NCBI GenBank assembly: GCA_003609755.1
Contig: AP017991.1
Span: 62,001-126,000 of the forward strand
From: Planktothrix agardhii NIES-204
GTDB lineage: Bacteria > Cyanobacteriota > Cyanobacteriia > Cyanobacteriales > Microcoleaceae
Direction of reading: 5' to 3'
DNA length: 64,000 nucleotides
Shown in pieces: positions 1 through 64,000 of the stretch. How positions within the stretch are numbered: position 1 is the first letter of the stretch; each line of letters begins with the position of its first letter. The notes beneath the pieces were generated by a model. That model did not search any database, had not been told where the DNA came from, and worked only from the letters and a program-made list of their open reading frames with translations. A program made the position numbers and the translations under genes.

Positions 1-386
1 TGTCCTAATTCATGGGCTAAAACGACCCTTAGTTCGGCTTCATCCACTAAGTCTAAAAGACCCGTATTCAAAATAATATAGGGGTGTTCCTGTCCGAGAG
101 CATAACTATTAACTTGGGGATTTTGAGAGACAAATAAACCCGGTTCGGGAAAGATATCTAAATCCCTCGCACATTCGCGAAAAATATGATAAATACTAGC
201 ATATTGTCTGGGCCCTACTTGCAGAGCATTTCCCATTAAGTAAACATATTGAGGACGTTCATAGATAAATTCAACAAATTTACTGGCGATTAAATCAAAG
301 CCTGGAACACTTCTCAAAGCAACTTCTGCTTCTTTATCCATGGGATGACGAAAGGCTTCGCTAGAAATTCCGGTGTAAGTTGGCAT
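1..386 (-). CDS. M48-family metallopeptidase, N-terminal part (runs off window)
   Basis: The minus strand is open from an ATG at 384-386 to the window edge (128 codons). The product starts MPTYTGISSEAFRHPMD and ends in AHELG, the first part of an HELGH zinc-binding motif cut by the window boundary. The segment NSYALGQEHPYIILNTGLLD before it is typical of the M48 peptidase fold, in which a small beta-sheet precedes the HEXXH helix. M48 enzymes are zinc peptidases, often membrane-linked and involved in protein quality control. The catalytic glutamate is present; the rest of the active site lies outside the window. The 3' tail of a decayed kinase reads into the same DNA in another frame, so the short frame ending at 314 should not be taken as a gene. 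Family assignment is fairly secure; substrate unknown. Confidence 0.8.
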   Translation of the reverse strand, partial: MPTYTGISSEAFRHPMDKEAEVALRSVPGFDLIASKFVEFIYERPQYVYLMGNALQVGPRQYASIYHIFRECARDLDIFPEPGLFVSQNPQVNSYALGQEHPYIILNTGLLDLVDEAELRVVLAHELG

Positions 387-399
387 AATAATAATAATT

Positions 400-985
400 T
401 ACAGGTTATCTGCTCAAGACGCACAGCTTTTGCCAGAAATTGTCTTAAATCAATCTCTGAATCTGGAGTGTCTGCAATTAATTCTATCACAGCTTGACTA
501 TCGGCTTCAATTGACGCTTGATAGAGTTGATTCATCCAGTCCTTAGACATCACTTTTAACTCCTCAGAAATCAACTCATTCTCTGAGTTTATATCTAAAA
601 TAGGCTGTATTTCTGCATAGATATACTGAATTCCTAGATGTTTAGCCAAAACCTCAAAAATATGATCTTCTGTAAAAGGTTTTCTAATAAAATCATCACA
701 ACCCGCCGAAAGCACAATCGCTTTTTCTTCTTCTAATACACTGGCTGTTACGGCAATTATGGCTGTAAGGTTGACCAGGAGCTAGTTTGATCACTCTTAG
801 ATGTGCTTCTTTACTATTATTGACTATTTCTTGACCCAATTTTACCTGAATATAAAATTGGAAAGTTGTACCTTTTCCTAATTCACTTTCAACGGAAATA
901 TCCCCACCCATCAGTTGAATAAATTTCCGACTAATGGCTAATCCTAAACCCGTGCCTTCTTGCGATTCTTTCCCCGCTCTAAGAG
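400..985 (-). pseudogene. Hybrid histidine kinase remnant with internal deletion
   Basis: Minus-strand pieces of one hybrid sensor kinase lie in two frames. The upstream piece (about 985-780) reads [15 protein letters not shown] and then [16 protein letters not shown], the G2 box and last strand of a HATPase domain. The downstream piece reads [18 protein letters not shown] and then [12 protein letters not shown], the second half of a receiver domain, with the usual kinase tail DLRQFLAKAVRLEQI after it. The first half of the receiver, including the phospho-acceptor Asp, is missing: the sequence jumps from LAPGQP to TAII and changes frame. The HisKA and sensor parts are also absent because the relic stops near 985, just before a restriction-modification cassette. 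The relic cannot signal. It probably arose by deletion and was truncated when the cassette arrived (inference). Confidence 0.8.
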
Positions 986-1007
986 ACGACTTTTTTTCAT
1001 TTAAAGC

Positions 1008-1047
1008 AAAATGCTAATCGTAGTATGTAGATTTATAGTTAGCATTT
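1008..1047. promoter_or_regulatory. Inverted repeat, candidate operator of the R-M controller
   Basis: A perfect 9-bp dyad, AAATGCTAA (1008-1016) and TTAGCATTT (1039-1047), ends 40 bp before the start of the small HTH gene. C proteins of restriction-modification systems bind dyads just upstream of their own gene to autoregulate it, so position and symmetry fit. The arms are further apart (22 bp) than in classical C-boxes, so this is a candidate only. Confidence 0.4.
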
Positions 1048-1087
1048 CTATATCCTGTAATCAACTTTCAATTTGATTGTTGTTTAA

Positions 1088-1303
1088 ATGGCGAAAGCAG
1101 AAATTTTAGTAAAGTTTGGAAACAAAGTTAGGCAAGAAAGACTAAAACAAAATCTTTCACAAGAAGAGCTTGCTGAGAAAGCCAACGTTCACAGGACATA
1201 TATTGGCATGATTGAAAGATATGAAAAAAATATCACGTTAATCAATATTGAGAAAATTGCTATTGCTTTAGGTGTAACCATATCCGACTTATTTACTGAA
1301 TAA
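1088..1303 (+). CDS. XRE-family HTH regulator, probable R-M controller (C) protein
   Basis: The product is a 71-residue helix-turn-helix protein of Cro/C1 (XRE) type that fills the domain from end to end. Its core is KVRQERLKQNLSQEELAE, then ANVHRTYIGMIERYEKN and IEKIAIALGVTISDLF. The size and the HRTYIGMIER recognition helix match controller proteins that time nuclease expression after an R-M system enters a new host. Its stop is 6 bp before the nuclease reading frame, so the two are probably co-transcribed. A dyad upstream could be its operator. DNA specificity cannot be read from the sequence. Confidence 0.82.
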   Translation: MAKAEILVKFGNKVRQERLKQNLSQEELAEKANVHRTYIGMIERYEKNITLINIEKIAIALGVTISDLFTE

Positions 1304-1309
1304 ACATAT

Positions 1310-2249
1310 ATGCAACCAAACCGTCAGCTAATCACTATTGGGGACAATCTAAATCAAATTAAGCAGTTGCTAAGTGAACTTGTTCTTTATCCTAGAATAA
1401 ATGCTCTAAAATGGTCGAAGATAACGCAGCAAACACCTAATATTAAGATTGGTTATCCAGGGCAACATTTAGCATCTTTAATAACAGGAATGCCAGGGGA
1501 AAGGACTGGAGCAAGAGGTCACGATTTAGCAGACGGCTCTGAAGTTAAATCTTGTTCTAGAATTGATCAACTCGATCAATGCGAGATTTGTCAAGCTGCC
1601 GTTTCCAGAAGCGAACAGTTTCTGTCCTGAATGCGGTTCAGAAAAGGTTAAACGCAAAGAGGATTCTAAGTGGCTCTTTACTATTAAGAGTGACAATGAC
1701 CTTCGTGTACTTACACAAGAAGTAAGAAGATTAATACTTATTCTAGGTGATTATCCTAATTTTGAAGCGAACGATTTTGAGACATTAAGATTCCAATGTT
1801 TTGAAATATGGACACAAAGTGATCGTCATAAGCGCTTCAAGGATATTATGACTAATTATTACGATAATATTTATCTGCCAAAGAAACAAAAAAACTTAAA
1901 TAATATAGCTCCTCAAAATTTTTGGCCGTACCAGTATCAATTTTATCTTTGCAACCCTATTTTAACATTTTCCTGCTTGGTACATAATTCAACAACAACA
2001 TCTCTAAGAATAGAAGTTCAGACTTATATAGAGCCTGACTTAGATCGCTCTTCTCAGCCATCATTATTAATGCCAGCCAAACTTTTAAATAAGCAAGAAA
2101 AAAAGATAATTATCACTAAATTAAACTTAAAAAATATTGAGGATATACCGCAGATGATAACCGAAGAAATGAGGCATGATTTACCTCTAAGAAAAAGTAA
2201 AACATTTTCGACTAAAACTCCTTATCAAAGAAGAAAAAGAAAAAAATAA
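1310..2249 (+). pseudogene. MamI-like type II restriction endonuclease, frameshifted
   Basis: Two overlapping frames make up one protein of about 313 residues. The first (1310-1630) carries GYPGQHLASLITGMPGERTG followed by ARGHDLADGSEVKSCSR, where the Asp and the EVK triplet look like the PD-(D/E)XK nuclease core, and then CEIC. It stops after SRSEQFLS. The second frame continues with CPECGSEKVKRKEDSKWLF and the C-terminal region, to 2249. CEIC and CPEC look like two halves of one zinc site. A net +1 shift (or loss of two bases) near 1600-1606, for example an extra T in GTTTCC, explains the break. The motif order resembles the MamI family as I remember it (moderate certainty). It follows a controller gene and faces a methylase. 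Unless the shift is a sequencing error, the nuclease is inactive. Confidence 0.65.
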
Positions 2250-2301
2250 AAGATAACCCGCTAGATATAGGTAAAAACCTCGTATCAGGTGAGTATTTAA
2301 T

Positions 2302-3330
2302 CTATTGCAGGCTATCAAAATCAATAACTAGCTGCTCATAAGGTGAACTCAACAAATCAGTGTTTGATATTTTTTTGTTTTTTTTGAAATTCGTTTGATC
2401 TATGATATTTTTATCATAAGTAATAAAACTTTCTTGATTGCTTTGAAATTCTAATTTTTTAATTCTTTCTTCAGCTATTCTTACATACTTATCTTCTTTT
2501 TCAATTCCCATAAAATGCCGTTTTAAATTAATACAAGCTAAAGCGGTGGAACCCGACCCCATAAAGGGATCTAAAACAATCATTCCTTCATTACTACTAG
2601 CTTTAATAATCCTCTCCATTAATTTAACAGGTTTTTGTGTAGGATGTTCCCTTTCTTCTTGATAAAAATCAATATCAGTCCACACATCTGTCACGCCCAT
2701 CTCAATATTGAAAACTTGAGCAATATTTTCATAAGGATACTCAAACTCAAGAATTTCTTGTAACTTTCCCCACATTTCTCTGGTAGGAACTTGAGCAAGA
2801 ATATTGTCACCTGTGTAAAGCGACCACATTCCACCACCATTCTCTTTGACACCAAGCTTTTTATTAATTTCCTGTGCTGTTAATTTGAGTTCTTTTTGCC
2901 GATCTTTCAGAAATTGCTTTATAAAAGGTTTACTGTCAAAAATAAAGAATAGTAAACTTTCTGTCACATTGGGGAACATTTTATAGCCTTTAGTTGCTCT
3001 GCCACCTATGGCTCTTATTCCCTTATCAATCACGATTTGCTGTCTTAAAAGAAATCCTAAATCACCGATTTCTGAACATAAAGGGATTAAGTTTCTCAAA
3101 TAACCAAATAAATATAAGCTTCCTGATAATTTAATCACTCTTGCAATTTCCGACAGCCATGCAAAACACCATTGCGAATAATCGTTATGAGTTCGCCATT
3201 TGTAGTCCCATTGTTCACTAATTACTTTCCAGTATGGGGGATCGAGAATGATTAAATCTATACTGCGATCCGGTATCTCCTTTAAAATTTCGATGCAATC
3301 ACCATGAATTATTTTATCTAAATCCATCAT
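2302..3330 (-). CDS. DNA adenine/cytosine-N4 methyltransferase of the R-M cassette (beta class)
   Basis: The product has 342 residues and carries both hallmarks of an amino-methyltransferase: catalytic motif IV LIILDPPYW near residue 29 and the AdoMet-binding motif VLDPFMGSGSTALAC near residue 255. The order (catalytic motif first, AdoMet motif last, target-recognition region between) defines the beta class. HPTQKPVKLMERII before motif I is also typical. It converges with the broken nuclease gene and is most simply its protective partner. The reading frame is intact, so the methyl mark may persist without the nuclease. The start is the first of two consecutive ATG codons at 3325-3330; either would do. 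Whether the target base is adenine or cytosine-N4 cannot be told from sequence; DPPY favours adenine. Confidence 0.85.
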   Translation of the reverse strand: MMDLDKIIHGDCIEILKEIPDRSIDLIILDPPYWKVISEQWDYKWRTHNDYSQWCFAWLSEIARVIKLSGSLYLFGYLRNLIPLCSEIGDLGFLLRQQIVIDKGIRAIGGRATKGYKMFPNVTESLLFFIFDSKPFIKQFLKDRQKELKLTAQEINKKLGVKENGGGMWSLYTGDNILAQVPTREMWGKLQEILEFEYPYENIAQVFNIEMGVTDVWTDIDFYQEEREHPTQKPVKLMERIIKASSNEGMIVLDPFMGSGSTALACINLKRHFMGIEKEDKYVRIAEERIKKLEFQSNQESFITYDKNIIDQTNFKKNKKISNTDLLSSPYEQLVIDFDSLQ

Positions 3331-3360
3331 TAGCTAATTTTTGGGGTTTACTCTACATTC

Positions 3361-3471
3361 CTAACGATCGCTATTGAGAAAATCATCCGGTTCAATAGCA
3401 GCCTGCTTTAAAATTGCACGGAGCGTACCCTCTGGCATATCACCAGCATGATTGGGAATCGTTGTGTAGCG
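3361..3471 (-). pseudogene. HicA-type toxin, C-terminal stub
   Basis: The minus strand encodes RYTTIPNHAGDMPEGTLRAI and then LKQAAIEPDDFL before a TAG at 3361-3363. This matches the second half of HicA mRNA interferases, in which a TIPxH motif is followed by GTLRAILKQAG. The N-terminal half with the G-S-H catalytic region is missing: homology stops at 3471, where a GC-richer repeat begins. No HicB antitoxin lies next to it. It is a fossil of a toxin-antitoxin pair on the edge of the R-M cassette. Confidence 0.72.
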
Positions 3472-3644
3472 TTCTGTTCTGTTTCAGAATTTCTCGTTGC
3501 TAGGTTCTACCTAGCAATGCTCAAGTGCAGGCTCCGTCTGCTGTTGAATCAAACGGAGCCAGAGCCTCCCTGTTCTTATTCCCAGGTGGAACCTGGAAGA
3601 TGGAACGAGAGGAAAGTCGCCGGGTTTCTAAACCGTTTTTTACC
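3472..3644. repeat. Non-coding repeat-like DNA between HicA stub and rnj
   Basis: This stretch contains short inverted segments (GGTTCTACCTAGCAA; CTCCGTCTG facing GAGCCAGAG; CCAGGTGGAACCTGG). Such text is common in cyanobacterial intergenic spacers. A plus-strand frame of 66 codons crosses it but has no recognisable protein features and includes the antisense of the HicA stub. I see no gene here. Confidence 0.4.
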
Positions 3645-5477
3645 CTAAGAAGCCACTCTTGCGGTGCTGCGAGGACGACGACGACCTGTTAGTTTTGTAG
3701 CAGGTTCTTCGTCGGGAATTTGAACTAATAAAACCAACAAAGGATTACTAGCAATTTCACGGCGCAGGACACGCTGGATCGAGCGTTCGACTTGAACTTT
3801 TAACCCTTCCCAATCCACTTCTTTTGTTTCTGAGTCAAAAGTGCGGGCAAATTCTGTCCAACGTTCACTTAAAACCGTCTCAATAGTTTGGGTTAATTGT
3901 TCTTGTAAAGAAGCCTGATTAACGCTGTTGACAACCCCTTTCAAATGAATCTCAGGCCGTGCCAATAACTTACCATCGGTTCCCACAGCTACGGCCATTG
4001 TAACTATCCCTTCTTCGGCTAACTGACGCCGTTCCTTCATGGTTTCATCTTTAACCACCCCAGAGCGAGAGGCATCCACAGGTTCAATTCCGGCTTGAAC
4101 TTTACCCGCAATTCGGATTGATTCTTTAGTTAATTCTACCACAAAACCGTTATCAATTAACACCATATTTTCTGCTGGAATACCCATACTTTGGGCAGTC
4201 TTTTGGTGTTGAACTAACATCCGGTGTTCTCCATGCACAGGAACAAAGAATTTCGGACGAGTTAAAGCTAACATTAACTTCTGATCTTCTTGACATCCAT
4301 GACCGGAAACGTGAATCCCTTTTTCCCGTCCATAAATCACATTTGCTCCCTGGATCATCAATTTATCAATGGTGTTCACCACTGCAATTGTATTCCCAGG
4401 GATCGGGTTAGCTGAAAAGACAACGGTATCGCCTTGCTTAATATTAATTTGACGATGGGCTCCTTCAGCAATGCGGGTTAATGCCGATAAAGGTTCCCCT
4501 TGAGATCCGGTGGTTAAAATCAGTAATTTATCATTAGGAATCCCACTAATTGCATTCAGGGGCACAAATAACCGATCTTCACATTTGATATATCCTAATG
4601 TCCGAGCGTGGGCAATCACATTCAACATGGAGCGACCCACCACCGATACCAACCTTCCCTGCTTTTGAGCAATATCTAAAATAATATTCAGACGGTGAAC
4701 AGAGGAGGCAAAAGTTGTGACTAAAATCCGACCCTGAGCTTGGGCAAAAACCCGCTCTAAGTTGGGATAAACGGAACTTTCCGAAGGGGTAAACCCTGGA
4801 ATTTCGGCATTTGTAGAGTCACTTAATAGACAGTGAACCCCTTTTTCTCCGTATTCGGCTAACCGTTGGAAATCAAAAAATTCTCCATCTACAGGAGTAT
4901 GATCAATTTTAAAATCTCCCGTATGAATTACCACGCCCACAGGGGTAGTAATGGCGACGGTAAAACTATCAGCAATCGAGTGGGTATTGCGAATATATTC
5001 TACTAGGAAATATTTCCCAATTCTGACCATTTCCCGGGGACGAACCGAGCGTAATTCCGTGCGATCGGCCACGGCGGCTTCTTCTAATTTTCCTTGTAAT
5101 AATGCCATCGCTAACCGAGGGCCATAAATTACCGGAATATCGAATTGTTTCAGGTGAAAAGCAATTCCTCCAATATGATCTTCATGACCATGGGTAACAA
5201 TCATCCCCTTGATTTTTTCTCGGTTTTCCCGCAGATAGGTGACATCGGGTAAAACAATATTAACGCCGTGCATTCCATCAGTTGGAAACGCTAAACCCGC
5301 ATCTAAAATCACAATTTCATCTTCATATTCAAAGATGCAAGTGTTTTTTCCGATTTCATGTAATCCCCCTAAAGGAATAATTTTCAGGGAACCGGAACTA
5401 AATACCGGAGTTGAAGTGGGGGTAGCCATGGTTGAGCTTTTTTTTCTAATCACGGGAGTGTTGCTGTTTTTAATCAT
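3645..5477 (-). CDS. rnj: Ribonuclease J
   Basis: The product is a 610-residue beta-CASP metallo-beta-lactamase ribonuclease that acts as 5'-3' exonuclease and endonuclease in RNA maturation and turnover. The lactamase core starts at LKIIPLGGLHEIGKN and holds the zinc motif THGHEDHIGG near residue 97. SDSTNAEIPGFTPSE, TTGSQGEPLSAL and HVSGHG mark the beta-CASP part and the final metal ligands. A C-terminal domain follows and ends in a basic tail, GRRRPRS. The ATG at 5475-5477 has AAGGA six bases upstream. It is the third gene of a same-strand run asd-dapA-rnj, an arrangement common in cyanobacteria. Length and motifs are normal for the family. Confidence 0.96.
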   Translation of the reverse strand: MIKNSNTPVIRKKSSTMATPTSTPVFSSGSLKIIPLGGLHEIGKNTCIFEYEDEIVILDAGLAFPTDGMHGVNIVLPDVTYLRENREKIKGMIVTHGHEDHIGGIAFHLKQFDIPVIYGPRLAMALLQGKLEEAAVADRTELRSVRPREMVRIGKYFLVEYIRNTHSIADSFTVAITTPVGVVIHTGDFKIDHTPVDGEFFDFQRLAEYGEKGVHCLLSDSTNAEIPGFTPSESSVYPNLERVFAQAQGRILVTTFASSVHRLNIILDIAQKQGRLVSVVGRSMLNVIAHARTLGYIKCEDRLFVPLNAISGIPNDKLLILTTGSQGEPLSALTRIAEGAHRQINIKQGDTVVFSANPIPGNTIAVVNTIDKLMIQGANVIYGREKGIHVSGHGCQEDQKLMLALTRPKFFVPVHGEHRMLVQHQKTAQSMGIPAENMVLIDNGFVVELTKESIRIAGKVQAGIEPVDASRSGVVKDETMKERRQLAEEGIVTMAVAVGTDGKLLARPEIHLKGVVNSVNQASLQEQLTQTIETVLSERWTEFARTFDSETKEVDWEGLKVQVERSIQRVLRREIASNPLLVLLVQIPDEEPATKLTGRRRPRSTARVAS

Positions 5478-5633
5478 GCTGATCCTTTTTTGTTAGGGGT
5501 TGACAATTGAAATAATCAAGGCAAAATTTAAGAGTTGATAGAATTTCCAGAATTATCCTAATTATTTTGAAAATTCTGTCAATCAGGAGTGGATATTTAG
5601 TTTTCACAAAGCCTAGAAAACTGTGCCGAGATC

Positions 5634-6521
5634 CTACTTAACTAGATTTAATTGACTCAGCACGTCCTTCAATGCGTTTGTCACTTCAACCGTTGGGTCA
5701 CACAAAGGCAAACGGGTCGATCCCACATTCCAGCCTAGCAAGTTAAGTGCCACTTTCAACGGAATCGGGTTGGTGGTGACAAACAAGGCTTTAAACAACC
5801 CTAATAACCGGATATGGATGTCAGTTGCTACTTGTATTTGACCCGCTTCAAAGGCTTGAATCATCTGTTGGAGTTGCGTTCCCACTAGATGACTGGCGAC
5901 GCTGACCACCCCGGAACTGCCAACGGCTAACATGGGCAAGGTCAGAGAATCATCTCCAGAGTAGATCGAAAATTCCGAAGGTGTCAACCGTCGAACTTGG
6001 CTGACTTGATCTAAATTGCCACTGGCTTCCTTAATCCCCACAATATTCTCGATCTCCGCCAAACGCGCTACCGTTTCTGGGAGGAGATTTTGTCCTGTGC
6101 GTCCAGGTATATTGTAAAGCATAATTGGCAAATCCGGACAGGCCTGGGCGATCGCTTGGAAATGCCGATACAAACCCTCCTGGGGCGGTTTATTGTAATA
6201 GGGGACAACCTGTAATGTGCCATCTAAACCCAGTTTAGTAGCCTTTTGGGTGGCATCGATCGCCTCTTGGGTGCAATTCGATCCTGTTCCGGCGATTACC
6301 TTAGCCTTGCCTGACACTGCCTTCTGCACGACTTGAAATAACTCGTATTCTTCATCCCAAGTCAAGGTCGGAGATTCCCCCGTAGTTCCGCACACAACTA
6401 CGGCATCGCTTCCGGTGCTCACCAGATGGGCGGCCAACTTTTCCGCCACTGCATAATTCACACTACCGTCTTCGTGAAACGGCGTTACCATAGCCGTTAT
6501 GACTCGTCCAAAACTTACCAT
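5634..6521 (-). CDS. dapA: 4-hydroxy-tetrahydrodipicolinate synthase
   Basis: DapA condenses pyruvate with L-aspartate semialdehyde in lysine and diaminopimelate synthesis. The 295-residue TIM barrel shows [10 protein letters not shown] near residue 44, the catalytic tyrosine in [11 protein letters not shown] near residue 136 and the Schiff-base lysine in VGIKEASGN near residue 164. It lies 52 bp downstream of asd, which makes its substrate, and 156 bp upstream of rnj. Start at ATG 6519-6521. Full length, no anomalies. Confidence 0.96.
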
Positions 6522-6573
6522 TTGTCTTTAATATCAGTTATCGGTGTTTCCTGCGTTTGTCATGGTTAAAACC

Positions 6574-7602
6574 TCAACGCCGTAAACCTAAAAGTTGTTT
6601 TTCCACTAACAATTCAGCAATTTGCACCGCGTTTAATGCTGCACCCTTGCGAATTTGATCACCACAGAGCCACAATTCTAACCCACAGGGATGGGACAAA
6701 TCCTGACGAATCCGACCTACTAACACCGGATCACGTCCACTCGCATCAATCGGCATGGGGAAATAGTTGGCTTTGGGATCATCCACCAGTTCCACTCCGG
6801 GGGCGGTGCTGAGGATATGCCGGGCTTTTTCTACACTCAAGGGTTGCTCGAATTCTAAGTTAACCGCTTCTGAATGGGCGCGTAACACGGGAACCCGCAC
6901 ACAAGTTGCAGAAATCATCAGATCACTGACCCCAAAAATTTTGCGGGTTTCATTAATCATTTTCATTTCTTCTTCACAATAACCCAATTCATTAATCGGT
7001 GTGTTGTGAGGGAAAAGATTAAAGGCCAAGGGATAGGGAAAAATCTCGGTTTTGGGTGTTTCTCCTTGCAAAATGGCTAAAGTCTGTTGCTTCACTTCTT
7101 CCATAGCCCTAGCCCCGGCCCCACTTGCCGATTGATAGGTAGCAACAACCATCCGGCGAATCGGTTGTACCTGATATAATGGCCAAACTGCCACCGTCAT
7201 TAAAATCGTGGTGCAGTTGGGGTTAGCAATAATCCCCTTATGGTGGTTAAGAGCCTCTGGGTTAACTTCCGGGACGACTAACGGGACATCGGGGTTCATG
7301 CGGAAGGCACTGGAGTTATCAATCATCACCGCCCCGGCCGCGACTATTTTTGATGCCCAAAGCTTAGAGGTTGCTCCTCCAGCCGATGCCAACACAATAT
7401 CAACATGATCGAAGCTGGTTTCCGACACCGCTTCCACGGGTAAAGTTTCCCCCCTAAAGGTTAAGGAGGTTCCCGCCGAACGGGGAGAAGCCAATAACTT
7501 TAACTCCACCACTGGAAAATTTCGACTTTCCAGGAGTTCGATTAACTCCGCCCCGACCGCACCCGTTGCCCCCAGAATGGCAACTCGATAAGAATTTGAC
7601 AA
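6574..7602 (-). CDS. asd: Aspartate-semialdehyde dehydrogenase (TTG start)
   Basis: Asd reduces aspartyl phosphate to the semialdehyde, the branch point to lysine, threonine and methionine. The product shows the NADP loop VAILGATGAVGAELIELL, the catalytic cysteine in ANPNCTTI and the base in RVPVLRAHSEAV. I place the start at the TTG at 7600-7602 because GGAGG lies 8 bases upstream and the protein then begins (M)SNSYRVAILGATG, as usual for the family. A TTG seven codons further upstream (7623) would put the Shine-Dalgarno inside the gene. This gives 342 residues. It heads the asd-dapA-rnj run and is divergent from tig. Confidence 0.95.
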   Translation of the reverse strand: MSNSYRVAILGATGAVGAELIELLESRNFPVVELKLLASPRSAGTSLTFRGETLPVEAVSETSFDHVDIVLASAGGATSKLWASKIVAAGAVMIDNSSAFRMNPDVPLVVPEVNPEALNHHKGIIANPNCTTILMTVAVWPLYQVQPIRRMVVATYQSASGAGARAMEEVKQQTLAILQGETPKTEIFPYPLAFNLFPHNTPINELGYCEEEMKMINETRKIFGVSDLMISATCVRVPVLRAHSEAVNLEFEQPLSVEKARHILSTAPGVELVDDPKANYFPMPIDASGRDPVLVGRIRQDLSHPCGLELWLCGDQIRKGAALNAVQIAELLVEKQLLGLRR

Positions 7603-7922
7603 AATTGTAACCTCCGTGATCAAAAAATAGTATTTTTAATAAATCTAAATTTTTATAGGGCGTAAAACTTTTGGGTTAATAATTATTAATCGTTTGGGTA
7701 GGGGCTTAATCTCCCTTATCTATTATAGTTTGGCCGTTCCGATTCCAACCAAAATCTAACAAAATCTAATAAATGGTCACACAAGGGCGCATAATCAGTT
7801 AGGATCACTATTTGATTACACAAACCGACATTAGCAATTTTAACTTGCTAATGTCGGTGATTATGGTTCCCCCGCGAGTTAAATGTGTTGGGGGTGTTGA
7901 ATTCAGAATATCACGATTTTTT
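7603..7922. promoter_or_regulatory. Divergent asd/tig control region
   Basis: This 320-bp AT-rich spacer separates the divergent asd and tig starts and must hold both promoters. Several TATTAT/TATAGT-like boxes occur (for example 7721-7730), but I cannot assign one with confidence. A strong hairpin in the tig leader is listed separately. The longer frame opening at 7812 crosses that hairpin and is not the tig start. Confidence 0.5.
7825..7857 (+). promoter_or_regulatory. Perfect 13-bp hairpin in the tig leader
   Basis: CCGACATTAGCAA (7825-7837) and TTGCTAATGTCGG (7845-7857) form a perfect 13-bp stem with a 7-base loop, 65 bases before the tig ATG. No T-run follows, so it is not a standard terminator. 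It may be an operator dyad if it lies before the promoter, or a leader RNA structure if it lies after. Function unknown. Confidence 0.5.
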
Positions 7923-9326
7923 ATGAAAGTAACCCAGGAAAAACTTCCCGCAAGTCAAATTGGATTAGACATTGAGATTACTCCTGAAATGTCTAAAAGT
8001 GCTTATGAGCAAGTTGTTCAGAAGATGAGTCGCTCGGTGAATATTCCTGGGTTCCGCAAAGGCAAAGTGCCTCGCCACGTTTTGGTTCAGCGCTTGGGTC
8101 AGGAACGAATTAAGGCGGCTGCGTTGGATGATTTAATGAATCAGTATTTACCCAAAGCTGTCGAACAGGAAAAGATTCCGGCGATTGGCAACTTTGAGCC
8201 TCAAGACGATATTGATCAACTGATTCAGCAATTTGAACCCGGACAAACCCTGACGATTAAAGTGGTTGTGGATGTGGAACCCGAAGTTCAACTCGGTGAA
8301 TATAAGGGCTTAACTGTCCAAGCCGAAGAAGTTAAGTTTGACCCCGAACAGGTAGAACAGGTATTAAAACAGGAACAGGAAAAAAGAGCTACCTTAATTC
8401 CGGTTGAAGCTAGACCCGCCCAATTAGGGGATGTGGCGTTTGTTGATTTTAAAGGGTATTTTACCCAAGAGTCGGAAACGGACGAACCTGAAGAAATTCC
8501 GGGTGCTAAGGGTGATAATTTCCAAGTAGATTTAGAGGAAGGTCGGTTTATCCCTGGTTTTGTTGATGGGATTGTGGGCATGAATTCAGGGGAAACCAAA
8601 ACCTTAAACCTAAAGTTTCCCGATGAATATGGGGATAAGGATGTAGCTGGGAAAGATGCCACTTTTACAATTACTGTCAATGAAATTAAGGAAAAAGAAC
8701 TTCCTGAGTTAGATGATGATTTTGCCGAAGAAGTCAGCGAGTTTTCCACTTTAGCCGAACTGCGGGAATCTTTGGAAAAACGCTTTCAAGGTGAAAAGGA
8801 CGACCAAACCAAGGCCAATCAACGGAAGGCGTTAGTGGATGCTTTAGCAGAAACCATTGAAGTTGATTTACCGGAAACTTTAATTCGTCAGGAGGTTGAC
8901 CGACTGATTACCGAACAGGTGATGCAGTTGAGCAAGATGGGGTTAGATGTTAAGCGGTTATTGACGGGGGAAATGTTACCTCGGCTACGGGAACAAGCCC
9001 GTCCAGAGGCGATTGAGGCTTTGAAACGTTCTTTGGCCTTGAAGGAAGTCGCCAAATTAGAATCTTTGACCGTCACCGAGGAAGAAATTAAAGCCGAAGA
9101 AATTAAAGTTCTTTCAGAACTCAAGGGTCAAGATGTTGATCCTCAAAGGTTACGCGCTTTTGTGACCGAAGATTTAGTTCAACAAAAAACCTTTACCTGG
9201 CTGGAAGAAAACTCAACTATTGAGTTATTTCCCGAAGGGACTTTAACCCCTGAAGAAGACGATGAAGACTATGAAGACGATGAAGATGAAGATGATGATG
9301 AAATTGATAGTACCGAAGCAGAATAA
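7923..9326 (+). CDS. tig: Trigger factor (ribosome-bound chaperone)
   Basis: Trigger factor binds nascent chains at the ribosome exit. The product has the ribosome-docking signature GFRKGKVP near residue 43, an FKBP-like prolyl isomerase domain (LGDVAFVDFKGYF to FTITVNEIKEKELPELDD) in the middle, and a helical C-terminal chaperone domain. A very acidic tail of about 25 residues, rich in E and D, ends it. I start at ATG 7923 (MKVTQEKLPASQIGL), the family-typical N-terminus; the 37 extra codons upstream are not conserved-looking and cover a leader hairpin. The length is 467 residues. The clpP-clpX genes that often follow tig in cyanobacteria are not here; an intergenic repeat follows instead. 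Confidence 0.95.
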   Translation: MKVTQEKLPASQIGLDIEITPEMSKSAYEQVVQKMSRSVNIPGFRKGKVPRHVLVQRLGQERIKAAALDDLMNQYLPKAVEQEKIPAIGNFEPQDDIDQLIQQFEPGQTLTIKVVVDVEPEVQLGEYKGLTVQAEEVKFDPEQVEQVLKQEQEKRATLIPVEARPAQLGDVAFVDFKGYFTQESETDEPEEIPGAKGDNFQVDLEEGRFIPGFVDGIVGMNSGETKTLNLKFPDEYGDKDVAGKDATFTITVNEIKEKELPELDDDFAEEVSEFSTLAELRESLEKRFQGEKDDQTKANQRKALVDALAETIEVDLPETLIRQEVDRLITEQVMQLSKMGLDVKRLLTGEMLPRLREQARPEAIEALKRSLALKEVAKLESLTVTEEEIKAEEIKVLSELKGQDVDPQRLRAFVTEDLVQQKTFTWLEENSTIELFPEGTLTPEEDDEDYEDDEDEDDDEIDSTEAE

Positions 9327-9504
9327 TCGACGGGACGACTATTCAGTTATCAGTTAACAGTTAACAGTTATCAGTTAAGAAGTTTACAGTTAATTTATTA
9401 ACTCCTCAACTGATAACTCTTTGACTGCTAGGGGCGGGTTATTTTAGATATGAGTTAATCACCTAAATCTGGATGAACCCGCCCCTACAACTGATAACTG
9501 ATTC
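9327..9504. repeat. Heptamer array plus GGGGCGGGTT foldback repeat
   Basis: The sequence 9343-9380 is built from CAGTTAT/CAGTTAA heptamers. At 9429-9486 TAGGGGCGGGTT and AACCCGCCCCTA face each other across about 34 bp; the same pair of ends recurs at 12367-12426. Both are typical intergenic repeats of filamentous cyanobacteria. The foldback could also terminate tig and the convergent regulator gene. Confidence 0.7.
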
Positions 9505-9873
9505 CTACCTCGGTAGGAGTTGTTTTATTGTACTCAACAGTTCTTCGGGACGGAAAGGTTTGGAAATATAGGCATCAGCCCCTTGTCTGATTCCCCAGAT
9601 GCGATCAAAGTCCTCACTTTTACTAGAACACATAACTACGGGAATATTCTGGGTTTTGGGATTTTTTTTAATCTGGCGACACAACTCATAGCCGTTCATA
9701 TTGGGCATAACAATATCTAATACCACTAAATCCAGTTGTGTGACCTGTTCAATTTTTTCTAAGGCTTGAACTCCATCTTCGGCTGAGATCACCTCCATCC
9801 CACTGTCTCGCAACATATTAGCAATTATCTCTCGGAGAGCGTTGCTATCATCGACAATCATCACTGTAGTCAT
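9505..9873 (-). CDS. Single-domain response regulator (CheY/PilH-like)
   Basis: The 122-residue protein is a lone receiver domain. The acidic pocket is in MIVDDS at residues 5-10, the phospho-acceptor Asp is in LVVLDIVMPNMNGYEL, the conserved Ser/Thr is in VVMCSSKS, and the lysine is in AYISKPFRPEEL. There is no output domain, so it should act by protein contact, as CheY- and PilH-type regulators of motility do. No kinase gene is adjacent, so the partner is unknown. Start at ATG 9871-9873. Confidence 0.9.
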   Translation of the reverse strand: MTTVMIVDDSNALREIIANMLRDSGMEVISAEDGVQALEKIEQVTQLDLVVLDIVMPNMNGYELCRQIKKNPKTQNIPVVMCSSKSEDFDRIWGIRQGADAYISKPFRPEELLSTIKQLLPR

Positions 9874-10094
9874 TTTTACTTTTGCCTATTAAAAGCTAGA
9901 ATATAGGGATTTTTGAGAGTGTTTTTACGTTTCTTGATCCTATTCTAGCGGATTTCACTGACCAAAATATCCACAATCTACAAACCGAGTTTTTGAGGTC
10001 GCTTCCGTTATTAATGGCAATGGGTAGGAACAGAAATTGAGCCAGTAGATGCAACAATGGTAGACTGTTGTTTTTGAATTCGGAGTTTTGCCCA

Positions 10095-11642
10095 ATGGCC
10101 CGTTTAGCTTTATTGAGTGTATCTGATAAACGAGGACTGATTGAGTTTGCTAAAAACCTAGTTGAAGAATTGGGTTTCGACTTAATTAGTAGTGGCGGTA
10201 CAGCAACAGCTTTAAAATCGGCCGGACTTGCTGTTACTAAAGTCTCTGATTATACGGGATTTCCTGAGATTTTAGGCGGACGAGTTAAAACCCTCCATCC
10301 TCGCATTCATGGCGGAATTTTAGCCCGTCGAGATGTTCCTCAAGATTTAAGTGAGTTAGAAACCCATAATATTCGTGCTATTGATTTAGTCGTAGTTAAT
10401 CTTTATCCCTTTGAACAAACTATTGCTAAACCCGATGTTTCTTTAGCAGACGCGATCGAAAATATTGATATTGGTGGCCCAACTTTATTACGGGCATCGG
10501 CTAAAAATTATGCCCATTTAACTGTATTATGTAATCCCGAACAATATGGATCTTATTTAGAAGAATTTAAGCAAAAAAATGGGGAAATTTCTTTAGAATT
10601 TCGTCAACATTGTTCCTTAAAAGCCTTTCAACATACGGGAGCTTATGATAGCGCGATCGCAGCCTATTTAGAACAACAAGAACTCAATTCTGAATCTCCC
10701 TTACCCCAAAGTTTTGTCTTAGCAGGAACTCAACTTCAAGCCTTAAGATATGGCGAAAATCCCCATCAACCTGCGGCTTGGTATCAAACCGGAACTCAAC
10801 CCACAGGTTGGGCATCGGGTCAGATTTTACAAGGAAAACCCTTAAGTTATAATAATTTAGTGGATTTAGAAGCCGCTAGACGCATTATATGTGAGTTTCC
10901 CGATCAACCCGCCGCCGTCATTTTAAAACATACAAATCCCTGCGGTGTTGCCGTTGCTAATAGCCTATCTACAGCTTATGAAAAAGCCTTTAACGCTGAT
11001 TCAATTTCTGCCTTTGGGGGAATTGTAGCATTAAATCGAACTATTGATCAAGAGACAGCAACGGCTTTAAGCAAAACATTTTTAGAGTGTATTGTTGCCC
11101 CAGATTGTACTCCAGAAGCGTCTCAAATTCTCAAGAAAAAATCTAACCTACGGGTGTTAATTTTACCCGATTTAACTCAAGGTTCAAAGGAAACAATTAA
11201 ACTAATTGCAGGTGGTTTTTTAGTTCAAACCGCCGATGATATTGTGGAACAATCTACGGACTGGAAAGTAGTCACAGAAAAGCAACCCACGCCAGAAGAA
11301 TTAGAGGAATTAATGTTTGCTTGGAAAGTGGTTAAGCACGTTAAATCTAATGCTATTGTTGTCACCAAAAATCAGACGACATTAGGCGTTGGGGCCGGAC
11401 AAATGAATCGGGTCGGGTCAGTGGAAATTGCCCTCAAACAAGCCGGAGACAACGCTCAAGGCGGGGTTTTAGGAAGTGATGCCTTTTTCCCCTTCGATGA
11501 TTCAGTTCGCACGGCGGCGGCGGCAGGTATTTCTGCGATCGTCCAACCGGGAGGAAGTATGCGGGATCAAGATTCAATTAAGGCAGCCAATGAGTTAGGA
11601 TTAGTTATGGTTTTCACAGGGATTCGTCATTTTCTGCATTAA
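10095..11642 (+). CDS. purH: Bifunctional AICAR transformylase / IMP cyclohydrolase
   Basis: PurH carries out the last two steps of IMP synthesis. The N-terminal MGS-like cyclohydrolase domain begins ARLALLSVSDKRGLIEF and contains GGRVKTLHPRIHGGIL. The transformylase domain carries YGENPHQPAAWY, GKPLSYNNLVDLEAA, LKHTNPCGVA and SDAFFPFDDSVRTAAAAG. I start at ATG 10095, preceded by CGGAG at a good distance; a TTG nine codons upstream is less likely. The length is 515 residues, normal. A hairpin terminator follows directly, so it is probably monocistronic. Confidence 0.96.
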   Translation: MARLALLSVSDKRGLIEFAKNLVEELGFDLISSGGTATALKSAGLAVTKVSDYTGFPEILGGRVKTLHPRIHGGILARRDVPQDLSELETHNIRAIDLVVVNLYPFEQTIAKPDVSLADAIENIDIGGPTLLRASAKNYAHLTVLCNPEQYGSYLEEFKQKNGEISLEFRQHCSLKAFQHTGAYDSAIAAYLEQQELNSESPLPQSFVLAGTQLQALRYGENPHQPAAWYQTGTQPTGWASGQILQGKPLSYNNLVDLEAARRIICEFPDQPAAVILKHTNPCGVAVANSLSTAYEKAFNADSISAFGGIVALNRTIDQETATALSKTFLECIVAPDCTPEASQILKKKSNLRVLILPDLTQGSKETIKLIAGGFLVQTADDIVEQSTDWKVVTEKQPTPEELEELMFAWKVVKHVKSNAIVVTKNQTTLGVGAGQMNRVGSVEIALKQAGDNAQGGVLGSDAFFPFDDSVRTAAAAGISAIVQPGGSMRDQDSIKAANELGLVMVFTGIRHFLH

Positions 11643-11655
11643 TTAAAATATAATC

Positions 11656-11691
11656 AATATTCCGGTAGATAACAACCTATCGGAATATTTT
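11656..11691 (+). terminator. Rho-independent terminator of purH
   Basis: AATATTCCGGTAG and CTATCGGAATATT pair with one G-T mismatch over 13 positions around an 8-base loop, ending in TTTTG, 14 bases after the purH stop. This has the form of an intrinsic terminator. Confidence 0.7.
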
Positions 11692-11727
11692 GCAGAAAGA
11701 GTTTAAGATCAGATTACAATTACAAAG

Positions 11728-12357
11728 ATGAAAAATAAACCGTTAAATTTAACCTGGGTAACAACAATAATTTTAGGAATAATTATTGTATTATCATCCA
11801 AAGTACAAGCTCAAAATGATTTACCCAGTCCCAGCGAGTTGCGGGGTAAACCCAGTGAAGCAGAACAGGAAAAGTTAGATAAGAAACAATCTCGACAAGC
11901 AATATTTCGTCAAGCAATTCAACTCTATCAAACTGGAAATTATGCCGCTTCCGAAGCAATTTTTCGTCAATTGGTAGAAAATCAACCCAAAGAAGCTAAA
12001 TATTATTTTTATTTAGGAAATTCTTTATTTTATCAACGAAAAATAGAAGAAGCTACTCAAGTCTATCAAGAAGCTATTAGTTTGAATCCTCAATATGGGC
12101 TGGCTTATAATGCTTTGGGATTTTTACACGCCAGTCAAGGACAATGGGATGAAGCGATCGCCCAATATCAAAAAGCCTTAGAAATTAATCCTGACTATGC
12201 GGAAGCCTTAAAAAATTTAGGGGAATCTTTATGGAAAAAAGGCAATACCGCCGAAGCCAATAATGCTTGGAAAAAAGCCTTAGAATTATATACACAACAG
12301 GGGAATAATAAAGCCGTCCTCCAACTTCAAGAAATGTTAAATAAAACCTCACAATAA
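11728..12357 (+). CDS. Exported TPR-repeat protein
   Basis: The 209-residue product starts with an uncleaved or cleaved signal segment (LTWVTTIILGIIIVLSSKVQAQ; AQA-like cleavage site), so it should act outside the cytoplasmic membrane or in the thylakoid lumen. From about residue 50 it has four tetratricopeptide repeats, for example AKYYFYLGNSLFYQRKIEEA, GLAYNALGFLHASQGQWDEA and AEALKNLGESLWKKGNTAEA. TPRs bind other proteins; the partner is unknown. It stands alone between the purH terminator and a repeat. Confidence 0.85.
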   Translation: MKNKPLNLTWVTTIILGIIIVLSSKVQAQNDLPSPSELRGKPSEAEQEKLDKKQSRQAIFRQAIQLYQTGNYAASEAIFRQLVENQPKEAKYYFYLGNSLFYQRKIEEATQVYQEAISLNPQYGLAYNALGFLHASQGQWDEAIAQYQKALEINPDYAEALKNLGESLWKKGNTAEANNAWKKALELYTQQGNNKAVLQLQEMLNKTSQ

Positions 12358-12366
12358 TATTAATTG

Positions 12367-12426
12367 TAGGGGCGGGTTCCGTCATAATTTCTGATTTCTA
12401 CAAATAAGATTTGTAAACCCGCCCTA
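12367..12426. repeat. 60-bp foldback intergenic repeat
   Basis: TAGGGGCGGGTT and AACCCGCCCTA face each other at the ends of a 60-bp segment between convergent genes. The ends match the repeat at 9429-9486, while the middles differ. It could double as a bidirectional terminator. Confidence 0.6.
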
Positions 12427-12454
12427 CTAGATTTTTTAGATTATCTGATCAACA

Positions 12455-13234
12455 TTAATTCAAGGGAAATTCTTGACTTTCAACCTGTTCTGAAATCGGT
12501 ACAACCACACAATTAACAACATTTGTAATTACACAAACAATCGGGGATAAATCCGTGCCTTGGAGAAGACTTCCCCTGAGTGTAGTTTGAGATAATTTAG
12601 CCCGATCAATGTTAGTATTAGCTAGAATTGTAGCGGTTAAATTGGCATTTTCTAAAATAGTCCGATCCAGATTAGCTCTGCGTAAATCCGCACCTAATAA
12701 ATTAGCCCGGGTGAGATTTGCTGCTTCTAAATCAGTTTGAAATAAAAATGCCTTACGCAAATCAGCATTTTCTAAATTAGCTTGGTTAAGATAGGATTGG
12801 CTAAAATTTGTACCGACTAAACTGGCGTCTCTTAAATCCGCTTTGATTAAATTTGCCTGAGCTAAATCCGCTTGGGAAAGATCCGCTTCTCTAAAATCCA
12901 CTCGCTCTAATATAGTATTCCTTAAATTAGCATCAAATAAGTTAGCAGATGCTAGATTAGCTTGAGTTAAATCTGCACTATATAAATTAGCTTGATTTAG
13001 ATTAGCACTGCGAAGATCAACTCCTCTTAAATCTGCTCCTTGCAGTTGAGCTTTAAATAAATTAGCCCCTCGCAAATCAAACTGTTGCAGATTTGCGCCT
13101 CTTAAATCACATTCGGGACAACGATTTGTAGTTCTTAATTGTTGCAAATCCGATTCATTTTCCGCTTGAGCTACGGTTGCCAATCCCAATGTAGATAGAA
13201 TAACAGACAATGCTAAGGTTTTAAAATTCATCAT
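12455..13234 (-). CDS. Exported pentapeptide-repeat protein
   Basis: The product is about 259 residues with a signal peptide (MNFKTLALSVILSTLGLATV, then AQA) followed by some 35 pentapeptides of the A(D/N)LXX type, for example ADLRGVDLRSANLNQANL. Such repeats fold into a right-handed quadrilateral beta-helix; in cyanobacteria many are exported to lumen or periplasm, with mostly unknown roles. A paired-cysteine motif (CPECDL) lies at the start of the helix, and VCVITNVVNCVVVP, with two more cysteines, at the end, perhaps as disulfide caps. I start at the first ATG of an ATG-ATG pair (13232-13234), with GGAG upstream; a GTG two codons earlier is possible. Confidence 0.9.
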   Translation of the reverse strand: MMNFKTLALSVILSTLGLATVAQAENESDLQQLRTTNRCPECDLRGANLQQFDLRGANLFKAQLQGADLRGVDLRSANLNQANLYSADLTQANLASANLFDANLRNTILERVDFREADLSQADLAQANLIKADLRDASLVGTNFSQSYLNQANLENADLRKAFLFQTDLEAANLTRANLLGADLRRANLDRTILENANLTATILANTNIDRAKLSQTTLRGSLLQGTDLSPIVCVITNVVNCVVVPISEQVESQEFPLN

Positions 13235-13423
13235 CCTCACTCCATTTTTTAGTATTTCTGCTCAATCGTTTCTAACCTGGGGGTTAGCAATGGATTGAGC
13301 GTTTGCCCAAATTCTATCACAGACAGCAGAAGTAACAAGGTTTTTTTAACTGAATGATTGCCATTTTAGAAAATAGGGGTAAAATTAAGCTGTAATTAAC
13401 TTAACTTTTTTTCAGAGGAAACT

Positions 13424-13822
13424 ATGGACAACGGAACTTATGAGTTTAATGAATCTCAGAATCAACTGATTTTGGATTTGTCTAAAAAAATGAGGTTTGT
13501 GAGTTACTTTCTGATTGTGAGTGGGGCATTAGGGGCAATTAGTGGCTTCATCACAATTTTACAAGGGGTGCAAGGGGGATTTAGTGGCATAGTTCAAGGA
13601 GTCATTTTATTAGTAACAGGAATTTGGACAATTAATGCGGCAAAAGCGTTTCAATTAATTGTTGATACCCAAGGAAATGATATTGAAAATTTGATGGGTG
13701 CTTTGGGACAATTGCGGAAACTTTATACGCTGCAATATTGGCTATTTTTGATTGCTGTAATCTTTATGATAATTGGTTTAATTCTGATTCTTGTATTCGG
13801 TATTGCAGCAGGTGGAAGTTAA
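13424..13822 (+). CDS. Small four-helix membrane protein, unknown function
   Basis: The 132-residue product has a polar N-terminus (MDNGTYEFNESQNQLILDLS) and four hydrophobic segments at roughly residues 26-50, 54-76, 102-118 and 112-130, rich in glycine. I do not recognise the family with certainty; DUF5362-type proteins have a similar plan. AGAGGAA lies just before the ATG. It is flanked by a repeat-free spacer and a damaged membrane gene. Confidence 0.75.
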   Translation: MDNGTYEFNESQNQLILDLSKKMRFVSYFLIVSGALGAISGFITILQGVQGGFSGIVQGVILLVTGIWTINAAKAFQLIVDTQGNDIENLMGALGQLRKLYTLQYWLFLIAVIFMIIGLILILVFGIAAGGS

Positions 13823-13896
13823 TCTAGTTTCATCAATTTGAAACAACTTTAATCCTTACCCCTTTAAGTTATCTTTTCTGATATAAAGAATTACTG

Positions 13897-13936
13897 AGCC
13901 AAATTTTTTATTGATATTTTTGCAAAAAATTTGGCT
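13897..13936. promoter_or_regulatory. AT-rich 13-bp inverted repeat with adjacent -10-like box
   Basis: AGCCAAATTTTTT (13897-13909) and AAAAAATTTGGCT (13924-13936) pair perfectly around a 14-base loop in the 357-bp spacer 13823-14180. It could be a bidirectional terminator for the gene ending at 13822, or an operator. A TATAAT lies just after it (13945-13950) and may start the downstream membrane-protein/cobU transcript. The rest of the spacer holds a frameshifted 5' portion of the next gene. Confidence 0.45.
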
Positions 13937-14180
13937 GATTCTGCTATAATAAAAGTTAACAAAAAGGGGTACGATTGATGATTTACCATCCGTTAGTAGT
14001 TGAAAAATAGACGATTTACCCTAATGAAATTAGCCTATCAATATAGAAATTTTAAAACGGGGATTTTTATTAGCTACTTTTGCGATTGTTTTACAACATT
14101 TTCGTCCGACAGTTATTAGTCCCGAATCTAATTCCGAAAAATGGCAACTCGCCTTAATCGGATTTGGGGTATTATTTTTT

Positions 14181-15002
14181 ATGTTTGTGCAATTACCTAA
14201 GTTTATTCCTAAATGGATTAATTTGGTTATAAATTTCCTCGGTTTGGGGGTGGAGATCGCAATTTTAACTCAAATTCAATATCCCCATGATCCTAAATTT
14301 CCTCAATTTTCTCTCTATCGAAGTGATATTATTTTATTAGTATTAACTAATATTATTTTTTTTACTTCTTTGATTTGGCTATTCACTCGCCATCATCCCC
14401 AATTTAGAATCGGTTTACTGGGAGTTTTATTAGGTTTAATTCTCTCGAAATCCGCCGGAGGATGGATAACAGATATTCTATCAATATCCCCGATTCCTTG
14501 GTTATATAAATTTGAATATTTAAAATATTTATTTATTGCGATCCCCGGAACTTTTGTAGGGGAGGAAATCATTAATTATCAACAAGTTGAGGATCAAGAT
14601 ATCCCCAAAAATTGGAACCAATTTCGCTTAATTGGAATTGTGATTGTCATGGGATTAATTATTTTAAATTTACTCATTGGTTTACAATCCCGCTTACTCC
14701 CCCAAACCACAGGAATTAGTTTGATTTTATTACTTTTTAGTTATCGCTTACTCAGGGAACCTCATCATCCCTTAGAACTTTTATTATATCAAATGTATCA
14801 ATGGGGAATATATGGGTTAATTTTAGGATTAGCTTTTGAACCCTATCAAGGAGGAATCAAAAAAGATCCCGCCACGATGAGTTATTTTTTTATTACCACG
14901 GCGATCGCTATTTTTATATTGCGGATTATCCTATACTATAATTGTAGCACTATTTGTGAGTTTATGTACAAGATTAAAATTATTTTGGAAAACCTAATAT
15001 GA
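14181..15002 (+). CDS. Polytopic membrane protein, 5' end apparently frameshifted
   Basis: The 273-residue frame encodes seven or eight hydrophobic helices separated by short loops (for example FVQLPKFIPKWINLVINFLG and IGIVIVMGLIILNLLIG). Function unknown. The same frame is open upstream to a TAG at 14031 and codes for another plausible helix (RGFLLATFAIVLQHFRP) without any ATG, GTG or TTG. A candidate start (ATG 14024) sits in a different frame. This suggests that the true gene began near 14024 and suffered a frameshift, so the listed ATG may be a fallback. Its stop overlaps the cobU ATG (ATGA), so the two are translationally coupled. Confidence 0.6.
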   Translation: MFVQLPKFIPKWINLVINFLGLGVEIAILTQIQYPHDPKFPQFSLYRSDIILLVLTNIIFFTSLIWLFTRHHPQFRIGLLGVLLGLILSKSAGGWITDILSISPIPWLYKFEYLKYLFIAIPGTFVGEEIINYQQVEDQDIPKNWNQFRLIGIVIVMGLIILNLLIGLQSRLLPQTTGISLILLLFSYRLLREPHHPLELLLYQMYQWGIYGLILGLAFEPYQGGIKKDPATMSYFFITTAIAIFILRIILYYNCSTICEFMYKIKIILENLI

Positions 15003-15562
15003 ATTCTTTAATTATTCCTTCTGAATTAATAGTAGTAACTGGCCCAGCCCGTTCAGGAAAAAGTGAATGGGCGGAAACCTTAGCCCTACAGTCGGAAAAA
15101 CCAGTGATTTATATTGCTACATCTCAACGAGATCCAACGGATCAAGAATGGCAAATTAGGATTCAAAAACATCAAGAACGTCGCCCGATGTCCTGGGAAA
15201 TTTTAGAAGTTCCGATAGACCTAACTGCAACCTTAGAAAAAATATCGGGTCAAAATACTTGTATTTTAGTCGATTCCTTGGGAACTTGGTTAGCTAATTT
15301 GCTCGAACAAGATAAAGTTACCTGGGAAAATACGCAGGATGAATTATTACAAATATTAGATAAACTTCCAGGAATGATCATCTTAGTAGCCGAAGAAACG
15401 GGATGGGGGGTGGTTCCCGCCTATCCCATGGGTAGAACCTTCCGCGATCGTTTAGGGGCGTTAGTGCGTCATTTAGGGGCGATAGCGGACTCCGTTTATC
15501 TGGTGACAGGGGGTTATGTTTTGAATTTGACCCAATTGGGTTCACCCTTGGAGTCAAAATAA
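14999..15562 (+). CDS. cobU: Adenosylcobinamide kinase / adenosylcobinamide-phosphate guanylyltransferase
   Basis: CobU activates the cobinamide side chain with GTP in assembly of the B12 nucleotide loop. The 187-residue product has the P-loop VTGPARSGKSEWAE at residues 12-25, the segment VIYIATSQ, the signature RIQKHQERRP (containing the guanylylated His region) and VDSLGTWLANLL, ending with GRTFRDRLGALVRHLGAIAD. All are family hallmarks and the length is normal. It overlaps the upstream membrane gene by four bases. No cobalamin riboswitch is evident upstream. Confidence 0.93.
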   Translation: MNSLIIPSELIVVTGPARSGKSEWAETLALQSEKPVIYIATSQRDPTDQEWQIRIQKHQERRPMSWEILEVPIDLTATLEKISGQNTCILVDSLGTWLANLLEQDKVTWENTQDELLQILDKLPGMIILVAEETGWGVVPAYPMGRTFRDRLGALVRHLGAIADSVYLVTGGYVLNLTQLGSPLESK

Positions 15563-15625
15563 CCGCTTTGCTGATACCCTATTCCTAAGCTAAACTTTGT
15601 CTCTCCCACGGTTAACTTCAATCTT

Positions 15626-16282
15626 ATGCCTAAATGGTTTATCTTGCACTGGCGTTTTCTGATTTTATTAATGGTTTTGGTGACAGTATTAGTCCCTTTT
15701 TTATTGACGATTTATATTAAAACTGTTACGAATAATCGTCGATTTACGCAACCAGAAACCGTCCCAAAAGAACCTGTAGCAATTGTGTTTGGGGCGGGAG
15801 TTTGGGCGGATGGAACCCCAACACCGATGTTAGCAGATCGGGTAGAAGGGGCAGTGGAATTATATCGTTTGGGGCGAATTCATAAAATATTAATGACGGG
15901 GGATAATGGCACTCCTGAATATAATGAAGTGGTGGCAATGCAGCAATATGCAGAACGTTTAGGAGTTCCAAATAAGGATATTAAATTAGATTATGCTGGA
16001 TTTAGTACCTATGAAAGTTGTTATCGTGCTAGAGCAATTTTTGGCATAGAAAAGGCGGTTTTAATTACTCAAAAATATCATCTTCCCCGGGCGGTTTACA
16101 CCTGTAATAAATTGGGTATAGACTCGGTAGGCTTGGGAACACCAGACTGGGGAAAATTTCAGGATGATTCCATGAGATTCTATACCCAAAGAGAAATTTT
16201 AGCGGTAATTAAAGCTATCCTAGAACTGCATATTGTTCGCCCCAAACCGACATTTTTAGGGCCATTTGAAGGAATGTCATGA
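15626..16282 (+). CDS. SanA/YdcF-like membrane protein (DUF218)
   Basis: The 218-residue product has one N-terminal membrane helix (FLILLMVLVTVLVPFLLTIY, about residues 10-30) and a DUF218 domain outside the membrane. Family features are VAIVFGAGVWADGTPTPMLADR, ILMTGDNGTPEYNE, a Y-x-x-Y-E-S-C segment and LITQKYHLPRAVYTC. SanA proteins affect envelope permeability and vancomycin tolerance in enterics; the biochemical activity is not settled. It follows cobU by 63 bp. Intergenic heptamers begin right after its stop. Confidence 0.88.
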   Translation: MPKWFILHWRFLILLMVLVTVLVPFLLTIYIKTVTNNRRFTQPETVPKEPVAIVFGAGVWADGTPTPMLADRVEGAVELYRLGRIHKILMTGDNGTPEYNEVVAMQQYAERLGVPNKDIKLDYAGFSTYESCYRARAIFGIEKAVLITQKYHLPRAVYTCNKLGIDSVGLGTPDWGKFQDDSMRFYTQREILAVIKAILELHIVRPKPTFLGPFEGMS

Positions 16283-16440
16283 ATCAGTTATCAGTTATCA
16301 GTTAAGAGTTATCAGTTGAGAGCTATCAGTTGAGAGCTATCAGTTGAGAGTTATAGGATAATACTAAACCTTGTAACAAGGGGCATAACTTACTATTCCC
16401 TATTCCCTATTCTGGTGTTCCGGTGTTCCCTAGCTCTATA
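16280..16440. repeat. AGTTATC-type heptamer array and CCGGTGTTC repeat
   Basis: At 16283-16352 units of TCAGTTA/GAGTTATCAGTTGAGAGCTA repeat irregularly, with period 7 and multiples of 7. At 16409-16430 the TGTTCCGGTGTTCC motif appears, as again at 25308, 51913 and 58041. No gene seen. Confidence 0.7.
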
Positions 16441-16469
16441 AAAACCAACACCTAAAAAAAATTAAATCT

Positions 16470-17111
16470 ATGGCTTTATATTTGGATTCGGCAATTATTT
16501 CAGAAGCACAAATAGTTAAAGATTGGGGATGGGTGAAAGGACTTACAACCAATCCTACTTTATTGGCAAAAAGTGAATTATCTCCTGAAGAAACCTTAAA
16601 ACAGTTAAAACAATTAATTTCGGGGGAAATCTATTATCAATTAATAGCATCGGATTTTCAGGGAATGGTAAGGGAAGGAAAAAAAGCCTTTGAATTACTA
16701 GGAGAACAAACGGTTTTAAAAATTCCAGCGACTTCCGTAGGATTTCAAACAGTTGCCTATTTATCTGCCGAAATACCCTGTTCTGTGACTGCCATTTATA
16801 GTGCCGCCCAAGCTGCTGTAGCGATGGAAGCGGGGGCCAAATATGCGATCGCCTATGTGAATCGGGCAACTCGATTATTAGGGGATGGTATTGAATTAGT
16901 CAAACAAATGAACGACATATTAACAGGAAGTCCGACTAAAATATTAGCCGCCAGTATTAAATCCCCCCAGGAAGCCGCTGCCACCCTACAAGCCGGAGCC
17001 CATCATTTAACCTTACCCTTAGAAATCTTAAGGGCAATCACAACCCATGAATTATCAGAACAAACTGTTATAGAGTTTAATCAAAATGGTCGGGGAATCG
17101 GTGCTGGTTAA
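16470..17111 (+). CDS. Small transaldolase (fructose-6-phosphate aldolase type)
   Basis: The 213-residue TIM barrel belongs to the short transaldolase/FSA group. MALYLDSAIISEAQ opens it, GLTTNPTLLAKS follows, and the Schiff-base lysine is in VLKIPATSVGF near residue 83. Later motifs are PCSVTAIYSAAQAAVAMEAGA and ILAASIKSPQEA. The enzymes form or split C-C bonds in sugar phosphates; whether this copy works as transaldolase or aldolase cannot be told from sequence alone. It is a single-gene unit between repeats and ppa. Confidence 0.9.
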   Translation: MALYLDSAIISEAQIVKDWGWVKGLTTNPTLLAKSELSPEETLKQLKQLISGEIYYQLIASDFQGMVREGKKAFELLGEQTVLKIPATSVGFQTVAYLSAEIPCSVTAIYSAAQAAVAMEAGAKYAIAYVNRATRLLGDGIELVKQMNDILTGSPTKILAASIKSPQEAAATLQAGAHHLTLPLEILRAITTHELSEQTVIEFNQNGRGIGAG

Positions 17112-17240
17112 ATGGGGATGCTGAATTGATCTCGGTGGCAAACAGCTCAACCCCCCTTGGAGGAAATCCCCATCCGCCTTAGAATTATAGAGGGGATCTT
17201 TCCCCGATTTTGATGATTGTCTAAGCTTGGAGAACGATTC

Positions 17241-17756
17241 GTGGATTTATCAAAGATTGCGCCCCAACCCAAACCGGGTTTAATTAACGTTTTGATTGAG
17301 ATTCCCGCCGGAAGCAAAAACAAATACGAATACGATAAAGAGTTACAAGCCTTTGCCCTTGATCGGGTTTTGTTTGCCTCTGTCCAATATCCCTTTGATT
17401 ATGGCTTCATTCCCAATACCCTAGGGGAAGACGGAGATCCCTTAGATGGTTTAGTGATTATGGATCAACCCACCTTTCCCGGTTGTGTGATCGCAGCCCG
17501 ACCCGTTGGGTTTTTAGAAATGATCGATGGTGGTGATCGGGATGAAAAAATTCTTTGTGTTCCCGCAGCCGATCCACGCTACGCAGATGTAAAATCTCTT
17601 AAAGATATTCCCCATCATCGCCTAGAAGAAATTGCTGAATTTTTCCGAACCTATAAAAACCTAGAACGGAAAGTCACTGAAATTCTGGGTTGGCAGGATG
17701 TGGATCAGGTTGGGCCCCTAGTAGAAAAAGGGATTAAAGCCGCCAGTAAACAGTGA
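17241..17756 (+). CDS. ppa: Inorganic pyrophosphatase, family I (GTG start)
   Basis: Soluble pyrophosphatase drives biosynthetic reactions by removing PPi. The signature is in [20 protein letters not shown], with the metal-binding aspartates, and [11 protein letters not shown] and [12 protein letters not shown] follow. I choose the GTG at 17241 because GGAGA lies 7 bases upstream and the protein then starts (M)[19 protein letters not shown] as in other cyanobacteria; the TTG eight codons upstream lacks this. The length is 171 residues. Confidence 0.94.
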
Positions 17757-17865
17757 ATTACAAATTATGAATTACGAAATTAATTACGAGTTACGAATTA
17801 CGAATTACGAATTGTGTCTTATCGTAATTATTAATTCGTAATTCATAATTGTTTAAGATGCACCA
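17757..17865. repeat. ACGAATT heptamer array
   Basis: Tandem and inverted copies of (TT)ACGAATT and AATTCGTAATTC follow the ppa stop directly, so the segment can fold back on itself. It is an intergenic short tandem repeat and no gene is present. Confidence 0.75.
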
Positions 17866-17934
17866 AACACTACTCTACGCTAAGATTTATCGAAAAAATG
17901 GGTAGAAACCCCGTGGTTCTACCGACGGCTTTGT

Positions 17935-18262
17935 GTTAGAATGTGGATGGTCACTGACCCACCCGTGACGATGGATTCAGACAGCCTAACGAGCGAAGCC
18001 CAGTTGTACTGGCGGCGCAGACAAATCGGTAGACAGGGAAAAGAGGATAGGGCAATGGGCAGTCCACCCCTAGAATCAACACAAACTTAAGAATTCTCTT
18101 TTTGAGACTTCGACACATAAGAACCGCAGGGCTTGCGGGGATAGTCTGTGGAGCGAACATAAGACCAGAAAACTCCTTGTGGGTAGAGGCAGTTGCTAAG
18201 AAGCAGAAACCTAAATCGTGAGGTTTGGGAATCACCGTACGTTTATGGCGGGGAGGATGTCA
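17935..18262 (+). mobile_element. IS200/IS605-type remnant: TnpB tail and right end
   Basis: The segment lacks an intact gene but ends in ACGTTTATGGCGGGGAGGAT followed by GTCAA, the form of an IS605-type right end, which is also where TnpB guide RNAs finish. Just before it one frame reads STHKNRRACGDSLW, recalling the ACGD tail found at the end of many cyanobacterial TnpB proteins, then WSEHKTRKLLVGRGSC and a stop. Upstream, another frame reads through from about 17880 (LYWRRRQIGRQGKEDRAMG) and stops at 18090, so frames are broken. The catalytic part and left end are absent. I judge this a tnpB relic; identification rests on remembered motifs. Confidence 0.5.
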
Positions 18263-18323
18263 ATTCCATGCCTTTTCAATTGTAGGCTGAGTCAACCTTC
18301 TACGTCCAAGGCTAAAACAAACG

Positions 18324-19232
18324 ATGCCAGTTTCTGATCCTTCAGCCCAGAACCCACATTCTTATGATCAAGCAACCCCCATGGACAAGAACTCTGAAAC
18401 TGATTTTTCCGTAAGATTCTGGGGGGTGCGGGGCAGTATACCCACGCCTGGATCGCAAACGGTTGAATACGGAGGAAATACCTCCTGTGTGGAAATGCGC
18501 TTGGGTGAAAAACGCTTAATTTTTGATGCAGGTACAGGCTTAAGAGTCTTGGGAATGGATCTGCTCAGACAAATGCCCGTGGAAGCCTATATGTTTTTTT
18601 CCCATACCCATTGGGATCATATCCAGGGATTTCCCTTTTTCGTTCCCGCTTTTATTCCAATTAATCGTTTTCATATTTATGGGGCGATCGCACCGGATGG
18701 CAGTACCATCAAAGATCGTCTCTGTGATCAGATGGTTCACCCCAATTTTCCTGTCCCTATCCAGGTCATGCAGTCAGACATGAAGTTCTATGACCTATTT
18801 CCGGGAGATACATTAACTTTAGATGATATCAAAATTGAAACCGCACCCCTGAATCATCCCAATGGGGCGGTGGGATATCGAGTTACTTGGCAAGGAAAGA
18901 CGGCGGTTTATTGTACCGATACCGAACATTTTCCCGATCACTTCGATAAAAATGTTTTACATCTGGCCAGGGACGCAGATGTTTTTATTTATGATGCCAC
19001 CTATACCAACGAAGAATATCACAATCACGAATTGCCTAGAATTGGTTGGGGACATTCCACCTGGGAAATGGGTGTAGAAGTCGCCAAAAAAGCTGGAGTC
19101 AAGCAGGTGGTTATGTATCAACATGATCCATCCCATACCGATGAAATTCTGAATCAAATTGAAGCCCAAGTTCAGGCTGTTTTTCCCAACGGGGTTGTTG
19201 CTAGGGAAGGCATGATCTTAAACCTGAATTAA
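18324..19232 (+). CDS. Metallo-beta-lactamase-fold hydrolase (cyclic phosphodiesterase/RNase Z-like)
   Basis: The 302-residue product has a short polar N-terminus and then a lactamase fold: SVRFWGVRGSIPTPG and YGGNTSCVEMRLGEKRLIFD lead to the zinc motif SHTHWDHIQGFPFF near residue 95. Further ligands are in NHPNGAVGYR, YCTDTEHFPD, and MYQHDPSHTD. The WGVRGSIPTPG opening is shared with a group of bacterial hydrolases that includes phosphodiesterases acting on cyclic nucleotides; the substrate here is unknown. The next gene encodes a dihaem cytochrome 72 bp away on the same strand. Confidence 0.85.
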   Translation: MPVSDPSAQNPHSYDQATPMDKNSETDFSVRFWGVRGSIPTPGSQTVEYGGNTSCVEMRLGEKRLIFDAGTGLRVLGMDLLRQMPVEAYMFFSHTHWDHIQGFPFFVPAFIPINRFHIYGAIAPDGSTIKDRLCDQMVHPNFPVPIQVMQSDMKFYDLFPGDTLTLDDIKIETAPLNHPNGAVGYRVTWQGKTAVYCTDTEHFPDHFDKNVLHLARDADVFIYDATYTNEEYHNHELPRIGWGHSTWEMGVEVAKKAGVKQVVMYQHDPSHTDEILNQIEAQVQAVFPNGVVAREGMILNLN

Positions 19233-19304
19233 CTGAAAGTCTCCAAAAACAGTGCTAATCTGAGCTAGGATTTCAGTGATGTTGCCAGATCATTTGTCTT
19301 GGTT

Positions 19305-19877
19305 ATGGGTTTTTTAAGTCAAAACAGAATTCAAAAGCAAAAGGGACGTTCTCCTTCCTGGGTATTAATTGTAATAGTCGGGCTGTGGAGTATCGGTATT
19401 GCCTTGGGGATAACACAAACACCCCCTTTAGTCTCCCCAGTAGTCCTGGCTGAAAACGCGCCTAGCCCCAATCAGATCGGCAGTGTGGACGGTATTCAAC
19501 CCGGATCTGAACTAGGACATGAACTTTATCTCAACACCTGTTCAAGCTGTCATATTGCTATCCCACCCCAGGTATTTCCCACCCAAACTTGGCAGCAAGT
19601 GATTCAAGATCCAGAACATTATGGTGCAACGCTGCAACCCTTAGAAGGGCCATCATTATTGTTAATGTGGAAATATCTCCAGACCTATTCCCGTCCCATT
19701 GCTCTCAAGGACGAGACCATCCCCTATCGTTTTAATCGTTCCCGTTATTTTAAAGCCCTCCATCCCCGGGTTGATCTTTCCCAACCTTTGACGGTGAATA
19801 GTTGCATCAGTTGTCATCCGGGTGCATCGCAATTTGACTTTCGCAGCTTAACACCAGAGTTGCAAAATTCTCCTTAA
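19305..19877 (+). CDS. Membrane-anchored dihaem c-type cytochrome
   Basis: The 190-residue product has a membrane segment ([18 protein letters not shown], about residues 17-35) and two haem-binding motifs, CSSCH near residue 80 and CISCH near residue 166, so it should be translocated and act in electron transfer at the lumen or periplasm. Axial ligands cannot be assigned. The ATG at 19305 is preferred over a TTG two codons earlier. It lies between a metallo-hydrolase and a Cache sensor kinase, all on one strand; a functional link is possible but not shown. Confidence 0.85.
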
Positions 19878-19896
19878 GTTAACTGCTTTTATTACT

Positions 19897-22671
19897 ATGA
19901 TATTATCATTCTTTCCCATCTTTCGTCGATCGCATAAATCCCAAGGAATTCCCCTAAGTTTGGCACTTGTAGTTCCTTTTTTATTAGAAATTTCTATTGC
20001 TGTTGGTTTGACAGGTTGGTTAGCTTTCAATCATGGAGAAAAAGCTATTAATAAACTCGCACAAGAAATTGAAAATGAAGTTAGTTCTCGGATCAAACAA
20101 CACTTAAATAATTATCTTTCTACACCCCATAAAATTAATAAAATTAATGCCGATGCTGTTGAATTAGGGTTATTATATCTGACCAATTATTCTGAAGTTG
20201 GGCATTATTTTTGGAGACAACTTCAAGCCTTTGATGTGGGTTACGTTTATTATGTATTACCTACGGGAGAATATGCCGGAGCCGGATATTTTTTAGATTT
20301 GAATAAAGCTACTATTGATGAACTTTCTCCTAAAACCGAATGGAATTCTAATATTTATGCAACAGATCCCCAGGGGAATAGAACTAAATTAATGGGATCT
20401 TTTGATAATTATAATCCCCGCAGTGAAGCCGCTTATACCGATGCAGTTCGGGCAAAAAAACCGATTTGGAGTAAAATTTATCAATGGGATAATTTTCCCG
20501 ATATTATCTCTATTTCCGCCAGTTATCCCCTATATAATGATAGCAATAATTTAATTGCTGTCTTGATTTCTAATTTACGCTTATCACAAATTAGTGAATT
20601 TTTAAAAAATTTAAAAACCAGTAACTCTGGACAAATATTTATTTTAGAACGTAACGGACTTTTGGTGGCAAGTTCATTGTCCAAACCTCCTTATCAAATG
20701 GTTAATGGTGTGGCAAAACGGCTGAATGCTGCTGATAGTCAAGATCCACTAATTCGAGAAACCTTTAATACTATCACTCAAAAATTTGGTCAAACTTACT
20801 CGATTACTACAAGTCAATCTCTACATATTAAGATCAATAATCAACGTCAATTTATCAATATTAGTCCTTGGAAAGATCAATGGGGTTTAGATTGGTTAAT
20901 TGTCGTGGTAATTCCAGAATCCGATTTTATGGGGCAAATTAATGCGAATACTCAAAAAACCATTATTCTTTGTTTAATTGCCGTGGGAATTGCTATGATA
21001 TTTGGACTATTAACCTCCCGTTGGATTACCCAAAAAATCATGGATTTGAGTATTGCTTCCCGGGAAATTGCCAGTGGAAATCTCAGACAAAAAATTCGGA
21101 TTAAAGGCATTAAAGAAATCATGCTTCTGGGGGATTCTTTTAACCAAATGGCTCAACAATTACAACAATCCTTTACGATTTTAGCCACTTCCAATGAAAG
21201 TTTAGAACAACGAGTAGAAGAACGTACAGCACAACTCCAAAATGCGAAAGAAGATGCCGAATCTGCTAACCAATCTAAAAGTGAATTTTTGGCTAATATG
21301 AGCCATGAACTCCGCACTCCCTTAAATGGAATTTTAGGCTATGCTCAAATTCTACAACGGGAACCAACTCTAGCTCCTAAACACCGACAAGGACTCCATA
21401 TTATTTATGAGTGTGGTTCTCATTTATTAACCCTAATTAATGATATTTTAGATTTCTCTAAAATCGAAGCGCGTAAACTAGAACTCTATCCTGTAGATTT
21501 TAATTTAGAACATTGTTTATGGGGAATTATAGAAGTTTGTCGCCTGAAAGCTGAACAAAAAGAATTACAATTTACTTATCAATCTTTAACTCCTTTACCC
21601 GAAGGAATTTATGCTGATGAAAAGCGGTTGCGTCAGGTTTTATTAAATCTATTAGGAAATGCGATTAAATTTACTGATACCGGGTCGGTTTGTTTTGAAG
21701 TCAAGGTTTTATCGGAATCAATCGAATCTGATTCTATCAAAATGTATATGATAAGGTTTAAAATTGAGGATACGGGAATTGGGATGACCTCTGAACAAAT
21801 TCAAAAAATATTTTTACCCTTTGAACAGGTAGGAGAACACGCCAGAAAATCAGAAGGAACTGGATTGGGATTAGCCATTAGTAATCAAATTGTAGAAATG
21901 ATGGCAGGGAAGATTAATGTTGAGAGTATTCCAGGAATTGGAAGTAAATTCTGGTTTGATGTCAATTTACCCGCAGCCAAAGATCAACCGATTAAGAAAA
22001 CTGAAACTTCACAAAAAATTGTCGGTTATCAGGGAGAAAAACAGACTATTTTGATTGTAGATGATCGCTGGGAAAATAGATCCGTTATGGTTAATTTATT
22101 GGAACCCCTCGGCTTTGAACTCATCGAAGCAACCCAGGGACAAGAAGGATTAGAAAAAGTTAAACAATTGTATCCTAATGTCGTAATTACTGATTTAATG
22201 ATGCCTATTCTGGGGGGCTTAGAAATGACTCGACAATTAAGAACCGATCCCGAATTTTATGATCTAATTATTATTGCTTCTTCTGCTTCTGTATTTAGTG
22301 CAGATCAAGAAGAATGTTTAAAGGCGGGTTGTAATGGGTTTCTATCTAAACCCATACAAGAAGAAGTTTTATTAAATCAACTCCAAGAAATGTTAAAATT
22401 AACCTGGATTTACGAAAGTTCAGAGCCAGTAGTATACAAATCAAGATCACCTGTGTCTGTTAGTTCTTTAATTATTCCTCCTTCTCAAGAACTGATTAAC
22501 TTGTATAATTTTGCCAAAGGGGGTTACATTTTAGATATTCAAAATGAAGCCGATCGGATTAAACAGTTAGATGCTGAATATACTGCTTTTGCTGATTATA
22601 TGATTCAATTGGCTGAAACCTTTGAAGACGAACAAATTATCCACTTTATTCAACCCTATATTAATAATTAA
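19897..22671 (+). CDS. Hybrid sensor histidine kinase: dCache-HAMP-HisKA-HATPase-REC
   Basis: The 924-residue product has helix 1 ([20 protein letters not shown], about residues 20-44), an extracytoplasmic double-Cache sensor (about 50-345), helix 2 ([16 protein letters not shown]) and a HAMP linker. A HisKA domain with the phospho-His in [20 protein letters not shown] (about residue 470) follows. The ATPase has [11 protein letters not shown] and [12 protein letters not shown] receiver has [11 protein letters not shown] and the acceptor Asp in [14 protein letters not shown] tail of about 90 residues ends the protein, of the kind that survives in the two kinase relics of this window. The ligand is unknown. 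Six bases separate it from a second signalling gene, so the pair is an operon. Confidence 0.93.
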
Positions 22672-22677
22672 TAATCC

Positions 22678-23982
22678 ATGAAAAATTCCTATTCCTATTC
22701 TATTTTAATTGTTGATGATAATTTGACTAATGTTAAGTTATTTTTAGATATTTTAAATCAATCTGGCTTTAGAGTTTCTATTGCCAAAAGTGGGGAAAAT
22801 GCTTTACTAAAACTTCAAGACACCTTACCAGATTTAATTTTATTAGATGTGATGATGCCGGGAATTGATGGGTTTGAAACTTGCCGTCAGTTAAAGGAAA
22901 ATCCTAAAACTAAGGATATTCCCGTAATTTTTATGACGGCTTTGAGTGATTTGGTGAATAAGGTAAAAGGCTTAGAAGTTGGCGGAGTAGATTATATTAC
23001 TAAACCCATTCAACCGGAAGAAGTATTAGCCCGAATTAATGTGCATTTACAATTAAGAAAAATGCAGCTTCAGTTAATTCAAACGGAAAAAATGTCTTCT
23101 CTTGGTCAGTTAGTCGGGGGTGTCGCCCATGAAATTAATAATCCGATTAATTTCATTTATGGAAATATCTTTTATGCTCAACAATATGTGGGAGATTTAC
23201 TCAAAACAATTCAACTTTATGAACAGTATCTTCCACCGCATATTCCTGAACTTGAACAATGGTCTGAAGAAATTGATTTAGAATTTTTGAAAAATGACCT
23301 TCCTCACCTTTTATCCTCAATGGAAGTCGGTGCAAATCGAATTCGAGATTTAGTACGATCATTGCGAGTATTTTCTCGACTGGATGAAGCACAATTAAAA
23401 ACCGTAGACCTCAAAGAAGGAATTGAAAGTACATTAATGCTGTTAAGTCATCGCTTCAAATCTACCTCCCATCGTCCTGAAATTCAAGTGATTCGAGATT
23501 ACGATAAATTATCGACTATTGAATGCTATGCTAGTGAAATTAATCAAGTTTTTATTCACTTATTGAATAATGCTATTGATGCGATTGAAAGTAAAGTCAT
23601 AACGTCAAAAAATCAGACCACATCAGAGAAAGAATTTATCCCTAAAATTACTATTAAAATTGAACCTCACACCGATAAATCTCAATTAATGATTAATATT
23701 GGTGACAATGGAATTGGGATGTCCCCAGAAGTAATCCGTCGCAGTTTTGACCAATTTTTTACCACAAAACCTGTGGGACAAGGCACGGGTTTAGGATTGG
23801 CAATTACCTATGCTATTATTGTTGATAAACATGGGGGAACCTTAACCTGTAGTTCTGAGGTGGGAGAGGGAAGCGATTTTACAATGATTTTACCGTTTTA
23901 CCAGGAAGTCAGCTATAGCAGGGAACAGGGAACAGGAAACAGGGAACAGGAAACAGGGAACAGGGAACAGGCCGCTTCGTGA
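22678..23982 (+). CDS. Response regulator-histidine kinase (REC-HisKA-HATPase)
   Basis: The 434-residue cytoplasmic protein starts with a receiver (ILIVDDNLTNVKLF; acceptor Asp in LILLDVMMPGIDGFET near residue 61; lysine in YITKPIQPEEV). A kinase with the His in LGQLVGGVAHEINNPINFI (about residue 155) and the ATPase motifs HLLNNAIDAIE, DNGIGMSPE and [10 protein letters not shown] follow. It is probably phosphorylated by the Cache kinase encoded 6 bp upstream and passes the signal on. The last 20 residues (REQGTGNREQETGNREQ) are encoded by a heptamer/septamer repeat rather than by kinase sequence: an intergenic repeat has replaced the original 3' end and stop. Confidence 0.92.
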   Translation: MKNSYSYSILIVDDNLTNVKLFLDILNQSGFRVSIAKSGENALLKLQDTLPDLILLDVMMPGIDGFETCRQLKENPKTKDIPVIFMTALSDLVNKVKGLEVGGVDYITKPIQPEEVLARINVHLQLRKMQLQLIQTEKMSSLGQLVGGVAHEINNPINFIYGNIFYAQQYVGDLLKTIQLYEQYLPPHIPELEQWSEEIDLEFLKNDLPHLLSSMEVGANRIRDLVRSLRVFSRLDEAQLKTVDLKEGIESTLMLLSHRFKSTSHRPEIQVIRDYDKLSTIECYASEINQVFIHLLNNAIDAIESKVITSKNQTTSEKEFIPKITIKIEPHTDKSQLMINIGDNGIGMSPEVIRRSFDQFFTTKPVGQGTGLGLAITYAIIVDKHGGTLTCSSEVGEGSDFTMILPFYQEVSYSREQGTGNREQETGNREQAAS

Positions 23983-24023
23983 GCCGTGAGCCAGTCGAAC
24001 GGTCGAACGGTCGAACGAGAACA
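23917..24023. repeat. GGGAACAGGAAACA repeats and GGTCGAAC triplets at a gene end
   Basis: Imperfect AGGGAACAGGAAAC units run from 23919 to 23971 inside the 3' end of the response-regulator kinase, and GGTCGAAC occurs three times at 23999-24018. The unit length is 7 or 14, which keeps no fixed reading frame over one unit. Confidence 0.7.
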
Positions 24024-24112
24024 TAAATCAGTCTATGTCCTAAGAGAATGTTTTATCCTGATTATTAAACAGTTGTTTAACTACTAAACCAAGTCTAGGG
24101 CAAAAAGATATA

Positions 24113-25231
24113 ATGAACAGTCAATCTAACCTATTTTCCGCCTTCCAATTGGGTCGCTATACCTTACCCAACCGCCTTGTTATGGCCCCACTAACCCGCA
24201 ACCGCGCCGGAGTTGGAAACGTCCCCGTCCCCCTCAACGCCCAATATTATGGACAACGAGCCTCGGCGGGATTAATTATTACCGAAGCTACCCAAATCTC
24301 CCCCCAAGGAGTAGGCTACCCAGGCACACCTGGAATTCATTCAGCCGAACAGACCGAAGGCTGGAAACTCGTCACCAAAGCAGTTCACCAACAGGGAGGC
24401 CGGATTTTCCTGCAACTGTGGCACGTTGGCCGGATTTCCCATCCCTTACTACAACCCAATGGAGCCTTACCCGTGGCTCCTTCAGCCATCGCCCCGGAAG
24501 GCACAGCCAGCACCCTAGAAGGGGAAAAACCCTTCGTCACCCCCCGAGCTTTAGAAACCGAGGAAATTTCTGGAATCGTAGAGGACTATCGCCAAGGGGC
24601 GGAAAATGCTTTGGCGGCGGGTTTTGACGGGGTAGAAATTCATAGTGCCAATGGCTATTTATTGGATCAGTTTCTTCAAGATGGTACAAATAAACGCACC
24701 GATCTGTATGGTGGCACACTCGAAAATAGAAGCCGATTTTTATTAGAAGTAACAACAGCAGTTGTTAGTGTTTGGGGAAGCGATCGCGTCGGGGTGAGAC
24801 TGTCTCCGGCGGGTACATTTAATAGTATATCCGACTCTAATTCCGTGGCAACCTTTAGTTATGTAGCTAATGCTTTAAATCAATTTAATCTAGCCTATTT
24901 GCATATTGTTGAACCGCGATCAAATGCTGATGCTCTGAATAATTGGGCTAAAATAGATCAGGCAGAAATTCCTTTAGCCGAATTAAGTGCGGGGTTTTTC
25001 CGTAACTATTTTAAGGGGGCAATTATCTCCGCCGGATCTCATAATCGAGACAGTGGAAATCAAGCGATCGCTTCTGGAAATGCCGATTTAATTGCCTATG
25101 GGCGGTTATTTATTTCTAATCCCGATTTGCCAAAACGTTTTGAGATTAATTCCTCCTTAAATCCTTATGATCGATCTTCATTTTATGGGGGAAATGAAAA
25201 AGGCTATACCGATTATCCCACTTTAGAATAA
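24113..25231 (+). CDS. Old Yellow Enzyme, alkene reductase (NADH:flavin oxidoreductase)
   Basis: The 372-residue FMN-binding TIM barrel opens with FSAFQLGRYTLPNRLVMAPLTRNRA. It carries the substrate-binding His/Asn pair and Tyr in VEIHSANGYLLDQFLQDG near residue 180, NKRTDLYGGTLENRSRF and the C-terminal phosphate site IAYGRLFISNPDLPKRF. Such enzymes reduce activated C=C bonds of enals, maleimides and nitro compounds with NADPH. Length and motifs are standard. The gene is GC-richer than its neighbours (24.2-24.6 kb) and its 3' flank was the target of an IS1634-type insertion. Confidence 0.94.
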   Translation: MNSQSNLFSAFQLGRYTLPNRLVMAPLTRNRAGVGNVPVPLNAQYYGQRASAGLIITEATQISPQGVGYPGTPGIHSAEQTEGWKLVTKAVHQQGGRIFLQLWHVGRISHPLLQPNGALPVAPSAIAPEGTASTLEGEKPFVTPRALETEEISGIVEDYRQGAENALAAGFDGVEIHSANGYLLDQFLQDGTNKRTDLYGGTLENRSRFLLEVTTAVVSVWGSDRVGVRLSPAGTFNSISDSNSVATFSYVANALNQFNLAYLHIVEPRSNADALNNWAKIDQAEIPLAELSAGFFRNYFKGAIISAGSHNRDSGNQAIASGNADLIAYGRLFISNPDLPKRFEINSSLNPYDRSSFYGGNEKGYTDYPTLE

Positions 25232-25332
25232 CTGCCATCTGTTGCCGTTCATTCGTAATCATAGCAGTCGGCCTTGGCAGTTAAGACTGATACTGATCTC
25301 TATTGCCTGTTCCGGTGTTCCCTACTATACAA

Positions 25333-27390
25333 CCCACATTCCGCAGATATTTAAGCCAATTGAATTGCCAATTAAATTGGAATAAATAAAAGCCCAAATC
25401 ATTATATGGCAATCATTTGGGCTATTTTCAATGTAGAATAATAATTAGAGTAGCTGAACAAATAAAAATATGAAAAACCCCCTAGAAGCGATAGAAATCG
25501 TGAATTTAGACCATTTAGGAATAGTAGCAGGCGTAATAGATGAGATGGAATTAGTAGAAGAAGTGAATAAAAAAGTGGGATTAAGAGCAAAAGAAGCAGT
25601 AAGCCCAGGACAGGTAATGAAAGCAATGATTTTGAATGGATTAGGGTTTTTGAGCGCGCCGCTGTACCTATTCGAGAACTTTTTCGTAGGGAAAGCAACA
25701 GAACATTTAATAGGAGAAGGAGTAATAGCAGAGCAACTAAATGATGACAGAATCGGGAGAGCATTAGATAAATATTATGAAGTAGGAACAACAAATCTAT
25801 TCACAGCAATAGCCCTAAAAGCCGCCCAAAAATTCCAAGTAGAAAAGGAAAGCGTACACCTAGATAGCAGTTCGATATCAGTAGAGGGAGAATACAAAAG
25901 TAAAGAAGAAGAAAATCAGGAAATAGAAGAAGAAATGAAAGCCATAAAAATAGTGCATGGATACTCAAGAGATAAAAGACCAGATCTGAAACAATTTATA
26001 ATAGATATGGTAGTAAGCGGAGACGGAGATGTGCCATTATATCTAAAAATAGATGACGGAAACGCCGATGATAAAAGCGTATTTGTAGAAAGACTAAAAG
26101 AATTTAAAAAGCAATGGACATTTGAAGGAATATGTGTAGCAGACAGTGCATTATACACAGCAGAGAATATAGGAGCAATGGCAGGAATGAAATGGATAAC
26201 AAGAGTACCATTAAGTATAAAAGAAGCGCAAAATAAGATTGTAGAGATAGAAGAGGAAGAATGGGAGCAGAGTCAAATAAAAGGATATAGAATAGCAACG
26301 AAATCAAGTGAGTACGCAAACATAAAACAAAGATGGTTAGTAGTAGAAAGTGAAGCCAGGAAAAAAGCAGCGATAAAAAAAATATCAGAGCAAGTAGAAA
26401 AACAGTTAGAGAACGCCAAAGCATCACTGCGGAAGCTATTGAAACAAGAGTATGCTTGCATAGCGGATGCAGAGATTGGGATAAAAATGTTATCAGATTC
26501 GTGGAAATATCACGAAATAAAAGAAATAAAATGCACAGAAAAAGCCAGTAAAAAAAGCCAAAGTAAAACAGAAAAAGGGAATCAAGAAAAGACAATAGTT
26601 TATCAAGTAACAGGAGAGATAGAAACCTAGAGAATCAGTGATAGAAGCGGAAAAAATCAAAGCCGGAAGATTTATATTAGCGACAAATATATTAGACAAG
26701 AAAGAGGTGAGTAATGAAAAACTATTAGCCGAATACAAAGCGCAGCAAAGTAACGAGAGAGGATTTAGATTTTTAAAAGATCCGTTATTTTTCACAGCAA
26801 GTGTATTCGTGAAAAAACCAGAGAGAGTGGAAGCAATAGCGATGATAATGGGATTGTGCTTGTTAGTGTATAACCTAGCTCAAAGAAAATTGAGAAAACA
26901 ATTAGAAACAGCCCAAGAAGGGGTAAGAAATCAGGTCAAGAAATTAACGAATAAACCGACGATGCGGTGGATATTTCAAATGTTCCAAGCGGTGCATTTA
27001 GTCAGGATAAATGGAGAAAACCAAGTGAGTAACTTAACCCAAGAACGTCAAGAAATATTGCAGCATTTAGGGAAAGATTGCTGTCAATACTATTTAATGA
27101 TTCCTGGGGGATAAAGATTAAAAGAAAGGGGGAAATAGTTGTAAAAAATCTAAGTTATGAGTCAAGATGAGAACTCTTGGCTGAAAAGAATTTGGTGATA
27201 AAATACAAATATATTAAAAAAATGGAGTTCTATTTCTATTAAAAAATAGTAATTATTTATGTTTAGTTAAATAGCGGTAAACTAGCTATATAATTTGATA
27301 GTAAAGCCTCGGAAGTTCACCGAAAAATTGGAATAGGTTTCTATTTTTTAGAATTAGTGGAAAATTTGACCCCTATCTGCGGAATGTGGG
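25333..27390 (+). mobile_element. IS1634-type insertion sequence, complete ends, 2,058 bp
   Basis: A perfect 17-bp terminal inverted repeat, CCCACATTCCGCAGATA, lies at 25333-25349 and inverted at 27374-27390. It is flanked on both sides by ATACAA (25327-25332 and 27391-27396), a 6-bp target duplication as expected for the family. The element carries one transposase gene, now in two frames. Intact ends and a preserved target duplication mean a recent insertion. Confidence 0.9.
25470..27114 (+). pseudogene. IS1634-family transposase, +1 frameshift
   Basis: The first frame (25470-26630, 386 residues) begins with the DUF4277 region typical of IS1634 transposases (LDHLGIVAGVIDEMELVEEV) and contains the DDE core, with HLDSSSISVEGEY, DMVVSGDGDVPLYLKIDDGN and ICVADSALYTAEN. 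The second (26638-27114) continues with AEKIKAGRFILATNILDKKE and NERGFRFLKDPLFFTASVFV, which includes the catalytic Glu region. Together they give about 548 residues, the usual size. The break is a single extra base near 26623-26625: reading GAACC instead of GAAACC restores GEIEPRESVIEAEKI. The gene is recently dead, or is read by frameshifting at the A-run, or the base is a sequencing error. Confidence 0.88.
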
Positions 27391-27474
27391 ATACAAATTA
27401 GTTCTCAAAAATATAGGGGCTAATTAGCCCCTTGGGAATTATCATAGGATTTTACAGTTAAGAAACAGCAACAA

Positions 27475-27804
27475 TTAAGCGGCAATAGGGATATAGATTC
27501 TAGCATTTTCAATCCGATTAATAATTGCTTTAACTTGCGATAAATCCTGGGATTCAAACCAATCGTCGGTTAAATAATCGTAGGCTTCCCAAGTTTGAGT
27601 GACTTCAAAATCATAGCAGATAAACCATTCCCGATAGAGTTCCCCTTGATCGATATCAGGACACAACGAAAGCCATTCATCTCCAGTAAAAGTTTCAATC
27701 TTATTAATAATTTCTTGCAAATCTGAAATACTCAAGGAACTATCACAAGGGTTAGTAAAACTGGCAGTATATTCAAAAGTTGTTAAAGTCAGATTTGATT
27801 TCAT
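27475..27804 (-). CDS. Hypothetical acidic protein
   Basis: The 109-residue soluble protein is rich in acidic and aromatic residues (ETFTGDEWLSLCPDIDQG; YDYLTDDWFESQDLSQV). It has no membrane segment or recognised motif. Start at ATG 27802-27804. I cannot name a family. It lies between the IS element and a 430-bp spacer with strong palindromes. Confidence 0.6.
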   Translation of the reverse strand: MKSNLTLTTFEYTASFTNPCDSSLSISDLQEIINKIETFTGDEWLSLCPDIDQGELYREWFICYDFEVTQTWEAYDYLTDDWFESQDLSQVKAIINRIENARIYIPIAA

Positions 27805-27991
27805 GGTTAAAATTTAACTCGATATTCTTACTTTACTTATATTTACTCTGACAAATACAGGGGAGTGTGACACTATTTAAACTAGACCAGTTCCGAGTCA
27901 TCCTATTAACACAACCGACTCAAAAGATTAAGCTAAAGTTCCAGGGTGCATTCTAATTATTACTATTAAACATAAAAAATTATTTATTACT

Positions 27992-28016
27992 CCCCCTTCC
28001 CTAGTAGGGAAGGGGG
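27992..28016. repeat. Palindromic hairpin CCCCCTTCCCTA/TAGGGAAGGGGG
   Basis: A near-perfect 25-bp inverted repeat sits in the 430-bp gene-free spacer 27805-28235. Apart from this hairpin and the one at 28062, the spacer shows nothing coding. Such C/G-run palindromes are common dispersed repeats in this genus. Confidence 0.65.
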
Positions 28017-28061
28017 TTGGGGGGTTAGGTCTTAGGGGTTGGCAATGGAAAATGAAACAGC

Positions 28062-28099
28062 CCTGCCCTAGCCCCCCGTGCACCGGGGGCTAGGGCAGG
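28062..28099. repeat. 38-bp GC-rich palindrome
   Basis: CCTGCCCTAGCCCCC and GGGGGCTAGGGCAGG face each other around CGTGCACC. This gives a 15-bp perfect stem, much GC-richer than its surroundings. It is a dispersed-repeat type hairpin and could act as a terminator for the small minus-strand gene at 28236. Confidence 0.7.
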
Positions 28100-28235
28100 A
28101 GGGAACACCAGGGGAAAACACTTTACCGTCTGGGTTCCAAGATCTGTCTGGTGTTTTAACTGCCTTGGCGGTTGCTATATCCTTTGAAAATGGCCCATGA
28201 CCCAGAAAATTTTTTCTCTTAAACCTTGTTATCCT

Positions 28236-28361
28236 TTATGCGGCTACTACCTCAACGTCCTTAGCTTCAGGTTTCACAACAATCCATTTTCCCGTTTGGG
28301 GATCACGGTAGGCGATGAAGGGGTTGGGGCGTAGTTCTTTTGCGGAAAGTTGAGTTGCCAT
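28236..28361 (-). CDS. Small 41-residue protein
   Basis: A short minus-strand frame encodes MATQLSAKELRPNPFIAYRD, then PQTGKWIVVKPEAKDVEV and VAA. A helix-prone start, the segment YRDPQTGKWIVV like a beta hairpin and a charged tail give it a protein-like look, and its codon use fits its neighbours. There is no strong Shine-Dalgarno. I do not recognise the family and assign no function. Confidence 0.55.
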   Translation of the reverse strand: MATQLSAKELRPNPFIAYRDPQTGKWIVVKPEAKDVEVVAA

Positions 28362-28466
28362 AGGTCAGCACTCCAAAGACTTAGCCTTATCTTTAAAATT
28401 GTGCCATTCTCAATTGAGGTTTACCGTGATATCATCCTGATCTAATTGTGAGGTTGATCAGGGGTT

Positions 28467-28751
28467 ATGAGTGATGGAAGACACAGGAATTGGGTGATTT
28501 GTCCCATTTTAATGGGCGCGGTAGGATTAGTTGGTTATCTTTCCTATCGTAGTGGACAAAAAGCGGTAGAAGATATGGCAAAACCTTTGATGGTAGAAAT
28601 CGGCGATCCCGATGTCCAAGTTGTAATAGAATTAATTAAAGAAATTCCAGATCCAGAAATTCCTCTAATCCAATTTCTAACAAAAGCAGTGCGGAAATTT
28701 CAATTTGAACAGATAGTTGACTTAATTGATCCCCTGATCAATGATCAATAG
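28467..28751 (+). pseudogene. Sensor-kinase deletion scar: N-terminal helix joined to C-terminal tail
   Basis: The 94-residue frame joins two ends of a hybrid histidine kinase. Residues 1-46 contain a membrane helix and the first linker (VGLVGYLSYRSGQKAVEDMA, then KPLMVEIGD), as at the start of Cache kinases such as the one at 19897. Residues 47-94 (PDVQVVIELIKEIPDPEIPL, then IQFLTKAVRKFQFEQIVDL) match the tail found at the end of such kinases and in the relic at 400-985. Everything between (sensor, HAMP, kinase, receiver) is gone, in frame. It may still be translated as a small membrane protein, but it cannot signal by phosphorylation. Confidence 0.75.
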
Positions 28752-29189
28752 CGATTTTCCCAAGCATTCTAGGACAAGAGATTTGGCTGAGTGCAAAAAG
28801 AAATGATCTCCGGGAAACATCTCCACAGAGAAAGCCGAGTTGGTTTGTTCCCACCAAGCTTCTATCTCCAAGGCGTTAGGTTTCAAATCTTCTAATCCAC
28901 CAAAAGCAGTAATTGGACAATCCAGAGGCGGTAAGTCCTTGTAGGAGTAAGTTTCAACTACCGAAAAATCGGCTCGGAGAGTAGGAAGCAACAGTGCCAT
29001 CAACTCAGCATTTTCTAGTACCGCTTCCGGTGTACCAGCATAGCGACGCAATTCCTTGATCAATTCCGATTCTGGTAGGGCGTGAATTTGGGGAGTGCGA
29101 TCGGGAATTTGCGGAGCGCGGTATCCCGAAACGAACAGGTGTAATGGACTTTGGTTATATTCTTTACGAAGTAGCCGCGCCAGTTCAAA
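28722..29189 (-). pseudogene. Type II thioesterase, N-terminally truncated
   Basis: The frame reads FELARLLRKEYNQSPLHLFV, SGYRAPQIPDRTP and LIKELRRYAGTPEAVLENAE, the middle of an alpha/beta-hydrolase thioesterase of the kind that serves NRPS/PKS assembly lines. The catalytic Asp region (AFGGLEDLKP) and His (MFPGDHFFLHS) are present. The N-terminal part with the GxSxG nucleophile, which normally ends directly before FELAR, is missing: homology stops exactly where a palindromic repeat starts at 29189/29190. No start codon with a ribosome site is left. It is a fossil of a natural-product gene; no synthetase lies nearby. Confidence 0.8.
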
Positions 29190-29435
29190 CAGGACTTACG
29201 CAAGCACGCTATATATAGCGTACTAAAAGTAGGCGATCGCATACCAATGATAATAGCAATCACCCTAAAAAGTCCTGATTATTTATTTAAAAATAAACCC
29301 AAAAGAATCAAACAAGTTCCATTTTTATCGAAGGACAATTCAGTTCTTTGATTAAATAACTGGACAAAGATTCAGCTTTTAACTGACAGGACTTACGCAG
29401 GCACACTATATATAGTGTGCCTGCGTAAGTCCTGT
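29189..29435. repeat. CAGGACTTACGCA palindromic repeats, including a perfect 50-bp palindrome
   Basis: At 29386-29435 two 25-bp arms (ACAGGACTTACGCAGGCACA then CTATA, and its exact complement) form a perfect palindrome with no spacer. A related half-palindrome starts at 29189 (ACAGGACTTACGCAAGCACG, core CGCTATATATAGCG) and then diverges. CAGGACTTACGCA is a familiar terminal sequence of transposon-like repeats in cyanobacteria. The sequence between them is AT-rich without a gene. The first copy marks the break of the thioesterase relic. Confidence 0.75.
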
Positions 29436-29447
29436 AAAAACTATTTC

Positions 29448-32400
29448 CTATTCCCGATAAAGTTTCTCAAAAATATCATACATTTCCCTCGCTAATTTTT
29501 TAGGATTCCATAAAGGGGCTAAGGAATTTTGGTTTTGAGATTGAATTAAATGGGATTTAATTTGATCGCGTAAATTAGCATCTAAACCTAATTTAATCCC
29601 TAATTGTGTATATTCTTCCCAAGTCCAAGCCGCACCGATATCGAGATTAACTGCTTTTAAAAACGAGTAACCCATGCGAGATAAATATTGTTCCCCAGCC
29701 CGGGTAATAATGGGTAAATTAGCCGATAGAGCCTCTAAATTATGGGTTCCTCCATTATAAGGATAGGAGTCTAATAGGGCATCCGCCACATAATAAATCG
29801 CTCGATGTTCTTCTTCGGTTTTGGTTAACCCAATAAAAATTACTCGACCTTGATCAACATTCTGTTCAACACAAACTTGGTGATAAAGTTCTCGAATTAA
29901 GTTATTATCCCCTTGACCTTTCCTGAGTAATACACTATTGGGAACTCCTTGAAGAATTTTAACCTGAGCTTGAATCATTTCTAGGTTAGTTTTTCGTCCG
30001 GGTGCTACACATAAATAAACTATTTGATCCGGCTGAATATTTAAACCCTTTCTCACCGCATTTCTATCCACTGGACGGCTTTTAAAAGGTTCTAAAGCGA
30101 CGGAAGTATGGGGTAAACGGATTAACTTTTCTAGGTAATGTTTTTCAATTCCTTGGGGATGGCTATATTGATCACAAAAGAAATAGTTATCACCGGAAAC
30201 ATAGGGAGCATCAAACCCTAACCAAGACACACAAACCGGGGCAGGTCTACGATATAATATCTGAACATTTGTAGGCACGGTCATAGAGTCCAAATCCACT
30301 AAAATATCTAATCGATCTCCCAGAATTTCTGTAGTTAATTCCTCTGGCGAACCAAACCCATTCGGAAAGGATTTTGGCCAGTAAAATTTCGCCGCTATTT
30401 GTTCAAATCTTTGGGTAACTTCATCCGTTGGTAACTGTCCGGTGACATAAATATAAATATGGGGGGAAATTAGGGACAATTCTTTAATTAAGTTCTCACT
30501 ACACCAGCCCACAGAATGCCGTCGGAAGTGTTTAGAAATCAAGCCAATTCTTAGGGGTTTCAAACTCGTTTTTTCAGGTATCAAGGCATACTGAGGCGAG
30601 GGGACTCCACTGAAGCGATGTTTAGCATATTGTTGGGCAATTAAGCGATATAATTTGGCGTTGGCTTCCACATCATCCCGCAGGTGGGAAACCGTAAATA
30701 GGAGAATTTCATAGAGAATAATTACTTCTGAAACCTCTAATTTATCGGGATCTTGATAACAAATTTTTTCTAATTCTATGAGTTTTTCTAGCGCCTGTTG
30801 ACAAGCCCCCGATTGACTATAGGCAAAAATATAGGCAACTGCTGATAAAACCGGAACTTTATCCCCACATTTCTGACAATATAAATCCGACATTTCTCTA
30901 GCTTTAGCTAAATTTGTGGAATGGCTGAGTAAATCACACAATTGTTGATAGGCTTCGACAAAATCCGGTTTAAGCTCAATTGCTTTTTCTAAATTAATTA
31001 GGGCTTCTGAGGGCTGATCATGTTTGCGAATATGGGCTAATCGACAATGAAGTTCTGCCCAATCCGGTTGTAAAGCTAAGGCTTGTTCAAAGTTTTGAAT
31101 CGCTGCTTCTACCCTACCAATTTTAGCATAAATATTCGCAATATTGGCATAACTATCAATAGAATCGGGTTTAAGTTTAATTGATTGTTGATAATGATAA
31201 ATAGCCTGTTCCGATTCCCCTTTATTTGAGAAAATATGACCGAGATAGAGATAGGGTTGAGGTAAATCGGGTTTAAGTTCAATCGCTTTTTGATAATATT
31301 GAATAGCCTCTTGTTCTTCTCCTTGTTGCGATCGCACACTCCCTAGATTAGCATAAACTTCTGCCCACTGAGGTTTTAAAGCGATCGCTCGTTGATAATT
31401 TTTAGCAGCTTCATCCCAAAGACCTCGACGGGCTAAACTATTGCCAAATTCAAAGTTAAATTCCGCTTCAACTAAATTCGGTTGTAATTCTAAGGCTTTT
31501 TGCCAAGCTGTAATAGATTCATCAACCCGACCCACGGTTTGAAAAACCTTGCCTAAATTCCAGTAAACTGCCGCTAAATTAGGATTAAGTTCTAATGCTT
31601 TTTCATAACTCGAAATTGCCTGTTCCCACTGTTGCATTTTAAACAACATAGTGCCAATATTAGCATGAATTTCTGCGAAATTTGGTCGCAGTTCTAATGC
31701 TTGAAAATAAGCCCGTAATGCCGATTCTATTTTGCCTTGGAATTGCAGAATATTTCCTAGTGTTAAATAGGCGGGTAAATAATCCGGTTGTAATTTCAAG
31801 GCTTGATGACAAGCGACAAGGGCTTGTTGATAAAACCCTTGACTCATGAGAATTTCAGCTTTTTGTTTATATTGTTGAACTTCTAAATTTTCACTCTCTT
31901 TTTCTGGGGGAGTGTTCACTAAAAACTGTTGATTTGCAGACGCAACTAAAGCTGTTTCAATATTGGATTCAGATCGAGATTGGAATTGGGTTTCTAGTCC
32001 AGCATTTGCTAATTCAACTCCCCCTTCATAAAACCCTGGATTCTCGCCTTCAACCTCGCCAGACTCTTGAAACTTTAATTGCAGTAGTCGGTTTAGTTCC
32101 TGATGGGTAAAGGCTTGTTTGGGATTAAGTTGAATCGCTTTTTTATAACAATTAATTGCCTGATTAACTTGATTTACTTTAACTAAATTTTCAGCTATTT
32201 TTAAATAAAATATTTCTTTATCTGGTTGTAAGTCTATGGCTTTTTGATAATAATTAATTGCTAGTTCTATTTTCTCCTGTTTTGTGAGTAAATTTCCCGT
32301 CATCCAATAAATTAACCCTTGATTTGGATTAATTTCTAGTGCTATTTGATAACAGGAAAGTGCTTCATCTAAACGTTCTTTGATAAAATAAATACTGCCT

Positions 32401-32741
32401 AAATTAGCATGGGCTTCTGTAAAATCAGGTTGTATTTCTAGGGCTTGGGTATAGGCTAAAATCGCTAAATCTAACCGAGATTGAACATAAAGAGCATTTC
32501 CCACAACCAAATACGCAGAAGCCAAATCCGGTTGTAAATTTAGGGCTTGATGTAAATAGTTAATTCCGCCTTCTTCCTTACCGATTAAAATATAAACTTC
32601 CGCCAGTCTTTTATAAACTTCTGCGTCTTGGGAATCCATGGCTAAAGCCTGCTGAAATATATGAATTGCAGCTTCTAAATTCCCCAATTCTTTAAGCTGA
32701 ATCCCTTGTTTTAATAGGGAAGAAACCGAATCTAAACTCAC
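29448..32741 (-). CDS. TPR-repeat GT41 glycosyltransferase (O-GlcNAc-transferase/SPINDLY-like)
   Basis: The 1,097-residue protein has about 16 TPRs in two blocks (residues 1-215 and 295-640; for example AEIHANIGTMLFKMQQWEQA), split by a polar linker. A catalytic GT41 domain follows (about 735-1090): LRIGLISKHFRRHSVGWC, DILVDLDSMTVP, PAPVCVSWLGFDAPYVSG, VYLCVAPGRKTNLEM and LLDSYPYNGGTHNLEALSAN. Family members put GlcNAc or other sugars on Ser/Thr of proteins bound by the TPRs; donor and targets are unknown. Start is GTG 32739-32741 with GGAGAG eight bases upstream. There is strong repeat similarity between TPR codons. The gene stands alone. Confidence 0.92.
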   Translation of the reverse strand: MSLDSVSSLLKQGIQLKELGNLEAAIHIFQQALAMDSQDAEVYKRLAEVYILIGKEEGGINYLHQALNLQPDLASAYLVVGNALYVQSRLDLAILAYTQALEIQPDFTEAHANLGSIYFIKERLDEALSCYQIALEINPNQGLIYWMTGNLLTKQEKIELAINYYQKAIDLQPDKEIFYLKIAENLVKVNQVNQAINCYKKAIQLNPKQAFTHQELNRLLQLKFQESGEVEGENPGFYEGGVELANAGLETQFQSRSESNIETALVASANQQFLVNTPPEKESENLEVQQYKQKAEILMSQGFYQQALVACHQALKLQPDYLPAYLTLGNILQFQGKIESALRAYFQALELRPNFAEIHANIGTMLFKMQQWEQAISSYEKALELNPNLAAVYWNLGKVFQTVGRVDESITAWQKALELQPNLVEAEFNFEFGNSLARRGLWDEAAKNYQRAIALKPQWAEVYANLGSVRSQQGEEQEAIQYYQKAIELKPDLPQPYLYLGHIFSNKGESEQAIYHYQQSIKLKPDSIDSYANIANIYAKIGRVEAAIQNFEQALALQPDWAELHCRLAHIRKHDQPSEALINLEKAIELKPDFVEAYQQLCDLLSHSTNLAKAREMSDLYCQKCGDKVPVLSAVAYIFAYSQSGACQQALEKLIELEKICYQDPDKLEVSEVIILYEILLFTVSHLRDDVEANAKLYRLIAQQYAKHRFSGVPSPQYALIPEKTSLKPLRIGLISKHFRRHSVGWCSENLIKELSLISPHIYIYVTGQLPTDEVTQRFEQIAAKFYWPKSFPNGFGSPEELTTEILGDRLDILVDLDSMTVPTNVQILYRRPAPVCVSWLGFDAPYVSGDNYFFCDQYSHPQGIEKHYLEKLIRLPHTSVALEPFKSRPVDRNAVRKGLNIQPDQIVYLCVAPGRKTNLEMIQAQVKILQGVPNSVLLRKGQGDNNLIRELYHQVCVEQNVDQGRVIFIGLTKTEEEHRAIYYVADALLDSYPYNGGTHNLEALSANLPIITRAGEQYLSRMGYSFLKAVNLDIGAAWTWEEYTQLGIKLGLDANLRDQIKSHLIQSQNQNSLAPLWNPKKLAREMYDIFEKLYRE

Positions 32742-32894
32742 AATTTACTCTCCAATTACAAATCAAATGCCCACGTTAATCAGTATATCAATCAGTTGGT
32801 TAGTGTTTATAACTTCTTTGTGTTGGTTGTGTCTTTGTGGTTAAATTAGATTTGACTCCCATCTAAAACAACCCTTTATTGAGGATGAATTAAA

Positions 32895-33605
32895 ATGAGC
32901 CAACCAGATCCCGTAACATTAATGAAACAGTATGTGGGCAAAGCCGCCGCCGATCGAGTACAATCGGGAACGATTGTTGGACTCGGAACTGGTTCCACCA
33001 CAGCCTATGCGATTCAGTATATTGGAGAACGGCTCCAAAGTGGAGAACTCAAAGATATTAAAGGCATTCCTACCTCCTTTCAAGCCACAGTATTAGCCAA
33101 ACAATATGGCATTCCATTAACCACATTAGACGAAGTGGATCACATTGATATTGCCATTGATGGTGCTGATGAAGTTGATCCTAGCAAAAATTTAATTAAA
33201 GGAGGTGGGGCTGCCCATACCCGTGAGAAAATTGTTGATAGTTTGGCAGAAGTTTTTATTGTAGTTGTCGATAATTCTAAACTGGTTGATAGACTCGGAT
33301 CAACTTTTTTATTACCCGTTGAAGTGATTCCGATGGCGATGACTCCAGTGATGAAAGCCCTGGAAAAATTAGGGGGAAAACCGACCCTAAGAATGGGGGT
33401 AAAAAAAGCGGGGCCAGTGGTGACAGATGAAGGAAATTTGGTGATTGATGTTAAGTTTGATCTGCTGGAAAATCCCGCCGAATTAGAAAAAGAAATCAAC
33501 AATATTCCTGGGGTTTTAGATAATGGTTTATTTGTGGGGGTTGCTGATATCATTCTTGTCGGTGAAGTTATCGACGGAGAAGCGAAAGTTCGAGAAATTT
33601 TATAA
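32895..33605 (+). CDS. rpiA: Ribose-5-phosphate isomerase A
   Basis: RpiA interconverts ribose-5-phosphate and ribulose-5-phosphate in the Calvin and pentose-phosphate pathways. The 236-residue product shows [38 protein letters not shown] (catalytic Asp), [12 protein letters not shown] (catalytic Glu region follows in the family) and [15 protein letters not shown] lies upstream of the ATG. Full length. It is divergent from the GT41 gene with 153 bp between. Confidence 0.96.
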
Positions 33606-33751
33606 CCTTAAATAACCTTAAATACCCTCGTTACTCTCGTTCCCTGGTTCTCCAGGGGACGAACTTTCAGAGCATCTACTTCGGTTAAAATCAGGTAGAA
33701 TATAGCAACAATAAAAATCATATATTTTAGCCATCAAACCTGCCAATTTCT

Positions 33752-34636
33752 ATGCCATCTATTCCAGTTGCTACAGTCAAACTTGGATACACTCCCCAGT
33801 CAGAAGACACCAGCATTGATGCAGATGTGCTAATGTTTCAACTGTTGCGAGAACTTACACCCCAACAGAAAGCTCAACGAGTTCGCCACTTCAATCAATC
33901 CACTCGAAAATTAATACTAATTGGCATCAAAAATCAGTATCCTAATAGTTGTTTGTCTTGGGTTCGTCAAGAATTAATTAGAAGGCGTTTAGGTCAAGAA
34001 TGGATTACAATTTTAGGGTTAAAAACAATAGAATCCGAGATAGAGGAGAAATGGATGATTTTAGATCCCCTAGAATTAGCCTGTCGAATAGCTGTGCTGT
34101 TTGAAACTTTAAATATTCCCTATTTGGTGGGGGGTTCTGTGGCGAGTTCTCTTTTAGGAGAAAGTCGTTCAACACAAGACCTAGATTTAGTGATTAGTAT
34201 TTCACCGTCGCAAGCACCGCAACTTATTCAAGCATTGACAGAAGATTTTTATATTAGTGAATCTGCTGTTATAGAGGCTATTAATCAGAGAAGATCATTT
34301 AATATTATTCATTTAAAATCAATGGAAAAAGTCGATATTTTTGTAATTGGAGATGATGGTTTTTCTCGTTCTAAAATGAGTCGTCGTCAAATTTATAGGA
34401 TTGATGATTCCGAAACCGGAATTTATATCTATTCATCTGAAGATATTATTCTACAAAAGTTGTCTTGGTATAAACTTTCGGCTACGGAGTCTCAAAAACA
34501 GTGGAGAGATGTCTTAGGGGTTTTAAAAGTCCAAGGAGAACGTCTTGATTTTAACTATCTGAATCAATGGACTGAAATCCTTAAACTCCAACCTCTTTTA
34601 GAGTCAGCTTTACAACAAGCTGGGTTACAGGAATAA
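33752..34636 (+). CDS. Nucleotidyltransferase-fold protein with N-terminal helical domain
   Basis: The 294-residue protein seems to join two parts. Residues 20-95 (LLRELTPQQKAQRVRHFNQS, IGIKNQYPNSCLSWVRQELI) resemble a small helical protein often encoded as a separate gene next to such transferases. Residues 105-290 form a nucleotidyltransferase fold with PYLVGGSVASSLLGESRSTQ and then DLDLVI, the G-G/S and D-x-D motifs, and later DIILQKLSWYKL as in AbiEii-type transferases. These act in toxin-antitoxin or abortive-infection systems or on tRNA; the role here is unknown. No partner gene is evident: an IS630 fragment follows. Confidence 0.7.
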   Translation: MPSIPVATVKLGYTPQSEDTSIDADVLMFQLLRELTPQQKAQRVRHFNQSTRKLILIGIKNQYPNSCLSWVRQELIRRRLGQEWITILGLKTIESEIEEKWMILDPLELACRIAVLFETLNIPYLVGGSVASSLLGESRSTQDLDLVISISPSQAPQLIQALTEDFYISESAVIEAINQRRSFNIIHLKSMEKVDIFVIGDDGFSRSKMSRRQIYRIDDSETGIYIYSSEDIILQKLSWYKLSATESQKQWRDVLGVLKVQGERLDFNYLNQWTEILKLQPLLESALQQAGLQE

Positions 34637-34642
34637 ACGAAT

Positions 34643-34730
34643 GGAACTTGACTTTCACGAGTTTTTAAGCCGAGCCTGATTTCATCTTGACACCAATATT
34701 TGATGCCGTTTGCAGAAAACAGAAGGATTT
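34643..34730 (-). mobile_element. IS630-type transposase fragment
   Basis: The minus strand encodes NGIKYWCQDEIRLGLKTR, which resembles the segment around the second catalytic Asp of IS630 transposases (QDE-R-GL). Only about 25 codons remain and no ends are visible. It borders a piece of duplicated lptC. Confidence 0.5.
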
Positions 34731-34765
34731 TAGGGTAAACCTTACCTATGATACATCTTGGCGAA

Positions 34766-34818
34766 GGGGATTCCCGTATTCCCACCACTGACCACAATTG
34801 TATCATTTTCAAACTTTA
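34766..34818 (-). repeat. Duplicated fragment of the lptC 3' end
   Basis: Positions 34771-34814 match 35777-35820 inside lptC at 42 of 44 bases and encode FENDTIVVSGGNTGIP on the minus strand, the same peptide as near the LptC C-terminus. Both copies have the same orientation, so they are direct repeats about 1 kb apart, on either side of the HicB/OAA segment. Confidence 0.8.
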
Positions 34819-34868
34819 AAATAGAGAAACCCTTAACTAAAAATTAGTGACTCTTAACTTAATTAATT

Positions 34869-35081
34869 ATGAAGATCACAGTAGTTTTAGAAGTTAGTGA
34901 AGATGGCGGTTATACCGCTTATGTACCTGTCTTACAGGGTTGTATTAGTGAAGGAGAAACCGTAGAAGATGCTTTGGAGAATATTCAAGAAGCGATCGCC
35001 CTCTATTTAGAACCTTTAACTGATCCAATTTATTTATATAAAAAAAGGGTTCTCTTGCAATTCTCAAGATACAGTCATTGA
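34869..35081 (+). CDS. HicB-like antitoxin, 3' end replaced
   Basis: The first 55 residues are a HicB domain (MKITVVLEVSEDGGYTAYVP, LQGCISEGETVEDALENIQE, AIALYLEPL), a partial RNase-H fold that neutralises HicA. The last 15 residues (LYKKRVLLQFSRYSH) do not look like HicB and merge into an IS605-type right end, so the 3' end was probably exchanged. No hicA follows. The frame is open and may yield a stable orphan antitoxin, or none. Confidence 0.65.
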   Translation: MKITVVLEVSEDGGYTAYVPVLQGCISEGETVEDALENIQEAIALYLEPLTDPIYLYKKRVLLQFSRYSH

Positions 35082-35127
35082 AGTGAGAGGCACGAAGCCC
35101 CGTCACTTTAGTGCGGGGTGCTGACGC
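35082..35127 (+). mobile_element. IS200/IS605-type right-end hairpin
   Basis: GAAGCCCCGTCACTTTAGTG is followed by CGGGGTGCTGACG. The inner CCCCG-CAC/GTG-CGGGG hairpin (35098-35118) has the form of an IS605-type right end or TnpB guide-RNA terminus. No tnpB gene precedes it. It lies just after the minus-strand OAA gene and could serve as its terminator. Confidence 0.5.
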
Positions 35128-35134
35128 TCAAAGC

Positions 35135-35536
35135 TTACGTCAGTGTTCCTTTAAAGCCGATTGGCCCTTCACCAGCATAAGTCATGGTTCCGTTTAGGGT
35201 TTGTCCGTCATCGCCAGACTCAACGTTAATAGCAACAACGTTTTGATTTTCGCGAGATCCAAGTATCCAGTTGCCTCCTGAATGCCAAGGTGCAGAATCT
35301 CCTCCCCACTGATTTTCTACCTCGTAACTATTATTTCCTAACAAAGTTGCTCGGAAGCCAATTGGCCCTTCACCAGCATAAGTCATGGTTCCGTTTAGGG
35401 TTTGTCCGTCATCGCCAGACTCAACGTTAATAGCAACAACGTTTTGGTCAGATCGACTACCGATTTCCCATTGTCCACCTTCATTCCAGGGAGCAGAACT
35501 GCCACCCCATTGATTTTCTACGTTGTATAATGCCAT
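35135..35536 (-). CDS. Oscillatoria agardhii agglutinin (OAA), high-mannose-binding lectin
   Basis: The 133-codon product starts MALYNVENQWGGSSAPWNEG and consists of two repeats of 66-67 residues, each with NQWGG-SAPW and AINVESGDDGQTLNGTMTYA. This is, as far as I remember, the sequence of OAA, a small beta-barrel lectin from Planktothrix agardhii that binds the core of high-mannose glycans and neutralises HIV by binding its envelope. There is no signal peptide, as reported for the family. ATG 35534-35536 is chosen because mature OAA begins ALYNVENQ; 15 upstream codons are not part of it. The two repeats share an 86-bp identical stretch (35160-35245 and 35361-35446), a mark of recent duplication or gene conversion. 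The gene lies in a small island with mobile-element scraps. Confidence 0.96.
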   Translation of the reverse strand: MALYNVENQWGGSSAPWNEGGQWEIGSRSDQNVVAINVESGDDGQTLNGTMTYAGEGPIGFRATLLGNNSYEVENQWGGDSAPWHSGGNWILGSRENQNVVAINVESGDDGQTLNGTMTYAGEGPIGFKGTLT

Positions 35537-35744
35537 GATTCTCTTAATGTGATAATTGTTGTTTTTTCTCAGGACTATCAAAATTATACTGAAGAATAGA
35601 TCTTATTGATTGAGATACTCAATATTTTTTTTTATTATTCCTCGCCAATTCGATAATCCCAACTAATGAAATTCCCTATTTTGAGATGAATCAAGTCTTT
35701 AAACACTATTGGAAAAATCATGATTAACCCGGTTTCTGACCTAA

Positions 35745-36872
35745 CTATTCAGGGATAATTTCCGTAACTACAGGGGTTCCCGTATTCCCTCCACTAACCA
35801 CAATTGTATCATTTTCAAACCGACCCACGGCTTTTTCTCCCATCAAACTAAATGGGGGATCAATTTGACGATAGACGACGTTTCCTTCGGCGGAAAAAGA
35901 CTGTTGAATAATATCCCAATTAACTGCATTAGCATTTAATTGGACTTGACGTTTTTGACCAATTCCGACTACATTCCCAGTTAAATAAAAGATATTATTT
36001 TTCAAATCTCCCCATCCTTGATTTGCGGTTAAAGTTACTTGCTGCTCTCGTTGAATAATGGTAATAAACTGGGGAGAACTAATCGTTTGTTTCTCATAAT
36101 TCCATTGTAATTCCTGACTAGAAATTTGTAAAGGTGGTTGAGATAAAGCGATTTGAGCATTCTTTTTCAGAATACCAATTTTAGTTTTTAAATTCATTTC
36201 TGCTGTTTCTGCCACCCCTCGGTCTGTAATAGTTTGATTTTGATAGCGTTCAATCTCAGTTTTCATATTACTGATTAAAAGTTGCGGTTCCATTTGCCAA
36301 ATAATATGATCACTTTGTAACTTAACAACCGGATCTTTGGCGCTGACAGTGGCTTTATCCCAAAATTCTACTCGTTTTTGGCGATAAAATACCTGAACTT
36401 CCCGAGCCACCGCTTGCAATTGAGCATGATCTCCGGTGACTCCATTTCGCACTACAATAATATACTGTTGGACAATCCATTCTAGTTCTTTTCCCTTCAA
36501 AACTAGACCCGTATTTGGATCGGTAGCCACAATATTATTGCGTAAAAAAATACGTCTGCTATTCTGTTCAAATTCCCCTTGATCGGCTTTAATTTTATAT
36601 AGTAATTTACCCTGATCGTATAATTCACCAACGGGATTTTTTACCGTTGCCATTTTTTTGTCTTTACTATAATTGACCTGCTTGGCTTTAATTTTCCATA
36701 ACAATTTTCCCTGATCATCCGCCTGTTCTAAGGTGACATCATCTAAAGTTAATGTCCGTTCAAATTCTTCAGAAGGCTTAGATTTAGAATCCTTTGAGGT
36801 CGGTTCAACATTTTTGGGAGCGCAAGCATAAATTCCGACTAAAATAATTACCCAAACCAGTAACAACCGCAT
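35745..36872 (-). CDS. lptC: LPS export protein LptC (LptC/LptA-like)
   Basis: The 375-residue product starts with a lipoprotein-type or anchor signal (MRLLLVWVIILVGIYACAP, lipobox-like IYAC) followed by a long periplasmic beta-jellyroll. Repeats such as LLWKIKAKQVNYSKDKK and LLYKIKADQGEFEQNSRRIF are typical of LptC, which takes lipopolysaccharide from LptFG and passes it to LptA. It is about twice the E. coli length, as in other cyanobacteria, so it may combine LptC and LptA-like bridge parts. A 44-bp piece of its 3' end is duplicated at 34771. It lies 86 bp downstream of the NYN gene. Confidence 0.85.
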   Translation of the reverse strand: MRLLLVWVIILVGIYACAPKNVEPTSKDSKSKPSEEFERTLTLDDVTLEQADDQGKLLWKIKAKQVNYSKDKKMATVKNPVGELYDQGKLLYKIKADQGEFEQNSRRIFLRNNIVATDPNTGLVLKGKELEWIVQQYIIVVRNGVTGDHAQLQAVAREVQVFYRQKRVEFWDKATVSAKDPVVKLQSDHIIWQMEPQLLISNMKTEIERYQNQTITDRGVAETAEMNLKTKIGILKKNAQIALSQPPLQISSQELQWNYEKQTISSPQFITIIQREQQVTLTANQGWGDLKNNIFYLTGNVVGIGQKRQVQLNANAVNWDIIQQSFSAEGNVVYRQIDPPFSLMGEKAVGRFENDTIVVSGGNTGTPVVTEIIPE

Positions 36873-36915
36873 CTAATTTTAATAATTTAGGAATTCAGAA
36901 CTTCAGAAATAAATG

Positions 36916-36947
36916 GAGTAAAAACCAGCCTAAGCCAGCTTTTACTC
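36916..36947 (-). terminator. Weak hairpin between NYN gene and lptC
   Basis: GAGTAAAA and TTTTACTC pair around a loop that holds a partial inner repeat (CCAGCC/AGCCAGC). No clean T-run follows on the minus strand. It may weaken read-through into lptC. Confidence 0.3.
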
Positions 36948-36958
36948 TGTTTGTTTTT

Positions 36959-37576
36959 CTAGGAATGCTCCTCAATTATTTGTCCATCAATTAAACTAAT
37001 TCCCGATAGGGGACGATAGCTATAGCTGGGACTACGGGGGGTTTTTTGGATTTCTTCTTTGATCATTTCTAAATCAATATAGCGATCGGCGACATTAATT
37101 AAACTATCACTGGTCATCGCTCGCAAACTCACTACTTCTACCCGCACACCGCGATAACTCACGGAGTCCACCGCATAGGCTAAATCTCCATCGCCACTGA
37201 CTAAAACCGCCGTGTCATAGGAACCTACTAAGGCCATCATATCAACGGCGATTTCTACATCCAAATTGGCTTTTTTAGACCCATCAGGAAGTTGAACTAA
37301 ATCTTTAGAAATCACCCGATAGCCATTCCGTCGCATCCACAATAAAAAGCCCTGTTGCTTCTCATTAGTCCGATCGACTCCCGTATAGAAAAAGGAGCGT
37401 AACAACCTAGATCCGGCGGTTAAACGACACAATAATTTGCTGTAATCAATTTCAATTCCCAGTTGCAAAGCTGCATAAAATAGATTAGAACCATCAATAA
37501 AGATAGCAACCCGGCCCCTGTTTTCCAGAACTTGTTCAGGAGTAAACAGTTCTCCAGTGGTGAGATGATTGAACAT
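36959..37576 (-). CDS. LabA-like NYN-domain protein
   Basis: The 205-residue product is a NYN (PIN-like) domain protein: VAIFIDGSNLFYAALQLGIE, KKANLDVEIAVDMMALVGSY, and TAVLVSGDGDLAYAVDSVS carry the acidic residues of the presumed metal site. The family includes LabA, which acts in clock-controlled gene expression in Synechococcus elongatus; NYN domains are thought to cut RNA. Whether this copy is the LabA orthologue or a paralogue cannot be decided here. It is followed by lptC on the same strand. Confidence 0.88.
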   Translation of the reverse strand: MFNHLTTGELFTPEQVLENRGRVAIFIDGSNLFYAALQLGIEIDYSKLLCRLTAGSRLLRSFFYTGVDRTNEKQQGFLLWMRRNGYRVISKDLVQLPDGSKKANLDVEIAVDMMALVGSYDTAVLVSGDGDLAYAVDSVSYRGVRVEVVSLRAMTSDSLINVADRYIDLEMIKEEIQKTPRSPSYSYRPLSGISLIDGQIIEEHS

Positions 37577-37683
37577 TTTTATACCTCTTTTTTATGAAAA
37601 AAATGATTTGAGTGTGAGTAAGGTAAACCAATTGAAATTGATGTTTTATGTTAAACCAGGCTATCATTAAAACGGGGTTGAAT

Positions 37684-39291
37684 TTAGGATGACACCTCCT
37701 CTAAATCCTCCAAGCGTCTAAACACGGGTTGTCCTTCCTGTATGGGTTGATTGGCGGGTAAAGCGCCCCAAACCCCATGGATATCAAAGGACAGTGATGT
37801 TGTGATTATAGTCTGGTCATTAAAGTCAATAGTATATCCCAGTTGTTGATAAATCCGAGTGCTAATATTCGGAATAATCGGGGACAAAAGATAAGATGAT
37901 AACCGAACTGATTCTAAAACCGAGTACAGAACTTGAGCGAGCGCTTCTTGTTTTCCTTGTTTATAAAGACTCCAAGGAGCTTTCTCATCAATGTATTTGT
38001 TCCCAGCCTGGATTAAGCTGAAAATAGCCTGGCAAACTTCGCTAAAAGCGAGGGAATCATAACCTTGAGTTACTGTATCCGTTAAGGTTAGACCGACGGA
38101 TTTGAGCCCATCTTCTTGGGGGATATCCTGACTCTTAACATTAGGAACACAACCATTAAAATATTTATGCGCCATTTTCAGCGTCCGGTTGAGTAAGTTT
38201 CCTAAGTCATTAGCTAAGTTAGCATTAACGGTATGAATAAACCGAGTCTGACTATAATCACCATCCTGTCCAAATTCTATCTCTTTCAAAAAATAAAAGC
38301 GAATAGCATCGGAACCATATTGATTGACTAAAGCCACGGGATCAAGAGTATTCCCTAAGCTTTTGCCCATCTTCTTCCCATCTTTGGTTAAAAAACCGTG
38401 TCCAAAGATACGACCGGGTAGAGATAAACCTGCGGACATCAACATTGCTGGCCAATAAATGGCGTGGAACCTTAGAATATCCTTACCAATTAGATGTAAA
38501 TTAATCGGCCACCATTTCGATAAAGCATTTTCTAAGGTGGGTTCATCTTCGGGGTCAAGCAAAGCAGTTACATATCCCAATAAGGCATCAAACCAAACAT
38601 AAATCGTATGACTCGGATCGGTAGGAATGGGAAATCCCCAGTCAATATTAACGCGAGAAATCGAAAAATCCTGTAGTCCTTGCTTCACGAAGTTCATGAC
38701 TTCGTTACGCCGACTTTCTGGCTGAATAAATTCAGGATGCTCTTGATATAAGATTTCTAAATGTTTCTGATAATTAGATAACCGGAAAAAATAGTTCTGC
38801 TCATCCCTCCATTCTACCACTTTATTAGTATGAATGGGGCATAATTTTCCTGGTGCTAATTCTCGTTCTTCTTTGTATTCTTCACAGGCGACACAATACC
38901 AACCTTGCTGTTGGCTGAGGTAGATATCTCCGTTATCCCAAACCCGTTGAAAAAACTCTTTAACAATGGCTTCGTGACGGGTTGCAGTTGTTCGACTAAA
39001 GCGATCATACTGAATATCAAAATGTTCCCACAGGGAGGCAAAACTAGAGGCAATTTGATCACAATGATCCTGGGGAAAACGACCTAATTCCTCTGCTGTG
39101 CGTTGAATTTTTTGACCGTGTTCATCGGTTCCCGTAATCAGAAGAACTGATTTTCCTTGGAGTCGTTGAAATCGGGCAATGGCGTCAGCCGCTATGGTTG
39201 TATAAGCGCTGCCAATGTGAGGAACATCATTGACATAATAAAGAGGTGTTGTAATAGAAAAGGTATTTAAAGGGGTTTGTGTCAATTTCAT
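37684..39291 (-). CDS. metG: Methionyl-tRNA synthetase, short form
   Basis: This class I synthetase charges tRNA-Met. The 535-residue product has the HIGH-type motif PLYYVNDVPHIGSAYTT, a zinc knuckle (CVACEEY and LCPIH), the KMSKS-type loop KDGKKMGKSLGNTLDP and the anticodon-binding helical domain (NANLANDLGNLLNRTLKMAH). The C-terminal dimer/tRNA-binding domain of longer forms is absent, as is usual in cyanobacteria. Start at ATG 39289-39291. A 570-bp repeat-rich spacer separates it from pmbA. Confidence 0.95.
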   Translation of the reverse strand: MKLTQTPLNTFSITTPLYYVNDVPHIGSAYTTIAADAIARFQRLQGKSVLLITGTDEHGQKIQRTAEELGRFPQDHCDQIASSFASLWEHFDIQYDRFSRTTATRHEAIVKEFFQRVWDNGDIYLSQQQGWYCVACEEYKEERELAPGKLCPIHTNKVVEWRDEQNYFFRLSNYQKHLEILYQEHPEFIQPESRRNEVMNFVKQGLQDFSISRVNIDWGFPIPTDPSHTIYVWFDALLGYVTALLDPEDEPTLENALSKWWPINLHLIGKDILRFHAIYWPAMLMSAGLSLPGRIFGHGFLTKDGKKMGKSLGNTLDPVALVNQYGSDAIRFYFLKEIEFGQDGDYSQTRFIHTVNANLANDLGNLLNRTLKMAHKYFNGCVPNVKSQDIPQEDGLKSVGLTLTDTVTQGYDSLAFSEVCQAIFSLIQAGNKYIDEKAPWSLYKQGKQEALAQVLYSVLESVRLSSYLLSPIIPNISTRIYQQLGYTIDFNDQTIITTSLSFDIHGVWGALPANQPIQEGQPVFRRLEDLEEVSS

Positions 39292-39457
39292 TTAGATTTA
39301 TTTAAAAGATTTTTAATCAAAGCTAGGGGGATAATGGGGGTAATAAGCTGTACTGCATTTAAACTGTATATTCGCTTCGTGCGAGGACGCGCTGCTGACG
39401 CCGGGCTTCGCCAACGCTAACCTGACTGGGTGAACTACTTTTAAGTCATATTCCATA

Positions 39458-39830
39458 CTACTCTATAGGGAAAGATAGATCACATCAAATTAAAGGCGGT
39501 TGAAACCGCATCTACACAAACAAAACCCGCCGACGCGGGTTGAAGATTCTGGGGCGGATTTTTCCTACCCACATACCATATAAGTCCGCGCAGGCGGACA
39601 TCGTTTGTGTAGCCGTGATTTCAATCGCCGAGGGCTTTATTTCTACTCTATAGGGAAAGATAGATCAAATCAAATTAAAGGCGGTTGAAACCGCATCTAC
39701 ACAAACAAAACCCGCCGACGCGGGTTGAAGATTCTGGGGGCGGATTTTTCCTACCCACATACCATATAAGTCCGCGAAGGCCGACATCGTTTGTGTAGCC
39801 GCGATTTCAATCGCCGAGGGCTTTATTTCT
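39458..39830. repeat. Tandem pair of 185-bp foldback elements
   Basis: Two nearly identical copies (39458-39642 and 39643-39830; one inserted G and a few substitutions) lie head to tail in the 572-bp spacer between metG and pmbA. Each copy folds back: GGCGGTTGAAACCGCATCTA then CACAAAC faces GTTTGTGTAGCCGTGATTTC then AATCGCC, with an inner CCCGCCGACGCGGGTT hairpin and a CCGCGCAGGCGG hairpin. It looks like a non-autonomous mobile repeat; related sequence lies at 55855-56040. The spacer 39292-39457 shows nothing else. Confidence 0.85.
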
Positions 39831-39863
39831 AAAAATAAATCACCGATCACCGATCAGGGTACG

Positions 39864-41195
39864 ATGAACGATGACGCCATGCCATCACTACTATCCATGA
39901 CCTACGACCAATCAGCCGAACAGCTATTAGAGTTAGCTGCCGCATCGGGCGCTGAGGCTGCGGAAGTGTTTCAATCTCAATCCCTATCCAAGCCGATTTT
40001 TTTTGAAGCCAATCGACTCAAGCAAATAGAAAGTAGCCAATCGGAAGGGACAACCCTGCGACTTTGGCGAGATGGACGTCCGGGTTTAGCCGTTGCCTAT
40101 GGGCCAGTGGAACCGGAAAAATTAGTTACCCGGGCGCTGGCTTTAAGTACCCTAAATCAGCCAGAAACCATTGAATTAACTGAATCTAAGGCCCAATCCA
40201 CCTATGCCGATATTGGGGAAACTGTACCCGTTGAACAATTGATCAGTTGGGGGAAACAGGCGATTGAATTAATTCGGGCTGCCTATCCTGATATCTTATG
40301 TGCAGCCGAATGGGATTGCGAAGTGGAATCAATTCGCTTGATTAATTCCAGGGGACTTGAATGTAGCCACACCGACACTACCCTCAGTGGCTATATGGAA
40401 ACCGAATGGGTTCGCAAGGATGATTTTTTATATGTTTCCGATGGCCAAACTCAACGGGATTTTCTTGATCCTACGTTACTCGCCGAACGGATTTTAATGC
40501 GGTTAAATTGGGCTAAAAATAACGTGCCGTCTCCGGTAGGTCGGATTCCGGTGTTATTTACCGCTAAAGCTGCCGATATGCTCTGGGGAACCCTGGATGC
40601 AGCTTTGAATGGTAAACAGGTCTTAGAGGGGGCTTCTCCTTGGAGCGATCGCTTAAATACTCCTGTCATATCTCCCCTGTTAACCCTATATCAAGAACCC
40701 GATGCTGGGCCATTTAGTTGCCCCTTTGATGATGAAGGTATCCCCACCCGTCCAATTACTTTTATTCAAAACGGAGTTTTAAAACTATTTTATACTGATT
40801 TAACTACGGGTCGCACCCTGGGAAGTGGTACAACCGGAAACGGATTTAGAACCCATTTAGGCAGTTATCCTACTCCTGGTTTATTTAATCTTTTAGTACA
40901 ACCTGGAAAAAGTTCCTTAGCTGAGTTAATTAAAAGTTTAGATCGAGGTTTAATTATCGATCAAATGTTAGGAGAAAGTGCGGGAATTAGTGGGGATTTT
41001 TCGATTAATGTGGATTTAGGATATCGAGTCGAAAAGGGCGAAATTGTCGGACGGGTAAAAAATACAATGGTCGCCGGAAATGTTTACACCGCCCTCAAAC
41101 AAGTTATAGAATTAGGAGGTGATGCCTCTTGGAATGGTTCCTGTTATACTCCTTCTATTATTCTTGAAGGGTTATCGGTTACGGGTAATGGGTAA
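39864..41195 (+). CDS. pmbA: TldD/PmbA family protein (TldE-like subunit)
   Basis: The 443-residue product has the PmbA/TldE layout: SGAEAAEVFQSQSLSKPIFF at the N-terminus, ANRLKQIESSQSEGTTLRLW, then LPVLFTAKAADML-like text (IPVLFTAKAADMLWGTLDAA) and SGDFSINVDLGYRVEKGEIV with NTMVAGNVYTAL at the end. It lacks the HExxxH of TldD and should pair with a TldD subunit to form a metalloprotease that degrades unfolded peptides and matures small peptides. No tldD is adjacent. The last four residues and the stop (TGNG-stop) come from GGGTAAT heptamers, so the original end may have been changed. Confidence 0.88.
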   Translation: MNDDAMPSLLSMTYDQSAEQLLELAAASGAEAAEVFQSQSLSKPIFFEANRLKQIESSQSEGTTLRLWRDGRPGLAVAYGPVEPEKLVTRALALSTLNQPETIELTESKAQSTYADIGETVPVEQLISWGKQAIELIRAAYPDILCAAEWDCEVESIRLINSRGLECSHTDTTLSGYMETEWVRKDDFLYVSDGQTQRDFLDPTLLAERILMRLNWAKNNVPSPVGRIPVLFTAKAADMLWGTLDAALNGKQVLEGASPWSDRLNTPVISPLLTLYQEPDAGPFSCPFDDEGIPTRPITFIQNGVLKLFYTDLTTGRTLGSGTTGNGFRTHLGSYPTPGLFNLLVQPGKSSLAELIKSLDRGLIIDQMLGESAGISGDFSINVDLGYRVEKGEIVGRVKNTMVAGNVYTALKQVIELGGDASWNGSCYTPSIILEGLSVTGNG

Positions 41196-41222
41196 TGGGT
41201 AATGGGTAATAGGTAATGGGGA
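41176..41222. repeat. GGGTAAT heptamer array across the pmbA stop
   Basis: Six to seven tandem copies of GGGTAAT/AGGTAAT run from about 41182 to 41220. The first copy supplies the TAA stop of the upstream gene. Confidence 0.8.
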
Positions 41223-41304
41223 TTAGCATAGATTAAAATCTGTGAAATCCGTGAAATCCTCTTAAATCTGTGATCCCTGTTCTCTCAAAATACTATCTAC
41301 TAAA

Positions 41305-42003
41305 ATGATTGAATTTAATCAATTTGAAGCCTTGAGTTTTGATTGCTATGGCACTTTAATTGATTGGGAAAACGGAATTACTCCGGTTTTACAACAATTA
41401 GTTAATGCTCATGGCATTGAGATGAGTAATCAACAGTTACTCGAATTATTTGCTATCTTAGAACCGGAAGCCCAAAGTGGAGAATATAAAACCTATCGGC
41501 AAATTATGCGAGAGGTGGTGCAGAAGTTCGGAGAACGTTTAGGGTTTTCTCCCACTTCCACGGAATTAGAAAGTTTAGCCAATTCAATTCAAGATTGGCA
41601 ACCTTTTCCTGATACGGTAGCAGCCCTAAAAGCCTTAAAACAAAAATATAAATTAGTGATTATTTCTAATATTGATGATGATTTGTTTGCCCAAACTAAC
41701 CAACATCTTCAAATAGAATTTGATCATATTATTACAGCACAACAAACTCAATCCTATAAACCTTCTGCCCATAATTTTCAATTTGCCTTAAATAAAACGG
41801 GGCTTTCTTCTGATAAGTTGCTGCACGTTGCCCAAAGTATTTTCCATGATATTGCCACAGCAAATAGTTTAGGATTAACAACAGTTTGGGTTAATCGTCG
41901 TCAAGGACAACCTGGAGGAGGAGCAACGAAAATTGCGATCGCCCAACCGGATTTAGAAGTAGCTGATTTAAAAAGTTTAGTGGACTTGATTTTTGAGGTT
42001 TAG
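41305..42003 (+). CDS. HAD-superfamily hydrolase, haloacid dehalogenase type II
   Basis: The 232-residue product has HAD motif I FDCYGTLIDWENGI (nucleophile Asp), motif II VIISNIDDDLFAQ, motif III lysine in QSYKPSAHNF and motif IV LHVAQSIFHDIATANSLGLT. The plan matches (S)-2-haloacid dehalogenases, but many such proteins are phosphatases, so the substrate is uncertain. It is convergent with the TPR gene at 42021, only 17 bp away. Confidence 0.88.
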   Translation: MIEFNQFEALSFDCYGTLIDWENGITPVLQQLVNAHGIEMSNQQLLELFAILEPEAQSGEYKTYRQIMREVVQKFGERLGFSPTSTELESLANSIQDWQPFPDTVAALKALKQKYKLVIISNIDDDLFAQTNQHLQIEFDHIITAQQTQSYKPSAHNFQFALNKTGLSSDKLLHVAQSIFHDIATANSLGLTTVWVNRRQGQPGGGATKIAIAQPDLEVADLKSLVDLIFEV

Positions 42004-42020
42004 AAAAGCACGATTAAATA

Positions 42021-43841
42021 TTATTTATTTACTTTACCCTGAAAATACCGACTAATTAAATCCCGATTTTCTAAAGCTGGTAAATAGTTCGGATCAATCT
42101 TTAACGCTTCTTCCAAGGCATTTAAGGCTTCTGAATAGCGCTTTAAATAGAAGAATCCCATCCCCTGAGCCACCCAAATATTAACCGCTTTTGGATCAAG
42201 TTTCAGAGCTTGTTGATAAGACTTAACTGCTTCTTCATAATCTTTTACACCCGTGAAAAATAACCCTCGATTAAACCAAGCGGATACGGAATTAGGATCG
42301 ATCTCAATCGCACTATTCGCTGCGGCAATTGCCTCTGGATATTGCCCTAAGTCCCACAAAATTGCACTGGAATTAGTCCAAACTGACCCCAGGGTTTCTA
42401 TTGGTACAAAAGTGATATCGCTACCGATAGCACGCTGATAGGCTCTTAGAGCCTCTTGATTTTGCTGCATCGCCCGCAGAATACTCCCCCGATTAAACCA
42501 CCCTTGAAAGTAGTTAGGATCGGCTGCTAAGGCCTTTTCTGATGCGTTGAGAGCTTCCTGATATTTTTGGGCTTGCCATAAAATCACGGTTTTTGTATTC
42601 CAAGCGATCGCTGAGTCGGGTTTCAAACTCAAGGCTTGATCAATCGCCAAAATTCCCTCCTCATAGCGTTTCAGACCTGCTAAAGCCTGTGCTTTCTGGA
42701 TAAAAGTATCAGCAGGCTCACTTTCTAGCCAATTACTATCTTGTTGTAATCCACTTTCACAGGCTGTTAGTGCTTCTTGATAATTCCCTAATTTATTCAG
42801 AGTTGCACACAAATTCACCAAAGCTAAGGCATTATTAGGATAAATTTTAATAGCTGTTTCTAAAGCCTTTTTTGCTTGCACATATTCGTTTAATTCTCCT
42901 AAATTGATCCCTTGATATGTCCAAGCCACAGCAAATTCAGGATCGAGGGTTGTTGCTTGTTCATAAGAAGTTTTTGCCGATTCTAAGCGAGAGATTCGAG
43001 TAGTTAAAATACAATTATTTTTGACTCCAATATTAGTCTCTAAATCAGTTTTCTTTGCCTCACAACTGGCTAAAACTTGCTGATATTTTGCCAAACGACT
43101 AAAAGCCAAACCTCGCCAAAACCAGGCTTGAGCCGGAGAACTTTCTCCCCAATTTTGATTAACTTTTAAAGCGTTATCACAATTGGTAATTGCTGGTTCA
43201 TGCTTCTCCATTTCTAACAAAACTCGGCAGCTACTGACTAAAACAATAGAATTCTGAGGATCGAGTTTTAAAGCTTGATCAAAAGATGCTAAAGCTTCAG
43301 AATATTGGGCTTTCTGTTCTTGAGCTAAACCTCGACTTAACCAAGTCAGACTCGGAGAAAATTCCTCCCAATTTTGATTAATTTCTAAAGCACTATCACA
43401 AGCGGAAATAGCCTGATCTGGTTGACCTAATGCTAAAAGAGATCTACACTGTAGGGTTAAGGCTAGAGAGTTTTTAGGTTGAATTTCCAGGGCTTGTAAA
43501 CTCGATACTAAAGCTTGATCATATTGTCCTAATTTTAATAATAGATCGCTGCGAAATCCCCATAAATCGGCTCTCTTTTTTTTACTCAAATTAATTGCTT
43601 GATTACAGGCTGATAACGCTTCTTCAAGCCGGGGTTGTTTCCGCAGGACATTACATAAAGAAAAATAGTAGTTAAAATCTCCGGTAATGGGAATAGGGGG
43701 AATAGGAATTGCGGTCGGTTGTTGAGGGATATTAATATTAAAAGGTAAGGAAAATTGAGCAATAATTATCGACCCCCAAAAATTAAAACTTAGAGCAACA
43801 GAAGGAAAACGCACTTTTTTAATTTTATTTATTTTGGTCAT
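42021..43841 (-). CDS. Exported TPR protein at the end of the CIS locus
   Basis: The 606-residue product has an N-terminal hydrophobic stretch (FPSVALSFNFWGSIIIAQFS, about residues 13-32), a Pro-rich linker (QQPTAIPIPPIPI) and then about 14 TPRs to the end (for example SVSAWFNRGLFFTGVKDYEE). It lies 38 bp downstream of the membrane protein gene and on the same strand as the injection-system genes, so it is probably the last gene of that run. It may sit on the outer side of the membrane and bind partner proteins; a role in the CIS is inferred from position only. Confidence 0.82.
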   Translation of the reverse strand: MTKINKIKKVRFPSVALSFNFWGSIIIAQFSLPFNINIPQQPTAIPIPPIPITGDFNYYFSLCNVLRKQPRLEEALSACNQAINLSKKKRADLWGFRSDLLLKLGQYDQALVSSLQALEIQPKNSLALTLQCRSLLALGQPDQAISACDSALEINQNWEEFSPSLTWLSRGLAQEQKAQYSEALASFDQALKLDPQNSIVLVSSCRVLLEMEKHEPAITNCDNALKVNQNWGESSPAQAWFWRGLAFSRLAKYQQVLASCEAKKTDLETNIGVKNNCILTTRISRLESAKTSYEQATTLDPEFAVAWTYQGINLGELNEYVQAKKALETAIKIYPNNALALVNLCATLNKLGNYQEALTACESGLQQDSNWLESEPADTFIQKAQALAGLKRYEEGILAIDQALSLKPDSAIAWNTKTVILWQAQKYQEALNASEKALAADPNYFQGWFNRGSILRAMQQNQEALRAYQRAIGSDITFVPIETLGSVWTNSSAILWDLGQYPEAIAAANSAIEIDPNSVSAWFNRGLFFTGVKDYEEAVKSYQQALKLDPKAVNIWVAQGMGFFYLKRYSEALNALEEALKIDPNYLPALENRDLISRYFQGKVNK

Positions 43842-43879
43842 AGTTTTAACATAAGAGTGAAAATTATTCTATTAACTAT

Positions 43880-46429
43880 TTAATCAAATTGAGGAGGAAT
43901 TTCAATCGGTGAAGCCGAGAAAGAAGGGGTTGGAGTTGGAGAAGGGGTTGGAGAAGGAGTTGGAGTTGGAGTTGTTGGTAATAAAGGAAAATTAGGTGGA
44001 GTTGTTAACAATTTAGGGACAGTTTGATTAGGTCGATTTGGAGAAAGGTTGGGGTTATTTGGGGTTAATTTAGGGTTTCTGGAATCTTTTATAGAAGTAT
44101 CCTGCTGTTTATCTACCGGGGGCGTTTTAGGTTCGGAAATAGGAACAACAATTTTTTCAAAGGTGACAGTTCGATTCAATTGTTCCCCCGATTCTCCTTT
44201 AACCGCAAGTGTAATTGTTTCTACACCCGGTTGTTGAGTAATCGGATAAATTATCGAACCTTCAAGACCCACTGTTCCGGGTGCGGGAAGTAATTCAACA
44301 ATTGTATTTTTACCCCCTTCTACCTTCCAACTAATCCGAATAGTTTTAGCAGTTTTTTCAGGATTAATCGGTAAAATATATTTAGGTAAAGCGTCCTGAT
44401 CATTCACTAAAAAAGAGACAATTTTAGTCGGGTAAATATAAGGAATAATCTTAATTATATCACTTTTATGGCTAATAGCAGTTTCCTCTGGTGTCTCCTT
44501 AGAGACCGCCGACAATTCAAAAATATAGTTTCCGGCTTTTCGGGAATTTGTAGGGACTCTTTGACAAATTAATTCCGATTCTAATAAGCAAAATCCACTT
44601 AACTCCGAGGGGATACCGTCACTAAAATCGTAGGTTTTTAATGGAATTAGAACAGTGTCATCTGTGGAACGAGCAATTAACTTTAATGCTTGCAATTGTT
44701 CGGGATTTTTAATTTTCCAATTCAAGGCAATTTCATTATTAAATGTTAGGATAGGCTGATTTGGGGCTGCTTCTTGATAGGCTGTTTGTGTTGCCATAAA
44801 ATCCAAGATTTTAGGCTGGGGTAAAGCACTAATACGAATCGTGTTTGTTTTTTTAGAATCAGCTAACTGATAGCGTTTTTTAGCAAATATATCCATTTGA
44901 AAAATATAAGTTCCCGCTTGTTGGGCATCGGTACGAATATTTTGACAATTTAAAACCGATTCTAATGTGCAAAATTCCTTCAATTCCGGCGGAATCCCCT
45001 TGCTAAAATCATACAATATATCTTCACTAGAAACAATACCACTATCGGCGGCAATCCCAGTAATTTTAATCGTTTTTAACTGTTGAGGCTGAAGAATTTG
45101 CCAATTTAAGTGAATCGCATCTCCTGCGGCTTGTTCATAAGTCGGAAAAACCGAAGTAAATTCTAAAATTTTCGGGGGTGTTGGCGGTCGGAAAAATACC
45201 CACCAAATCGCAAAAATTAGGGATGCGATCGCCCCCAAAATCATAAAAATTAATAAAATAAATTGCCAAAGGGGTCGTGCTTCCCAAATTAAAGTTCCTG
45301 GCAACCGTTCGGGAACAGGTAGTTGATAACTATCCTCAATTTCTATATAAAATTCAATAGGTAATCCCTTGCCAAACCAAGGACGTCGCCACCATTTATT
45401 CGGTTTAACTTTTAGGTCAATTTGAGTTTTTAATTGCGCCCCTAATTTCACCTGTTCAGGGTCAAAAATATAAGTACAAATTGGTTTACCTGCGTCTTCT
45501 TCGGCCGTAAAACTAACATTGCGGAGGGTGTTTCCCCCATTCCCTAATAACAGCCGAAACCATCCCGTTTCTTTACTAACTTTCCCAATTTTCGTTTGCA
45601 ATTCTGGGATTAATCTATAGGTGGGAAGTACCCGCAAATACAAGACATCAATTAGTACCAAATCGAGGTTATTCAAGGAAGTTAAACGTAGGGTTGGGGA
45701 GTAATTTCCGGCTTTGACGTTTAGAGGAAATTGTAAGCGGAAAATAATCTCACTTTTCGCCCCCGGATTCAATGCTAAACTTTGCCGTTCTCCGACTAAT
45801 CCTAATTCAACTAATCCCTCTGGATAAATCACAGTAAACCAATCATTGGGCAGATCAGAACAACTTAAACGAAAGCGATCAACCCGTGAAGAACGGTTAT
45901 TAACTATAATTTTACAATCTAAAGGTTTGCCCGGTTCAATAATAGTTGGTTTTTGATAAGTTGTAATTGGTAAAATTTGAAATGTCGGGTCATTAATCTG
46001 GGTCGCGGATTGTACTGATGGTAAAATTTGCAGTCGCGCTTGATGACGAATTGGCGTGTCTTCTGGATAGTGTTTAGGCGCATCAATAACTAATAAATAA
46101 CTATGATTTTCGGGGGTAGCATTAATAGGAATTGCGAAGTAAAAAACTACCTCTGCGCTACAATTATTAGCTAATGCTAAACTTTCCAAAGCAGAGCTAC
46201 ACCACTGACGTAACAAGCCAGAAGTTTCATCAATATAAACATTAATAACAGCGCCTTTATTGCCTTGATTGGTTACTGTAACCCGCAGTTCAAAAATCTC
46301 TCCAGCACAGGCAGAACTGTCTTCGGAAGGGTTAATAATCAAGGCGATGGGTTTAGCAATTCCCGCATTTTCTGAATATTCAATATCATTCAGAGCTTGA
46401 CCGTTAGTTTGTGGAGTTTGATGTACCAT
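43880..46429 (-). CDS. Membrane protein: N-terminal beta-sandwiches, one helix, Cys-paired repeats, Pro-rich tail
   Basis: The 849-residue product has beta-sandwich (NEW3/Ig-like) domains at about residues 30-380 (EIFELRVTVTNQGNKGAVIN), a single membrane helix (FILLIFMILGAIASLIFAIW, about 390-410) and then two related blocks of about 120 residues. These share YDFSxGIP-EL, a C-x7-C pair (EFCTLESVLNC and GFCLLESELIC) and AG-YIF. A third beta block and a tail of Pro-Thr-Ser repeats (TPTPTPSPTPSP) end it. The paired cysteines suggest that the C-terminal side faces the lumen or periplasm (inference). No enzyme motif. Position and shared N-terminal fold make it a candidate membrane anchor of the CIS. 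Confidence 0.8.
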   Translation of the reverse strand: MVHQTPQTNGQALNDIEYSENAGIAKPIALIINPSEDSSACAGEIFELRVTVTNQGNKGAVINVYIDETSGLLRQWCSSALESLALANNCSAEVVFYFAIPINATPENHSYLLVIDAPKHYPEDTPIRHQARLQILPSVQSATQINDPTFQILPITTYQKPTIIEPGKPLDCKIIVNNRSSRVDRFRLSCSDLPNDWFTVIYPEGLVELGLVGERQSLALNPGAKSEIIFRLQFPLNVKAGNYSPTLRLTSLNNLDLVLIDVLYLRVLPTYRLIPELQTKIGKVSKETGWFRLLLGNGGNTLRNVSFTAEEDAGKPICTYIFDPEQVKLGAQLKTQIDLKVKPNKWWRRPWFGKGLPIEFYIEIEDSYQLPVPERLPGTLIWEARPLWQFILLIFMILGAIASLIFAIWWVFFRPPTPPKILEFTSVFPTYEQAAGDAIHLNWQILQPQQLKTIKITGIAADSGIVSSEDILYDFSKGIPPELKEFCTLESVLNCQNIRTDAQQAGTYIFQMDIFAKKRYQLADSKKTNTIRISALPQPKILDFMATQTAYQEAAPNQPILTFNNEIALNWKIKNPEQLQALKLIARSTDDTVLIPLKTYDFSDGIPSELSGFCLLESELICQRVPTNSRKAGNYIFELSAVSKETPEETAISHKSDIIKIIPYIYPTKIVSFLVNDQDALPKYILPINPEKTAKTIRISWKVEGGKNTIVELLPAPGTVGLEGSIIYPITQQPGVETITLAVKGESGEQLNRTVTFEKIVVPISEPKTPPVDKQQDTSIKDSRNPKLTPNNPNLSPNRPNQTVPKLLTTPPNFPLLPTTPTPTPSPTPSPTPTPSFSASPIEIPPQFD

Positions 46430-46472
46430 AATTTTAAATCCTCAAAAATAGTTAAATTAATTATTTAAGTCT

Positions 46473-48764
46473 CTACTCTATCTCAAGATTATTGCGAAAA
46501 TCACAACCCAAATTAAATATTCTTTTTGTTTGGGTTATTCTGACTTGATCATCATCACCTCCACTAGCAATTAAGATATTTTTACCGACAATTTTAACAT
46601 CAACACTATTAATTTTTTTCTGATGATAGGAATGGCTAACTTCTTGTTTAATTCCCAGATTGTTTTCTATAGATGAACCATCAGGCATTGTTAAAGGTCG
46701 TTTTCCTTCAGAAGTTAAAGCCCAAAGTATGACTTTACCATCGTCCCCACCACTGGCTAAATAGCAGCCATTGTTACTAAATGAAACTGAACGAACCGCT
46801 TCCCCCATCTTGCTTCCTTGCCAACGATCAATTACTTCACATTCTCCTGAACTATCTAAACAGTTTTTCATATTCCAGATCGTAATATTTCCTTGATTAT
46901 CCCCTGTTGCTAAAATATTGGGAGCAATTTCTGCAACATCAACACTTAAAATATAATCATCTTGTCCTCCGGTTGGATAAGGAACTTTTAAGGTTTTATT
47001 CTGGTCAAGATTCCAAATTAAAAACTGATTATACCGACCGACAACTGCTAAATGACGATTATCTTTTCCGACAAAACTCAGGTCATAAACAGCAAAATCA
47101 AATTGTTTTTTCTTTAATAAGCGATCGCTTCCTTTAGTCATTTGATCTCGCTGAAGACTGGCATCCCACTGTACAACTAAACCACTACCATGACCACTAA
47201 ATAATATTTGAGAATCTTGAGAAAATTCTAAGGCAAAAACGCGATCATCTTTATTAATTGAAAAAGTATCAATTAACCCGGTTTCTTCCGTTAATCCCCA
47301 CAATTGAATCTCCCCATTTTCCAATCCGGCGGCGATCATATTATTGTCAACAGGTCGGTAACGTAAGACTCGCACAGCCTTTTTAGTATTGCCAATTTTA
47401 CCGATAAATTGATTGTGTAAATCATTAAAAAAGTTAGTAACTTTCCATTCAGCTATTGTCTGATCATTAGAACCACTCATGATCGTACTGGCTAACCCAT
47501 CAAATTGAACAGAATTAACTGGTTTTTTATGTCCTAAAGAGGGATGATAAGGATTCAGTGCCGAAAACCACCACAGTAACCCCAGTAATACAACACTGCC
47601 CGTTAATATTAACCACCGGGGAATAAAGGGTAAAACCTTTAATTTTAAGGTTTGACTGGGGGGAGAAGTTCCAGACAAACGGCTATCAGAAACAGAGGAA
47701 AGATTTTGTGTTTGTATTGTTGTTACTTCTATTAAAAATTCTCTCATCCGACCTAACCAATGTCGTTTAACTTTTGTTAATAATAAGATTTGATTTGTTT
47801 CGCCAATTTCGAGATCAATAGTAGGATCAAAATCATTAATTTCCACATCATGATTTACGGGTTCTATGGATTTTTTTTTGTCTTGTATTAATAGAGACAA
47901 ATCGGTTTTTAATTCATATTTTATTTTGTCTGAACAATTAATTTGGAGTTGAAATATCTGCGAAATATTGCTATAGTTTTTGATTTCTATATGAAAAATA
48001 ACCGGGTCAGAACGCCAAAAAAACCTTCTTCTATTGGGGATGCGACGTTCCTGGGGAAAACACCTAAATTCTACAATTCCTTGGGGTAAAATTAATAAAT
48101 TTCCGGTGATTTGCCTTGATAAACCATTGGTGATTGTTGCTGTAATAGTGAAGGGCTGAACTTGGCTTTTAGTTTGGATAATATCGGGGATTTGGCACCA
48201 GAAAACGGCATCAACTCGAAAACGAGATGGAATTTGGATAAGCTGTTGTTCTTCTATTAACCAGGTGGGATTAATTCCTGTTAATTTTAATACCGCATTG
48301 GCAGGTTGAGAACTGGGATTATAAACTTGAACAGGGATTTTAATTTGCTGTAGGGGGTAAGCTTGAAATTCCTGGACAGGAAGGGTTAATTTTAAGCCAA
48401 CTCCCCCGCTTCCTTCGAGTATATTTAACCGCAATAATTGACGGGTTTCTTCCTGAAGTTCAATGGAAAAAACTCTCACGGTTAGATTCATTTGACCGAC
48501 AAAACCAGGTAAAGGACTATCAATAATTTTAACCAGAAATTGTGTAGAATCTCCTGGGGGTTTTTTCGTGCAAATTTCGGGGGAGAGAATATACCAATTT
48601 GGGGCTAAATTTTCATCGGTACCCGCAGCTAATACTTCTACCTGAAAGCTGGCAAAACGATCACTATAGTTAATCGCATTGATTTCAAAAGATACGGCTG
48701 ATTCACCCGGTTTGAATGTTAGTTCAGTTGTAGAAATCTCAGTGGTAATTAGATTGGTTTTCAT
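46473..48764 (-). CDS. Membrane protein: N-terminal beta-sandwiches, one helix, WD40 propeller
   Basis: The 763-residue product starts with beta-sandwich domains (LTFKPGESAVSFEINAINYS; NWYILSPEICTKKPPGDS), has one membrane helix (RWLILTGSVVLLGLLWWF, about residue 405) and ends in a WD40 propeller (HKKPVNSVQFDGLASTIMSG, NDQTIAEWKV, GDDGKVILWALTSEG). The start is ATG 48764, with AAGGA upstream; a TTG at 48815 overlapping the previous stop is less likely. The layout parallels the downstream 849-residue protein, with a different C-terminal module. It is probably a membrane scaffold for the adjacent CIS; function inferred from context. Confidence 0.82.
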   Translation of the reverse strand: MKTNLITTEISTTELTFKPGESAVSFEINAINYSDRFASFQVEVLAAGTDENLAPNWYILSPEICTKKPPGDSTQFLVKIIDSPLPGFVGQMNLTVRVFSIELQEETRQLLRLNILEGSGGVGLKLTLPVQEFQAYPLQQIKIPVQVYNPSSQPANAVLKLTGINPTWLIEEQQLIQIPSRFRVDAVFWCQIPDIIQTKSQVQPFTITATITNGLSRQITGNLLILPQGIVEFRCFPQERRIPNRRRFFWRSDPVIFHIEIKNYSNISQIFQLQINCSDKIKYELKTDLSLLIQDKKKSIEPVNHDVEINDFDPTIDLEIGETNQILLLTKVKRHWLGRMREFLIEVTTIQTQNLSSVSDSRLSGTSPPSQTLKLKVLPFIPRWLILTGSVVLLGLLWWFSALNPYHPSLGHKKPVNSVQFDGLASTIMSGSNDQTIAEWKVTNFFNDLHNQFIGKIGNTKKAVRVLRYRPVDNNMIAAGLENGEIQLWGLTEETGLIDTFSINKDDRVFALEFSQDSQILFSGHGSGLVVQWDASLQRDQMTKGSDRLLKKKQFDFAVYDLSFVGKDNRHLAVVGRYNQFLIWNLDQNKTLKVPYPTGGQDDYILSVDVAEIAPNILATGDNQGNITIWNMKNCLDSSGECEVIDRWQGSKMGEAVRSVSFSNNGCYLASGGDDGKVILWALTSEGKRPLTMPDGSSIENNLGIKQEVSHSYHQKKINSVDVKIVGKNILIASGGDDDQVRITQTKRIFNLGCDFRNNLEIE

Positions 48765-48811
48765 GTTTAATTCCTTGAAATTTATCGTATTTAATTTATA
48801 ATTAATTATCT

Positions 48812-50269
48812 TCAATTTATTGAATTTTTATCCTTTTCTCCTATTTTTGTCCTGAGTTGTTGTGATTCTCTCAATAATACTTCTAAGTTTTTAACTTGCT
48901 TTTGGGAATTATTTCCAGTCTTAATTTTTTGCTTTTGCAAATCTTGATTTTTAAGTTGATCAATCATTTGTTTCCAATTTTGTTCGCGGCTGTAAATAAC
49001 ATTTGCCATAGCTAACATTACTTTTCCTAACTGTCCAAATTCATCGCGACGACTACTCACCTCCTCTAATATACTTTGATCAAAGTTTTGTGACTCAATA
49101 GTATGGGCTGCTTGTTGTAACTGTTCAATAGGTTTAATAATCCAACGCACCATTAACAGAGCTAAAATCACGCCAATACCCGCCACCGAAATGCCAATAA
49201 TTACGGTTAAAAGGGTATAGGTATAGATATGTTTAAGAAAATCAGAATAGGGAATCACAACCACCATTAACCAATCAATTCCTTCTTGATTTTGTAGAGG
49301 GGTGACTTGGACAAGCTGTAAATCTCCTTTGAATCGAAAGGTGAATTGTTGTTTGTCTTTAATCTGATCTAAACCATTAAATTTTTCAATTAAGTATTGA
49401 CCTGTTCCTTGAATAGTCGGATTTTGACTTTCACTAATATTCAGTCGTTCAGTTTGATTATTCACTACTTTAAATGGTTGCTCTAAAGTTGAGATGGCAA
49501 TTACATCTCCCGTCCTTTCTATAATTAAAGCTTTTCCATTCTGACTAATTTCTAAATTTCCTAAAAATTTGCTAATTTGTACCAGACTAATATCAGTGGA
49601 AATCACTCCTTCAAAATTCCCAGATTCCTGATTGTAAATCGGAATAGAAAAATCCATCCCCACCGTATTGATACTGCCAAATTTATAAACCGGAGTCCAG
49701 GTTGGTTTTTCTGCGCTTTTAGCAAATTTATACCAGAGACGAAGGCGAGGATCATACTCCACGCTTTTGATCAATCTTTTGCGATTTGCTTTGGAGTCAA
49801 CTTCATAAAAGTTTCGATTCGAGTTCGTTGATTCATCTCTAATTTTTTCTATAAATTCATTTTCTGTTTTTTCATAACTTACATGATTTCCTTGTTCTGT
49901 TCCTATATAAATGGAATTTAAAGCGGTTTCGTCTTGTATTTGTCGCCAAAAATATTGCTTGACTTCCGGTAAATTATTAACATCAACATTTCTACTTTGG
50001 ATAGCTGCTAAATATGCAGGTAATAATAATTGTGGCTTTCCTAAATAATTGCGAACATTGAGTTCAATTATCTGAGTCGATTTTTCACTGACTTGTAACA
50101 TCAACTTTTCAATCTCTTGTTTTCCTAATTGAAAGTTAAACCAGCCAATCACGGCGATGGAAGCCAATAAAGGTGTAACAATAATCAGGGGCAAGGTATG
50201 GCGAATGGATAAAGAACCCACGGATTTATCAAAAATTTTATACAAAGTAGAGAAAGTTTTGTTGGCCAT
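48812..50269 (-). CDS. dCache-HAMP transmembrane sensor without output domain
   Basis: The 485-residue protein has helix 1 (PLIIVTPLLASIAVIGWFNF), an extracytoplasmic double-Cache domain (FWRQIQDETALNSIYIGTEQ; WTPVYKFGSINTVGMDFSIP), helix 2 (LTVIIGISVAGIGVILALLM), a HAMP linker (RWIIKPIEQLQQAAHTIESQ) and a coiled coil (about 430-485), where it ends. No kinase, cyclase or methyl-accepting domain follows. The Cache part resembles that of the kinase at 19897. Its stop lies 47 bp before the WD40 gene start. I prefer ATG 50269 to a TTG 16 codons upstream. It may relay an external or lumenal stimulus to the CIS by direct contact (inference). Confidence 0.85.
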   Translation of the reverse strand: MANKTFSTLYKIFDKSVGSLSIRHTLPLIIVTPLLASIAVIGWFNFQLGKQEIEKLMLQVSEKSTQIIELNVRNYLGKPQLLLPAYLAAIQSRNVDVNNLPEVKQYFWRQIQDETALNSIYIGTEQGNHVSYEKTENEFIEKIRDESTNSNRNFYEVDSKANRKRLIKSVEYDPRLRLWYKFAKSAEKPTWTPVYKFGSINTVGMDFSIPIYNQESGNFEGVISTDISLVQISKFLGNLEISQNGKALIIERTGDVIAISTLEQPFKVVNNQTERLNISESQNPTIQGTGQYLIEKFNGLDQIKDKQQFTFRFKGDLQLVQVTPLQNQEGIDWLMVVVIPYSDFLKHIYTYTLLTVIIGISVAGIGVILALLMVRWIIKPIEQLQQAAHTIESQNFDQSILEEVSSRRDEFGQLGKVMLAMANVIYSREQNWKQMIDQLKNQDLQKQKIKTGNNSQKQVKNLEVLLRESQQLRTKIGEKDKNSIN

Positions 50270-50333
50270 AGTAAGTTTTAATTTTATAGTAGCAAAAAGA
50301 TTAACAACTTCAATCAATTAATTGTTCATAAAC

Positions 50334-51668
50334 CTAAAGTAGAAGTTGAGTTAATTGTCGCCTTTTTACTGCAAAATGTAGAAAATTAATCCCTAGTTCT
50401 TGAGCAGTTCTAATCGTTTCTCTGGGAAAACTAAACCCTTCATTTAATCCCCAACCTATTGACAAATCCCCTAAAACCAAGATAATATTACCCCAATTAA
50501 ATAGACTAATTTCCTGTTCTTTAATGATCGGAAACTGACTAAACAAAAATGGCTGATTTCGCAGGGGATGTTGACGAGTAATTGCTCCTGAATCGTTGGC
50601 TGTAACTTCGCCTGTTTTTTGGGCTAAATTTCTGACGGCGGCCATAACATCAGCCAACTGTTTATCTAAAATCTTTGTTGTCGTCTCTAATTCGCTTTCC
50701 AACTGTTGTATCAACGGATCGAATTCTCCATCTTCTTTAAGATAATTTAGGGTTTCTTTCAGTTTTTGTTGAATTTTAATTAACTGCACAATTTCGTTTT
50801 CCAGAGTTGTTAATTCTATAAAAATTATCCCTCCAGTTTCCCTATATTCTCTGAGAATTTCAGTTTCTGATTCTGTTAATATAGCAATTTTTTGATAACT
50901 GAGGTAGAGTAAATCATAGTTTAAAGATTCGTTATTTTCTTCTGTCTGTAATTTAATTTTGCCAATTTCTGACCGACCTCCAAGGGCGGGATAAAGTGCA
51001 GGTAAAGATTGAATTAGTCCAGATAAAGATGATAAAATCATCTGATCAATGGGTGAATCGTTGGCAATTAAACCGACGCTCACCACCCCTTGATGACGTG
51101 CCATTACTTGTTGCCGATAGCGCAAATCAATATGATTTCCGGCGGGGAAGAAAACATTAGTTGGGGAGGTAATTTGAACGTTTCCTGCTAATAAGATAAT
51201 CCGGCAGAGTTCTACCTCTAGTTGTTCAGGTTTATTAATTTTTTCATCAATTCTAAACATTTCCTCGATCAAATATTTTGATTCGGGTCGATATAGTGTT
51301 TCTGGATTAACGTATCTGATAGTAATATAAATTAATAGAGGGTTTTCCCCAGCTTCAGAGGCAATATGAAATTCCATCGGTTCGGGAACAATTATCGGAT
51401 TCCCGATTAAATCAATCGCAATTCCACGGTCAATTTTAATCCAGCGATTATCCCGATATTTAGCGACAATATGATCCGGTGCAGGAATAGCAGAAACCCC
51501 TAATCCACAGACGATTCCTGGTTGATTCAGGGATTGATAATGGAGATTTTGACGATTCTGGTGATAGGCGTGGGCAGATTGCCAACGTTCAGCATTTAAC
51601 AGCAGTCCATCCTCGACGGATAGACGTTTTAGGGGCGATGGTTCAGGGTAATCAAATAAGGAAAACAT
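50334..51668 (-). CDS. CIS-associated protein with DUF4159-like C-terminal region
   Basis: The 444-residue soluble protein opens with FSLFDYPEPSPLKRLSVEDG and then LLNAERWQSAHAYHQNRQN, as in hypothetical proteins of cyanobacterial CIS loci. Its first half is beta-rich (PLIYITIRYVNPETLYRPES). The second half holds DLLYLSYQKIAILTESETEI followed by LREYRETGGIIFIE, resembling DUF4159, then a coiled coil and a C-terminal part (ILVLGDLSIGWGLNEGFSFP) that fits the same Rossmann-like fold. It is probably structural, at the baseplate periphery. It lies 254 bp downstream of the tail-protein gene, across a heptamer array. Confidence 0.65.
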   Translation of the reverse strand: MFSLFDYPEPSPLKRLSVEDGLLLNAERWQSAHAYHQNRQNLHYQSLNQPGIVCGLGVSAIPAPDHIVAKYRDNRWIKIDRGIAIDLIGNPIIVPEPMEFHIASEAGENPLLIYITIRYVNPETLYRPESKYLIEEMFRIDEKINKPEQLEVELCRIILLAGNVQITSPTNVFFPAGNHIDLRYRQQVMARHQGVVSVGLIANDSPIDQMILSSLSGLIQSLPALYPALGGRSEIGKIKLQTEENNESLNYDLLYLSYQKIAILTESETEILREYRETGGIIFIELTTLENEIVQLIKIQQKLKETLNYLKEDGEFDPLIQQLESELETTTKILDKQLADVMAAVRNLAQKTGEVTANDSGAITRQHPLRNQPFLFSQFPIIKEQEISLFNWGNIILVLGDLSIGWGLNEGFSFPRETIRTAQELGINFLHFAVKRRQLTQLLL

Positions 51669-51714
51669 AATGATAATTATATGATGATTTTGTCAAGAAA
51701 AGGATAAAGTTTTT

Positions 51715-51835
51715 AAGAGAGGGAATGGGGAATAGGGAATGGGGAATGGGGAATGGGGAATGGGGAATGGGGAATGGGGAATAGGTAATGGGTAATGGGT
51801 AATAGGTAATAGGTAATAGGTAATAGGTAATTACG
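51715..51835. repeat. GGGGAAT and GGTAATA heptamer arrays
   Basis: About nine GGGGAAT/AGGGAAT units (51719-51784) pass directly into about eight GGGTAAT/AGGTAAT units (51785-51831), then TTACGAATTACTTACGAAT. This is the longest clean heptamer array of the window and lies between two CIS genes. The rest of the spacer to 51922 has CCCCTGCCTCCCCTGCC repeats and no gene. Confidence 0.85.
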
Positions 51836-51922
51836 AATTACTTACGAATGGGTTTTGGGTGATATTCAGCGAGCGAGGACGCTCCCCCTGCCCCTGCCTC
51901 CCCTGCCTCCCCTGCTCCGGTG

Positions 51923-52945
51923 TTACCCTGTTTCTATGATTAACTCGTAACTACAAAATGCCGGTTTTTCCTGTTCAATAATAGTTCGCACTAAGGCTTC
52001 TTCAATGGGGCGATCGGGTTCTGGACGCAGGCGAACTGTAAAATGAAAGGGTCGCACTCCTCCCAAAATAGCGTCGTAACCTAAGCGAGTTTTGTCCAAG
52101 ACGAAGCCGGAATTAAAAAACTCATAAATTCCAATATGTTTTTCATCTTCATTCATAATATGATCATCTAAAGGTAAACGAGTTGCTAAGTAAAGATATA
52201 GGCGCAGACCCCGACGAGTTCCTCGCCATCTATAAATTTCAATCGCATTTCGGATTAAGTTTCTTTGCTGTTCTAAGGTTAAATAAGGTTGATTTTTCCA
52301 GCCTACCCAGTGAGCTAGAAACTCTAACATTCCGATCGGGGCTGTTAGGGGATCTAAATAAGCCCAAAGGTTAGAAAGAATTTGGACATCCGGTTCTAAA
52401 GTCGCTTCAAAAATTTGCAGAAAACGTCCAACAAAATCAATTTCTCGATAAAAATTAGGTAGAAATTGTTGATAACGGCTAATAGGGCGAACATAAAGGT
52501 TAAAAGTTGCTATTTCTAGCAATTGTGATCCTGTTCCCGGGGCTGCTCCATAAACAGCTAAACGGCTTTGATAATCTAATTTCAGAACTTGACCCACACC
52601 AAGGGCAAAGGGATTTTCAAAGAAATCCGCCGGGGTTTGAAAGCGGATAATCGCTTTGATTGTTTCGGCAGGTGTTAGTAAAAACGCGGGATTTTCTTCC
52701 TCTAGTTCTGTGATGATAGTATACCAATTCTGGGGAAAATCTCCTGTAATTTCTAGGGTTAATTCTAAAGTATAACTTCCTAAATTTTCTAAATTAACCA
52801 CCAATTCACTGGCTTCTCCTGGGACAAGTAAAAGACTCGGATTTTCCAGATTAATATTTTCCGATGCCTGAATCGGAAGCGTGTTTAAATTTGCTTCCGG
52901 TGATCGCATAGGAATTAATTTTAAAATCAGGAGTTCACGAGCCAT
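51923..52945 (-). CDS. CIS baseplate protein, tail-protein-I-like, with N-terminal beta-sandwich
   Basis: The 340-residue protein has two parts. Residues 25-155 are a beta-sandwich (LLVPGEASELVVNLENLGSY; NWYTIITELEEENPAFLLTP) like those in the two membrane proteins of this locus. Residues 165-340 match the phage tail protein domain common in extracellular injection systems (YQQFLPNFYREIDFVGRFLQ; LIRNAIEIYRWRGTRRGLRL; FHFTVRLRPEPDRPIEEALV). In the Afp/PVC series it corresponds to the Afp12 position, a baseplate wedge component. Start at ATG 52943-52945. Confidence 0.85.
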   Translation of the reverse strand: MARELLILKLIPMRSPEANLNTLPIQASENINLENPSLLLVPGEASELVVNLENLGSYTLELTLEITGDFPQNWYTIITELEEENPAFLLTPAETIKAIIRFQTPADFFENPFALGVGQVLKLDYQSRLAVYGAAPGTGSQLLEIATFNLYVRPISRYQQFLPNFYREIDFVGRFLQIFEATLEPDVQILSNLWAYLDPLTAPIGMLEFLAHWVGWKNQPYLTLEQQRNLIRNAIEIYRWRGTRRGLRLYLYLATRLPLDDHIMNEDEKHIGIYEFFNSGFVLDKTRLGYDAILGGVRPFHFTVRLRPEPDRPIEEALVRTIIEQEKPAFCSYELIIETG

Positions 52946-53055
52946 AAATCAGTTATCAGTTATCAGTCATCAGTTATCAGTGTAAGAGGTATCAGTGATC
53001 AGTTGAGGAGTTAATAAATTAACTGTAAACTTAATAACTGTAAACTGTTAACTGA
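52946..53055. repeat. TCAGTTA heptamer array reaching into the baseplate-J gene
   Basis: Irregular TCAGTTA/TCAGTCA units and inverted TTAACTG units fill the whole gap between the tail-protein and baseplate-J genes. The inner end (to about 53060) supplies the last codons and stop of the baseplate-J gene. Confidence 0.8.
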
Positions 53056-55258
53056 TAAATGAAATAACGTGCTGCGATCGCAGGGTCGAATCAGCCCAGG
53101 AACAGATCAATCCCTTGGGGCCAGGATTAACAGTGGGGGATGGGGGCAGACGCATCCAAGATTGTCCTTGACGCTGAAGTTCAAACAGTTGCAGTGTCCC
53201 AATATAACGAATCGCATCAAACTGCTGGATCACAGTGATCGCATCGCTGAGATAGACAGGTTGACCCAGGGGCCAGCCCTTTTGATCCATGCCTCCGGTA
53301 ATGGGATTAAAAAAGCTGTAAAGAGCGACTAGCATTTGTTGGCGGAGGGTTTGCTGGGCAACGGGGTGATTGTATTCGGGTTTGAGGGCAACTTCCGCCT
53401 GAATTGCCACCCCCGTATAGTCACCGGAGACACATAACACCTGTACCCCTAAAAGCCGCCGTTCGTCCAGGTAGGCGATCACTTTTTGCTCCAGATCATC
53501 GGTGAGGGTGAACTGGTCGGGGTGAATGCCCTCACTGCGGATGATGTCATCCTCCCCCAAGCCCCCCGTGAACGGGGAGTTTAGGGGTGTCACCTGTGGA
53601 ACAATTAAAACCCGTACTGTCCCTCCTTTGCCACTGGTAACAGGTAAACAGTGGGCGCGAGCCACGGCCCCAGCCCCGCCCCTAATCGCCAACTCCTCAA
53701 AATCTTCAGGGGTAACGGCCCGATCGCGGGTACGAAGCATTTGAGGCACACGGATCGCCGCCTGTTCTAAGGTTTCAGCCTCGGCTCCATTTCTGGCTGG
53801 TTGATGGTTAATCACACTGGCAACATAGGGAACGGCCGTTTTCAAAATTTCTAACGTCCCCACCTGAACGTTTCCCCCCGAACCTCCTCCCGTGCGGTAA
53901 CGAGACATCTGCAACGTCGCTCCTTTTGGGGGAATACTGCCATATTGGTTTTGTAAGTCGGAACTTGAAAGTAGCATTTGCCTAGAGGTATGGGTTTGTG
54001 CGTTTGCCCTTAACTCCATTGCTTCCTTGAGTTGGCTGGCTTCCCTGACTAATGGGCCTAATTGCAGGACACCTGTTAGGGAGTCGATAATATAGTGTTG
54101 ATCGTTTACTCCCGACTCTGAAAAATCCTTGACTTCTTGCCAGCGTTGGGGAATGGCACCTGGGGGGGTAACAATCAGATATTCGTCCTCTCGCCGTTCT
54201 AGTACGGGTGTTCCTTGAAGTTGAAAAAACTGTCCGGGGTCGCCGTTGCTTTCCCCTAAGATTTCATCTTCAATAATTTCACATTGGGTGGCTTTCACGG
54301 TTCCGCCAATGGCTGTGGCCGTAATCCCAATCATCCGAGGTGAGCGACTGTAGGCGGGTTGTCTGGGATCGGTTTCTGTACAAACACACCGCAACCACCG
54401 ACCTCGATAGGCGGTGAAGTTAGCCGGAGGAAAGTTAATTGGCAGGTGCAGGGTCACGTCGGCACCTTGTAATGGGTTGCCGCCTTTTTGGGCGAGGTTA
54501 CTGAAGCTAAATCCTTGGGTTTCGTCATCGGATTCTTGTAGGAGGACGGGTTGCCATTCACTTCCATTCCAGGCTTCCCAGCGACGGGGGGGCGATGCGG
54601 GGTTAATTCCGGTGGGAGTGGCTTCTTGACCTTTAATCCTAATGGTGAGAACGTTACCATCCAGGGGTTCATCGGGGTCAAAGACCAGATAGAAGCAATT
54701 ACCAGGTTGGGGACTATCACTGAACAGGGAAAGCTCAGGGCCAGACCAGTTACCCGGCAATGCGGCACTCCAGAAGTTGGTAAAGCGATCGCGCAAAACC
54801 TGCGGGTTCGAGGGTGCTGTATCCCCGGTGAGAAAGTGTTGGATGGTGGGTTGACCAATAATCAGGGGTTGGTCGGTTGTAAACACAATGGCGGACTGGG
54901 TGGCCGTGCGTCCTGTGGCGACTTCGGTTCCCGTTGTGATGGTATAAGTATCTGGCAGATCGCCGACTAAATAAAATGTGATTTCTGTTGTTGCTGGTTT
55001 GGGCGGTTGTAAACGAATACCGAGCAATTCTAAGAAGGTAATATAATTACGTCGGGGGACTTGATTAAACCGAGCTAACATTTGGTCGGTTAACCAAGCA
55101 AATAGTTCAACTAAGGTAATACCTGGATCACTGGGATTATAGTTTGTCCACTCTGGACAATAGCGGGGAATCCTCAGAATACATTCTTTTACCAGGTCTT
55201 CATAGTCCCGATCATCTAAGTTAGGTTTGGGTAGTTTAGGTAAAAAGTCAAAAACCAT
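53048..55258 (-). CDS. CIS baseplate protein, gpJ-like (Afp11 type)
   Basis: The 736-residue product begins with the segment typical of putative baseplate assembly proteins: FDFLPKLPKPNLDDRDYEDL, YNPSDPGITLVELFAWLTDQ and NQVPRRNYITFLELLGIRLQ. A beta-rich middle and the gpJ domain follow (ARNGAEAETLEQAAIRVPQM; RDRAVTPEDFEELAIRGGAG). Such proteins form the inner baseplate wedge that holds the sheath-contraction trigger. The final residues (HVISFIS) are coded by a heptamer array that appears to have replaced the original 3' end. GC content is higher here (53.1-54.9 kb) than in the neighbours. It follows gp25 by 47 bp. Confidence 0.92.
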   Translation of the reverse strand: MVFDFLPKLPKPNLDDRDYEDLVKECILRIPRYCPEWTNYNPSDPGITLVELFAWLTDQMLARFNQVPRRNYITFLELLGIRLQPPKPATTEITFYLVGDLPDTYTITTGTEVATGRTATQSAIVFTTDQPLIIGQPTIQHFLTGDTAPSNPQVLRDRFTNFWSAALPGNWSGPELSLFSDSPQPGNCFYLVFDPDEPLDGNVLTIRIKGQEATPTGINPASPPRRWEAWNGSEWQPVLLQESDDETQGFSFSNLAQKGGNPLQGADVTLHLPINFPPANFTAYRGRWLRCVCTETDPRQPAYSRSPRMIGITATAIGGTVKATQCEIIEDEILGESNGDPGQFFQLQGTPVLERREDEYLIVTPPGAIPQRWQEVKDFSESGVNDQHYIIDSLTGVLQLGPLVREASQLKEAMELRANAQTHTSRQMLLSSSDLQNQYGSIPPKGATLQMSRYRTGGGSGGNVQVGTLEILKTAVPYVASVINHQPARNGAEAETLEQAAIRVPQMLRTRDRAVTPEDFEELAIRGGAGAVARAHCLPVTSGKGGTVRVLIVPQVTPLNSPFTGGLGEDDIIRSEGIHPDQFTLTDDLEQKVIAYLDERRLLGVQVLCVSGDYTGVAIQAEVALKPEYNHPVAQQTLRQQMLVALYSFFNPITGGMDQKGWPLGQPVYLSDAITVIQQFDAIRYIGTLQLFELQRQGQSWMRLPPSPTVNPGPKGLICSWADSTLRSQHVISFIS

Positions 55259-55305
55259 AAAAATCAGTTATCAGTCATCAGTTATCAGTAATTCGTAATT
55301 CGTAA

Positions 55306-55722
55306 TTAGTTTTCAACTTGCAAATAAAAGGGAAAAACAATACTGCGTCCTTCGTAAGTTTTTTGCAGATGGTAAATAATATTAAGATCAACTCTTCCTT
55401 GATAGGAGTCAGGGTCAGTTAGGACTTCATCAACAATAATTCGGGGTTCCCAAAGTTCTAATGCTTCTTGGACATAAATTCGCATTAACATCAGGGTTTG
55501 TTGGTTAATGGGGGCGAAATTCAACTCGGACAAACGACAGCCAAAATTAGGCCGATAAACCCTTTCTCCCCATTGGGTCAGCAGGATAATATAAATTGAT
55601 TCTCTGATATTCTGTTCCTCTGCACTCAAGTCGAGGTTGCCCTGAAGGTTGATTTGCATGGGAAATCGTAAACCTTGACCCAAGTAAGGACGGCTTAATT
55701 GTCGATTCGCTAAATTAACCAT
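55306..55722 (-). CDS. CIS baseplate wedge protein, GPW/gp25 family (Afp9 type)
   Basis: The 138-residue product has YLGQGLRFPMQINLQGNLDL, then IRESIYIILLTQWGERVYRP, NFGCRLSELNFAP and the conserved EPRIIVDEV, all typical of gp25-like lysozyme-fold wedge proteins that seed the sheath. The ATG at 55720-55722 directly follows a GGGTAAT array (55723-55758), so the ribosome site itself is made of repeat units (GGGTAATAGGTA-ATG). No PAAR-type gene lies between this gene and baseplate-J, where Afp10 would be expected. Confidence 0.92.
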   Translation of the reverse strand: MVNLANRQLSRPYLGQGLRFPMQINLQGNLDLSAEEQNIRESIYIILLTQWGERVYRPNFGCRLSELNFAPINQQTLMLMRIYVQEALELWEPRIIVDEVLTDPDSYQGRVDLNIIYHLQKTYEGRSIVFPFYLQVEN

Positions 55723-56040
55723 TACCTATTACCCATTACCTATTACCCATTATCTGTATCCAGATGGATGCCCTTAATTTAGCTTATTGATTCGACCGGG
55801 TGTATTCTCCAAAGGTCTAATCACACCTAAGATATTTTTTATGGAAGTTCCCAGCCGTTGAAACGGCGGGTTATACAAACTAAGTCCACCTGCGTGGACT
55901 AAGAGAAAATTCAGGTCTTAAACCCACGAAGGTGGGTTTTGTCTGTGTAGCCACGATTTCTAATTGCTTGGTTCTTTAATTTTTTCTTAAACCCACGAAG
56001 GTGGGTTTTGTCTGTGTAGCCACGATTTCTAATTGCTGGG
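55723..56040. repeat. Heptamer array and foldback element between gp25 and VgrG genes
   Basis: This 306-bp spacer starts with GGTAATA/GGGTAAT units (55723-55758). From 55855 a foldback element follows (GTTGAAACGGCGGGTTATAC; AGTCCACCTGCGTGGACT). A 69-bp direct repeat of AACCCACGAAGGTGGGTTTT plus GTCTGTGTAGCCACGATTTC comes next, at 55921-55989 and 55990-56058. The second copy contains the VgrG stop codon and its last codons. The middle part 55760-55854 shows nothing coding. Confidence 0.8.
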
Positions 56041-57990
56041 TTCTTTGATTTTTTCTCGCAGGTCGCTTAAGGTTTGAGCTTGCTGAATATCAGTGGTGAT
56101 ATTTTGTTGAACCTGCTCCTTAAGTTGAGCCATTTCTTGAGCACGAGAGAGATCACTGTTAGTATTTTGCTGAATTTGCTGTTGCAAATTAGTTAAGGTT
56201 TCTCCAACATTAATACTATTAACCGTTGTACCCATTAGGAATTGTGTCGCTAAAACATTGCCCGATACTAATACCTGTCCCGTTCCCGGTTGTAGCTGAA
56301 TATTTCCCTTTGACTCAATAGTAATACCCCCCTGATCATCTAAACGAATTGACTGTCCCGCCTTAGTCCTCACCTCAATTGACCCATTACTATCATTGAG
56401 GCGAATTTGATGGCCCTGACTGGTTTGAATATAAATACCCGCCGCCGTCCCATCTTTATCTTCTTCCACAAATTGTAAAGTGTGCTGGGTACGAGTTTTA
56501 AATGTTCTTAAGCGGACTTTCCCCTTGTCAACCGAGTCTTCAATATTGGCGGGGGGCTGATCTTTGCCATTCCAAACCCCACCAATAATATAGGGGCGAT
56601 GAATGTCTCCATGTTCAAAGGCAACCAACACCTCATCATTAATTTCCGGTAAACAGTCGAACCCACGATCTGGGCCAGCCCCCACCCCCACAACCCTCGC
56701 CCAGTAACTCGCATGGGCGGTACTATCTTGTTCCGGGGTCAGGGTCGGAAATTTCACCCGCACCCGTCCCCAACCCTTGGGATCTTTGTTATCTGTGACA
56801 ATACCCACCAGATGGGTCTGTCCAGGTCTGAGGCGTGTACTTGGGGAAAGGGTTTGCAGCAAGTTGTCTCCCCGGAGTCCCCGCACACTAAATTCCGTTG
56901 TGTAAATTCCCTCATAAAATAGATGGCGACTTTCTGTAACGTAATAACTGCCACTATAACGACCCATTCTATCTAGTTCTACAACTTTCCCCGGTCGGAT
57001 GCGGGGGTTGCCCTGTCCCCGGGTATCGGCATAGATAAAGTCCCCTTCTAACTCATTAAAAAGTGCCTGTGCCATCACTTCTGCTTCTTTAATGGTAGCA
57101 GTGGGTTGATCCACAACTAATAGCTTAGGTTCAGAAGGGTTCAACCCGAACTTTTGGCTATAGTCCCTGCCTTTTCCGTATTCGGTACGAGTCAGAATCT
57201 CAGAAGTAGTTAATTGACTGGTTTCTTTGGGAATACGGGCAACGATGGGCTCCTTTCTTTCATAGTCCCAACTCCGTACTTCCACCGCTTTCACTTGTTC
57301 AGCACTGGTTAAACGAACACGAAAACTGGTAAAATCAGCCAGCCAAACTAACTGTAAAATCTCATTAATCTGAGGATTGCGAAAATTCAGTTTACCATCT
57401 TGGACAAACAATTCAAACCCAATGCGGGCGGCTCGTTCCCGCAGAAATGCCATATTGGTTTGATTTTCTTGAAACACATATTCATGTTTTTCCCCACTAG
57501 AGTCAATTGTATGGGTTTCAATTCCCACTTCTTCGGCGATTTTTTTGACAATATCCGAATCAGTATAATCTTGAAAAGATCGAATATAAAGTCCTCGATG
57601 TAAGCGATGGGAAATGTCATAACCCCGAATTACAATAGGAGCTTGAGTTTGTCCTGAGAAATGAGTTTCAATTGCTGTAATTTCCCCATCAATTAAATAG
57701 GTTGGCTGATTATTGGGTTGTTCAGAATCAGAATTCGTACTGGGAATAAAACCAATTTTAATAACTTTACCAATTTGGATAATGTCCTGATCATACTTCC
57801 AGGTTTTTGTTTCTTGATCAGTGGCAGCATAGGGATTATTAATAACTACGGTAAACATAGCGGGTAAATGCAAACTTTCTTCTACAGAAATTTGCAGAAT
57901 ATCCCGCCTAAAATCATTCATTAAGTCTGGATCAACTCCATCAACTGTAATAATAGGAGTCGAGACATAATCCGTTGCTTGTGAACTCAT
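56029..57990 (-). CDS. CIS spike protein, VgrG/gp27-gp5-like (Afp8 type)
   Basis: The 653-residue product has a gp27-like base (residues 1-370: DFRRDILQISVEESLHLPAM; FLRERAARIGFELFVQDGKL), the OB-fold entry GIVTDNKDPKGWGRVRVKFP near residue 400, then DSTAHASYWARVVGVGAGPD, EINDEVLVAFEHGDIHRPYI and a beta-prism needle (SQGHQIRLNDSNGSIEVRTK). A coiled-coil tail with heptads of Gln (LTNLQQQIQQNTNSDLSRAQ) ends it. It forms the membrane-piercing tip. ATG 57990 is preferred to a GTG four codons upstream. The stop lies in a duplicated repeat. No C-terminal effector domain. Confidence 0.93.
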   Translation of the reverse strand: MSSQATDYVSTPIITVDGVDPDLMNDFRRDILQISVEESLHLPAMFTVVINNPYAATDQETKTWKYDQDIIQIGKVIKIGFIPSTNSDSEQPNNQPTYLIDGEITAIETHFSGQTQAPIVIRGYDISHRLHRGLYIRSFQDYTDSDIVKKIAEEVGIETHTIDSSGEKHEYVFQENQTNMAFLRERAARIGFELFVQDGKLNFRNPQINEILQLVWLADFTSFRVRLTSAEQVKAVEVRSWDYERKEPIVARIPKETSQLTTSEILTRTEYGKGRDYSQKFGLNPSEPKLLVVDQPTATIKEAEVMAQALFNELEGDFIYADTRGQGNPRIRPGKVVELDRMGRYSGSYYVTESRHLFYEGIYTTEFSVRGLRGDNLLQTLSPSTRLRPGQTHLVGIVTDNKDPKGWGRVRVKFPTLTPEQDSTAHASYWARVVGVGAGPDRGFDCLPEINDEVLVAFEHGDIHRPYIIGGVWNGKDQPPANIEDSVDKGKVRLRTFKTRTQHTLQFVEEDKDGTAAGIYIQTSQGHQIRLNDSNGSIEVRTKAGQSIRLDDQGGITIESKGNIQLQPGTGQVLVSGNVLATQFLMGTTVNSINVGETLTNLQQQIQQNTNSDLSRAQEMAQLKEQVQQNITTDIQQAQTLSDLREKIKEPSN

Positions 57991-57997
57991 AAAACAA

Positions 57998-58085
57998 CCC
58001 ACTAATAATCAGTTATCAGTCATCAGTTATCAGTCTTTCATCCCTATTCCGGTGTTCCGGTGTTCCGGTGTTCCCTAACTAAAAG
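57998..58085. repeat. TCAGTTA units and CCGGTGTTC tandem repeats
   Basis: TCAGTTATCAGTCATCAGTT (58008-58034) is followed by four tandem TTCCGGTGT units (58041-58075), between the tube-cap and spike genes. No gene. Confidence 0.75.
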
Positions 58086-58088
58086 TGA

Positions 58089-58946
58089 TTATGTCACCAC
58101 AAATTTTTGGCGCTCGCTGAAGGCTCTACTTGCCACCCCTAAATCAACTTCTTCTAAAGTAATGTTAACCATAGCTCGCACGGGTGTTCCATTGGGTAAA
58201 AACATGGTTAATTTATAGTCTAATTGTTTAATCATACAACACATATAATTCTTTTCACCCCAAATAAAATAAAAAACAGGAGGTCGTCTTGTTTCCAATG
58301 TCTGACTACCGACCTTTTCTGAACCAAATTCTCTATAACCCAAGACATTTTTTCCCCCGACCGATCCCACAAAGGATTGCATTGCTGTTTCCGATGAACT
58401 TAATTTAACCAGCCTTTCTTGGTATCCCCCAGGAGTTGTTGATTTCGCAAAAGGATCTTTAAATTTAGAAAAATCCACTGCATCCAATAGGGGTTTAATA
58501 CTATCAAAAACACTCGCACCCGTTTCATAGGTATCAAATAAAATCCCAGATAAGGTAAGTTTATAAGCTTCAATAGAGCCAAAGTTAACTTTCGGTAAGC
58601 CCCTTTGTGTTCTCGATCCATCCATTGTTTTAATGGTAACAGATCGGCTTAAACTCAAATCAGTTGGATTGAACATAAAGTTAATCGGAGAAGCTGCTTC
58701 ACCCGTTCTCGGTATGAGAGCAGCTTTAACTAACCGTTGATCCCTTTGTTGCGCTTTGTAACTTTCCTGAGCTAGATTTTTAAACCTGTTTTCTTCTGAT
58801 ATAAACTGCCGATCTCTTGCCAGATCCTCTGCTGCGGCAGCTTCTAAAATTTTTATATCCGCCGCTTCGAGCATAGCATTTTTCAACGCTGTTCCCAGCG
58901 TTGACAGTGCCTGATTTCCCGACTCTTCTGTCGATGAACTTGACAT
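58089..58946 (-). CDS. CIS tube-cap/spike-adaptor protein (Afp7 type)
   Basis: The 285-residue product has a helical start (about residues 1-85) and then the CIS tube domain: INFMFNPTDLSLSRSVTIKT, NFGSIEAYKLTLSGILFDTY, RPPVFYFIWGEKNYMCCMIK and GTPVRAMVNITLEEVDLG. In related systems it sits between the inner tube and the spike and often carries a LysM domain; none is seen here. ATG 58944-58946 is chosen because AAGGAG lies 6 bases upstream; 14 further codons upstream lack such a site. It precedes the spike gene as in Afp, PVC and cyanobacterial clusters. Confidence 0.92.
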   Translation of the reverse strand: MSSSSTEESGNQALSTLGTALKNAMLEAADIKILEAAAAEDLARDRQFISEENRFKNLAQESYKAQQRDQRLVKAALIPRTGEAASPINFMFNPTDLSLSRSVTIKTMDGSRTQRGLPKVNFGSIEAYKLTLSGILFDTYETGASVFDSIKPLLDAVDFSKFKDPFAKSTTPGGYQERLVKLSSSETAMQSFVGSVGGKNVLGYREFGSEKVGSQTLETRRPPVFYFIWGEKNYMCCMIKQLDYKLTMFLPNGTPVRAMVNITLEEVDLGVASRAFSERQKFVVT

Positions 58947-59024
58947 ATTTTTCTCCTTAATTATAAGTAACTTTGTTGATAGCCTCAAAAAATTTATTAA
59001 GAACTTTTTGAGCCAAAATCATAC

Positions 59025-62000
59025 TTAAAATAATCGACGATCATAAGATGAACCCTGTCGCTCCCTTTCTATTTCAAAACGTTGTCGGACAAGACCATAA
59101 ATTTCTCTAGCTAAAACTTCAACTTGATCTGTTTTAGTTTCTGCCTGTTTTGTTTCCTCCTTTTGTGCTACACTTGCTGATGAAGACTGATGATATTCTA
59201 GTCCTAAATTTGAGCGAGTAAGAGTTTCAACAGGTTCAGCTTTACGACTAGCAGTTTTTTGCTCCTGTTGTATTCTAGTTTGGATTGTTTTTTCCATTAG
59301 TACCTTCACAGAAGTTGGCTGCTGTTGTAAATCTAAATTGTGAATTCCCGCAACACCACTAGAAATTCCAGGGGGTAACAGCATCCCAGCAGGGAAGTCC
59401 AATGTCTGATGCGGGTGTTTACGGTGCTTCGCTTGTCGCCCTTCTTTTTTGAAGAAAGCTTGCACAACAGTTGGTTTACTTGGCGTTGAGTTGCTTTCAC
59501 CGAGCAATTCTTCAATACTTGACCAAGAATCAGGAACATCTGAGGTTGAAAAATCGCTTTCTTGCTGTTGAATCATTATACCTTGTTTTGATGATTCATT
59601 GTTAAAATTCGGCTCAGATTTTGGCTCTATATTAATCGTTGAAGGAGAAGCAAACTGATCCAGATTATCTAAAACATTTTCATGTTCATCTTTTGATAGC
59701 ATAGGATTAGTTTGAAGAAAGGAAGTTTCTGAGATCAATTTAGATGGTTGAATTAAAGATTTGGAAATACCTAAAGGTTTGCTATGGGTAATATTTTCTA
59801 ATACTTGAGGAAGTTGAGGAATAGCACCAGGTTGTCTTAACAATTGTGCAACAGTTTGACTTTCCGTTTGTTTTTGGATATCAGAAACCGGGATTTCTGG
59901 TGTAACAATACCCGTGGGATTAATTGTTGATGCGGAATCCGATTGTTTTTGGAGAGTTGAAACGGGAATTTCTGGTGTAACAATACCCGTGGGATTAATT
60001 ACTGATACTGATTCCGGTTGTTTCTGGAGAGTTGAAACGGGAATTTCTGGTGTAACAATACCCGTGGGATTAATTGTTGATACTGATTCCGGTTGTTTCT
60101 GGAGAGTTGAAACGGGAATTTCTGGGTTAATAATATTCGTGGGATTAATTACTGATACTGATTCCGGTTGTTTTTGGAGAGTTGAAACGGGAATTTCTGG
60201 GTTAAGAATATCCGTGGGATTAATTACTGATACTGATTCCGGTTGTTTTTGGAGAGTTGAAACAGGAATTTCTGGTGTAACAATACCCGTGGGATTAATT
60301 GTTGATGCGGAATCCGATTGTTTTTGGAGAGTTGAAACAGGAATTTCTGGGTTAATAATATCCGTGGGATTAATTTTTGATACGGATTCCGATTGTTTTT
60401 GGAGAGTTGAAACAGGAATTTCTGGGTTAGGAATATCCGTGGGATTAATTGTTGATACTGATTCCGTTTGGGGAATGTTATCAATTGCAGAATCCGGTTG
60501 TTTCTGGAGAGTTGAAACAGGAATTTCTGGGTTAGGAATATCTGTAGGATTAATTGTTGATACTGATTCCGATTGTTTTTGGAGAGTTGAAACGGGAATT
60601 TCTGGTGTAACAATATCTGTAGGATTAATTGTTGATACTGATTCCGATTGTTTTTGGAGAGTTGAAACGGGAATTTCTGGTGTAACAATATCTGTAGGAT
60701 TAATCGTTGATACTGATTCCGATTGTTTTTGGAGAGTTGAAACAGGAATTTCTGGGTTAGGAATATCTGTAGGATTAATTTTTGATACGGATTCCGATTG
60801 TTTTTGGAGAGTTGAAACGGGAATTTCTGGGTTAATAATATCTGTAGGATTAATTACTGATACTGATTCCGGTTGTTTCTGGAGAGTTGAAACGGGAATT
60901 TCTGGGTTAATAATATCCGTGGGATTAATTTTTGATACGGATTCCGATTGTTTTTGGAGAGTTGAAACAGGAATTTCTGGTGTAACAATATCTGTAGGAT
61001 TAATTGTTGATACGGATTCCGTTTGGGGAATGTTATCAATTGCAGAATCCGGTTGTTTCTGGAGAGTTGAAACAGGAATTTCTGGTGTAACAATACCCGT
61101 GGGATTAATTGTTGATACTGATTCCGGTTGTTTCTGGAGAGTTGAAACGGGAATTTCTGGGTTGATAATATTCGTGGGATTAATTACTGATACTGATTCC
61201 GATTGTTTCTGGAGAGTTGAAACAGGAATTTCTGGTGTAACAATACCCGTGGGATTAATTGTTGATGCGGAATCCGATTGTTTTTGAAGAGTTGAAACGG
61301 GAATTTCTGGGTTAATAATATCTGTAGGATTAATTGTTGATGCAGAATCCGGTTGTTTCTGGAGAGTTGAAACAGGAATTTCTGGTGTAACAATACCCGT
61401 GGGATTAATTGTTGATGCGGAATCCGATTGTTTTTGAAGAGTTGAAACGGGAATTTCTGGGTTAATAATATCTGTAGGATTAATTGTTGATGCAGAATCC
61501 GGTTGTTTCTGGAGAGTTGAAACAGGAATTTCTGGGTTAATAATATTCGTGGGATTAATTACTGATAAGGATTCCGATTGTTTTTGGAGAGTTGAAACGG
61601 GAATTTCTGGTGTAACAATATCTGTAGGATTAATTACTGATACTGATTCCGGTTGTTTCTGGAGAGTTGAAACGGGAATTTCTGGGTTGATAATATTCGT
61701 GGGATTAATTACTGATAAGGATTCCGATTGTTTTTGGAGAGTTGAAACGGGAATTTCTGGTGTAACAATATCTGTAGGATTAATTACTGATACTGATTCC
61801 GGTTGTTTCTGGAGAGTTGAAACGGGAATTTCTGGGTTGATAATATTCGTGGGATTAATTACTGATACTGATTCCGATTGTTTCTGGAGAGTTGAAACAG
61901 GAATTTCTGGTGTAACAATACCCGTGGGATTAATTACTGATACTGATTCCGGTTGTTTTTGGAGAGTTGAAACGGGAATTTCTGGGTTAAGAATATCCGT

Positions 62001-64000
62001 GGGATTAATTACTGATACTGATTCCGGTTGTTTTTGGAGAGTTGAAACAGGAATTTCTGGTGTAACAATACCCGTGGGATTAATTGTTGATGCGGAATCC
62101 GATTGTTTTTGAAGAGTTGAAACGGGAATTTCTGGGTTAATAATATCTGTAGGATTAATTGTTGATGCAGAATCCGGTTGTTTCTGGAGAGTTGAAACAG
62201 GAATTTCTGGGTTAATAATATTCGTGGGATTAATTACTGATAAGGATTCCGATTGTTTTTGGAGAGTTGAAACGGGAATTTCTGGGTTAAGAATATCCGT
62301 GGGATTAATTACTGATACTGATTCCGGTTGTTTTTGGAGAGTTGAAACAGGAATTTCTGGTGTAACAATACCCGTGGGATTAATTGTTGATGCGGAATCC
62401 GATTGTTTTTGAAGAGTTGAAACGGGAATTTCTGGGTTAATAATATCTGTAGGATTAATTGTTGATGCAGAATCCGGTTGTTTCTGGAGAGTTGAAACAG
62501 GAATTTCTGGGTTAATAATATTCGTGGGATTAATTACTGATAAGGATTCCGATTGTTTTTGGAGAGTTGAAACGGGAATTTCTGGTGTAACAATATCTGT
62601 AGGATTAATTACTGATACTGATTCCGGTTGTTTCTGGAGAGTTGAAACAGGAATTTCTGGGTTAAGAATATCCGTGGGATTAATTGTTGATACTGATTCC
62701 GATTGTTTTTGGAGAGTTGAAACAGGAATTTCTGGGTTAGGAATATCTGTAGGATTAATTGTTGATACTGATTCAGTTTGAGGAATGTTATCAATTGTGG
62801 AATCCGGTTGTTTTTGAAGAGTTGAAACAGGAATTTCTGGGTTAATAATATCTGTAGGATTAATTACTGATACTGATTCCGGTTGTTTCTGGAGAGTTGA
62901 AACAGGAATTTCTGGGTTAATAATATCCGTGGGATTAATTTTTGATACTGATTCCGATTGTTTTTGGAGAGTTGAAACGGGAATTTCTGGGTTAATAATA
63001 TCCGTGGGATTAATTTTTGATACTGATTCCGGTTGTTTCTGGAGAGTTGAAACGGGAATTTCTGGGTTGATAATATTCGTGGGATTAATTACTGATAAGG
63101 ATTCCGATTGTTTTTGGAGAGTTGAAACGGGAATTTCTGGTGTAACAATATCTGTAGGATTAATTACTGATACTGATTCCGGTTGTTTCTGGAGAGTTGA
63201 AACGGGAATTTCTGGGTTGATAATATTCGTGGGATTAATTACTGATACTGATTCCGATTGTTTCTGGAGAGTTGAAACAGGAATTTCTGGTGTAACAATA
63301 CCCGTGGGATTAATTACTGATACTGATTCCGGTTGTTTCTGGAGAGTTGAAACGGGAATTTCTGGGTTAATAATATTCGTGGGATTAATTACTGATACTG
63401 ATTCCGATTGTTTCTGGAGAGTTGAAACTGGAATTTCTGGTGTAACAATACCCGTGGGATTAATTGTTAATACTGATTCCGTTTGGGGAATGTTATCAAT
63501 TGCAGAATCCGGTTGTTTTTGGAGAGTTGAAACAGGAATTTCTGGGTTAATAATATCCGTGGGATTAATTACTGATACTGATTCCGGTTGTTTTTGGAGA
63601 GTTGAAACGGGAATTTCTGGTGTAACAATACCCGTGGGATTAATTACTGATACTGATTCCGGTTGTTTCTGGAGAGTTGAAACAGGAATTTCTGGGTTAG
63701 GAATATCTGTAGGATTAATTGTTGATGCGGAATCCGATTGTTTTTGAAGAGTTGAAACTGGAATTTCTGGTGTAACAATACCCGTGGGATTAATTGTTAA
63801 TACTGATTCCGTTTGGGGAATGTTATCAATTGCAGAATCCGGTTGTTTTTGGAGAGTTGAAACAGGAATTTCTGGGTTAATAATATCCGTGGGATTAATT
63901 ACTGATACTGATTCCGGTTGTTTTTGGAGAGTTGAAACGGGAATTTCTGGTGTAACAATACCCGTGGGATTAATTACTGATACTGATTCCGGTTGTTTCT
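59025..64000 (-). CDS. Giant 25-residue-repeat protein of the CIS locus (5' end outside window)
   Basis: The minus-strand frame ending at 59025 is open without any stop to the window edge (codons aligned to 63998), 1,657 residues so far. A TTG at 59841-59843 is only an internal codon. From 63998 down to about 59850 the protein is a tandem array of the unit INPTGIVTPEIPVSTLQKQP-ESVST. A unique part of about 275 residues follows (VVQAFFKKEGRQAKHRKHPH), ending in a charged helix (LAREIYGLVRQRFEIERERQ). This C-terminal helix and the position before the tube-cap gene recall the small Afp6-type protein of other CIS loci (inference). The repeats have no cysteine, few aromatics and much Pro, Thr, Ser and Gln, so they are probably extended. 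The role is unknown. Confidence 0.85.
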   Translation of the reverse strand, partial: KQPESVSVINPTGIVTPEIPVSTLQKQPESVSVINPTDIINPEIPVSTLQKQPDSAIDNIPQTESVLTINPTGIVTPEIPVSTLQKQSDSASTINPTDIPNPEIPVSTLQKQPESVSVINPTGIVTPEIPVSTLQKQPESVSVINPTDIINPEIPVSTLQKQPDSAIDNIPQTESVLTINPTGIVTPEIPVSTLQKQSESVSVINPTNIINPEIPVSTLQKQPESVSVINPTGIVTPEIPVSTLQKQSESVSVINPTNIINPEIPVSTLQKQPESVSVINPTDIVTPEIPVSTLQKQSESLSVINPTNIINPEIPVSTLQKQPESVSKINPTDIINPEIPVSTLQKQSESVSKINPTDIINPEIPVSTLQKQPESVSVINPTDIINPEIPVSTLQKQPDSTIDNIPQTESVSTINPTDIPNPEIPVSTLQKQSESVSTINPTDILNPEIPVSTLQKQPESVSVINPTDIVTPEIPVSTLQKQSESLSVINPTNIINPEIPVSTLQKQPDSASTINPTDIINPEIPVSTLQKQSDSASTINPTGIVTPEIPVSTLQKQPESVSVINPTDILNPEIPVSTLQKQSESLSVINPTNIINPEIPVSTLQKQPDSASTINPTDIINPEIPVSTLQKQSDSASTINPTGIVTPEIPVSTLQKQPESVSVINPTDILNPEIPVSTLQKQPESVSVINPTGIVTPEIPVSTLQKQSESVSVINPTNIINPEIPVSTLQKQPESVSVINPTDIVTPEIPVSTLQKQSESLSVINPTNIINPEIPVSTLQKQPESVSVINPTDIVTPEIPVSTLQKQSESLSVINPTNIINPEIPVSTLQKQPDSASTINPTDIINPEIPVSTLQKQSDSASTINPTGIVTPEIPVSTLQKQPDSASTINPTDIINPEIPVSTLQKQSDSASTINPTGIVTPEIPVSTLQKQSESVSVINPTNIINPEIPVSTLQKQPESVSTINPTGIVTPEIPVSTLQKQPDSAIDNIPQTESVSTINPTDIVTPEIPVSTLQKQSESVSKINPTDIINPEIPVSTLQKQPESVSVINPTDIINPEIPVSTLQKQSESVSKINPTDIPNPEIPVSTLQKQSESVSTINPTDIVTPEIPVSTLQKQSESVSTINPTDIVTPEIPVSTLQKQSESVSTINPTDIPNPEIPVSTLQKQPDSAIDNIPQTESVSTINPTDIPNPEIPVSTLQKQSESVSKINPTDIINPEIPVSTLQKQSDSASTINPTGIVTPEIPVSTLQKQPESVSVINPTDILNPEIPVSTLQKQPESVSVINPTNIINPEIPVSTLQKQPESVSTINPTGIVTPEIPVSTLQKQPESVSVINPTGIVTPEIPVSTLQKQSDSASTINPTGIVTPEIPVSDIQKQTESQTVAQLLRQPGAIPQLPQVLENITHSKPLGISKSLIQPSKLISETSFLQTNPMLSKDEHENVLDNLDQFASPSTINIEPKSEPNFNNESSKQGIMIQQQESDFSTSDVPDSWSSIEELLGESNSTPSKPTVVQAFFKKEGRQAKHRKHPHQTLDFPAGMLLPPGISSGVAGIHNLDLQQQPTSVKVLMEKTIQTRIQQEQKTASRKAEPVETLTRSNLGLEYHQSSSASVAQKEETKQAETKTDQVEVLAREIYGLVRQRFEIERERQGSSYDRRLF
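59850..64000 (-). repeat. Coding 75-bp tandem array, about 53 copies, with 30-bp inserts and multi-unit duplications
   Basis: The unit is 75 bp (25 codons) and runs to the window edge. Variation is limited to a few positions: (G/N/D)-I-(V/I/L/P)-(T/N) before PEIPVS and (P/S)-(E/D)-S-(V/L/A)-S-(T/V/K) at the unit border. Five units carry a 30-bp insert coding for about DNIPQTESVS (near 60465, 61020, 62775, 63480, 63810). Larger blocks are duplicated: 63421-63670 equals 63751-64000 (shift 330 bp), 61981-62285 equals 62281-62585 (shift 300 bp), and 61561-61710 equals 61711-61860 (shift 150 bp). All units are multiples of three, so the frame holds. Confidence 0.93.

Follow-up and report, generated by a model that had tools for sequence, protein, structure and literature searches.

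The giant gene and its surroundings

The window, i.e., the whole 64,000-nucleotide stretch of the Planktothrix agardhii NIES-204 genome that was analysed, ends within a giant, tape-measure-like gene on the minus strand (59025..64000). Its frame (59025-63998) is open for 1,657 codons up to the window edge, and the initial annotation was right to read it as one minus-strand gene; a run of unrelated short frames was rejected, as a single frame holds 162 repeat units together with conserved ends. Extension of the sequence beyond position 64000 uncovered the start, which is a TTG or an ATG five codons later, with the frame continuing in the same genome to C1:135571 (whole gene, C1:121025-135571, or to 73571 in window numbering) and encoding a total of 4,848 aa. 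The genome stretch fetched for the gene contains no N. The reported giant repeat gene is confirmed as real, and it is larger than first described.

The part of the tandem array that lies in the window (59883..64000, minus strand) comprises 53 units with the 25-aa consensus EIPVSTLQKQSESVSTINPTDIVNP, in agreement with the original estimate of about 53 copies, and successive units are spaced by 25 aa in 47 cases and by 35 aa in five. Over its full extent, the array counts 162 units (160 EIPVS anchors plus two variants) at spacings of 25 aa (129 times), 35 aa (28 times), and 50 and 60 aa (once each, at sites with a mutated anchor), so that the reading frame is kept by every unit. The 129 25-aa units fall into 66 distinct DNA versions and 33 protein versions, and their single-base variants include 11 of 56 possible synonymous changes versus 10 of 169 possible non-synonymous ones (Fisher p = 0.006), an excess that suggests selection on the repeat protein; the five anchor residues are invariant because the units were picked by those residues. 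The repeat region is acidic and rich in proline, serine, and threonine, with proline making up 14% of the array.

Outside the array, the protein has non-repetitive ends of approximately 240 residues at the N-terminus and 285 residues at the C-terminus. The unique C-terminal region (59028..59882, minus strand), comprising the residues past the last anchor, contains two features recognised in alignments. These are a SWSSIEELL block at 59502..59528 (minus strand), common to relatives as WSSVEELL, and a C-terminal helix-like motif, DQVEVLAREIYGLVRQRFEIERERQG, at 59052..59129 (minus strand), which is proposed here as a hub-docking element. The whole 4,848-aa protein matched no Pfam family, including no eCIS_core, adhesin, wall-binding, or toxin domain; among PHROG models, it matched only the unknown PHROG 31320, through summed repeats of which no single stretch passes, and the C-terminus of the window protein had no match among phage records.

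In the direction of transcription, the contractile injection system (CIS) locus begins with eCIS_core proteins, followed by a YbjN-like protein, a PBP-like protein with a weak kinase match, an 83-aa protein, and a tube protein (Phage_T4_gp19, for which the nearest NCBIfam model, CIS5, is under its cut-off); the giant gene comes next, and after it Cis7, Cis8, Cis9, Cis11, and Cis12. Specifically, the downstream genes, all on the minus strand, encode a Cis7-type tube initiator (58089..58988; Pfam CIS_tube PF19266, E 1.8e-16), a Cis8-type spike/hub protein (56029..58002; Phage_base_V, with Phage_GPD just below cut-off), the gp25-like Cis9 (55306..55722; family match), Cis11 (53048..55258; Baseplate_J, TIGR02243), and a Cis12-type protein (51923..52945; Tail_P2_I, TIGR02242). 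The immediate downstream neighbour had been called a tube-cap gene, a label that needs correction, as the Pfam CIS_tube match places it with the Cis7/LysM tube initiators at the baseplate end. The accompanying proposal that the giant gene holds the position of Afp6/Cis6 was borne out by its slot between the Cis5-type tube gene and Cis7. The gene likewise lies after tube genes and before a LysM hub gene, which we take to be the tape-measure slot of PBSX-like phages.

The CIS genes of this genome are split, with the baseplate module at window positions 51923-58988 and a second set of genes 3.6 Mb along the contig (C1:3769-3778 kb, L021). This second locus holds the genome's only sheath match, three other tube genes, a Pvc16-type cap gene, and an ATPase gene (named from its Walker motif). 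Beside the tube genes are two small proteins matching the PHROG_508 tail assembly chaperone (E 2.6e-5 and 8.5e-7), on one of which Pfam Phage_TAC_7 gave 0.0085, under its cut-off. Upstream of the giant gene, three eCIS_core (DUF4157) proteins are encoded on the minus strand (L010:6223-8781, L010:8917-15909, and L011:1875-4856), one with a tandem repeat of its own (QAKLESGIVQRSEEEEEP) and one with an Ntox11 domain.

Relatives within and beyond Planktothrix

The C-terminal region was found in four of the ten Planktothrix genomes searched, the window's own included, and the other three carriers (P. rubescens PCC 7821, P. paucivesiculata PCC 9631, and Planktothrix sp. PCC 11201) all have arrays with copy numbers that differ from that in the window genome; an artefact of one assembly was rejected on the strength of these three further assemblies. 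P. rubescens PCC 7821, which is assigned to the same species as the window genome, has about 75 units, mostly of 35 aa, with no N in the fetched stretch, and its protein amounts to ~2,900 aa over two pieces relative to 4,848 aa in the window genome. A 421-aa transposase-like ORF (L017:5204-6469, named by eye) lies inside the PCC 7821 array and splits the gene. The arrays of PCC 9631 and PCC 11201 contain N gaps and are built for the most part from units of 30 and 24 aa, which have a common core, LQKQ..S..INPTDI..PEI. This comparison indicates an array that is common to part of the genus, with conserved ends and a body that turns over fast.

Beyond the genus, the C-terminal 179 residues, used as a query, located the family in 51 of 291 Cyanobacteriales genomes (50 of 290 when the window's own genome is set aside), with a stop present in 2 of 55 Cyanobacteriales match rows and in some Chloroflexota match rows. 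A profile of the last 62 residues returned 72 named loci among 84,980 genomes, from cyanobacteria and two Chloroflexi; within the Chloroflexota, the same profile matched 39 of 400 genomes at E <= 0.01, a count that takes in the two starting genomes. The supposition that the C-terminus is the conserved part was well founded, as it is the most conserved region in alignments of the relatives, and it does recur in other cyanobacterial CIS loci. Cis7 lies within 400 bp downstream in 95 of the 97 members with room (101 members fetched), and a Cis5-type tube gene lies within 700 bp upstream in 66 of the 77 with room. Three of the 11 members that have no Cis5-type gene directly upstream are IS-split or gapped Planktothrix copies. 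Six loci repeating a genome, as well as the window gene, were excluded from these neighbour counts; near-identical strains may remain, so the family counts do not represent independent events.

Length and composition were compared in 70 members counted as intact, a set from which 5'-open or N-bearing frames and three loci with duplicate last 120 residues were removed, along with split, gapped, duplicate, or doubtful loci (L017, L018, L019, L069, L081, L082, L083, L097, L125, and L148). These members range from 270 to 4,848 aa (median 1,159), i.e., over 18-fold. Their bodies vary; nine of them are clearly built from tandem repeats, for which the best period lies between 24 and 70 aa, and members of ~270 aa without repeats exist in the family. 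Ser, Glu, Pro, and Thr are most often among the four commonest residues, the body carries a net negative charge in 69 of the 70, and 69 members, the window protein among them, have no 19-residue stretch that reaches a hydropathy of 1.6. At 60-80% C-terminal identity, the median length ratio between members is 1.06-1.10, with single pairs overall reaching 1.59 (341 pairs, 70 members).

The W..(V/I)E(E/D)L pattern occurs in 45 of the 70 intact members, and the C-terminal motif of the family reads LAREIYxLxRQRLEIERERxG. This motif resembles the end of the 83-aa protein mentioned above (profile comparison of 60 vs 27 sequences, 93%, E 3e-7), whose gene (L010:2125-2376, minus strand) lies just beyond the window and directly upstream of the Cis5-type gene. 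Such an 83-aa neighbour is present in 56 of 75 related loci with room. From the likeness of their ends, the giant and 83-aa proteins seem to share one docking-type helix.

In the Chloroflexota, a motif-bearing frame was found in the slot in all six loci fetched; as these had been chosen by the motif, they show only that such a frame occupies the slot. Seven plasmid loci were chosen by Cis7 and therefore provide an independent test of the slot frame, and a profile search of their 2,942 frames found the slot gene in two (Nostoc and Paenibacillus; E <= 4e-4). The slot proteins of S. clavuligerus (E 0.09-2.5), Rhodococcus (0.026-8.8), and Haloferax (5-9) are similar by eye and not significant, and the Treponema and Deinococcus psychrotolerans plasmid loci yielded no slot match. 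Finally, a Roseiflexus-type genome, in which a sheath segment has 95% identity to the R. castenholzii epitope known from the literature, has a slot gene for a 975-aa protein that carries an eCIS_core domain and terminates with the family motif.

Tape-measure, plug, and effector counterparts

A link to phage tape-measure proteins comes through the relatives. A block, SDTVPAMLTPGEFVIN..DAQKNL.LL.HIN.GG, is present in 36 of the 70 intact members and in 47 of all 108, where it starts 203-289 residues from the protein end (median 275). Comparison of a 70-aa block copy with 50,697 phage records by tblastn gave 245 matches at E <= 0.01, and among 60 of these sampled at even steps down the ranking, 54 were annotated as tape measure and six as endolysin; in phages Krueger, Ximenita, and Yuna, a single match bears both names, tape measure in one of the two records and endolysin in its counterpart. 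The best match was the tape-measure protein of a Nodularia phage (57.8% identity, E 1e-15), and block identity was 33-64% in the phage matches listed. PHROG tape-measure models matched the relatives weakly (E 0.0016-0.84 in four of seven members scanned), and no tape-measure family was found when family members were searched against Pfam and NCBIfam. Neither the motif nor the block nor the Haloferax slot protein retrieved anything meaningful from the PDB, where a designed repeat protein reached E 8e-4 by summed matches only, and the C-terminal motif matched none of the CIS chains in the PDB, including those of S. coelicolor entry 9GTP. The window protein itself does not contain the tape-measure block. 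Its alignment with members that do have the block covers the C-terminal helix and the YSSP..WSSVEELL region, so that its membership rests on common ends and a common slot, through its relatives.

Like the genes for phage tape measures, exemplified by Nodularia phage vB_NpeS-2AV2 and diffocin CD1366, the window gene is a large gene before a LysM/hub gene, its product has a conserved helix-like C-terminal end, and chaperone-like genes accompany the tube genes. Unlike these proteins, its product has a body built as a proline-rich repeat array and no hydrophobic segments, and the 14% proline of the array sets it apart from helical tape measures. According to the accessible part of the diffocin study, the diffocin tape measure forms a trimer that fills the tube with its body and contacts the spike through its C-terminal helices; trimers were also resolved for C-terminal residues of the 80-alpha and T5 tape measures, as they were for those of diffocin in the spike region, and ejection is proposed for the diffocin protein (PMC10996793).

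Known plug and tape-measure families have no match in nearly all of the family genomes. With the three draws of 291 Cyanobacteriales genomes (family, DUF5908, and CIS_TMP) taken as one set, DUF5908 (the Afp6 plug, PF19265) occurs in 11 genomes and CIS_TMP (Afp14, PF19268) is over cut-off in 15, with all 11 DUF5908 genomes also carrying CIS_TMP. Among the 51 family genomes, DUF5908 and CIS_TMP are each present in one, the same genome (G214) for both. The family and CIS_TMP exhibit no significant mutual avoidance (overlap 1, p = 0.48); CIS_TMP does not come together with the giant family, and the counts say no more than that. Likewise, neither PF19265 nor PF19268 was found in 24 family genomes (0/24 in each case), and comparison of the family profile with ten DUF5908 proteins gave a probability of 0.4%. 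The Afp6-type homology that had been suggested for the C-terminus was rejected at the sequence level on these grounds, as was identity with Afp14/CIS_TMP (0/24 family genomes vs 15/291 in the order).

The spike plug Alg6/Cis6/Afp6 (DUF5908) and the giant protein are nevertheless alike in gene position, after tube genes and before Cis7, and in an arrangement of N-terminal segment, flexible loop, and short C-terminal helix. The plugs differ from it in their size of 52-67 aa (ten compared), in having no detectable sequence similarity to it, and in their co-occurrence with CIS_TMP in 11 of 11 genomes. In short DUF5908 loci, tube genes adjoin in 10 of 10, and Cis7 is recognised in three of 10. Afp14/CIS_TMP is, like the giant protein, a proposed CIS length-control part; it differs in sequence and in its presence in one of 51 family genomes. 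In the portions of the two reports that were available, Alg6/Cis6 is described as a trimer in the same spike cavity, with a flexible loop that enters the lumen in Anabaena (PMC8894135, PMC8894136).

The initial annotation knew of no described CIS part of this kind, which is partly right, the exception being Tme of the Streptomyces davawensis CIS. In the available sections of its description, Tme is a very large effector related to tape measures, ~70% disordered and encoded immediately before the baseplate genes; it combines a C-terminal nuclease with hydrophobic regions and a DUF4157 domain (PMC11126660). The window protein resembles Tme as so described in being very large, encoded just upstream of baseplate genes, and tape-measure-related. 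The Roseiflexus-type homologue possesses DUF4157 (eCIS_core) as well, which ties the family to Tme (PMC11126660); the window protein, unlike Tme, has no Pfam domain at all, DUF4157/eCIS_core included.

A tape-measure-type reading and its alternatives

With a probability of roughly 0.65, the giant gene encodes a tape-measure-type protein of the contractile injection system, with its helix docked in the hub and its repeats in the lumen. For the giant protein, we infer trimer formation, docking, a luminal location, and ejection. The conserved C-terminal helix, probably trimeric, would dock in the Cis8 spike cavity under the Cis7/Cis5 rings and would there nucleate tube assembly, which is the job of the Afp6/Cis6 plug. 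The long repeat region would occupy the tube lumen and extend in the direction of the distal end, at which the cap may be contacted by the short N-terminal PLG segment. During assembly, the giant protein would be held by the tail-assembly-chaperone-like proteins, whose genes adjoin those of the tube, and firing would expel it together with the rest of the tube contents.

A length-setting element, which the array may be, was one of three functions originally offered for it, and the 18-fold length range counts against a simple ruler. Under a strict ruler of 1.5 A per residue, 4,848 aa would correspond to a tube of ~0.73 um and the 270-aa members to ~40 nm, which makes a literal ruler unlikely for the whole family; the contrast of ~2,900 vs 4,848 aa within one species, together with the 18-fold range, also fits a strict ruler poorly. 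Three 4,848-aa copies in a 4-nm lumen would take up ~150 nm fully packed and ~310 nm half packed (lumen width and copy number being assumed), and three copies could thus fit a tube of 200-400 nm. Set side by side, the packing and ruler calculations favour a luminal tape-measure-type protein with no commitment to a strict ruler. It is tempting to go further and suggest, tentatively and at somewhat less than even odds, that a single family, in which a conserved helix docks in the hub and a disordered body of ~270-4,800 residues evolves freely in the lumen, is both the plug and the tape measure that a branch of injection systems is reported in print to lack, and that in Planktothrix, where the copy number of the 162-unit array changes between close relatives, tube length or filling can be retuned by repeat slippage.

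The same variability could be taken to mean that the C-terminal helix plugs the spike and that the array is a slippage-prone filler, with no set length and no measuring function. This plug with a neutral tail would agree with the 18-fold length range, the copy-number change within one species, the ~270-aa members without repeats, and the presence of clear repeats, of differing periods, in only nine of 70 members. We consider it rather unlikely in view of the synonymous-variant excess among the units (p = 0.006), the frame kept over 162 units, and the median length ratio of 1.06-1.10 at 60-80% C-terminal identity, even with single pairs up to 1.59.

Less probable still is a luminal cargo, i.e., a tape-measure-derived effector or carrier that is delivered on firing, like Tme of S. 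davawensis. Tme is itself a tape-measure-related effector in the accessible text of its description (PMC11126660), ejection of the diffocin tape measure is proposed in the available part of that study (PMC10996793), and the Roseiflexus-type homologue in the same slot carries eCIS_core. The window protein, however, has neither eCIS_core nor any other Pfam domain, no eCIS_core was found in the seven cyanobacterial relatives or the two other Chloroflexota homologues scanned, and three eCIS_core proteins are encoded separately upstream. An adhesin, or an outside fibre or a leash to the membrane or cell wall of the sort that the initial annotation had also entertained, is highly improbable. The long low-complexity repeats do resemble extended linkers, and a dCache/HAMP protein is encoded in the same gene run, but against such a function stand the slot between tube adaptor and tube initiator, the tape-measure block in relatives, and the absence of hydrophobic segments (no 19-residue stretch at hydropathy 1.6 in 69 of 70 members), which point instead to the tube lumen, as well as the lack of any Pfam adhesin or wall-binding domain.

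As a luminal tape-measure-type protein, the giant protein may represent a type of component that related injection machines are reported to lack. For example, S. coelicolor CIS particles are of identical length (268 nm, 61 sheath layers), and their authors state, in the part of the article available, that a tape-measure gene is absent from the cluster (PMC12237407). Its absence is also stated, in the accessible sections of the respective papers, for S. coelicolor and S. venezuelae (PMC10066040) and for S. lividans (PMC10286715), and both plug and tape measure are stated to be absent from the cluster of the archaeon H. borinquense (PMC11566945). A literature search, with subscription papers mostly outside it, returned no paper naming this cyanobacterial family, and none on Planktothrix together with a contractile injection system. 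The present family occupies the slot in cyanobacteria and Chloroflexota, has a helix conserved at its end, and retains a tape-measure block in many members; it is a direct candidate for the missing part, and it makes CIS length control testable by removing or shortening the gene. The spread from 270 to 4,848 aa also provides a natural series in which to ask whether disordered proteins can measure or fill tubes.

Several further features of the locus were observed. The dCache/HAMP protein (48812-50317, minus strand), which lies within the CIS gene run and has no output domain by Pfam, is possibly a sensor or a membrane anchor. After the baseplate genes and in the same direction (minus strand) are genes for an 849-aa protein with a hydrophobic stretch and a weak CARDB match (43880-46429) and for a WD40 protein (46473-48815). 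Finally, a 69-bp direct repeat in two copies (97%) is located at the 3' end of the Cis8 gene (55916-56056).
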